A stretch of 33,978 nucleotides of DNA from contig JAHFDG010000044.1 in NCBI GenBank assembly GCA_023249105.1, forward strand, positions 1 through 33,978. The letters run 5' to 3'. Every line of letters starts with the position of its first letter. Within the stretch, counting starts at the first letter, position 1. This stretch comes from Candidatus Methanoperedens sp. (lineage in GTDB: Archaea; Halobacteriota; Methanosarcinia; Methanosarcinales; Methanoperedenaceae). Shown here one piece after another: positions 1 through 33,978 of this stretch. Position numbers and translations under genes: made by a program. The notes under the pieces are model-generated. The model searched no databases. It saw nothing but the letters and a program-made list of their open reading frames with translations, and was not told where the DNA came from.

Positions 1-118
1 TTGTTATGTATATAGTTATCTACTACTATAAAACGATGTAGTCGCTGGTACTAAGGGGTTCGCTATCCCCACGGCTGAAGCCGGGGGCTTGCGCTCACCC
101 CTTAACCCCACGATTTGT
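1..118. repeat. 118-bp terminal inverted repeat, left copy
   Basis: Positions 1-118 are the exact reverse complement of 33858-33975. The repeat contains a nested fold. Outer arms TAAGGGGT (52-59) and ACCCCTTA (97-104) enclose an inner stem of CCCC-A-CGGCT (67-76) against AGCCG-G-GGG (79-87), with one A/G mismatch. A GC-rich hairpin of this kind resembles the end structures and guide-RNA scaffolds of IS200/IS605-type elements. That resemblance is from memory, and no tnpA or tnpB gene is in the window. The copy starts 14 bp beyond the stop of the copper-protein gene. It could be a dispersed repeat at which an assembly broke, a small non-autonomous element, or a replicon end. Confidence 0.9.
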
Positions 119-132
119 CAGCCCGGTAATAT

Positions 133-471
133 TCAGGTCACAATCACTTTTCCTTTCATACTTGTATGTATATGGCACTGATACTCAAATGTCCCTGTAT
201 CGTTAAATGTAAAGTTGTATGTCTGTCCCGGGCTCAATATCTCTGAACTGATATCATTTCCTATTCCGGTTACAGTGTGCTGCACGCTGTCCATGTTGGT
301 CCACGTCACCGTCGTCCCTTTTGCAATTGTTATGGTATCCGGGTTAAATGCATAACCCTTAATCTCCACAGTATTGGCGGCCGCAGGTTGGGTCTGTGTT
401 TTAGGTCCGTATGTGCAACCGCTTAGCAGTACGGCGATTATTAAAAAGCTAATAAGCCATATCTTTCCCAT
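133..471 (-). CDS. cupredoxin-domain lipoprotein (halocyanin/plastocyanin-like)
   Basis: This is a small blue-copper protein, likely a one-electron carrier on the outer face of the membrane. The 112-residue product starts at an ATG preceded by a strong ribosome-binding site (AAGGAGG). A longer frame extends upstream but lacks such a site. Residues 5-19 form a hydrophobic signal ending in a lipobox-like LLSGC (Cys19), predicting a lipid anchor. The rest is one cupredoxin domain with type 1 copper ligands visible: His65 and the C-x2-H-x2-M cluster Cys99, His102, Met105. The gene is divergent from the regulator at 683. A role in donating or accepting electrons with the cytochromes in this window is inference only. 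The fold and copper site are secure; the partner is unknown. Confidence 0.9.
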   Translation of the reverse strand: MGKIWLISFLIIAVLLSGCTYGPKTQTQPAAANTVEIKGYAFNPDTITIAKGTTVTWTNMDSVQHTVTGIGNDISSEILSPGQTYNFTFNDTGTFEYQCHIHTSMKGKVIVT

Positions 472-507
472 TTTAACCTCCTTAGAATATACATGCACAT
501 ATGCACT

Positions 508-516
508 ACTTATAAT
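508..516 (-). promoter_or_regulatory. probable TATA box for the cupredoxin gene
   Basis: Read on the minus strand this is TTATAAGTA, preceded by an A-rich stretch, about 37 bp upstream of the cupredoxin ATG. The spacing allows a short leader that includes the AAGGAGG ribosome site. Confidence 0.5.
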
Positions 517-566
517 TTTTTGCTCCGGGATTATGAGTTCTTTGGGCATAAAAGATGAAAATGTGA

Positions 567-580
567 CATGATAAATCATG
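567..580. promoter_or_regulatory. 14-bp perfect palindrome, candidate operator
   Basis: CATGAT-AA-ATCATG is a perfect palindrome in the divergent intergenic region between the cupredoxin gene and the XRE-type regulator gene. Its position between the two promoters makes it a candidate binding site for a dimeric regulator. No binding evidence can be seen from sequence alone. Confidence 0.4.
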
Positions 581-605
581 TTGTTTTAAAAATGTTGTTA
601 GAAAA

Positions 606-614
606 CTATAAATA
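606..614 (+). promoter_or_regulatory. probable TATA box for the regulator-ppsA operon
   Basis: CTATAAATA is a close match to an archaeal TATA box. Transcription would be expected to start about 25 bp downstream, near 640, leaving a leader of about 40 nt with a GGAG ribosome site before the TTG start at 683. Confidence 0.55.
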
Positions 615-643
615 TCGATGTTGTAACATATATGCTGCAAATA

Positions 644-666
644 AATGTGATATATTAATTCACATT
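644..666. promoter_or_regulatory. inverted repeat near the start of the regulator transcript, candidate autoregulatory operator
   Basis: Arms AATGTGA (644-650) and TCACATT (660-666) are separated by 9 bp. The site sits where transcription from the TATA box at 606-614 should begin and 17 bp before the regulator start codon. That placement suits a repressor blocking its own operon, which is inference from position. Confidence 0.45.
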
Positions 667-682
667 AATTTAGGAGATTTAC

Positions 683-1117
683 TTGAAAATTGTATCAAAG
701 CCTTTGCTCTATGCGCCCGAATGGCTTGTCTCATTTGGAAAAGAAGCGGCTTCCGAAATTATCCTGAATCAGGACACAGGCGAAGTGATTCGTGAATACA
801 GGACGAGATATGGTATGTCTCAGGAACAACTTGGTGCTTTGATGAACCTGCGGCGCGAATCCATTTCGCGTATTGAAAATGGAAGTGTGACGCCAACATT
901 GGGTTTTATCAAAAAATTCATTAACGCCGTATCTTTGATTGAGGCAATCCGTGTTGATAGGGCGCAGCATAAGGAAATCGATGTTCATTTTCTTGAAAGT
1001 CTGGCAAAGGAACTTGGTTTTTCCCGTGAAGAACTTACGGGAATCCTGAAAGTGGCAGTAGAAAGTTACGATAAAAAACTCATAATAATTCAAAAATCTT
1101 TAAAGGAGAAAAAATAA
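683..1117 (+). CDS. XRE/Cro-type helix-turn-helix transcriptional regulator
   Basis: This 144-residue DNA-binding protein has a Cro/CI-type helix-turn-helix at about residues 33-70, including MSQEQLGALMNLRRESISRIENG and the following helix. The N-terminal 30 residues and C-terminal 70 residues match no domain I recognise. The start is a TTG with GGAG at 673-676, giving normal spacing; no in-frame ATG gives a better start. The stop codon TAA overlaps the ATG of phosphoenolpyruvate synthase by one base (TAATG), so the two are co-transcribed and probably translationally coupled. It may therefore control entry into gluconeogenesis, and it may autoregulate through the inverted repeat at 644-666. 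The ligand is unknown. Confidence 0.85.
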   Translation: MKIVSKPLLYAPEWLVSFGKEAASEIILNQDTGEVIREYRTRYGMSQEQLGALMNLRRESISRIENGSVTPTLGFIKKFINAVSLIEAIRVDRAQHKEIDVHFLESLAKELGFSREELTGILKVAVESYDKKLIIIQKSLKEKK

Positions 1118-3396
1118 TGACAGATGAATCGGTTGTCTGGCTTGAAGAAGTTGGAAAAGAAGATATTGCGATTGTAGGTGGAAAAGGCGCAAGCCTTGGC
1201 GAGATGTTGCGCGCTGAACTCCCGGTTCCCCCGGGATTTGCCGTGACTGCGCAGGCTTTCCGGAGGTTTATTGACGAGAACAGAATAAGCGATGAACTTT
1301 TCAGCTCCCTTGAAGTGGATGTCGATGATGCCGATATTTTAAGGGATGCCGAGAAAAAAGCAAAAAAAATCGTCATGGGAGAAAAAATCCCCGCTGATAT
1401 AGAAAAGAGCATCAAGTCAAAATACCGGGAACTATGTAAAAGAGAGGGGAACGAGGTTTTCGTGGCTGTGCGTTCAAGCGCCACGGCCGAAGATTTGCCT
1501 GATGCAAGTTTCGCCGGGCAGCAGGATACCTTCCTTAATATTAGAGGAGAGCAGAACGTAATTGATGCAGTCAAGAAATGCTGGGCATCACTCTATGGCG
1601 CTCGGGCTATCTATTACAGGGTAAAACAGGGATTTGACCATAGCAAGGTCAACCTCTGCGCAGTGGTGCAGATGATGGTGGACGCTGAGAAGGCTGGTGT
1701 GATGTTCTCATCCCACCCATCAACCGGCGAGCCTATCACGATTATCGAAGGCGCATGGGGACTTGGCGAAACTGTGGTATCAGGATCGGTATCGCCTGAC
1801 TATTATGTGGTGGATAAGAAATCAAGGAACATAAAAGAGCGAAAAATCGCCACTAAAAACGTCATGCACACAAAAGACCCCAAAACCGGGAAAACCATTG
1901 ATATTCCTGTGCCTGCGGACAAGAAAAACGCAAAAGTCCTTGATGATGATGAGATATTGAAACTGGTTGAGTTCGGAGACCTCCTGGAAGAGCTGTACGG
2001 CATCCCGCAGGATATTGAGTGGGCGATAAAGAATAAGGAGATATTCATTCTCCAGTCAAGACCCATCACTACGATAAAGAAGAAAGAACCAAAGGAAAAA
2101 GCCGCAACAACCGCTATTCTTGAGGGTCTTGGCGCTTCACCTGGCATGGCATATGGCGAGGCAAAACTCGTCGTGGATGCCAGTGAACTTGGTAAAGTCA
2201 AAGATGGTGACATTCTTGTGGCCGTCATGACCACGCCAGATATGGTACCGGCAATGAAACGCGCCGCTGCTATCGTAACTGATGAAGGGGGGCTGACGTG
2301 CCATGCCGCCATAGTATCTCGTGAACTTGGCTGCCCGGCTGTTGTAGGAACGAGAAAGGCTACGGAATTATTGACAGACGGTATGAAAATAACCGTGGAC
2401 GGAGAGAAGGGACTTGTTTTCGAAGGAAAGAAAGAAGTCGCAGCACCCGTTGCGGCACAACCTGAAAAAATGGCAGTTTCGTTTGCAAAATCAAAACCCG
2501 TAACTGCAACCGAGGTTAAGGTGAATGTATCCATTCCCGAAGCTACGGCGCGGGCTGTGGAAACGCAGGCCGATGGCGTTGGCCTTCTGCGTATCGAGCA
2601 CATGATACTTGGTCTTCCCAAGCACCCTAAGCAGTACATAAAGGAAGGAAAGGCGGATGAGTATGTCAATGAACTTGTTTCGCGCGTCCAGACGGTCGTT
2701 GATGCTTTCTATCCAAAGCCAGTGTGGGTAAGAACTCTTGATGCGCCCACTGATGAATTCAGGGCGATGGAAGGCGGCGAAGGAGAGCCGATTGAGCCAA
2801 ATCCGATGCTCGGTTTCCGCGGCATAAGGCGCGACCTCATCGATACAGAACATTTCGAGCTTGAGGTAAGGGCATTCAAGGAATTAATCAAGCGCGGCTA
2901 CAACAATATTGGTATTATGATACCTCTTGTCCAGCATCCATCTGAATTACGCAGGGCAAAGGAGTTCATGCGAAATAACGGGCTTGATATTGATAAGATA
3001 GATATCGGGATAATGGTGGAAATCCCGGCCGCTGCCCTTATAATCGACCAGTTCATAGCCGAGGGGCTGGATTTCGTGAGCTTCGGCACAAACGACCTGA
3101 CGCAGTACACGCTTGCGGTGGACAGGAACAATGAGCATGTGGCACATCTTTACAATGAATTGCATCCTGCTATTATGAAGCTCATCGAGCATGTGATTAT
3201 CGAGTGCAATAAGGCTGGCGTGAAGACAAGCATCTGCGGGCAGGCGGGAAGCAATCCGAAAGTGGCGAAGAGATTAGTGGAGCTTGGGATTACGAGCATC
3301 TCCGCAAACATTGATGCTGTCGAGGCTGTGCGTGATATGGTTGCGAGGACTGAGCTGCAGTTGTTGCTGAAGGGGGCGAGGGAGAGGAAAAATTAA
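1117..3396 (+). CDS. ppsA: phosphoenolpyruvate synthase (pyruvate, water dikinase)
   Basis: This enzyme converts pyruvate, ATP and water to phosphoenolpyruvate, AMP and phosphate, the entry step of gluconeogenesis in the cytoplasm. The 759-residue length is normal for the family. The N-terminal ATP-grasp part shows GGKGASLGEM and the SSATAEDLPDASFAGQQDTF signature. The swivelling domain carries the phosphorylated histidine (His396 in GGLTCHAAIVSRE). The C-terminal TIM barrel shows GFRGIRRDL, FGTNDLTQYTLAVDRN and ICGQAGS with the proton-donor cysteine (Cys707). All catalytic residues are present. It is preceded by AAAGGAG and overlaps the upstream regulator gene by one base, so it is probably controlled by that regulator. 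Confidence 0.97.
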   Translation: MTDESVVWLEEVGKEDIAIVGGKGASLGEMLRAELPVPPGFAVTAQAFRRFIDENRISDELFSSLEVDVDDADILRDAEKKAKKIVMGEKIPADIEKSIKSKYRELCKREGNEVFVAVRSSATAEDLPDASFAGQQDTFLNIRGEQNVIDAVKKCWASLYGARAIYYRVKQGFDHSKVNLCAVVQMMVDAEKAGVMFSSHPSTGEPITIIEGAWGLGETVVSGSVSPDYYVVDKKSRNIKERKIATKNVMHTKDPKTGKTIDIPVPADKKNAKVLDDDEILKLVEFGDLLEELYGIPQDIEWAIKNKEIFILQSRPITTIKKKEPKEKAATTAILEGLGASPGMAYGEAKLVVDASELGKVKDGDILVAVMTTPDMVPAMKRAAAIVTDEGGLTCHAAIVSRELGCPAVVGTRKATELLTDGMKITVDGEKGLVFEGKKEVAAPVAAQPEKMAVSFAKSKPVTATEVKVNVSIPEATARAVETQADGVGLLRIEHMILGLPKHPKQYIKEGKADEYVNELVSRVQTVVDAFYPKPVWVRTLDAPTDEFRAMEGGEGEPIEPNPMLGFRGIRRDLIDTEHFELEVRAFKELIKRGYNNIGIMIPLVQHPSELRRAKEFMRNNGLDIDKIDIGIMVEIPAAALIIDQFIAEGLDFVSFGTNDLTQYTLAVDRNNEHVAHLYNELHPAIMKLIEHVIIECNKAGVKTSICGQAGSNPKVAKRLVELGITSISANIDAVEAVRDMVARTELQLLLKGARERKN

Positions 3397-3460
3397 TATT
3401 ATAAGTATTATAGTATTAGAATAAGACAAAAGTAGATTTTTGACCTAAATCCTGAAATTT

Positions 3461-4324
3461 ATGCAGCCAGAATGTGAAACGGATAGATTTGATGACCTCA
3501 AGAAGAATCATTATCTATTGATGGTTGAATACGTAAACACCCTAAACCAAGTATCAAAACTTCCATTTTTTGTGGATAGTTATCAAATATTAGGACTACC
3601 TAAAAAATTTCTGGATGGCATGATTCTTCCAAGGCTATTATTTAAACTTCTTACATGGAGGTTTCTTGTTAAATTTTTTGTAGAATCACATATTAAAGGA
3701 AAGCTTATTGAATTGAAAAATTCGTACATTCATATTGAACAAACCATTAGAGTAGATGAGAATTCTAACGATAAAAAAATCTGTCTTAAGCAAACTGAGG
3801 AAGAAACTGTTAATTTCGCCAATACTATCATATCGTGGCAAAGTGCAGGCTGGTTAATAAGCGCCTTAGGAGTTATCGCGGGTATTTTTGTAGCAGCGTC
3901 AAATGCCAACAATATATACGATGCAATTTTGAATTTACCATTTGAATCAATTTTTAATTTTGCTGGAATATTGGTCTTTTTCTTTTTTTTCGTCTCTTTT
4001 TCATTTGATTGCAAACGTTCACTTTTCCGTCCGGGTTCAGGTTTTATATGGGAATCTATAATGTCCCAGCAGCAAAAAGAATCAACCAGGAATTTGTATT
4101 TAATCGAAGACAGGCTATTTGATCTGCTTGGAAAGGCTAAGAATCGTGAATTTCCCATAGATATAGCTGCATTTAGTTTCTGGTTTATATTGAACGGTGG
4201 AATTTTAATTGTATGGCAATATATAAAAAATGGTCCTTTATTGTTAATCTTTATGGGAGGGGGCTTCATTTTGATAGGAATTTATGGTTTTATGAGTGGA
4301 ATAAAAGACCGCAAGTGGCGCTGA
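3461..4324 (+). CDS. four-helix membrane protein of unknown function
   Basis: I do not recognise this 287-residue protein. The first 120 residues are polar with an amphipathic stretch (about 52-76). Four membrane helices follow, at about 129-149, 163-183, 235-255 and 258-279. Between helices 2 and 3 there is a polar section of about 50 residues. The first helix pair and the last helix pair each look like a hairpin. No ribosome site is obvious before the ATG; AT-rich sequence including TTATAAGTATTATAG at 3400-3414 could hold a promoter. The gene is visibly richer in A and T than ppsA before it, which may mean a different origin. It stands alone between ppsA and the MNT/HEPN pair. Confidence 0.75.
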   Translation: MQPECETDRFDDLKKNHYLLMVEYVNTLNQVSKLPFFVDSYQILGLPKKFLDGMILPRLLFKLLTWRFLVKFFVESHIKGKLIELKNSYIHIEQTIRVDENSNDKKICLKQTEEETVNFANTIISWQSAGWLISALGVIAGIFVAASNANNIYDAILNLPFESIFNFAGILVFFFFFVSFSFDCKRSLFRPGSGFIWESIMSQQQKESTRNLYLIEDRLFDLLGKAKNREFPIDIAAFSFWFILNGGILIVWQYIKNGPLLLIFMGGGFILIGIYGFMSGIKDRKWR

Positions 4325-4444
4325 CAAGATTTAATTTTTCTGATATCCGAAATTGTTAATATAACAAAACGGCATTAAACATTTATGAAAGTCTTAAACT
4401 ATCGCCTCCTGCTCAGAAAAGAGCCTGAAGGATAGGGAGATAAC

Positions 4445-4774
4445 ATGAAAAGAACCATCAAAGACATTGAAGAAATCCTGAAAAGAGCCAAATCCATCCT
4501 TCAAAAAATCTACGGAAAAAGACTGAAAGGTGTTATCCTATACGGCTCTTATGCCCGTGGAGAAGCGGTTGAAGGCTCGGATATTGACCTGATTGTTCTT
4601 TTAGACAACATGCAAGACCCCATTGATGAATTAGAGAAATGTTCTAAGGAAATACATAAATTAGATTTCGTATATGATACGCTAATATCAATAATTCCCT
4701 TCGATTTAAAGCAATTTAATGCAAGGAAATTGCCTATCATACTCAATGCGAAGAAAGAAGGTATAACGATTTGA
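4445..4774 (+). CDS. MNT-type minimal nucleotidyltransferase
   Basis: This 109-residue protein is a minimal nucleotidyltransferase. The active-site pattern GS-x10-D-x-D is complete: Gly34-Ser35, Asp46 and Asp48 in GSYARGEAVEGSDID. In characterised MNT/HEPN systems such proteins act as antitoxins that transfer AMP groups to the HEPN partner. The start ATG follows GGGAG. The stop overlaps the TTG start of the HEPN gene by four bases, so the two are translationally coupled in the usual MNT-then-HEPN order. The pair may be a toxin-antitoxin module, or a related pair of another function, since the partner lacks the usual RNase motif. Confidence 0.88.
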   Translation: MKRTIKDIEEILKRAKSILQKIYGKRLKGVILYGSYARGEAVEGSDIDLIVLLDNMQDPIDELEKCSKEIHKLDFVYDTLISIIPFDLKQFNARKLPIILNAKKEGITI

Positions 4775-5160
4775 AGGACGAAAAAGACATCCTTGAACTT
4801 CTGACCAAAGCCCGAGAGAGCCTGAAGGCTGCTGAATTTTTAATTGAGGGGCAATTTTATGATTTCTCAGCTGGAAGGTCTTACTATGCTATGTTTTACG
4901 CCACCGAAGCGGTTCTGCTGTCTAAAAACCTGTCCTTCTCAAAACACTCAGCAGTAATCGCTGCCTTCGGAAAGGATTTTATTAAAACAAAGATTTTCAA
5001 TCAGAATATGCGAGATTCGCTTGTATCAGCTTTTGAGTTGAGACAGATGGGTGATTACGGAAGTTCTGGCTCAGTAAGCAAAGATAAAGCACAATCTCTT
5101 ATAACGCAAGCAAGAGAATTCGTAAACGTTGTTGAAGAATATTTGAAAAAAACTTCTTAA
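4771..5160 (+). CDS. HEPN-domain protein paired with MNT
   Basis: This 129-residue, mostly helical protein has the HEPN-family signature around residues 34-50 (AGRSYYAMFYATEAVLL). It starts with TTG, four bases inside the end of the nucleotidyltransferase gene. In toxin HEPN proteins an R-x4-6-H motif forms the RNase site. I do not see it here: the only histidine, in FSKHSAV, is not placed in such a motif, and the C-terminal conserved segment reads LRQMGDYGSSGSV. The protein may be an atypical HEPN, for example a COG1895-like member, without RNase activity or with a different site. The family assignment is firm; the toxin role is only possible. Confidence 0.85.
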   Translation: MKDEKDILELLTKARESLKAAEFLIEGQFYDFSAGRSYYAMFYATEAVLLSKNLSFSKHSAVIAAFGKDFIKTKIFNQNMRDSLVSAFELRQMGDYGSSGSVSKDKAQSLITQAREFVNVVEEYLKKTS

Positions 5161-5167
5161 GAATATC

Positions 5168-5479
5168 ATGAGAACCCTCACCGACCTCGACAAAAAGCTC
5201 CTCGCAAAACTCGCGCCTGAACTTGAAGGCGAAACAGGACCGGCGCCCGGGCATGATTATAAATTCATCCTGCTTCCGGTATCGCATAAATTATCAGAAT
5301 CACCTGAAGATTTCGCTAACAGGGTCAATAGGTTGACAGATGAAGAGCTAATTTACCTTGTTGAACTGATTTTAAAAGGAGAAGAGGATGTGCGCTCCTT
5401 AGCTGAAGGGGATTCGGATGCGCTTTTTGAATTAATAGGGAAGAGATTGCCGGAAAAGGCGAGGGAATTAATCAAGTAA
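5168..5479 (+). CDS. small acidic protein of unknown function
   Basis: This 103-residue protein is not recognised. It is hydrophilic, probably helical and cytoplasmic, with a conserved-looking middle (HDYKFILLPVSHKLSES) and a helical C-terminal half rich in Glu and Leu. It starts 7 bp after the HEPN gene, so it is probably read from the same transcript. Whether it belongs functionally to the MNT/HEPN pair or to the next unknown gene is unclear. No signal peptide or membrane helix is visible. Confidence 0.65.
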   Translation: MRTLTDLDKKLLAKLAPELEGETGPAPGHDYKFILLPVSHKLSESPEDFANRVNRLTDEELIYLVELILKGEEDVRSLAEGDSDALFELIGKRLPEKARELIK

Positions 5480-5519
5480 CTACAGAACTCAATATCGTTA
5501 TTTCCTGATAGAACATGAT

Positions 5520-6059
5520 GTGGGATTTACAATTGATAAGACGCCGCCAGAAGCGATTATAAGGTTTGACCCTGTTTCAAAGGAAATTAAGGTTTATAAC
5601 AGCGAGACAGGCAAAGAAGAAGGCTACTCTATCCAATATTTGAAGAAATATTTGGGCAGGGAAGAATCAGGTGAGGGTAAGGGCTGGGAACCAAGGCGAT
5701 ACACGCTTAAAGACTGTGCCGATAACTCGATGGTATTGGAGTTGAAGTACAAGAAGGAAGGAAAAGAAGCCATGGTAAAAGTCATAAGCATGCAGTATAA
5801 TGGCGGTGATATAACAGCGGCGGCAAAGAATCACGTGAGCTCTGGGTGGTCTGAAGAAAAGAACGGCGCAATAAAGGAATTGGAAGAGAAGAGTGAAGCA
5901 GAGATGCTTTTCGATGCCGCGGCTAAGTACAGCGCTAAGAAGAACCAGACAGAGATACACGTAAGGAGCGAAGGGCATGTGGAACAGGCGGAAAACAGAA
6001 CGGGCATTGCCATACTTGAACTATTGAGTGATAGGGGCAGATTAAATATCAGGTATTGA
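5520..6059 (+). CDS. hypothetical cytoplasmic protein
   Basis: This 179-residue hydrophilic protein is not recognised. The frame starts with GTG; no alternative in-frame start lies between the preceding stop and this codon, and no strong ribosome site is visible. The N-terminal half looks beta-rich (AIIRFDPVSKEIKVYNS) and the C-terminal third is charged and helical. It lies 40 bp after the previous small gene, in the same direction, so it may share its transcript. The exact start is uncertain, but the long open frame in line with its neighbours supports a real gene. Confidence 0.6.
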   Translation: MGFTIDKTPPEAIIRFDPVSKEIKVYNSETGKEEGYSIQYLKKYLGREESGEGKGWEPRRYTLKDCADNSMVLELKYKKEGKEAMVKVISMQYNGGDITAAAKNHVSSGWSEEKNGAIKELEEKSEAEMLFDAAAKYSAKKNQTEIHVRSEGHVEQAENRTGIAILELLSDRGRLNIRY

Positions 6060-6113
6060 CCTCAAAAATGCTTTGCCTTAGAAAAGATTATCTCGGTTTA
6101 ATTTAGAGTAAGT

Positions 6114-7037
6114 ATGATGTCTTATTTAAGGAAACAAATTTTAATAAGTATTATTTTAATAGTATCCGCACTTTTTATAATTCAAGCATCTTCCGCTGCC
6201 GAAGATTGTACTTCGTGCCATAAAATAAGACATGGAACAACAGGCGACAATTGTGAAAACTGTCATTATAATACTACTTTTTCAAATGGTAAACATCTGG
6301 AAAAGCCATATTCACCCGGTTTCATGCATGATAGTTTTGACTGGGAAGGGGATAATGCCAATGAAAAAGGAGCTGACAGGCTGAATGAAAGCTGTCCGGT
6401 ATGTCACGTCAAAATGCTGGAACATACATCCCCAACACTGAATGTCTGTGAAGACTGCCATGTAAAAGTAAATCCGGAGATAAGTTCCCTTGCTAATGTG
6501 CGACCGGATATCGTAAAATATATCCCGATGGTCTATTCCCATTACACAGGTTCTCCTATCAATGTGACAGACCAGTCTTCTTTAGGAAATACAAAATCTT
6601 CGTGCTTCGGGTTTGATAAAGCAAGCGGGGAAGGTTCATGTCATGGCGTGACGTTTGGAAATAAGGCAAAAGCAGGCGGCTATTTTTCATTCAATACAAA
6701 TTATACAGATACATTATTTAACGGGGGCGACCCTTACCACTGGAATGCTCCGGTGGATTACATGCCAGATTCCAGGAATTGTGTTTTCTGCCATCTCCAG
6801 GAAGATGAAAATATAAGAAAAGCATGGGGAGCTCCCAGGCCCTTGCCTTCAGATTCGCCCCATCTTAATATTGAGAATAAGGACTGCTGGAGCTGCCATG
6901 TCGAGGGGCAGTTAAAAAGTTTCCACGGAAAAGAGATTGTAAAAACAGTAAAAAAATCATATCTTACAAGCATACTTACAATTTCGTTAGTAATAACAAT
7001 ATTAATTGCACTATGGCTCTATAAGAAACAAAAATAA
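6114..7037 (+). CDS. membrane-anchored seven-heme c-type cytochrome
   Basis: This 307-residue multiheme cytochrome should face outside the membrane. An N-terminal signal or anchor (about 6-28) is followed by six canonical C-x2-C-H sites, starting CTSCH at 32, CENCH at 47, CPVCH at 94 and CEDCH at 112, with CVFCH and CWSCH further on. One long-spaced site, C164-x11-C176-H177, lies between the fourth and fifth canonical ones. A C-terminal helix (about 283-302) ending in KKQK predicts an anchor with a short positive tail inside. All seven sites correspond in order to hemes 27-33 of the giant cytochrome at 11708, including the x11 site and phrases such as FDWE, YSH and the DPPHW/DPYHW-type segment. 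It is likely a membrane-side electron relay; the partner is inferred to be the giant cytochrome. Confidence 0.92.
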   Translation: MMSYLRKQILISIILIVSALFIIQASSAAEDCTSCHKIRHGTTGDNCENCHYNTTFSNGKHLEKPYSPGFMHDSFDWEGDNANEKGADRLNESCPVCHVKMLEHTSPTLNVCEDCHVKVNPEISSLANVRPDIVKYIPMVYSHYTGSPINVTDQSSLGNTKSSCFGFDKASGEGSCHGVTFGNKAKAGGYFSFNTNYTDTLFNGGDPYHWNAPVDYMPDSRNCVFCHLQEDENIRKAWGAPRPLPSDSPHLNIENKDCWSCHVEGQLKSFHGKEIVKTVKKSYLTSILTISLVITILIALWLYKKQK

Positions 7038-7065
7038 TTATCATACGAGCATTCAAAGAGGCAAA

Positions 7066-8523
7066 ATGTCCCAAAAAATCCTGTTAATAACACCGCCTTA
7101 CCACTGCGGCGTACTGGAGTCGGCAGGCACATGGATGCCGCTTGGCATGGTGTACGTTGCAGGCAGCCTGCAAAATGCAGGGTACGAGGTCAGGATATAT
7201 GACGCCATGTCGAAGTTCCATACGTTTAAAGACATCAGGAACCACATAAAGGATTATTGCCCAGATGCAGTGGGGATGGCAGCTTATACATCAAGCGTTT
7301 ACGATGCCATCAGCGTCCTTAAAATAGCCAAAGAAGTCAATCCAGAGATAATTACGCTCCTCGGTGGCATACATCCTACTTTCTGCTGGGAAGAAATACT
7401 GCAAAAAGATGGAAGCACTGTGGATTACATAATACGGGGAGAGGGTGAAAAAACTACCACGGAACTTCTTGACCAGGTTTTTTCTGAAAAGAAACCTGAC
7501 GTGCCGGGAATTGCCTATGCGCGTGACGGGAAAATTATATGTACAAAACAACGCCCGCTTATCACCGACCTGGACGCCCTTCCTGCGGCGTGGAATCTTG
7601 TGGAGTGGCAGGATTATACATTCAAGACCAAAAAGAACTCCACGCTTGCGGTTGTGAGTTCTTCAAGGGGCTGCACGCAGAAGTGCACTTTCTGCTCACA
7701 GAGGCTTTTCTGGAGGGAACGATGGAGGGCGCGAAGCCCTGAGAATTTCGTATCCGAGCTTGAATACCTGAACGCTAATTTTGGCGTGGACGTGGCGATG
7801 ATTGCGGATGAAACCCCGACGTATGACCGCAAACGGTGGGAGGAAATCCTTGACCTCCTTATTGCAAAGAATCTTGACATTGAGCTTTTGATGGAAACAA
7901 GGGTGGATGACATCCTGCGGGATAAGGATATAATGGATAAATATGCAAAAGCGAAAGTCGTCCATATATATGTGGGAGCCGAATCTGTGAGCCAGAATAC
8001 CCTTGACCGTTATCATAAAAACCTGAAAGTTGAGGAGTCCAAAGAGGCGATTGACCTGATAAACAATGCAGGGATAATTTCGGAAACCTCTTTTGTCCTG
8101 GGAATGCCTGACGAAACACCACAGTCCATTGAGGCTACTATTAAACTGGCGAAGTACTATAATCCGGACCTTGCGTTTTTCCTGGCGATAGCCCCGTGGC
8201 CTTATTCTGATATTTATCCCGAACTTGCGCCGTATATTGAGGAATTTGATTATTCTAAATACAACCTTATTGAACCGATAGTCAAACCCATCAAGATGAC
8301 GCGTGAAGAGCTTAACAGGCATTTGCTCAAGGCATTTCGGGAGTTCTACATGGATAAGCTTGAAAGGATAGACGAGATGAGCGAGTTCAAGAAAAACTAC
8401 ATGATAGATGTCACGCGACTGCTCATCAACGATTCTTACCTCTCAAACCAGATGAAGGGGGAGATGCCGGAAAAGGTAAAACGGTTTATTGAAAAGTACA
8501 TAACAGATGTTAATACTGGTTGA
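7066..8523 (+). CDS. BchE-like cobalamin-dependent radical SAM enzyme
   Basis: This 485-residue protein has an N-terminal B12-binding domain (about 1-140; LLITPPYHCGVLESAG, LLGGIHPTF, IIRGEGE) and a radical SAM core with the cluster motif Cys203-x3-Cys207-x2-Cys210 (RGCTQKCTFCSQ). From memory it follows the BchE pattern closely, including FCSQ-x2-FWR, ADE-PT and a C-terminal APWPYSDIYPEL...KYNLIEPIVKP. BchE is the oxygen-independent Mg-protoporphyrin monomethyl ester cyclase of phototrophs. Nothing here suggests chlorophyll synthesis, so the substrate is unknown; a tetrapyrrole is plausible given the flanking cytochrome genes. The chosen ATG has GAGG upstream; a longer frame from 7006 would overlap the cytochrome gene. 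The 3' end overlaps the thioredoxin gene tail to tail by 14 bp. Confidence 0.88.
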   Translation: MSQKILLITPPYHCGVLESAGTWMPLGMVYVAGSLQNAGYEVRIYDAMSKFHTFKDIRNHIKDYCPDAVGMAAYTSSVYDAISVLKIAKEVNPEIITLLGGIHPTFCWEEILQKDGSTVDYIIRGEGEKTTTELLDQVFSEKKPDVPGIAYARDGKIICTKQRPLITDLDALPAAWNLVEWQDYTFKTKKNSTLAVVSSSRGCTQKCTFCSQRLFWRERWRARSPENFVSELEYLNANFGVDVAMIADETPTYDRKRWEEILDLLIAKNLDIELLMETRVDDILRDKDIMDKYAKAKVVHIYVGAESVSQNTLDRYHKNLKVEESKEAIDLINNAGIISETSFVLGMPDETPQSIEATIKLAKYYNPDLAFFLAIAPWPYSDIYPELAPYIEEFDYSKYNLIEPIVKPIKMTREELNRHLLKAFREFYMDKLERIDEMSEFKKNYMIDVTRLLINDSYLSNQMKGEMPEKVKRFIEKYITDVNTG

Positions 8524-8983
8524 GTTTTGATTTTGCCAGAATCTCATTTAATTTAATCAGGAACTCATCAGTTGGAAGGTATCCCGGGATTCTTGATATC
8601 TCTTCGCCGTCTTTTGTAAAGAAAATCATATACGGAGTGCTTCGCACATTGAGGTTGAGAGCAACATTTTTTTGTTTAAAGGTATCTATTGATACAATGA
8701 CAAAATTTTTCTTGAGTATATCCACGACCATTTTGTCGGATAATGCTTCTTCTTCGAATTTTTTGCACCAGTAGCACGTTTCAGACCTGAAATAAAGGAA
8801 AATCGGTTTGCTAAGATTCTTTGATTCATTAATTCCAGTGTCTATTGATGTATAAAACGACAGCTTGCCAAGTTTAATATATTCCCCTTCGTTTTTTGAA
8901 AGTGCAGCCTCTACCCAGTTCGCAATGAGAAACAGGGCTAAACCAAGGACAATGACCGATATTAGTTTATTTCTTGGCGTCAT
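8510..8983 (-). CDS. membrane-anchored thioredoxin-like protein
   Basis: This 157-residue protein has an N-terminal membrane helix (about 7-25) and an extracytoplasmic thioredoxin fold. The redox pair is Cys70-Tyr-Trp-Cys73 (SETCYWCKKFEEE) and the cis-proline loop is RSTPYM (Pro117). It resembles the DsbD gamma/thioredoxin_7 group. In system II cytochrome c assembly a thioredoxin of this kind keeps the apocytochrome CxxCH cysteines reduced, and its placement next to ccsB supports that job. It is divergent from ccsB, with TATA boxes almost touching at 9012-9030. No Shine-Dalgarno site is visible and the TATA box lies about 30 bp upstream, so the mRNA is probably leaderless. Confidence 0.87.
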   Translation of the reverse strand: MTPRNKLISVIVLGLALFLIANWVEAALSKNEGEYIKLGKLSFYTSIDTGINESKNLSKPIFLYFRSETCYWCKKFEEEALSDKMVVDILKKNFVIVSIDTFKQKNVALNLNVRSTPYMIFFTKDGEEISRIPGYLPTDEFLIKLNEILAKSKLNQY

Positions 8984-9011
8984 TTTAAGCTGTGTTTACA
9001 TCGTCTGCAAA

Positions 9012-9030
9012 GCTATTTATAGGTTTATAT
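9012..9030. promoter_or_regulatory. back-to-back TATA boxes of a divergent promoter
   Basis: On the minus strand CCTATAAATAG lies about 30-40 bp upstream of the thioredoxin ATG at 8983. Immediately beside it on the plus strand, GTTTATATGAG (9022-9032) points toward ccsB at 9100. The two boxes cannot easily be occupied at the same time, so thioredoxin and ccsBA expression may compete or be switched together. Confidence 0.5.
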
Positions 9031-9099
9031 GAGATTAATCTATAATGCTGAAAATCCATTCTAATAAACAAAATTATATGGTTCAGGAAAGATAAAATA

Positions 9100-10503
9100 A
9101 TGGATTTTGTTACTGGAAAAAAAATTGCCAATTTTTTTAAATCCCGGAAACTCGCTGTTGTTCTTATTTTCCTCATTATCTTATTTTCGATAATCGGGAC
9201 ACATATACCCCAGAAATCTGCTCTTAAACCTGACGTATATAATACATGGAAAGCTAATCATCCTGCACAGGCATATTACTTTGAGAAACTTGGTCTGACG
9301 CATCTGTTCTCATCTTTTATATTTGTAAGCCTTGCATTGCTGCTTTTCATCAATACGCTGTTCTGCACTAAGAATATGCTAACGGGTGTTTATCGAAGGC
9401 TGGGGAATCAGCAATTCCAGAAAAAAGCATACATCAGCGAACTTGAAAACAGTACGACGCTCCAGACAGAAAAAGGGATTATGGACGTTATATCCGATGT
9501 AAGTTCTGTACTTAAGCACGAAGGGTATAAAGTATCTCAAGAAGATAATTGCATTTTTGCTGAAAAAAACAGGTTCGGTATAATTGGCACGTCGTTTTTC
9601 CACTTGTGCATACTTTTTATCATACTGGCTGCGGTTTATGGCAGCACAGGCAGGATGGAGGGGGATATAAGGTTAATAGAAGGACAGGCTCTCTCAGAGG
9701 AGCATGGGAATTATATTTTTGTTAACGAAGGTCCTTTCTTTAATGAGAATCACCAGAAATTCGATATTTCTCTTGAGAAATTCTATCCCGATTATAAGGA
9801 TGAAGCAGGGACGCCGCTGGGGCCGGCAGGAAAGCTTGCCATAACAGAGAATGGCCAGAAAGTGAAAACGGATATGGTTTATCTGAATAACCTGATGACT
9901 TATAAGGGGTATACCTTTCTTGGAAATGTATATGGCCTGGCGCCGTTATTGATTTTAAGGAATCCTGACGGAACTGTGTATTCAGGATCATATATAACAG
10001 CTTCTGACCTTGATAAAAGCGGAAGATATGTTGCATCGTTTGATCTGGGCGATACAGGGATTGAAGGGGGATTGATGGTTTACATGACTTCGCCTTTAAC
10101 ACAAAAAATTACGGAATCCGGCGCTGAGCAAACACCAATCATGTTCTTGAAGTTGTTCTACAAAGGAAAAGAGATATACGATGGAACTCTCAGGCTCAAC
10201 GAGACCATTAAGATATCCGATATGTACCTTGGTTTTTATGATATTAAATACTGGAGTAATTTTTATGTTGTGAAGGATGAAGGCATTCTTCCTGTATATG
10301 CTGGAATCGGGCTGCTAACCTTCAGCCTTGTAATGATTTTCTTTATTGTCCCTAAGAGGGTCTGGATTGAGGTTACGGAAAATGAGAATGCAACGGAGAT
10401 TTATATTGGTGGGCGAGCGGATAAGTTCAGGTTTTTATACGAAGAAGAATATAGCAGCCTTGTAAATAAAATAGAAGAAAGGTTGAACCATGGGACAAAT
10501 TGA
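9100..10503 (+). CDS. ccsB: cytochrome c biogenesis protein CcsB (ResB family)
   Basis: This 467-residue protein belongs to the ResB/CcsB family, one half of the system II heme lyase that attaches heme to CxxCH motifs outside the membrane. The family opening is visible (FFKSRKLAVVLIFLIILFSIIGTHIPQ), followed by helices at about 68-88 and 162-180, a large external beta-rich domain (about 190-405), and a final helix near 408-428. The external part includes the ResB-like phrase TFLGNVYGLAPLLILRNPDG. The gene overlaps the next one by 14 bp, so CcsB and CcsA are translationally linked. It is the obvious assembly factor for the many cytochromes encoded on either side. Confidence 0.9.
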   Translation: MDFVTGKKIANFFKSRKLAVVLIFLIILFSIIGTHIPQKSALKPDVYNTWKANHPAQAYYFEKLGLTHLFSSFIFVSLALLLFINTLFCTKNMLTGVYRRLGNQQFQKKAYISELENSTTLQTEKGIMDVISDVSSVLKHEGYKVSQEDNCIFAEKNRFGIIGTSFFHLCILFIILAAVYGSTGRMEGDIRLIEGQALSEEHGNYIFVNEGPFFNENHQKFDISLEKFYPDYKDEAGTPLGPAGKLAITENGQKVKTDMVYLNNLMTYKGYTFLGNVYGLAPLLILRNPDGTVYSGSYITASDLDKSGRYVASFDLGDTGIEGGLMVYMTSPLTQKITESGAEQTPIMFLKLFYKGKEIYDGTLRLNETIKISDMYLGFYDIKYWSNFYVVKDEGILPVYAGIGLLTFSLVMIFFIVPKRVWIEVTENENATEIYIGGRADKFRFLYEEEYSSLVNKIEERLNHGTN

Positions 10504-11326
10504 TTGGATAATGTATCTCGCCGCCACAACGCTCTATGCTTTGAGTTCGGTCATATATATATACTGTATCGTATTCAAGAAAGAAGATAGAATAAATTTT
10601 GCAGTGAGCAGCGCAATTATCGGATTGTTATTCCACAGTGTAGCCATAGCTATGAGATGGATAGAAGTAGAGCATGGTCCTTACATAAGCATGTTCGAGA
10701 TATTATCAAAATATGCATGGTTTTCGGTGGTTATTTTCCTGTTAGCCCAGCAAAAATATGAAAAGATAAAGAGCGCAGGTTTTATAGTGATGCCTGCATC
10801 CTTTTTAATGATGGCTATAGGTTCAACTTATTCAAGGGACGCCCAGCTACTCTCCGCCTCGCTTCGCAGTTACTGGTTGATAGCGCATGCGGGTTTTGCA
10901 AGCATCGCCTTCGGGTCGATAATTGTTGCGGTAGGCGCTGCAGTTCTTTATATCCTGAAAGAGAAGCGCTTAAATACTGGCGTTTCGGATTCATTTTACG
11001 ACAGGCTGCCTCCTTTAAAAGTCATGGATGACCTCATGTATCGTTTTGTGGCATTGGGCTTCTTCTCTCTTACGATTATGATAGCAGCCGGCGCTATCTG
11101 GGCGAACCAGACGTGGGGCAGGTACTGGGGCTGGGACCCCACGGAAACATGGTCTTTGATTACATGGTTTACATACGCGATTTGCCTGCATCTGCGGATG
11201 AATGCGGGATGGACAGGAAAAAGGATTGCATGGCTTATCATTTTTAGCATATTCATACTTGCATTTTCGGCGTTTGGTGTCGGGTATGTGTATAGCGGGC
11301 GTCATACGGATTATTTGACTTCGTGA
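10490..11326 (+). CDS. ccsA: cytochrome c biogenesis protein CcsA (heme handling protein)
   Basis: This 278-residue integral membrane protein with about eight helices is the heme-handling partner of CcsB. The tryptophan-rich WWD heme-binding signature is clear from residue 209 (WGRYWGWDPTETWSLITWF). Histidines expected to ligate heme are seen in FHSVAIAMRW, LIAHAGFAS and CLHLRM. CcsA with CcsB exports heme and joins it to apocytochromes. It starts inside the end of ccsB and is followed at once by a T-rich stretch, so the ccsBA transcript probably ends before the giant cytochrome gene, which then has its own promoter. Confidence 0.94.
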   Translation: MGQIDWIMYLAATTLYALSSVIYIYCIVFKKEDRINFAVSSAIIGLLFHSVAIAMRWIEVEHGPYISMFEILSKYAWFSVVIFLLAQQKYEKIKSAGFIVMPASFLMMAIGSTYSRDAQLLSASLRSYWLIAHAGFASIAFGSIIVAVGAAVLYILKEKRLNTGVSDSFYDRLPPLKVMDDLMYRFVALGFFSLTIMIAAGAIWANQTWGRYWGWDPTETWSLITWFTYAICLHLRMNAGWTGKRIAWLIIFSIFILAFSAFGVGYVYSGRHTDYLTS

Positions 11327-11330
11327 AGAT

Positions 11331-11345
11331 ATTTTTTTTTATATA
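11331..11345 (+). terminator. oligo-T terminator after ccsBA
   Basis: A run of nine T (11332-11340) followed by ATATATTTTT begins 5 bp after the ccsA stop codon. U-rich runs like this end transcription in archaea without needing a hairpin. Confidence 0.5.
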
Positions 11346-11399
11346 TTTTTGCTTGACATTGTCACATTTCAGAGCAAATGAATTATTTCAGACGGGATA

Positions 11400-11445
11400 A
11401 CAGGATAAAACAGGATTGTGTATAAAATCATCCTGTTAATCCTGT
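11400..11445. repeat. double inverted repeat ACAGGAT/ATCCTGT
   Basis: ACAGGAT occurs at 11400-11406 and again at 11410-11416. Its reverse complement ATCCTGT occurs at 11430-11436 and 11439-11445. The result is an imperfect hairpin with a 13-nt loop. Similar CAGGAT-rich tracts are common as intergenic repeats in many prokaryotes. Confidence 0.7.
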
Positions 11446-11707
11446 CCGAATCGCTCATAACAAGTCGCTATTTTAAGACAGAATACTTAGTAAAACCGAA
11501 GCACATATAAATTATACAGCTTTAACGGTATAATCTGGCAAAGTCAAGTTAGGACTAAAACCCCAATATCAGAATCCGGATTGATAACTAATATTCATGA
11601 AATTAAAATCATGTAAACCTATTTATTTTGAACGTGCATAAATAACAATTAAGGTGATATGAAAACAGGATTGGAAAGAAAACAATGCAGAAAGTCAAGG
11701 TCAAAAA

Positions 11708-14700
11708 ATGGATGTTTTACGAGATAAAGAAGGCCTCTCGAATGTCAGGCTAATAATACTTGTGTTTGTAGTTTTATCAGGTATAGCCGCGGCTTTATTG
11801 TATTTTCCTCCAATCCCAACCCGTACTGAAGCGCTAAAAACAAGCGGTGAAATAACATTCGCAGACAGTGCAGGAAATCCGCTAAGCGGCGCAATGACTC
11901 TAAGCGGCGAAGGGATATCAAGCGGACCGCCAAAACCGAATGTAAACCTTATAAGCTGGACACAAATCCCTAACGCCACAATCAATTATGATGCTTTATC
12001 CACAAAGAGCCTTTCAATCAACCTTCGGATTTCAGGGGATTCGCCAAAAGGCACGGTAGTACTGGAAAATTACGGCACAACTCTCCCCGGAAGCGTGAAC
12101 ATAACCGCGCCAGAGACGCCTGTAAAGTACGTGGAAATCAACTCCAGCAGCGTTTCCTTTGCTGATGCCGGTATATCTATAAAATACACGGATGCGGAAG
12201 TCAGCGGGCTGGATGTGAATAACCTTGCTATATATTATTATGACGGCGTTTTACAGGCATGGACTGAACTGCCCACCTCAATTGATATCGGGAATAATAT
12301 CCTCACCGCGACCGTGAACTCCCTGGGTTTCTTTTCTGTGAGCACAAGGATACCGCAAGGAATAGAAGTCCATGATACAAATAAAATTTCGGTAATAAGT
12401 AACATAAAGATATACGATGAAGCAAAAACGCTGAAGAAGGAAGCAAAGACCGATAAGCTGTCAACGGTTGAGGTTCCAGACAGGGGAGAGCTTGAGGTTG
12501 ATGCGCTTGCAAGCAAGAACGTGGCGGTCAAGCTCAAGGTCAATAAGGCAAACAAGGGCGCAATCATATTGGATGATTTCGGAAAGAAGAACCCGAGTTC
12601 AATTCCGCTTCCGGGAATGGCTGTGAAATTCGTGGAAATCGGCGCAAGCGGCATCTCGTTCTCTTCCGCCAATATAACCATACGCTACACCGACGCTGAA
12701 TTAATCGGCGGGAGCGAAGACGCTCTTACCATTTATCACTGGAACGGGGCTTCATGGGATGCCGTACCCACAGTAATAGATAAGGTAAACAAGACCCTCA
12801 GCGCCAGCACGGCATCGCTTTCGTTATGGGGGGTTGCAACACTTTACCGGCAGGCTCTGCGGTGCGATGCTGGCACTTCCATTGGTGCTGATACAACTAA
12901 TTTTACATGCACCACGGCTTCCACTCCTTATGACATAGGATTACTCCTGGATAATACTGCCGGGATAAGCACTGTTATTCGAATCGGAACTGCCGCAAAT
13001 GGGCCATGGATTTATGCTTATTTTATAAATAACACTGCGTTTTACACCGATGTAAATGTTACAGGTTATTCAGCTTCAATTTCTATGAGAGTAACAACAT
13101 CTGGCAGAACTGATTATGGATGGTATGAATTAGGATATTATGATCCAAATGGAGCTTCAGGTAATTTTGTCGGCTTATTCAATTCAACGGCAGCATCAAC
13201 GACTGCAACGGCACAGACATCATATGCAATATCATTTAATGGCAAATCAGGAGTTATTCCAGCCAATAAAAAATTAGCGATTAGAGTATGGACGAATGCC
13301 ACGGGTGGAACCGACAGACCTTATTTTTATTCATTTAGTACGGCAGCTGCCGCTAATAGCTCGTTTGATATAAGCATTGCTTACGCGAACTCTTATATCT
13401 CAGGCTATGTTACAAACAAATCCAGCGGTCTTCCATTAAGCGGCGCGACAGTCCAGACAAATACCAGCCTGACCACGACCACGAATGCATCTGGCGGATA
13501 TAATTTCACAGGCTTATCCAACGGAACATACAATATAAATGCAAGCCTCCAAAACTATGCCACCAATTCCATAAACGTAACAATTAACGACAATAATAAC
13601 AATACTGCAAACATCTCACTGACGCCTCTTCCAACCTACCTGTTATCAGGCTATGTTACCAATGCTTCAAACGGCGCCGCTATATCCGGCGCCACGATTA
13701 CCACGAACACAAGCCAGACAACCACCACAAACGCAACAGGCTACTACAATTTCACTTTGAGCAACGGCACTTATATTATAACAGCCAGCATGGCAGGATA
13801 CAGCGGTAACTCTACCACGCAAGCAATAAATGGCGCTGCGGTGAGCGGTGTAAATATCATGCTTACGCCCACGCCCCCGGTATCGGGGAAGATACTGGTT
13901 GCAACGAACAGGTTCGTAATTCTGGACGATCCCAACGATGCGGGGGGGCAGGTTGTTACAGGGTCGGGATTCCAGGTACCCACTCCAAACGACTGGGGAA
14001 GCAGGAGCACCGTATGGGCAGGCATAGCCACCACCATAAATGCCACAGCGATGTACATAGATAACAACGGGTTTCCGGTCTCAGGAAAAGTCATAAACTT
14101 CACAATATACTGGCCAAACGGGACAGCTTTAACTACTGTAAAGGATACTACGAACTCGCGTGGTCTTGCCAATTTCAGCTATAATCTTGATAATAAGAAC
14201 TTCTATGGACGCTGGGCAGTAAGGGCAGAAAATGGCAGTTTAGGTTCAAACACCAGCTTTATCTACAACTGGTGGGGATGCTCATGGAGCGGCGGCACTT
14301 GTGGGAACCAGCATTCGAGTGTGAATCCTACAACAGGTGCCACTGCCAACTCCCCATATCTAAGCGGCAGGGATACAACAACAACAGCAAACTCTGCACA
14401 CACAAGCCATGGTGCAGGCTGGACTAACAGTGATACTAACGCCTGCACACACTGCCACCAGTCCTTTGATAATAATACCGGTGACGCATATACCGCAAGA
14501 TACGATAACCATCCAGCCGATGTTCACCGTAATATAAGTTGCGACAATGCTAATTGTCATGGTACTTATACCACACATGGTACAAATATGCTTGTTTACT
14601 CCTGCTACAACTCAGGATGCCACGGTAATGCAACAGCTTGGGACAGGACGGACATCTCAAACAAGTCCACGCTCAACAGCGCCACGGTCTCGACTGCCGT

Positions 14701-17700
14701 GAGCATTTATTCCTACAACAACGCCTCAACCTTCAACGCAACCTTCCATACTCCCAGTTCCACAGTGCCCTGTATCATCTGCCACGGTCCGATGCACAAC
14801 ATCTCCAAGCCTGACCAAAACAACATCACAAGGTTTACACGTAATAACATTACCGAAGATTCCCAATGCACAACCTGCCATTCAAGCTACACCGAGCATA
14901 ACTCAAGCAATACCACCTCAGGCGGCGTTAACTGCACACTCTGCCACAGCGATGATGTGCATGACATACAGGTATTTGCACAGAACGCCACGTATGTGGA
15001 CTTAAATCGTTCCAGTCCAAATCCTGCCAGAGGCAACTGCACCAACTGCCACCAAAACGCCACGTTCTTCGCTGCTCTTGAAGCGCAGCCAAAAGCGGGC
15101 AATTACACAGGAAGAGATCCTCCGCAGGTCGCAGTTCCCCTGGAGCACAGCAACGACCCAAGCGCAGGCGCAAAGTGGAAACAGACGTACTGGACCACCA
15201 GCGACCAGCTTACATGGTGTATCTACTGCCATGGCGATACAAAACACAGTTCAATCGCCCTTGGCAGACCTGCAAGCTGGGATGGGAATAACAACGTGAA
15301 TTCATCGCTTACGCCCGGCAGCACCACGTGGTGCGCAGGCTGCCATTGGAAGGGATACGCCAGCGGCGCGAGTACCTATAACGACATGGTAAGTACATTC
15401 ACAGGAGCGGGTTTATTAGTTCCGCCTGAAATCAGCGGCAATAGTACATACGGCGCCAACACCAGCATCTACGAATACACCAACCATTCGCTTTACACAG
15501 GTTTCTCCTCCAACCTGAACGACTCCACATGCGACCGCTGCCATGGCTATAATTATCCCTTTACCACCATAACCCAGCTCATGCACAACCAGAGCAGGGT
15601 AGGCGGAGCCAACTGCGCAGACTGCCATGACATAGGAGGCATTGCCTTACTGGCTCATGTGAATGTGACAGCAGCAAACGATACCAACGCCATACACAAG
15701 AACCTCAACATAAACGCTGCTCATGTGTTGAACTTAACAGTATATTACGATAACAATAAGCGCTGCTGGGCCTGTCATGGAAACGGGAGCGAGCCTTCAA
15801 CGCCCAACGCCCATCCTACCAGCTACAAAATGCCGGATAACTGCACGGACTGTCATATACAATCCGTCACGCAGAACTTCAATTTCACACCTAACAATAC
15901 CCTGCTCAATGTCACTGAGCATTACTGGAACGCAGCCGATATACATACGCCTGCGGTCTCTGCCTGCTACGCCTGCCACAACAGGAGCGAGATGCTCATT
16001 CCTGCAAACGACCCTGACGCAGGAAGCGGCGCAGTCTATGGAGGAGCCAACGGCGGCAGTAACAGCAGCAGCCACTATGGAAAGAAACGGGCGGATTTGA
16101 GAATCGGGATAAGCGCAAATTGTTCATACTGCCACCAGAATACGAGCACTGCATTTGCAACAGCCATGCTGGACCCTGCCTATAACAGCAGCATCAGTAA
16201 CCACAGCCTGAATTACCCCGCATCCAATCCCCCCTGTACCCAGTGCCATAATACGGGCTGGATACACAACAGCACATTAATCAGACCTGTCCTTAACCTT
16301 CCTAACTCAAGCTACTGCCTGGCATGCCACGGTACGGGCGGCAGCGCCACTATCAAGAATTTAGAGAGGCACAACAGCACATCCCTGACCGCTCTTAACT
16401 GTACAAACTGCCACCTCAACACAAGCCGCAGCATCCATCCGGTGCGGTACCTCCAGCAGGACGGCTCCAGCTTCAGCACATTGAAGACAAATGCAGTCAA
16501 CTGCACAACATGCCACCAGGGCACGGGATTAACCAATTTCAGCAACGCCACGAAAATCCCAACACCAATTAACCACAGTACCAATCCCTACAACGGGTCC
16601 CTGTGGAACAGCACGCCCGGCTACTGGACAAACACCAGCCCGCAGAGCGCCTGCAACTACTGCCACAACAAGTCCGCGCTTCACAACTCTTCAGGGCTGG
16701 GCTATATCTCACTCATCCAGGGCGGCAACACCAAGAACCAGAGCTTAAGCGGCGGCTACTGGTGTGCGAACTGCCATTACAACGGCTCGGCGCCAGGCGG
16801 CAAATACAGCTATAATGGTAACCTGTTCACTCCCCATCCGCCTGAAGTAAACAACAAGAGCGGTCTCGTCCCGCAATCTGCCAGGGACGGTACAAGTTTC
16901 ATCAATCACTCATGGGCACTCGCGACCTCCTACGACGATGCCAGGTGCAAGGCATGCCACAACAACAGCATCCTGGATGGAGGGAATTCCACATCGCGGT
17001 ACTTTAGCCATGACGTCAGGCCGGGCGGCCCCGATTGTCTTGCCTGCCACGACATTAATGGAACCGGAGCACCCCCCGACAAGAAAATAAACGCCAGTGC
17101 CATGCTGCTGGGCGTACACAAAAACCTGAACCAAAACGCCACCAACACTACAATATTAAACTCGCTCAACAAAGGCTGCTGGGCATGTCATGGAATCGGC
17201 ACCGAGCCGACCGGTCATCCTGCCAATTACAAGTCGCCATATGCGTGCGTAGAATGCCATAACGCTACAACGAATTTCACAAGTCCAAACATCACGCTTC
17301 AGAACGAAATAACAAGAAAGAAAACCTATAACCACATACCTTATAATTATACCCTTAGCGGCCCAACAGGTTACGGTTACAAAATTACCTCAGACTACTG
17401 GAACACTTCGGTGAACTGTACTGCATGCCATAGTAAGAGCACAGTATACTTCAACGTCACATTCACCACAACCAATTCGCTGGCAGCCAATATCTCGCAT
17501 TACGCCAACAAATCCAACCTGATTTCTCCTACAAAAACCTGTACCCTTTGCCACAAATCCCCTGAAAACTCAACCAACTGGTATGCCAACCTCACAAGAC
17601 ATCCTGCGAAAAGCCAGAACGTGAGCTTCTGTGCCAACTGCCACAACACCAACGACACAAACGTAACCACGTTCCACTCTCAACCGTTGTTCTATTCATA

Positions 17701-20278
17701 TTCAATCCATGGCGGTATGTCCCAATTGCCATTTTTAACCTTTGACCGTGGTTTTGACTGGGAGAAAGACGATTACAATGAGTCAGGAACAATAGATCCC
17801 ACGGGGGAACCCTGTTATGCATGCCACGGTCTTACCAATATCGGTGATATAAAGACGAACATCCAGTCGGTCAAACGGTGTGAGAACTGCCACATGCCCA
17901 ATACTACTTCTTTATTTACAGGTCCGAACAACACATACCTGTACAACCTGAGAAGCGACATCAACGATACGCTGCCCGGTATTTATTCCCATACCAATTA
18001 CTCCAACATAACTGGCACTAACGTAATCGTACCCTCACAGGGCGGCACTGCAACACCCACCACATGCTACAGCTACAACTCCACAACAGGAGATGCCACA
18101 TGCCATGCAGCCCCATATTTCAACAAATCTAATTTCGGAGGTTACTATGCCCAGTATAACAGTCCCACAGGACCAGTTGCCAAGTACGATCCACCTCACT
18201 GGACAGTCCCCATAGACCGCATGCCCAACACCACCAACTGCCTGTTCTGCCACAACCAGAGCAACATTACAATAAGGAAAGGATGGGGCAATGCGACGCA
18301 GGTAAACGCCGGCAACATGTTCGGCAATAGATATGCAATAAGCAACGATTCGTGCTATGCCTGTCATACCAGGGCAAAAGCGCAGCCCGTAGACTTCCAC
18401 TCAAGCGAAGTGATAAAAGGCGGCGGTCCCGGCTGCCTTGACTGCCACAACAACTCCAACCGGCAGAATTATACGAACCTGTCCTACATCGACGGCGCGA
18501 ATTATAGCAATTCAATCCATGCCGGAATAAACAGGGCAAACGCAACAGTCAACGGCATAGATTACGGCATAAACGCAAGCTGCTGGGCATGCCACAACTC
18601 AAGCGGGTACGCAGTCCCCAACAACACCCATCCAGACAGGAGAGACACTCCCTATAACTGCACGGCATGCCACTTAGCCGGTGGAAGCAACGCAGGAGCT
18701 TTTAATGCGCCGATTATATCCAATCATTACAGGAACGGGACAAATATCAGGGCGCTGGACAACCGGACGAGCGACCTTATCTCCTGCCTGGGATGCCATG
18801 AAAATGTATCAGGAATGATAACACCCAATACTGATACGGATTATGGCTCATTCTCAAGTGATGGAGTAGGCGTTAAAGGAGGGAATGCGAGCTTCTATCA
18901 TTACGGCGCCAACAGGTCGAACTTTGGTAAGACCGCAGGGAGCTATGATTACTGCATATATTGCCACAGGAATACAACAGGCGAGTTTAATATCACGTTC
19001 CAGGATACTGCCAACTACAGCATATCCAACCACAGCCTGAGATATAATTCCTCCAACCCGTCATGCAGTGTAAGAGAATGCCACAATAGTACAAATTCAT
19101 CGCTGCACGGCGCCCGGTTAATTAAACCCAACATCAATAGCACACCGCATAACAGTACATATTGCCTGGGATGCCACGGATTGAATGTCTCAAATGGCAC
19201 TATAAATTATACAGGAGCAGTGACAACCTATAAAGAGAAGCACAATAATACGGTTAATTGTACTGAATGCCATACGGGCATAAATAAGAGAAATATCCAT
19301 CCAATGACATATCTCCAGCCTAACGGCAGTTATGTTTCTGCAAACCAGACAGGTGTAAACTGCGCCGATTGCCACCAGCAAAATACATTAGATTCAAACC
19401 TTTCAAGGACGCCTCCAAAAGTCCCGGCTACAGTCCAGCATAGTGATAATCCGCTAAACGGTTCTATCTGGAACCGTACTCAAGCGGGTTATTGGACAAA
19501 TACCAGCCAGCAGACCATGTGTAATTACTGCCACGGAGATACAAGGCACAATACTACACCGCTTGGAAGACCTGCCAACTGGAGCGGGAGCAACACTGTG
19601 AATTCATCCATTACAAACAATAGCAACTGGTGTGCAGGATGTCACTATAATGGCTACTCAAGCGGCGGAAGGAGCTACGGTAACATGACCCTGACCTTTA
19701 CGGGCGCCAATCGTTCAGTGCCTCCGGAGATTACAAACACCTCCTCCTATTCGCCTTATAATGTAAGCGGCTACTATAACCACTCCCTGACCCCTGATTA
19801 TAACGATTCAACCTGTCAGGGCTGTCATGGCAAATTCCTGCCATCCGGCGCAAAGATGGATGAGTTCGTTCACAATATAAGTACAGGCTTATGCAAAAAT
19901 TGCCATTTCAACTACAATTACATGAGTAGCAGAAACAAACCTGATAAATATGTCAATTCTACAATGTTCAACAACAGCCCGCACAGTTCATTGGCTTGTG
20001 AGGACTGCCACACGAAAGGGCACAATAATATAGGCGCAAGAAAAGCATGTGAGGACTGCCATGCATACCAGAGCGACCCAAAGAACCAGACCGACCGGCA
20101 CAACATAACAAGGACGCCGAGCACGTATTATTATAATGGAATAAATGTTTTAAATATCACTGACTGCACCGTTTGTCATGATTCGACATTGTATAACAAA
20201 GCAACAACCAATTATGGTTACAATAAGACCGTAGATTGTAATTATTGCCACACATATCCGGACAAGACATATTCATGA
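11708..20278 (+). CDS. giant 50-heme extracellular c-type cytochrome
   Basis: This 2856-residue cytochrome carries 50 heme-binding sites by my count: 46 C-x2-C-H, three C-x4-C-H (from Cys945, Cys966, Cys2453) and one C2120-x11-C2132-H2133. Order: membrane anchor (about 13-34); two beta-rich domains (about 45-217, 218-385) resembling the PGF-pre-PGF surface module; an unassigned beta region to about 555; two carboxypeptidase-regulatory-like domains (about 561-638, 643-720); an Ig-like section; then the heme region 913-2848, about one heme per 39 residues. Hemes 11-22 and 34-45 are two copies of a 12-heme unit, 23-26 start a third, and 27-33 match the cytochrome at 6114. N-x-S/T sequons are dense, suggesting glycosylation. 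There is no C-terminal anchor. Its role as an extracellular electron conduit is inferred from family knowledge. Two small cytochrome genes follow closely. Confidence 0.95.
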   Translation: MDVLRDKEGLSNVRLIILVFVVLSGIAAALLYFPPIPTRTEALKTSGEITFADSAGNPLSGAMTLSGEGISSGPPKPNVNLISWTQIPNATINYDALSTKSLSINLRISGDSPKGTVVLENYGTTLPGSVNITAPETPVKYVEINSSSVSFADAGISIKYTDAEVSGLDVNNLAIYYYDGVLQAWTELPTSIDIGNNILTATVNSLGFFSVSTRIPQGIEVHDTNKISVISNIKIYDEAKTLKKEAKTDKLSTVEVPDRGELEVDALASKNVAVKLKVNKANKGAIILDDFGKKNPSSIPLPGMAVKFVEIGASGISFSSANITIRYTDAELIGGSEDALTIYHWNGASWDAVPTVIDKVNKTLSASTASLSLWGVATLYRQALRCDAGTSIGADTTNFTCTTASTPYDIGLLLDNTAGISTVIRIGTAANGPWIYAYFINNTAFYTDVNVTGYSASISMRVTTSGRTDYGWYELGYYDPNGASGNFVGLFNSTAASTTATAQTSYAISFNGKSGVIPANKKLAIRVWTNATGGTDRPYFYSFSTAAAANSSFDISIAYANSYISGYVTNKSSGLPLSGATVQTNTSLTTTTNASGGYNFTGLSNGTYNINASLQNYATNSINVTINDNNNNTANISLTPLPTYLLSGYVTNASNGAAISGATITTNTSQTTTTNATGYYNFTLSNGTYIITASMAGYSGNSTTQAINGAAVSGVNIMLTPTPPVSGKILVATNRFVILDDPNDAGGQVVTGSGFQVPTPNDWGSRSTVWAGIATTINATAMYIDNNGFPVSGKVINFTIYWPNGTALTTVKDTTNSRGLANFSYNLDNKNFYGRWAVRAENGSLGSNTSFIYNWWGCSWSGGTCGNQHSSVNPTTGATANSPYLSGRDTTTTANSAHTSHGAGWTNSDTNACTHCHQSFDNNTGDAYTARYDNHPADVHRNISCDNANCHGTYTTHGTNMLVYSCYNSGCHGNATAWDRTDISNKSTLNSATVSTAVSIYSYNNASTFNATFHTPSSTVPCIICHGPMHNISKPDQNNITRFTRNNITEDSQCTTCHSSYTEHNSSNTTSGGVNCTLCHSDDVHDIQVFAQNATYVDLNRSSPNPARGNCTNCHQNATFFAALEAQPKAGNYTGRDPPQVAVPLEHSNDPSAGAKWKQTYWTTSDQLTWCIYCHGDTKHSSIALGRPASWDGNNNVNSSLTPGSTTWCAGCHWKGYASGASTYNDMVSTFTGAGLLVPPEISGNSTYGANTSIYEYTNHSLYTGFSSNLNDSTCDRCHGYNYPFTTITQLMHNQSRVGGANCADCHDIGGIALLAHVNVTAANDTNAIHKNLNINAAHVLNLTVYYDNNKRCWACHGNGSEPSTPNAHPTSYKMPDNCTDCHIQSVTQNFNFTPNNTLLNVTEHYWNAADIHTPAVSACYACHNRSEMLIPANDPDAGSGAVYGGANGGSNSSSHYGKKRADLRIGISANCSYCHQNTSTAFATAMLDPAYNSSISNHSLNYPASNPPCTQCHNTGWIHNSTLIRPVLNLPNSSYCLACHGTGGSATIKNLERHNSTSLTALNCTNCHLNTSRSIHPVRYLQQDGSSFSTLKTNAVNCTTCHQGTGLTNFSNATKIPTPINHSTNPYNGSLWNSTPGYWTNTSPQSACNYCHNKSALHNSSGLGYISLIQGGNTKNQSLSGGYWCANCHYNGSAPGGKYSYNGNLFTPHPPEVNNKSGLVPQSARDGTSFINHSWALATSYDDARCKACHNNSILDGGNSTSRYFSHDVRPGGPDCLACHDINGTGAPPDKKINASAMLLGVHKNLNQNATNTTILNSLNKGCWACHGIGTEPTGHPANYKSPYACVECHNATTNFTSPNITLQNEITRKKTYNHIPYNYTLSGPTGYGYKITSDYWNTSVNCTACHSKSTVYFNVTFTTTNSLAANISHYANKSNLISPTKTCTLCHKSPENSTNWYANLTRHPAKSQNVSFCANCHNTNDTNVTTFHSQPLFYSYSIHGGMSQLPFLTFDRGFDWEKDDYNESGTIDPTGEPCYACHGLTNIGDIKTNIQSVKRCENCHMPNTTSLFTGPNNTYLYNLRSDINDTLPGIYSHTNYSNITGTNVIVPSQGGTATPTTCYSYNSTTGDATCHAAPYFNKSNFGGYYAQYNSPTGPVAKYDPPHWTVPIDRMPNTTNCLFCHNQSNITIRKGWGNATQVNAGNMFGNRYAISNDSCYACHTRAKAQPVDFHSSEVIKGGGPGCLDCHNNSNRQNYTNLSYIDGANYSNSIHAGINRANATVNGIDYGINASCWACHNSSGYAVPNNTHPDRRDTPYNCTACHLAGGSNAGAFNAPIISNHYRNGTNIRALDNRTSDLISCLGCHENVSGMITPNTDTDYGSFSSDGVGVKGGNASFYHYGANRSNFGKTAGSYDYCIYCHRNTTGEFNITFQDTANYSISNHSLRYNSSNPSCSVRECHNSTNSSLHGARLIKPNINSTPHNSTYCLGCHGLNVSNGTINYTGAVTTYKEKHNNTVNCTECHTGINKRNIHPMTYLQPNGSYVSANQTGVNCADCHQQNTLDSNLSRTPPKVPATVQHSDNPLNGSIWNRTQAGYWTNTSQQTMCNYCHGDTRHNTTPLGRPANWSGSNTVNSSITNNSNWCAGCHYNGYSSGGRSYGNMTLTFTGANRSVPPEITNTSSYSPYNVSGYYNHSLTPDYNDSTCQGCHGKFLPSGAKMDEFVHNISTGLCKNCHFNYNYMSSRNKPDKYVNSTMFNNSPHSSLACEDCHTKGHNNIGARKACEDCHAYQSDPKNQTDRHNITRTPSTYYYNGINVLNITDCTVCHDSTLYNKATTNYGYNKTVDCNYCHTYPDKTYS
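15614..16960 (+). repeat. 12-heme protein repeat unit, copy A (hemes 11-22)
   Basis: This codes for residues 1303-1751 of the giant cytochrome. The heme sites in order are CADCH, CWACH, CTDCH, CYACH, CSYCH, CTQCH, CLACH, CTNCH, CTTCH, CNYCH, CANCH, CKACH. Linkers include IHKNLN before the second site, SNHSLNY before the sixth, IHPVRYLQ after the eighth and YWTNTS before the tenth. Each has a counterpart in copy C at 18434. The repeat is visible at protein level; the DNA has diverged. Confidence 0.85.
18434..19828 (+). repeat. 12-heme protein repeat unit, copy C (hemes 34-45)
   Basis: This codes for residues 2243-2707 of the giant cytochrome. The heme sites are CLDCH, CWACH, CTACH, CLGCH, CIYCH, CSVRECH, CLGCH, CTECH, CADCH, CNYCH, CAGCH, CQGCH, matching copy A one to one. 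The sixth site has become C-x4-C-H where copy A has CTQCH. Shared linkers are SNHSLRY, IHPMTYLQ and YWTNTS. Confidence 0.85.
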
Positions 20279-20285
20279 GGTAAAA

Positions 20286-20744
20286 ATGGATAAGAAAATA
20301 TTGTTATTGTTTGCAATCTTTGGGGTATTATTAGCCGCCTCCATGTTAAACACATATGCAACATTTTCAGGAAGCCATACGGTCTATAAAAATACAACTC
20401 CCGCAACTGCAGCAGAATTCTGCTTCAAATGCCATCCAACGAAGGTATCTATCGTAAACGTGAGCGCTCACAAAAATGCAGGATGCATCTGTCATGGTTA
20501 TGCCCCCAATGCCTCGGAGCTTTACAATATAAATCTAGCCCACAACCTTACTAAAAATATATACTGTACAAACTGCCACTCAAATTATACTATTAGCACA
20601 GGGAACATCACAATACACTATGATGCGGGTATTGGAGAAATAAGCGGCATAAACCAGTCTGCCCACTACATAATCGCAAGTTCTGGCAACAAGACCCCGG
20701 TCTATGACAGGGCAAAACAATTCTTTGCAAATGGTTCAAGGTGA
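20286..20744 (+). CDS. small multiheme cytochrome, two canonical hemes plus a C-x-C-H site
   Basis: This 152-residue protein has an N-terminal signal or anchor (about 4-22). Two canonical sites are CFKCH near 46 and CTNCH near 94. Between them lies Cys67-Ile-Cys69-His70 (NAGCICHGY), one residue too short for a standard heme motif but placed where a heme site would be expected. Two or three hemes are therefore possible. It starts 8 bp after the giant cytochrome gene with GAGG upstream, in the same operon. Its first 50 residues resemble those of the next protein (F-x-G-x-HT-x-Y, then C-x-KCH), so the two are probably paralogues. It likely docks with or extends the giant cytochrome. Confidence 0.88.
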   Translation: MDKKILLLFAIFGVLLAASMLNTYATFSGSHTVYKNTTPATAAEFCFKCHPTKVSIVNVSAHKNAGCICHGYAPNASELYNINLAHNLTKNIYCTNCHSNYTISTGNITIHYDAGIGEISGINQSAHYIIASSGNKTPVYDRAKQFFANGSR

Positions 20745-20748
20745 TGAG

Positions 20749-21540
20749 ATGAACAAGAAAATCCTGCTATATTTTGCTTTGATGGTATTCGGCTTATACG
20801 TGATGCCGAACACGGTTTCACTATTTGCAGGGCAGCATACTTTCTACAGCGGAATGGGCGTATCATGCGAGAAATGCCATTCTGATATTTTATCTCAGGT
20901 TGAACATAGCGGAGATGTTTATGTAAAACACAGAGCTGCGGCGGGAAATTATAATTATACCACATATCTTTCCCTTGGCGGGATATCTTACAATGCCACT
21001 TCCATAACGGATTATAATAATATTGTCTGGAACTGGAACACCTCTCAACGAAAGTGGCAGAACTCAAGCAATCCGGCTGAAATGGTAAACGTCAGCCTCG
21101 ATAAGAACGGGAACGGGCAAATAGATAGCGGAGAGATATGCATGCTGTGCCATAACGCAACCCTCTTCGGCGCAAGCACGCACACAGGAACAACAGTCAG
21201 GGTTTGCGATGACGACAGGTGTCACGGAAACCTGGTTTATGCCAATAACAGCCCACAGATTCTTGGGAGTTCCTCTAATATTACAGCAGCCGGGTACAAT
21301 TTGAGCCAGCCGAACGCCCACCAGGCATTTTATCTCCAGGCAAGCAACATGCCATCAAGCTTTGGAATAAGCGAGACATTCGGGCGAATGCCTGGTAATG
21401 TTAATGGCTCTTTCATTTCAAGAGGATTCTGGACATGCGAAGGATGCCATACAGATACCAGTGTAAACATTACAATTCTTCCGGCGCCGGCTTATAATCA
21501 TTCGGTCAGCAGCCCGGAAAAGAAAAGATACCTGCCATAG
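20749..21540 (+). CDS. small four-heme c-type cytochrome
   Basis: This 263-residue secreted or anchored cytochrome has a hydrophobic N-terminal segment (about 4-22) and four heme sites: CEKCH, CMLCH, C153-x4-C158-H159 (CDDDRCH) and CEGCH. DKNGNGQIDSGE just before the second site has the look of a calcium-binding loop. The chosen ATG follows AAGGTGAT with good spacing and lies 4 bp after the previous stop. A longer frame from 20704 overlaps the upstream gene and lacks a signal peptide at its start. It is the last gene of the giant cytochrome operon, likely an accessory electron carrier. Confidence 0.9.
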   Translation: MNKKILLYFALMVFGLYVMPNTVSLFAGQHTFYSGMGVSCEKCHSDILSQVEHSGDVYVKHRAAAGNYNYTTYLSLGGISYNATSITDYNNIVWNWNTSQRKWQNSSNPAEMVNVSLDKNGNGQIDSGEICMLCHNATLFGASTHTGTTVRVCDDDRCHGNLVYANNSPQILGSSSNITAAGYNLSQPNAHQAFYLQASNMPSSFGISETFGRMPGNVNGSFISRGFWTCEGCHTDTSVNITILPAPAYNHSVSSPEKKRYLP

Positions 21541-21556
21541 TTTTGTATGGAATTTG
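21535..21556 (+). terminator. weak hairpin at the end of the cytochrome operon
   Basis: CCATA (21535-21539) and TATGG (21546-21550) form a 5-bp stem across the stop codon, followed by AATTTGATTTTA. It lies between convergent operons and may end the cytochrome transcript. The stem is short, so this is tentative. Confidence 0.3.
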
Positions 21557-21563
21557 ATTTTAG

Positions 21564-22544
21564 CTACTCGTTTCCTTCCAGTATCTCGTCCATTTCCAGA
21601 GTTTCCCATTTTCTCTCACCAATCACAATCTCAAACTCTGCCGGCGTCAGCACGGGCACATGAAATCGTTCCGAATCATCAATCGTGATTCTCGGGCATG
21701 CTGTATTCACATAAGCATCTACTTTGAATCCCAGCAATTGTTCAGGCGTTACAAGGTCTATCATGATGATTTGCGCTGAAATACCATGCTTATTTGCGAT
21801 ATCCAGAAGTCTCTGTGCAAGCTTCATCCTGTTCTGTCCGCTTTTTGTGGAAACGATAATCCCGAAGACTTTTGCATCCATCGCCTTTGCGATATATCCG
21901 CTTCGCCTGCGAAGGAACTTTTCAGGAGAGACTTCTTGTGCCTGGTTCATATACGGGTCTGCTGCAATCACTCTTTTTCCTGTCGCAATTGCAACCCCGA
22001 GTGGGTGGAAAAACCCGCTTCCTACGTAAAGGTACTCTTCACAATCAATTCGGGCAGCCGTGAAATTGCAGCCCACTACCTGTCCCGGATAACTTACTCT
22101 CAAATCTCCCTTTCCAATAACAGGTTCCTTTCCATTAATCCTCAGGAATTTTGAGATGTCATCTAATTTATGAATGTGCTGGACTGTGGTTACAAGACCG
22201 ATATTCTTTGTTTTTAACAAAGGAAGCGCGATTTTAACGGCTGGCATGACATCAATATTTGAACGCGTTTCAATAAAAACCACATTATCGTATTTCCCCA
22301 TTTTTGAATGCCCGAAGTGAAAAAGCATATCGACCTCTCCTGCAAGGATGGTATCAATATCGCATGCCCCGAAGCAAGGGTTACCTGAAATGATTACGCT
22401 TACCCCTGCGCCAGCTTCGATTCGTCTTGCAATATCAATTGCCTGTCTTTTTAAACCTTCAGGAAACTGAAGCCCGACTTTTTTGCATTTTTTGTCTTTT
22501 ATTATTTTAAAAATGCGTTCCATGTCAAAATCAAATTGGTCCAT
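21564..22544 (-). CDS. dph2: diphthamide synthase Dph2 (radical 3-amino-3-carboxypropyl transferase)
   Basis: Dph2 transfers the 3-amino-3-carboxypropyl group of SAM to a histidine of elongation factor 2, the first step of diphthamide synthesis. It uses an unusual radical mechanism with a [4Fe-4S] cluster. The 326-residue length is normal for archaea. The three cluster cysteines are recognisable as Cys61 (GACDID), Cys159 (VVGCNF) and Cys283 (NTACPRI). An extra Cys57 lies close to the first. The gene starts at the stop codon of the upstream methyltransferase with a one-base overlap (TAATG), so the two are co-translated; both modify the translation apparatus. Confidence 0.95.
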
Positions 22545-23191
22545 TATAACTTCCTTGCAATGATGTATGCTTCTTTTTTCAGGGGTTCAAGCAATTCGAT
22601 AATTTCCAGTCCCAGGGAAGATAACTTCTCAAGTATAGGTTCTCTATCTTCGTCTTTTGGTAATTTAAATACCTGTAAGAGCATTCCGCCGCTTTTTAAT
22701 GCAGGCAGCACGTTCTCAAGAGCTTTTATGGATGATAAAGGGCTCGCGGTGATGTCAAGAAGTAAAACGTCAAATTTCTCTTTTTCAACAGGTATTGTAA
22801 ATATATCGCCGAATTCCACGGTTATATTTGTGTGTTCATGTGCGAGTTTTCCAAGAGTGGAACGGAACTCATGGCTGAACTCGATACCGTGGACACGGGA
22901 AGCGAGCTCTGAAGCGAACATGAGAAAACCCCCCGCGCTTGAGCCTATATCAAGAACAGTATCTCCTTTTTTGATAAGATTGGTCTTCTCCTGTATCTCT
23001 TTAAGTTTCCAGTAACCTGCGGGCTTGTCAAGCCCCTCTGTTACTTCAATGTCGTCAGAATATGCAACATCGTATGAAGGTTTTGTTATCACCCTGTCAT
23101 TGACCTTGACGTGTCCTTCAATAACAGCGCGTTTTGCGCGCCCCCGCGAGCCGAAATTGCCTATCTCGACAAGATATGAGTCAAGTCTCAT
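22544..23191 (-). CDS. S4-domain FtsJ/TlyA-like rRNA methyltransferase
   Basis: This 215-residue protein combines an N-terminal S4 RNA-binding domain (about 1-50; [20 protein letters not shown]) with a Rossmann-type SAM methyltransferase domain. The SAM loop is [11 protein letters not shown] (79-89) and a central LLLDIT supplies the expected aspartate (Asp146). This is the TlyA arrangement, whose members make 2'-O-methyl marks on ribosomal RNA. The product is shorter than typical bacterial TlyA, and the target base cannot be told. It is the first gene of a two-gene operon with dph2. A perfect inverted repeat at 23229-23249 and an IS insertion lie upstream. Confidence 0.88.
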
Positions 23192-23228
23192 GAATCACCA
23201 AAGCCATTATAGTAAATCCTGTTTCCAA

Positions 23229-23249
23229 AGGTTAATAGCCTATTAACCT
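23229..23249. promoter_or_regulatory. perfect 10-bp-arm inverted repeat upstream of the methyltransferase-dph2 operon
   Basis: AGGTTAATAG (23229-23238) and CTATTAACCT (23240-23249) are perfect reverse complements around a single C. The one-base spacer makes an RNA hairpin unlikely and a dimeric protein site more likely. It lies 38-58 bp upstream of the methyltransferase start and 12 bp outside the left end of the insertion sequence. Confidence 0.5.
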
Positions 23250-23261
23250 GAAATTATAATA

Positions 23262-24391
23262 GAGGAGTTCGATTAACTTGTAATTTTCCCTGACTTTTGA
23301 AAATATTATACAATATTCTTGCCATACTGCCCGCTTTTTCTGATTTTTCTATATTTTTTTCATTCTTCATAGATAGCTACCGCTAAATGACTCCTTGTTT
23401 CCTGAGAGTCAAGAGTTGAAATAAGTCGAACCCAAACGATGCAAAGACCATTTTAACAGCAACCCTGGCAACAGTTGTAACCATAGTATGCCCTGATTTG
23501 AACACGTTCTTAATCACGGCATAAGGTCTTTCACCCGGTGCTCTTTTCTTACTGATTCTTTTATTACGAAGAATATCCCTGATACCGATAGGATGACCTC
23601 TAACAGACCGCCTCATTGTTCCACTAAATCCTTTTGAAACAGTCCCAAAATATCCCTTATTTTTGTATGCAACTTCTCCAGGTTTTGTTAGATCAACCTG
23701 ATTGTCGTGAACCGATGCAGTGGTTGTTTCGATCTCTCTTATGAGCCCGTAATCGATATCTTCTTTTGAGTGAAGCTTATACCCGAAATATGATTTGCTA
23801 TTCTTTTTCGTCCATGTCCCGTCTTTACTTCTCCGTGTTTTAGCATCGTCACCGCGTGGTTTATCCGCTTTTGCATGCCCTGGGTCTGAAGTAATGAAAG
23901 TTGCATCCTGGATTACTCCCTTCTTTACTTTCAGTCCTTTAGCGTCAAGCTGTCGCTGCAATTCTTGCCAGATTTTCTTATCTCTGCCGGTTTTACTTAA
24001 CCGTTCTCTAAAAATCCATACGGTCGAGTAATCCGGTATGGCATCGGGGAAGCCAAGAAACTTGCGAAAAGATATCCTGTCAGTTATTTGCCTTTCAAGT
24101 TCAGGGTCGGATAGACCATGCCACTCCTGTAAGACCAATATTTTTATCATTACGATTTCATCGATGTTTGGGCGTCCACCTTTCTCGGTTTTATTGTCGT
24201 ACATATCTTTCACTATCGGTCGAAAGGCTTCCCAATTGATCAATGTGTCAATATCGGATAGCTTATCTCCTAAAATCTTTACTCGCTCATATTCTTCTCT
24301 AAATGCAAAGTCGATGAATGATGCCATAATATACTAAATATAGTTATTGTGTATTAAATATTTTGGTATAAGTGAGTTTTTCGAAATTCTC
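23262..24391 (-). mobile_element. complete IS5-family insertion sequence, about 1.13 kb
   Basis: I place the ends from imperfect terminal inverted repeats: GAGGAGTTCGATTAACT at the left (23262-23278) and GAGAATTTCGAAAAACT read inward from the right (24391-24375), matching at 13 of 17 positions. Both are flanked by TA (23260-23261 and 24392-24393), a plausible two-base target duplication known in some IS5 subgroups. One transposase gene fills most of the element. It separates the methyltransferase-dph2 operon from aksF without breaking a recognisable gene. The boundaries are inferred by eye. Confidence 0.75.
23383..24327 (-). CDS. IS5-family DDE transposase, possibly inactive (D to N)
   Basis: This 314-residue transposase has the IS5-type N-terminal domain (about 45-115; GGRPNIDEIVMIKILVLQEW) and a DDE catalytic domain. 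The first aspartate is Asp141 (IQDATFITSDPGHA). The glutamate is Glu266 in an R-x3-E-x6-K signature (RAPGERPYAVIK). Where the second aspartate normally sits in a DKGY motif, this protein has Asn223 (AYKNKGYFG). A single G-to-A change in the codon could explain that and would be expected to abolish transposition. The reading frame is otherwise intact and of normal length. Confidence 0.92.
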   Translation of the reverse strand: MASFIDFAFREEYERVKILGDKLSDIDTLINWEAFRPIVKDMYDNKTEKGGRPNIDEIVMIKILVLQEWHGLSDPELERQITDRISFRKFLGFPDAIPDYSTVWIFRERLSKTGRDKKIWQELQRQLDAKGLKVKKGVIQDATFITSDPGHAKADKPRGDDAKTRRSKDGTWTKKNSKSYFGYKLHSKEDIDYGLIREIETTTASVHDNQVDLTKPGEVAYKNKGYFGTVSKGFSGTMRRSVRGHPIGIRDILRNKRISKKRAPGERPYAVIKNVFKSGHTMVTTVARVAVKMVFASFGFDLFQLLTLRKQGVI

Positions 24392-24458
24392 TATATTTAT
24401 AGTTTACGTGGTTTTTCATCGAAGTTCTGACCTTCAAACAAGGGAATTATTTTCAGTA

Positions 24459-25460
24459 TTATTGCTTTCCTATAAATTTACTAACCGATTCTGCGATGGC
24501 ATTCGATACATCAGAAGTTGAATAAGAACCTCCAAGGTCAGGCGTTACTATCCCCTGCGCAAGGACATCGTCTACAGCCCGGCTGATTGATTCTGCTTCC
24601 TTATTCTTTCCAGCCCATTCAAGCATCATCCTGACGCTCAGGATAGCCGCAATCGGATTGGCAATGCCTTTCCCTGCAATATCAGGAGCGCTTCCGTGTA
24701 TGGGTTCAAAAAGCGCATACCTGTCGCCGATATTGGCGCTCGGGCAAAGGCCAAGCCCGCCTGCTATGGCGGCTGCCTCGTCGCTCAGGATATCGCCGAA
24801 GAGGTTGGTGGTCACTATCACATCATATTTTTGCGGACGCAGAACCAGGTCGTACGCCATTGCATCAACCAGCATTTCAGTATAAGATATGCCGTTTTTC
24901 TTTGCAACACCGATAGCGATATCGCGGAAAAAAGAATCCGATTTTAATACATTTGCCTTATGCACTATGGTAATTGACTGTTTTCTTTCTTTTGCAAGCA
25001 GACATGCGCGCATTGCTATTCTCTCGCTGCCCTTTCTGGTAATAACCCGTGTGGTATATGCTGCGTCTTCATGCAGTTCCTCAATCCCGGAGTACATACC
25101 TTCGGTATTTTCCCTTACAATTACAAAATCGAATTTACCGGCGCAGGGCAATTTAACAGTTTTCAAAGGCACAAACGGCCGTATGTTGGCATATAAATCA
25201 AGTTCTTTTCTGAGGCGCACAAGTACACTTTTATAATCAGGGTCTGGCGGCGTGGTGATTGCACCGAAAAGCACGCAATCACATTCCTTGATGGTTTCAA
25301 TATCCTCATCGGTAATTGCGCTCCCCGTGCGCTCCCACTTGCCATAGCCAATATCAAGAGGTACTTTTTCGATATCGAGCCCGAAGGCATCGAGTACGGT
25401 AAGAGCTGCCGGGATAACTTCCCTGCCTATGCCATCCCCCGGAACAATTGCGATTTTCAT
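24459..25460 (-). CDS. aksF: isopropylmalate/homoisocitrate dehydrogenase family protein (probable AksF)
   Basis: This 333-residue NAD(P)-dependent beta-decarboxylating dehydrogenase shows the family landmarks: PGDGIG near the N terminus, the substrate arginines in LRKELDLYANIRP, VRENTEGMYSG, HKANVLK, the metal site TTNLFGDILSDEAA, and EPIHGSAPDIAGKGIANP. LeuB, homoisocitrate dehydrogenase and threo-isocitrate dehydrogenase look alike. I favour AksF, acting in the 2-oxosuberate route to coenzyme B, because the linked small hydratase subunit has a homoaconitase-type loop. LeuB of leucine synthesis remains possible. The ATG follows directly after a hairpin (AAAGGG/CCCTTT) with no ribosome site visible, so initiation may depend on that structure or be leaderless. 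Confidence 0.82.
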   Translation of the reverse strand: MKIAIVPGDGIGREVIPAALTVLDAFGLDIEKVPLDIGYGKWERTGSAITDEDIETIKECDCVLFGAITTPPDPDYKSVLVRLRKELDLYANIRPFVPLKTVKLPCAGKFDFVIVRENTEGMYSGIEELHEDAAYTTRVITRKGSERIAMRACLLAKERKQSITIVHKANVLKSDSFFRDIAIGVAKKNGISYTEMLVDAMAYDLVLRPQKYDVIVTTNLFGDILSDEAAAIAGGLGLCPSANIGDRYALFEPIHGSAPDIAGKGIANPIAAILSVRMMLEWAGKNKEAESISRAVDDVLAQGIVTPDLGGSYSTSDVSNAIAESVSKFIGKQ

Positions 25461-25764
25461 AAAGGGTTACGCCCCTTTATGACGTCCCGAGTCACGTCTA
25501 AACTGAAACTTCGGTTTACGCAGTGTTGGGGTATGCGCAGCATACTCCTCGTTTGGTAAAGCTTTCCCAAAGGTTTTCGGGAGGACGGGTCCGGGTATGG
25601 TGTACCATACCCGTCGTTTGAAAAGCGACACCTCGCTTTATGCGGTATCCACGTATGCCTGTGGGCATACGTGTCTGCGAAGTAAAGCAGCGCAACGGTT
25701 TTTGATAAAACTTTCCTAAAGTTTTTCATTATGCTCAGTATTTTTTGGATTTTCCGGTTGATTT
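25461..25764. repeat. tract of consecutive hairpins between aksF and the small membrane protein gene
   Basis: This stretch of about 300 bp has no convincing gene but at least seven inverted repeats in a row. Clearest are AAAGGG/CCCTTT (25461-25466, 25473-25478), GTATGC/GCATAC (25531-25536, 25540-25545), TTTGG/CCAAA around AAAGCTTT (25552-25571), CGGGTATGGT/ACCATACCCG (25592-25613), AAAGCG/CGCTTT (25622-25627, 25634-25639), CACGTATGCC/GGCATACGTG (25650-25659, 25664-25673) and AAACTTT/AAAGTTT (25708-25714, 25718-25724). Three of them share a GTATG...CATAC core and similar flanks, as if descended from one element. A 90-codon minus-strand frame runs through and ends in ATGA at aksF, but its odd residue mix suggests chance. 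Confidence 0.8.
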
Positions 25765-25920
25765 TCAGGGTATTGACAGGGGTAATTTGCTGATTAAATT
25801 ATCCATCGAATGTGTGAATTTTGGAATTACTACGAAAAGGACAATCAAAATTGTTATCGCTATGGCAAAAAACAGGTAGAAAGATAAACCCTGTCCAAAA
25901 TATATCGTTTTTTTTCTCAT
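25765..25920 (-). CDS. 51-residue single-pass membrane protein
   Basis: This small gene starts with an ATG that overlaps the stop of the upstream gene (ATGA), with GGAGGA as ribosome site inside that gene's last codons. The product starts [11 protein letters not shown], has one hydrophobic helix (about 12-33; LSFYLFFAIAITILIVLFVV) and a short tail ending LSIP. Positive residues before the helix predict the N terminus inside. Strong coupling signals argue that it is real. The function is unknown; it may anchor the 292-residue protein encoded just before it. Confidence 0.72.
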   Translation of the reverse strand: MRKKTIYFGQGLSFYLFFAIAITILIVLFVVIPKFTHSMDNLISKLPLSIP

Positions 25921-26795
25921 AGTCCTCCAGTCTCAGTCTTTTGATTATTATCTATGCGATTCCCTTTTATAATCTTTACCAGCATCCGGATTGCATCCAC
26001 AATATCATATTCTGAAGCTCCCCAGTGCACCACGACGCCGTCAATGCCGTTTATGTTCACCATACCTGATTTCTTACTCTGGCAGCATCGTGTGATAAAT
26101 GGTTTTGTTGGCATGTAAAGCTCAGCTTTGAGGGGACACATATTTATATGTTTATAGACGAGATTGGGGAACCGCAGTTCAAAAATCTGTTTTGAGATAT
26201 CGCATCCCACAAGGGTGGAATTATTCTCAATTTCGGTATCGGTATCAAGGTATTTTCCTTTGAGTTCCGAAGCATGACATGGGAAAACCATCTTATCCCC
26301 TTCAAACTTGCGAAGGTCTATGAGTTTTGTGGTGAACCTGATATTCAGCTCACCCAGTATCCCGCTTTTGACAAGCCTTTCTACTGCGAAAGAAAGCCAC
26401 GGGGGTTCAGGCGGCGCGATGTCGATAACCTCAATCTCCACAACCTCATTGAGGCTGGGGTCCTGCACAAAAGTGATATGCCTGTCCATACCTTCAAAAA
26501 TAACAGTGTTCACTTTACCACGGACAAGCGGTATTGCGGATTCAATGAGACGCGTCCTGTCATGGGAATCGAGTTTTTCCCCGAATTTCTTTATCTGGTT
26601 CCCTCTCGCCACCAGTTCAAGCGAAATTAGTTTTTTCATGAGGCCTTCTCCCTCGCTTTTTACTCTGTAGATTGAAAAGCCGGAAGGGAGGTCTGCTATC
26701 AGGTATTCTGTTGAAAAATAGATGGGGCAGCCAAGGCGCCCGGTCGGGTCGCTCCTTGTTACTCCCACACTTTTATAATCGGGAGGGAATATCAT
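25917..26795 (-). CDS. conserved-looking protein of unknown function in the coenzyme B cluster
   Basis: I do not recognise this 292-residue cytoplasmic protein with confidence. It has six cysteines (23, 173, 198, 220, 237, 238), several in distinctive settings ([33 protein letters not shown]), which could bind a metal or an iron-sulfur cluster. No signal peptide or membrane helix is visible. The ATG overlaps the stop of aksE by four bases (ATGA), and its own stop overlaps the small membrane protein gene, so three genes form a tightly coupled operon. The context suggests a role tied to coenzyme B synthesis or to the hydratase next door, which is inference only. Confidence 0.75.
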
Positions 26796-27283
26796 AAACT
26801 CACCTTTTTCCGGTGTTCCACAAGACCGCCGTCTGCAAGTATCTCGCGAAGGAAATCCGGAAGTTTTGTGGCTGGGTATGTCTTATCTTTATTTTTCACG
26901 ATTCCTGTCCCAAGGTCGATTTCGATAATATCCCCTTCCATGCAGTCAATTCTTGCTTCGATGATGGGAAGACCTACGTTAATCGCATTCCTGAAAAAAA
27001 TCCTGGCAAAAGATTCTGCAACGATGCATGCTATGCCTGCATGTTTCAAAGCAAGTGGCGCCTGTTCGCGGGATGAGCCGCATCCGAAATTCCTGCCTGC
27101 AACTATTATATCCCCTGTTTTTACTTTTTTTGCGAACTCCGGGTCAATCCCTTCCATAACATGGGATGCGAACACATTCATATCGGTGGTACGAAGATAT
27201 TTACCGGGAATAATGACATCGGTGTCAATATTATCGCCGAATCTCCATACTTTTCCCGATATCCTGTTGATGTTTTTATTCAT
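26792..27283 (-). CDS. aksE: homoaconitase/isopropylmalate isomerase small subunit, homoaconitase type (AksE)
   Basis: This 163-residue swivel subunit of an aconitase-family hydro-lyase shows the family signatures [15 protein letters not shown] and [14 protein letters not shown]. The substrate-recognition loop reads Tyr29-Leu30-Arg31-Thr32. From published work on the Methanocaldococcus enzyme, YLRT marks homoaconitase of coenzyme B synthesis, while leucine-pathway isomerases differ at the last two positions. This points to AksE, working with a large subunit (AksD) that is not in the window. No Shine-Dalgarno site precedes the ATG. A TATA-like element at 27307-27327 lies about 30 bp upstream, suggesting a leaderless mRNA. 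It heads the operon that continues to the small membrane protein and perhaps to aksF. Confidence 0.88.
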
Positions 27284-27306
27284 GGCTTGCTATGGATATT
27301 GTCTAA

Positions 27307-27327
27307 GGCAAGCATAATCATTTTGGT
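27307..27327 (-). promoter_or_regulatory. promoter element of aksE, shared with the subtilase gene
   Basis: On the minus strand this reads ACCAAAATGATTATGCTTGCC in two parts, ACCAAAATGA then TTATGCTTGCC. It matches 31031-31051 at 20 of 21 positions. It lies 23 bp upstream of the aksE ATG, the distance expected for a TATA/BRE region of a leaderless gene. Confidence 0.5.
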
Positions 27328-27333
27328 AAGGCA

Positions 27334-30300
27334 TCACCTGTTGCGCCTGAGGATATAAACAGCAGCAAGTATTATTGTAATCAATGCTAAAATTATCGTT
27401 GTAAATGTCAGGATATCATTGAATCCGGTTGTTACAGGGGGTACAGGCGCTGGCGTTTGTACGGTTTCAGCCGGGATGATTCTTGTTGCGGCGGCAGTTG
27501 CTTCCATGGCTGCTGCCGCTTTTTCCAGTGAACCCGTAATCGCAAAAGGTGAGAATTTATCGGTTGTGGATAGATAATACTCAAATCCTATGTCCTCTTT
27601 TATCTTTTGAGTGGGCAATCGCACCCATTCGGAATCGTGGCGGTAAAGAGCGATATTACCCGGATTATTCTCATTTATCCAATTTTTTTTAACCCTGAAA
27701 GTAATCTCGGCATTTTTTATGTTCTTTGGCACAGCAAAGCCGGATGTTCCAACCCAGATGTTAATGTTTTTATAAACAATACCTGACGCCGGAATATTTA
27801 TAAGAGTGGATGTATTTTTCAGCACTTCAACGGCAGTATTGATTTCCCCGGCATTGATATTACCTGTTATGTTAATGGATAATACAGGATTGCTGCTGTT
27901 GGTGAACCTGTATGATGTCATTTTGTCTTTGAAGATATGCAAATCGTATTTCTCTTTAACCTCGATATTGGTGGCGTTCTCACCAGAGGCTCCGCCGCCG
28001 CCCCCACCACCGCCTCCTCCACCTCCCCCGCCGCCACCATTCCCTCCCGAAGATAAAGTAGTAAAGCTCCCTTCTGCGCTTTCGGCGCTGTTTCCGCTCT
28101 GGTCGGTGCTGTTAACAATATAATAATATGTCGTGCTTGCGGTCAATCCTGTTAATTGCACGCTATGCGAGGTTACATTGGCAGTATCGTTTAAAGCAGA
28201 GGTATAACTTCCGCTGGCTGTGCCGTACCTGACGAGGCTCTGGGAAGCTTCATTTGTCGTTGTCCAGCTTATTGTGGCTGAACTTGTAGTTATCGAAGAT
28301 ACTGAAATCCCGGAAATAGTTGGGGGAGTAGTGTCAGCCAGGGGTGCAAAAATCGAAAAATGGCTCGTATATCCGGAAACTTTCCTGTTCAGGATATCCA
28401 CGCTTGAATTTACTGTAATTTCCCAGCTATTTGAGGCTGTATTGTAAAACCACAGCCTGAGTTTTGTCTCATTTCCGGAGATAAGGGTGGAATTGTATTC
28501 AATCTCGATTTTCAGGGATTTGTCGAATGTAAGGTTTGAAAAATTCAAAGCCACGCCTGCCGAGGTTAAACCATCAAGTGAAGGAAGTTCCACCGGCGCA
28601 ATAAGCAAGTCGCCTGTAACTCCTGTAGATGCAGAAATGGTTATGGAAGCATTGAATATTGTGGAATCGACCGTGAAATTAAATTGGGTCTTGTTTCCCA
28701 CGCTTGTATTGACCTGCGCCTTGATTCCAAGAAGGATGCTTGCTGACGTATTGCTGTTGTTTCGTATATCCGTCACATTCACAGGCAGCCTGACTAAAGA
28801 GCCGCTTCTATTTGTGAAAGTTGTGCTTGTATTAAACTGCCAGATGCCGCTATTGTTTTCCAGTTCCTGGCTTGCATTGCCCCCAAGCTGGGTAAGATTC
28901 ACCGTGACATTTTGAATATTACTCACATTGGCAAAATCATGTGTACTTACCTTCAGGGTGGTATTTTCAATCCCGTCCGGCTTTATCGAATCCGGGCTGG
29001 CTCTTGCCCATTCGATAACAGGCGGGGTTGTATCTGTTACATTGAGCAGGATGTTTGTGTTCTCTGAATTTCCGGCGCCGTCTGTGGCATTTACTGAAAG
29101 TGAGAAGTTCCCCACCGAAGTTGTATTGACCGTTATCTGCCATGTTCCGTTTAACGATGTGCCATTTACTAGTGCCATGGCGCTGCCTGACGAGCCGCCT
29201 ATTGCGCTCTGGTTCACTGTTACCCGCGCAACGCCGCTTGTGTTATCGCTGACGTTTGCCCGTAATATAGAGGTTCCCGAACCTGCTTCTATCGTAGAAT
29301 TGCTTGCGCTTGTGTTGATGATGCGCGGAGGGATGTTGTCCACGGTTACGGATAACCGGACGCTGTTGTTCACATTGCTGACATTGTCATAAGCCGTTAC
29401 ATTCAGGTAATATGTTCCGTCCGGGGCGTTTACTATTATGCTATTATTTATCCAGAATCCAGAATCTTTTAAGAGGGAAACATTGTTAAGAGAGGCGTTT
29501 ATGGATGAAACATTTATGGTAGCATTCTTAACTCCTGAGATGGCATCTGTTATCGTCGCATTGAGGGTTATTCCTGTGCCGTTTTTAGCAGCAGTATTTC
29601 CGCTAATATAACCTGTCGGGTTTGCGATAACATACGGACCAACAGTGTCAATAGATAAAACTGCTGCGGACACATTTATTCGTCCTGCGCCGTATGTGTT
29701 ATCATTTCCGGCAGCGCCCAAGTCTATTGATGTGCTGTTAAAAATATTTTTTATCTGGGCAGGTGTAAGATTTGTGCCTTGTCTTTGTGCAGCATGTAAA
29801 AGAAGTGCGACCGTACCTGAAACGTGGGGGGTTGCCATCGAGGTGCCAGAAGCTGGATTACTACCTATTAAAGCCGTATAACCATTGGTAATGTAATTCA
29901 ATGAAGTGATACTTACTCCTGGCGCGCTGACATCAGGTTTTGTCAGAACTTCTCCATCGACTGTAATTGGTCCTCTACTGCTAAAAAATGCTATAGTATC
30001 AGTGCTGTCAACAGCCCCAACAGCAATTACGTTCTTTTCGCCACCAGGAAACTGTATCGTTCCTGACCCCGGACCGCTATTTCCTGCTGCCGCTATTACC
30101 ACCACACCTGTATTTATTGCGTTATTGACCGCTGTGGTTATTGTAGCATCACGGTCTCCGCCCAGAGACATACTAATTATATTGACCCTGTTCTCCACCG
30201 ACCACTGGATTCCACTTACTATATCGCTATCATAACAAACTCCAACACTGTTGCACACCTTAACCCCGAACAAATTCACATTCGGCGCCACACCCGTAGT

Positions 30301-31011
30301 TGTTCCTCCGCTTCCATTCCCACCAACTGTTCCAGCGACATGCGTCCCGTGACCATTATCGTCATAAGGTGAACTCCCGCTACCTACATAATCCATCCAT
30401 TTAATGACCCGCCCAGCAATATCAGGATGCGAGGCGTTAATCCCCGTATCAATCACAGAAACATTAATTCCGCTGCCGTCAATCCCGAGTTCCCAGACCT
30501 TCGTAGCGTTTATGCGCTTTATTTCAGTGGTTGCACTATCTATCTGCCCCTGCGAGACCTGAACAGAAAAATCTTCCAGAATATGAACCTCGGAATCAAG
30601 CTCGATTCCTGCTACGTCATCGCGTTTTGATAGTTCCTCGATAAGTTCAGGCGTTGCATTCACAGCGATTGCATTTACAATCCAGAACTGTTTTATTTTG
30701 TCAGCTTTTCCCAGGTCTTTTTTTTCCTTCAATAAAGCCGAAAGTTTTTCCTGGCTCCCCTGTGCATGGCTCTTCATCGAGATGACCGCATTTTCTTTCG
30801 ATAAGGTTTTAAAGGACGGCTGGTCTTTCAGGGTGATAATTACAGGAATATTCCCGCCCTTTGACATGCGAGATTTTACTTCAATTGCGGTTTTATCGCT
30901 TGCGGCTTCAGCTAAAAAAATACCGGACAAAAATAATAGAAGTACAGATGCCAGGATAGAAATAGAAATCAATTTCTTGAAAACTGGAAAATGCGCCTTT
31001 TTTTGAACCAT
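27334..31011 (-). CDS. cell-surface S8 family subtilisin-like protease
   Basis: This 1225-residue secreted serine protease has a signal peptide (about 12-36), an I9-type propeptide region (about 53-145) and a peptidase S8 domain with the full triad Asp188 (VIDTG), His221 (GHGTHVAGT), Ser391 (GTSMATPHVSGT) and the oxyanion Asn311. Ig-like repeats follow (about 455-700), then a beta module ending in SHFSIFAPL, a fibronectin type III-like domain, a run of glycines, a PGF-pre-PGF-like domain (KNINIWVG... to DKFSPFAI), an Ala/Pro/Thr-rich stalk and a C-terminal helix ending RRNR. This is the plan of a surface protein held by a C-terminal anchor, perhaps an archaeosortase substrate. It likely processes surface or external proteins. 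No ribosome site is seen, and a promoter element lies about 20 bp upstream. Confidence 0.93.
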   Translation of the reverse strand: MVQKKAHFPVFKKLISISILASVLLLFLSGIFLAEAASDKTAIEVKSRMSKGGNIPVIITLKDQPSFKTLSKENAVISMKSHAQGSQEKLSALLKEKKDLGKADKIKQFWIVNAIAVNATPELIEELSKRDDVAGIELDSEVHILEDFSVQVSQGQIDSATTEIKRINATKVWELGIDGSGINVSVIDTGINASHPDIAGRVIKWMDYVGSGSSPYDDNGHGTHVAGTVGGNGSGGTTTGVAPNVNLFGVKVCNSVGVCYDSDIVSGIQWSVENRVNIISMSLGGDRDATITTAVNNAINTGVVVIAAAGNSGPGSGTIQFPGGEKNVIAVGAVDSTDTIAFFSSRGPITVDGEVLTKPDVSAPGVSITSLNYITNGYTALIGSNPASGTSMATPHVSGTVALLLHAAQRQGTNLTPAQIKNIFNSTSIDLGAAGNDNTYGAGRINVSAAVLSIDTVGPYVIANPTGYISGNTAAKNGTGITLNATITDAISGVKNATINVSSINASLNNVSLLKDSGFWINNSIIVNAPDGTYYLNVTAYDNVSNVNNSVRLSVTVDNIPPRIINTSASNSTIEAGSGTSILRANVSDNTSGVARVTVNQSAIGGSSGSAMALVNGTSLNGTWQITVNTTSVGNFSLSVNATDGAGNSENTNILLNVTDTTPPVIEWARASPDSIKPDGIENTTLKVSTHDFANVSNIQNVTVNLTQLGGNASQELENNSGIWQFNTSTTFTNRSGSLVRLPVNVTDIRNNSNTSASILLGIKAQVNTSVGNKTQFNFTVDSTIFNASITISASTGVTGDLLIAPVELPSLDGLTSAGVALNFSNLTFDKSLKIEIEYNSTLISGNETKLRLWFYNTASNSWEITVNSSVDILNRKVSGYTSHFSIFAPLADTTPPTISGISVSSITTSSATISWTTTNEASQSLVRYGTASGSYTSALNDTANVTSHSVQLTGLTASTTYYYIVNSTDQSGNSAESAEGSFTTLSSGGNGGGGGGGGGGGGGGGGASGENATNIEVKEKYDLHIFKDKMTSYRFTNSSNPVLSINITGNINAGEINTAVEVLKNTSTLINIPASGIVYKNINIWVGTSGFAVPKNIKNAEITFRVKKNWINENNPGNIALYRHDSEWVRLPTQKIKEDIGFEYYLSTTDKFSPFAITGSLEKAAAAMEATAAATRIIPAETVQTPAPVPPVTTGFNDILTFTTIILALITIILAAVYILRRNR

Positions 31012-31030
31012 TTGCTTACATATTTTTTAC

Positions 31031-31051
31031 GGCAAGCATAATCGTTTTGGT
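31031..31051 (-). promoter_or_regulatory. promoter element of the subtilase gene, shared with aksE
   Basis: This differs from the element at 27307-27327 at one position (G for A on the plus strand) and lies 19 bp upstream of the subtilase ATG. Conservation at a similar distance from two unrelated genes, neither with a Shine-Dalgarno site, points to a promoter or operator. Confidence 0.5.
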
Positions 31052-31093
31052 TTAAAAAGAAAAAAAATCATGAAAATGAATTTAAAAAATAAT

Positions 31094-31140
31094 ACACGTA
31101 TGGTTAAATCCATACGTGTGTGCGAGGCGGTTTTTCGCCT
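31094..31140 (-). terminator. double hairpin terminator after the 915-residue surface protein gene
   Basis: Read on the minus strand, AGGCG/CGCCT (31125-31140) overlaps the stop codon. It is followed by a perfect 10-bp stem ACACGTATGG/CCATACGTGT (31094-31103, 31110-31119) with a 6-nt loop, then a T-rich stretch (ATTATTTTTTAAATT). The second stem and its flank resemble the hairpin at 25650-25673. Confidence 0.6.
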
Positions 31141-33887
31141 TATCTTCTCTTTCTGTCGTTGATTAATGAGGCTGCTAACAATGATATTGCAAAAACAGCC
31201 ACTATTGCTTCAAACCCGGATGTCTCCTTCTTTGTCGGGATTGCTGTCGGCGTCGAAATTGCAGTTTCTCCAGGCTTGACTGGGGCCCCTGTTATCCCGG
31301 TATCTGGCGTTGCTCCAGATGCTGCGCCCGCTTTCGTTCCTGTTATGGCAAAGCTTGAGAAGCTGTCGGTTTTAGCTTCAAAGTATGTAAATGAACCATC
31401 TTTGCTTTTTTCAGTGGTTTCACGGTCAATCCATTTACTTCCGTCCCACTTTACCATCTTAACATCAGCTCCTGCAAGATTGTTGCTGGAGAGCCACGAA
31501 TTCTCGACCTTGAATTTGATTATTGCTTCTTTTATCTTCTTTGTCCCGACTATGATGTTCAGGTTCTTATAAACAGTTCCGGGGGCTGAGACCGATACGC
31601 CTTTTGATGTGCCCTTGAGAGCCTCCACCCTCACTGCTATATCATTCTCGTTTTCTTTGCCTGTAATTACTAACTGGGTTATCCCGTGCTCGGCTGCAGA
31701 GAACGAGTAGGTTGTAGGCGTGTTAGCCACAAGGTTCTTATCATATCTTTCAGCCTTCTCTATATTGGCATAAGGCTCAGATGTGGTTAAACCGGCTCCG
31801 CCGGTGCCTCCGCTTCCACCGCCATTACCTCCGGAAGATGTTGTTCCTGAAATCGTGGGGCCAACGCCTGAGAAGTGCGGGATTCTGAGCCAGAGGGTGC
31901 CGTTTGTTGAGTCGATATAAACTGAAGACGAAGGATTTGTGGTACTTGGAGTTTGACCATTTGTAAACCATGCATCGGGGAATTCGCTGTAATCAGATGG
32001 TCTGTCTGCCGATGTATTCCCTGCACTCAAATCCCATATCGCATTCCAGTTTTCATCATAAAGTTTCCCGAGTTTAACACTTGAAACACTTAAACTGGAA
32101 CTTATAGGAACCCCGATAAGAACTTCGTCGTAGATTTCAGGACCCTTGCTTCCAAATTTCCATGCCTGCTCTATTGCAGAGCCGCTTGCGCTTTCGTCAA
32201 ATAAAGCATCGGGCGGTCCTGAAGCCAGCATATCAACGTTCTTGTAATGCACTGTTATCCTGGTGCTTGTCTGCTTTATTCGGAGACTTATCTTGCCGCC
32301 GCCCAGAACAACCTTAAAGGGATTAAATTCAGTCATGTTCTGTCCCGTTGTTGGGTCAGGCATGAGAGAGCAGCCTGATGCGGGGTTGGGAACATCGCAT
32401 TCGGGCTTGCTTAGCAGCATGTCCATAAATATACCAGACAACTGGGTTCCATCAGGCTTTGTGTTATTAAACGATGCCAGGGTGATATTAACAGGTGAAG
32501 GTGCTAATTGAGTGGTGTTCTTTGAGGTTTTTATCGGCGCGAAGTCCTGCATGAATACGTTAATCTTCCTTATGTTTGCATTTAATGCAGGAACGGAGAA
32601 TGAACCATTATCAGCCTGGTCAGCATCCAACATCCATTTGAAAGATGAGCAATTAGTACATGCAGTCGAGTAATTAACCTCCATCTCAACATGCGCAAAC
32701 TTTTGAGTTATATTTGTACCGTCAGTTCCATTTATCAACTGGAAAGGCAACAGCCTGGTTGTTACGTTAGTTCGCCCGCCTGTGGATCTGTCCAGTGTAA
32801 TATTTCCTACGTTTCCTAACAGTGGCGCTAATGAGAAGTTAAAGTTTGTTACATTGTCTTGTGAATAGTTAATTGTTATATTCCTGAATGACCCGTAATA
32901 GGCAGTGGAATTATATTTTGCTGTTGCAAATAGCATTAAGTTGACACCAGTGCCTTGCGCAGACCCCGGTAGCGTGATGTTGAAAAATCCGGTTGTGTTA
33001 GTAAATGTATTTGGCCATCCTCCACCCTGTTGCCATGCAGCCATATTTTCAGGCATGGGATGTTTCTTCGCCAGCATATCCCCGGGTTCCATCAGATAGG
33101 CTATTACATTCAGATTTTCAAAATTAGCCGAACCATCGGATAAAGTTGCATTACCTGAAACCCATTTGAATGCAACACCTGTGTCGAACGTTATGTTTAC
33201 AGTATAGCTTGTATTTGCGTAATCAGAAAAATTATTTAAGTTATAGTATATTGGCAAGCTCCGATTAGGGAAAATCATGATAGAATAATTTCGTTCCCTC
33301 GGAACATGAACTGTGACATTCCCCTGCTCAACGTTAAAGTTTTCAGTTATCGGGTAACCTAATCTAGTGTCTTTTATCATATATGTAAAATTTTGATTGG
33401 CGTTCGTGCCGCCAGTCCTGTTTGTTGCGTTAAAGTTTATAGTGCCACCCTTTCTCAGGTAAAAATTCATAGGGCTAGCAGGCGCCATGGTTAGAAATGC
33501 AATCATTTGTTGCGGGAACTGCGGCAATGACTGACCGATATAGTCAAGAGTTCCAGTCGTTGCATTATTAAGATAATGCTTCAATACAGGTTTATACATA
33601 TATTGTTGACCACTATATTGTCCGGTGACAGATACATTAAAAAATCCAGTTGCATCACTTGAATTATAAAACGTTGTTTGCAGTGATGGCCCTTGTTGCC
33701 CCCCCATCGAATAAACCTCGATGCTAACATTAGTATTATTTAATGCGACATTTGTTTCATTAGACGTGTTTCCCCTGAAATAAAAATCCGCATCCGCCGT
33801 CCCTGCCAGCATGCCGAAAAGCAGAAATGCCGAAAGCAGAGTTACAATAAGCTTATTACAAATCGTGGGGTTAAGGGGTGAGCGCAA
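31140..33887 (-). CDS. large cell-surface protein with PGF-pre-PGF-like domain; 5' end lies in the terminal repeat
   Basis: This open frame of 915 codons encodes a secreted, Asn- and Thr-rich protein with many N-x-S/T sequons. A hydrophobic signal (about 12-33; KLIVTLLSAFLLFGMLAG) is followed by beta-rich repeats with carboxypeptidase-regulatory-like features (DATGFFNVSV, NTTGFFNITL), a Gly/Ser linker, a PGF-pre-PGF-like domain (VYKNLNIIVG to DSFSSFAI), a Pro/Thr stalk and a C-terminal helix ending NDRKRR. The only start in frame is a TTG at 33885-33887, inside the terminal repeat and without a sensible ribosome site. Native sequence begins at 33857 with the codons for NKLIV. The true start codon was probably replaced by, or lies beyond, the repeat. 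CTNCSS has a CxxC but no histidine, so it is not a heme site. It may be a surface-layer-associated protein. Confidence 0.82.
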   Translation of the reverse strand: MRSPLNPTICNKLIVTLLSAFLLFGMLAGTADADFYFRGNTSNETNVALNNTNVSIEVYSMGGQQGPSLQTTFYNSSDATGFFNVSVTGQYSGQQYMYKPVLKHYLNNATTGTLDYIGQSLPQFPQQMIAFLTMAPASPMNFYLRKGGTINFNATNRTGGTNANQNFTYMIKDTRLGYPITENFNVEQGNVTVHVPRERNYSIMIFPNRSLPIYYNLNNFSDYANTSYTVNITFDTGVAFKWVSGNATLSDGSANFENLNVIAYLMEPGDMLAKKHPMPENMAAWQQGGGWPNTFTNTTGFFNITLPGSAQGTGVNLMLFATAKYNSTAYYGSFRNITINYSQDNVTNFNFSLAPLLGNVGNITLDRSTGGRTNVTTRLLPFQLINGTDGTNITQKFAHVEMEVNYSTACTNCSSFKWMLDADQADNGSFSVPALNANIRKINVFMQDFAPIKTSKNTTQLAPSPVNITLASFNNTKPDGTQLSGIFMDMLLSKPECDVPNPASGCSLMPDPTTGQNMTEFNPFKVVLGGGKISLRIKQTSTRITVHYKNVDMLASGPPDALFDESASGSAIEQAWKFGSKGPEIYDEVLIGVPISSSLSVSSVKLGKLYDENWNAIWDLSAGNTSADRPSDYSEFPDAWFTNGQTPSTTNPSSSVYIDSTNGTLWLRIPHFSGVGPTISGTTSSGGNGGGSGGTGGAGLTTSEPYANIEKAERYDKNLVANTPTTYSFSAAEHGITQLVITGKENENDIAVRVEALKGTSKGVSVSAPGTVYKNLNIIVGTKKIKEAIIKFKVENSWLSSNNLAGADVKMVKWDGSKWIDRETTEKSKDGSFTYFEAKTDSFSSFAITGTKAGAASGATPDTGITGAPVKPGETAISTPTAIPTKKETSGFEAIVAVFAISLLAASLINDRKRR

Positions 33888-33975
33888 GCCCCCGGCTTCA
33901 GCCGTGGGGATAGCGAACCCCTTAGTACCAGCGACTACATCGTTTTATAGTAGTAGATAACTATATACATAACAA
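33858..33975. repeat. 118-bp terminal inverted repeat, right copy
   Basis: This is the perfect reverse complement of 1-118. Three more bases (CAA) follow to the window end, so the repeat probably continues outside on at least one side. It supplies the TTG and first codons of the 915-residue frame. The length and the exact placement at both window ends would suit a short-read assembly stopping in a dispersed repeat. Confidence 0.9.
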
Positions 33976-33978
33976 CAA

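Follow-up and report, generated by a model that had tools for sequence, protein, structure and literature searches.

Introduction

How does a single polypeptide come to carry some fifty hemes? The question is raised by a gene of a Candidatus Methanoperedens sp. (assembly GCA_023249105.1, contig JAHFDG010000044.1), of which the first 33,978 nucleotides were analysed; this whole stretch is called the window here. The genome carrying the gene measures 3.28 Mb, and its close relatives are annotated as Candidatus Methanoperedens or Methanoperedenaceae. So far, the largest known cytochromes, of 113 hemes and more, have each been regarded as a giant in its own right, and some of them fall into no class. 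If such giants are composed of copies of a single 12-heme module whose ligand set is fixed, the structure and the measurements of one unit would apply family-wide, and natural copy-number variants would allow a direct test of whether extra hemes lengthen electron reach. Block duplication would moreover be a concrete, sequence-level mechanism for the growth of giant cytochromes. Judging from its sequence, the window protein is, with a probability of about 0.8, a giant c-type cytochrome of an archaeon of the Methanoperedens group; it would be secreted or anchored at the cell surface and be built head to tail from a 12-heme module.

Layout of the Giant Cytochrome

The features of the locus are listed in Table 1. 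The protein has the attributes of a multiheme c-type cytochrome: 46 CxxCH motifs with four non-canonical sites, an N-terminal hydrophobic segment and adjacent c-type maturation genes. The CX4CH sites are located at aa 945, 966 and 2453. The number of 50 hemes given in the initial annotation is right provided that all four non-canonical sites, CX4CH as well as CX11CH, bind heme. The heme-free N-terminal region is conserved with other giant cytochromes. In Pfam, the protein has no match to an S-layer or pectin-lyase domain, and its N-terminus yields CarboxypepD_reg and related beta domains only. At the other end, no C-terminal transmembrane helix was seen, the C-terminus (CHTYPDKTYS) being devoid of a hydrophobic helix. 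Most of the five-heme tail (aa 2740-2856) is a conserved C-terminal cap, with which 11 further unit-bearing ORFs also end. The giant gene is immediately followed by two small cytochrome-like ORFs (20286-20744 and 20704-21540) with two and three CxxCH motifs, respectively, which are possibly co-transcribed partners of it.

Table 1. The giant cytochrome gene, its parts and its neighbours, in nucleotide positions of the window.
Feature	Position	Strand	Remarks
Small 7-heme cytochrome (6 CxxCH + CX11CH)	6114-7037	+	Shares homology with hemes 27/28-33 of the giant cytochrome
ResB-like cytochrome c synthesis protein (System II)	9100-10503	+	Upstream of the giant gene
CcsB/CcsA-like cytochrome c biogenesis protein	10490-11326	+	TIGR03144, above cut-off
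Giant multiheme cytochrome gene	11708-20278	+	2856 aa; 46 CxxCH + 3 CX4CH + 1 CX11CH
Heme-free N-terminal region, aa 1-843	11708-14236	+	Hydrophobic segment at the N-terminus, followed by beta-rich domains (MG2-like, and two stretches resembling CarboxypepD_reg)
Copy 0 (partial), aa 1022-1302: hemes 4-10, aligned to unit sites 6-12	14771-15613	+	HHalign and unit HMM
Copy 1 (full unit), aa 1303-1776: hemes 11-22	15614-17035	+	
Copy 1, A half (hemes 11-16)	15614-16315	+	
Copy 1, B half (hemes 17-22)	16316-17035	+	
Copy 2 (divergent), aa 1777-2242: hemes 23-33	17036-18433	+	
CX11CH motif, aa 2120-2133, CYSYNSTTGDATCH; candidate heme 31	18065-18106	+	Conserved throughout the copy-2 family
Copy 3 (full unit), aa 2243-2728: hemes 34-45	18434-19891	+	
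Copy 3, A half	18434-19162	+	
Copy 3, B half	19163-19891	+	
C-terminal 5-heme tail, hemes 46-50	19892-20278	+	

A Repeated 12-Heme Unit

The initial annotation proposed that hemes 11-22 correspond one to one to hemes 34-45. To determine the repeat signal independently of the heme motifs, the protein was cut between these motifs, the motifs were dropped and every linker was compared with every other. In this linker-only comparison, the mean Z reaches 1.16 at heme offset 12, 2.03 at 23 and 2.46 at 35, whereas no other offset up to 39 exceeds 0.48. In addition, the motif-masked local score of copy 1 against copy 3 is 395, compared to 50±8 (maximum 86) in 500 shuffles that preserve heme register and positions as well as linker composition. 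Both results bear out the correspondence, which goes beyond the CxxCH motifs. Without masking, the two blocks are identical at 197 of 447 positions (44%). Their claimed limits, from the start of heme 11 (aa 1303, nt 15614) to the end of heme 45 (aa 2707, nt 19828), are exact, as are the spacings of 444 and 460 residues between first and last site, and the shared linkers HKNLN/HAGIN, SNHSL, IHPxxYLQ and YWTNTS are all in register in the block alignment.

Chance or motif-driven similarity of the two blocks was considered and rejected, because the score stays far above the motif-removed and register-keeping nulls. Convergence in place of duplication, driven by closely packed CxxCH motifs and a glycosylated composition rich in Asn, Ser and Thr, is practically impossible as an explanation: the composition is indeed strongly biased and CxxCH frequent, but the signal greatly exceeds both nulls with the motifs removed or masked and the composition kept, and duplications at the DNA level are present in relatives.

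Outside the two full copies, the layout had been described as partial, full, interrupted and full. The partial and full copies stand, the partial one with wider limits. Hemes 6-10 do match the last five sites of the unit, but this assignment is too short, as hemes 4-10 align to sites 6-12 (HHalign probability 100 over 238 columns); with the unit HMM, copy 0 is covered by a match of 995-1295 to [175-436] with 156 bits. Hemes 23-26 repeat the first four sites of the unit as claimed, and the match reaches further, hemes 23-28 corresponding to sites 1-6 (HHalign probability 100). The "interrupted" copy, however, is a divergent 11-site copy containing the CX11CH motif. An interruption by unrelated sequence was rejected, since not only hemes 23-28 but also hemes 28-33 match sites 1-6 (HHalign probability 98.4 for the latter, against only 80.3 for sites 7-12).

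The CX11CH motif of copy 2 sits where the unit has site 4. Its consensus resembles C[FY]x[FY]NxxTGxG[TS]CH and occurs in the copy-2 family, which also includes stand-alone proteins of some 640 aa, and in the small cytochrome of the neighbouring gene, where the motif reads CFGFDKASGEGSCH. CX11CH may be a non-canonical heme site of a similar kind to the CX14CH of OmcZ.

The Unit in Related Genomes

In relatives, the unit HMM identifies a unit of about 440-485 aa and 12 hemes that is repeated head to tail. It is present in 30 of the 31 genomes of the genus and in at least 14 of 295 sampled genomes of the phylum; in the phylum survey five candidates were scored per genome, which makes its match counts lower bounds. 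The unit also occurs in Hydrothermarchaeota MAGs (L102, L103). Related giant cytochromes are encoded at four or more other loci of the window's own genome (C45, C55, C76, C124), a single ORF having up to 70 CxxCH. One of these ORFs (L028, G000:C76, 5924-16507, minus strand) encodes 3527 aa with 70 CxxCH and six CX4CH sites and consists mainly of partial units. A viral or Borg-like origin was considered as well; two pattern-based, non-exhaustive scans of viral_contigs yielded no relative.

A comparison of unit number between related genomes, as suggested in the initial annotation, reveals that copy number varies, with up to five consecutive full copies. The longest array is found in L060 (ORF 745-17589, 5615 aa), which has at least six full units, five of them consecutive, and 113 CxxCH motifs. 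L060 and L095 are one contig, VEPN01000036.1 (31,037 bp) of isolate MnB_21, and the ORF appears to be the published 113-heme protein. This ORF also has seven CX4CH sites besides its CxxCH motifs, and its true heme number may therefore be about 120. Four tandem full units are present in L061/L080, and three tandem full units each in L062, L063, L066, L067, L068 and L078.

Most of these relatives are MAGs, and tandem units could in principle be artefacts of short-read metagenome assembly. This is very improbable, as the units within one array clearly differ from each other and the reading frame is kept throughout. Moreover, L116, a single-contig genome of 2,196,266 bp, carries one ORF with two full tandem units, so the arrays are not a product of fragmented metagenomes.

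Growth by Duplication and Exchange of Halves

Growth by duplication of a 12-heme block finds support in the relatives, namely in their tandem arrays, sister copies and DNA duplications. The latter are in frame, have offsets of 1275-1392 nt, i.e., the period of the unit, are about 80-90% identical and are recent. In L095, 4.0 kb is duplicated at an offset of 1344 nt (80% identical); in L063, 2.7 kb at 1317 (81%); in L085, 1779 nt at 1392 (86%); and in L106, 909 nt at 1275 (89.5%). In the tree, the sister copies within L095 (three), L063 (three) and L085 (two) each form one clade with support 100/100. Unequal recombination would add about 12 hemes of conductor per step.

For the window protein itself, the duplication claim is incomplete. 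Its copies 1 and 3 are not sisters in the tree and their DNA similarity is almost gone; they represent ancient, non-sister paralogous types whose six-heme halves were exchanged independently. The window copies are old and mosaic, and the history of the protein is therefore one of shuffling as much as of plain duplication.

The exchange follows from separate trees of the A halves (hemes 1-6 of the unit) and the B halves (hemes 7-12), which conflict. In the A tree, window copy 1 falls together with L089, L048, L082 and L086 (support 0.957). The B halves of these four cluster with that of window copy 3 (support 0.944), whereas that of window copy 1 clusters with L080, L081, L083 and L112 (support 0.996). 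Trees in which the conflicting groups are forced together are rejected, with AU p-values of 7e-5 (B) and 3e-4 (A), which are optimistic because the groups were picked after the trees had been seen. To judge from these trees, A and B halves have been swapped between lineages and have separate histories. When the unit profile is compared with itself, offset 6 is the best internal offset, with a score of 57 (51 for the offset-5 control), and the unit itself likely arose internally as 6+6. The window's own genome additionally contains an ORF (L029, 7840-11250, plus strand) in which A-type modules of six hemes and about 197 aa follow one another in tandem, with no B half among them.

These elements raise the question whether the six-heme half is the actual module, in evolution as well as in structure, the 12-heme period being merely the commonest pairing of A and B among recombined hexahemes. 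We give this alternative a little less than even odds. The conflict between the A and B trees of one unit, the A-type hexahemes that stand alone in tandem, the best internal offset of the profile and the second match of hemes 28-33 to sites 1-6 all speak for it, as does the fact that arrays usually begin near site 6 and finish near site 5 or 6. Against it, the recent duplications in relatives step by 12 hemes and not by 6, the homology of A and B is only moderately above the offset-5 control, and the linkers of the window protein show little similarity at offset 6 (mean Z 0.48).

Neighboring Genes and Their Probable Role in Heme Attachment

Among the 31 genomes of the genus, ResB lies within about 7 kb of a unit-bearing ORF in at least 12 of the 19 contigs with ResB, a count that was read from the combined coordinates of separate searches. 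In all 12 of these contigs, ResB is located upstream and on the same strand. About half of the genomes of the genus are without any ResB match. ResB and CcsB are also found upstream of unit-bearing giant cytochromes in L074, L075, L066/L108, G021:C7, G007:C37 and others. Since ResB adjoins unit-bearing ORFs in this conserved arrangement, the pair is suggested to be a dedicated heme-attachment system for unit-bearing giants, and the ResB-CcsB pair of the window probably helps to attach hemes to the giant protein. The pairing is analogous to the link between CcmF2 and MHC-B that is reported for other giants (PMC9012536).

A strict tie between CX11CH and ResB-CcsB found no support, as in L066/L108 ResB-CcsB adjoins an array without CX11CH in the giant ORF. 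Between the small cytochrome gene, the end of which it overlaps, and resB, the window encodes a BchE-like, B12-binding radical SAM protein (7006-8523), which scores 412 bits with TIGR02026, below the cut-off of 481 bits. The gene is conserved beside ResB-CcsB in L074, L075 and L108, and its product is possibly tetrapyrrole-related.

Predicted Heme Ligation and Proposed Function

In 57 aligned units, there are 12 conserved CxxCH/CX4CH sites and exactly 12 conserved histidines outside the motifs. The latter are 82-100% conserved, with one in each inter-heme linker. As each unit thereby has 12 proximal and 12 distal-type histidines, we infer that every heme of the unit is bis-His ligated. The spacing from site to site along the sequence is conserved as well (SD 1.8-5.4 residues in 51 units). 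The predicted model of a single unit is of moderate confidence (pLDDT 75, pTM 0.66), and the AlphaFold model of two units has a pLDDT of 36. A Foldseek search of the PDB with the single-unit model gave no fold match. In a profile search of PDB sequences, multiheme proteins such as OmcA and MtrF were matched weakly and in part, and shared CxxCH motifs may account for some of this similarity.

The heme region (aa 844-2856, nt 14237-20275) contains 140 N-glycosylation sequons, compared to 51±6 in shuffles, a 2.7-fold excess. Sequon positions are partly conserved, 19 alignment columns having a sequon in at least half of the 57 units. The Methanoperedens group is known to transfer electrons from methane to metals or partners (PMC10542353, PMC7082337). 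Because the protein is heme-rich, has surface-type beta domains and many sequons, and belongs to an electron-exporting host group, it is most likely an extracellular electron conduit. Each unit would fold as an all-bis-His heme chain that hands electrons to the next unit, the chain lying within a heavily N-glycosylated protein. Electrons released in methane oxidation would travel along it to a metal oxide or a partner, across the cell surface or further out.

Alternatively, the array could be a charge store (capacitor) or a multi-point reductase, in which more units mean more hemes and contacts and not more reach. GSU1996, a known repeat-built cytochrome, has been discussed as a capacitor (PMC10138318), but a conduit agrees no less well with the surface-type N-terminal domains, the sequons and the known reduction of metals or partners by Methanoperedens, and we regard storage as rather unlikely. 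Returning to the conduit, a broader reading can be offered tentatively, at less than even odds: archaeal giants might form a combinatorial kit, in which exchangeable six-heme modules of at least two classes, A and B, and the CX11CH variant are shuffled and tandemly duplicated. Their maturation would fall to a System II synthase (ResB-CcsB) that is dedicated to them and accompanies them. If so, module shuffling and duplication would set the length and the local properties of the conductor, and unit number would be an easily evolving length setting for electron reach.

Comparison With Known Systems

Both repeat-built heme chains, from Geobacter, and giant ANME cytochromes are already known. In the open-access literature searched, no description of the 12-heme unit, its variation in copy number or the exchange of half-units was found.

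The giant ANME cytochromes, i.e., MHC-A, MHC-B and MHC-C (PMC9012536) and the 113-heme MHC/S-layer protein of Ca. M. manganireducens, which is reported as the largest cytochrome known (PMC7082337, PMC7327174), resemble the window protein in organism group, in having dozens to more than 100 hemes per chain and in their proposed extracellular role. ANME MHC-A and MHC-B have an S-layer domain (DUF1608) and a C-terminal transmembrane helix, whereas neither was found in the window protein. As it has no S-layer or pectin-lyase match and no C-terminal transmembrane helix, the window protein falls outside types A, B and C. The available text of the three papers does not describe a 12-heme repeat, an exchange of half-units or duplication as the source of size.

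The OmcA/MtrC/MtrF decahemes (PF22113, TIGR03507, PDB 4lmh, 3pmq) are the best annotated or solved sequence relatives of parts of the unit. With PF22113 (MtrC/MtrF domain II/IV) the window protein scores 172.6 bits over 11 stretches, above the gathering score of 30 bits, and with TIGR03507 (OmcA/MtrC decaheme family) 55.3 bits, below the cut-off of 209.3. The sequence matches are partial and the unit model is without a fold match in the PDB; the PF22113 match is part-homology or a motif-driven resemblance, not a decaheme fold.

The Geobacter proteins GSU1996, GSU0592 and GSU2210 are known as "nanowires of hemes", GSU1996 consisting of four triheme domains (PMC10138318). Proteins of this kind share with the window protein the head-to-tail repetition of homologous heme domains in one polypeptide. 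Their module, however, is a triheme of the c7 type with one His-Met heme each (PMC10138318), whereas that of the window protein has 12 hemes (6+6), predicted to be all bis-His, and is archaeal and much longer.

Lastly, the filaments of OmcS, OmcE and OmcZ and the archaeal PcECN and AvECN are long bis-His heme chains that are thought to carry electrons extracellularly (PMC12954529); none of the five is present by name among the PDB sequence matches of the profile search. These filaments polymerise small, separate subunits (PMC12954529), whereas the units of the window protein are covalently joined in a single chain.
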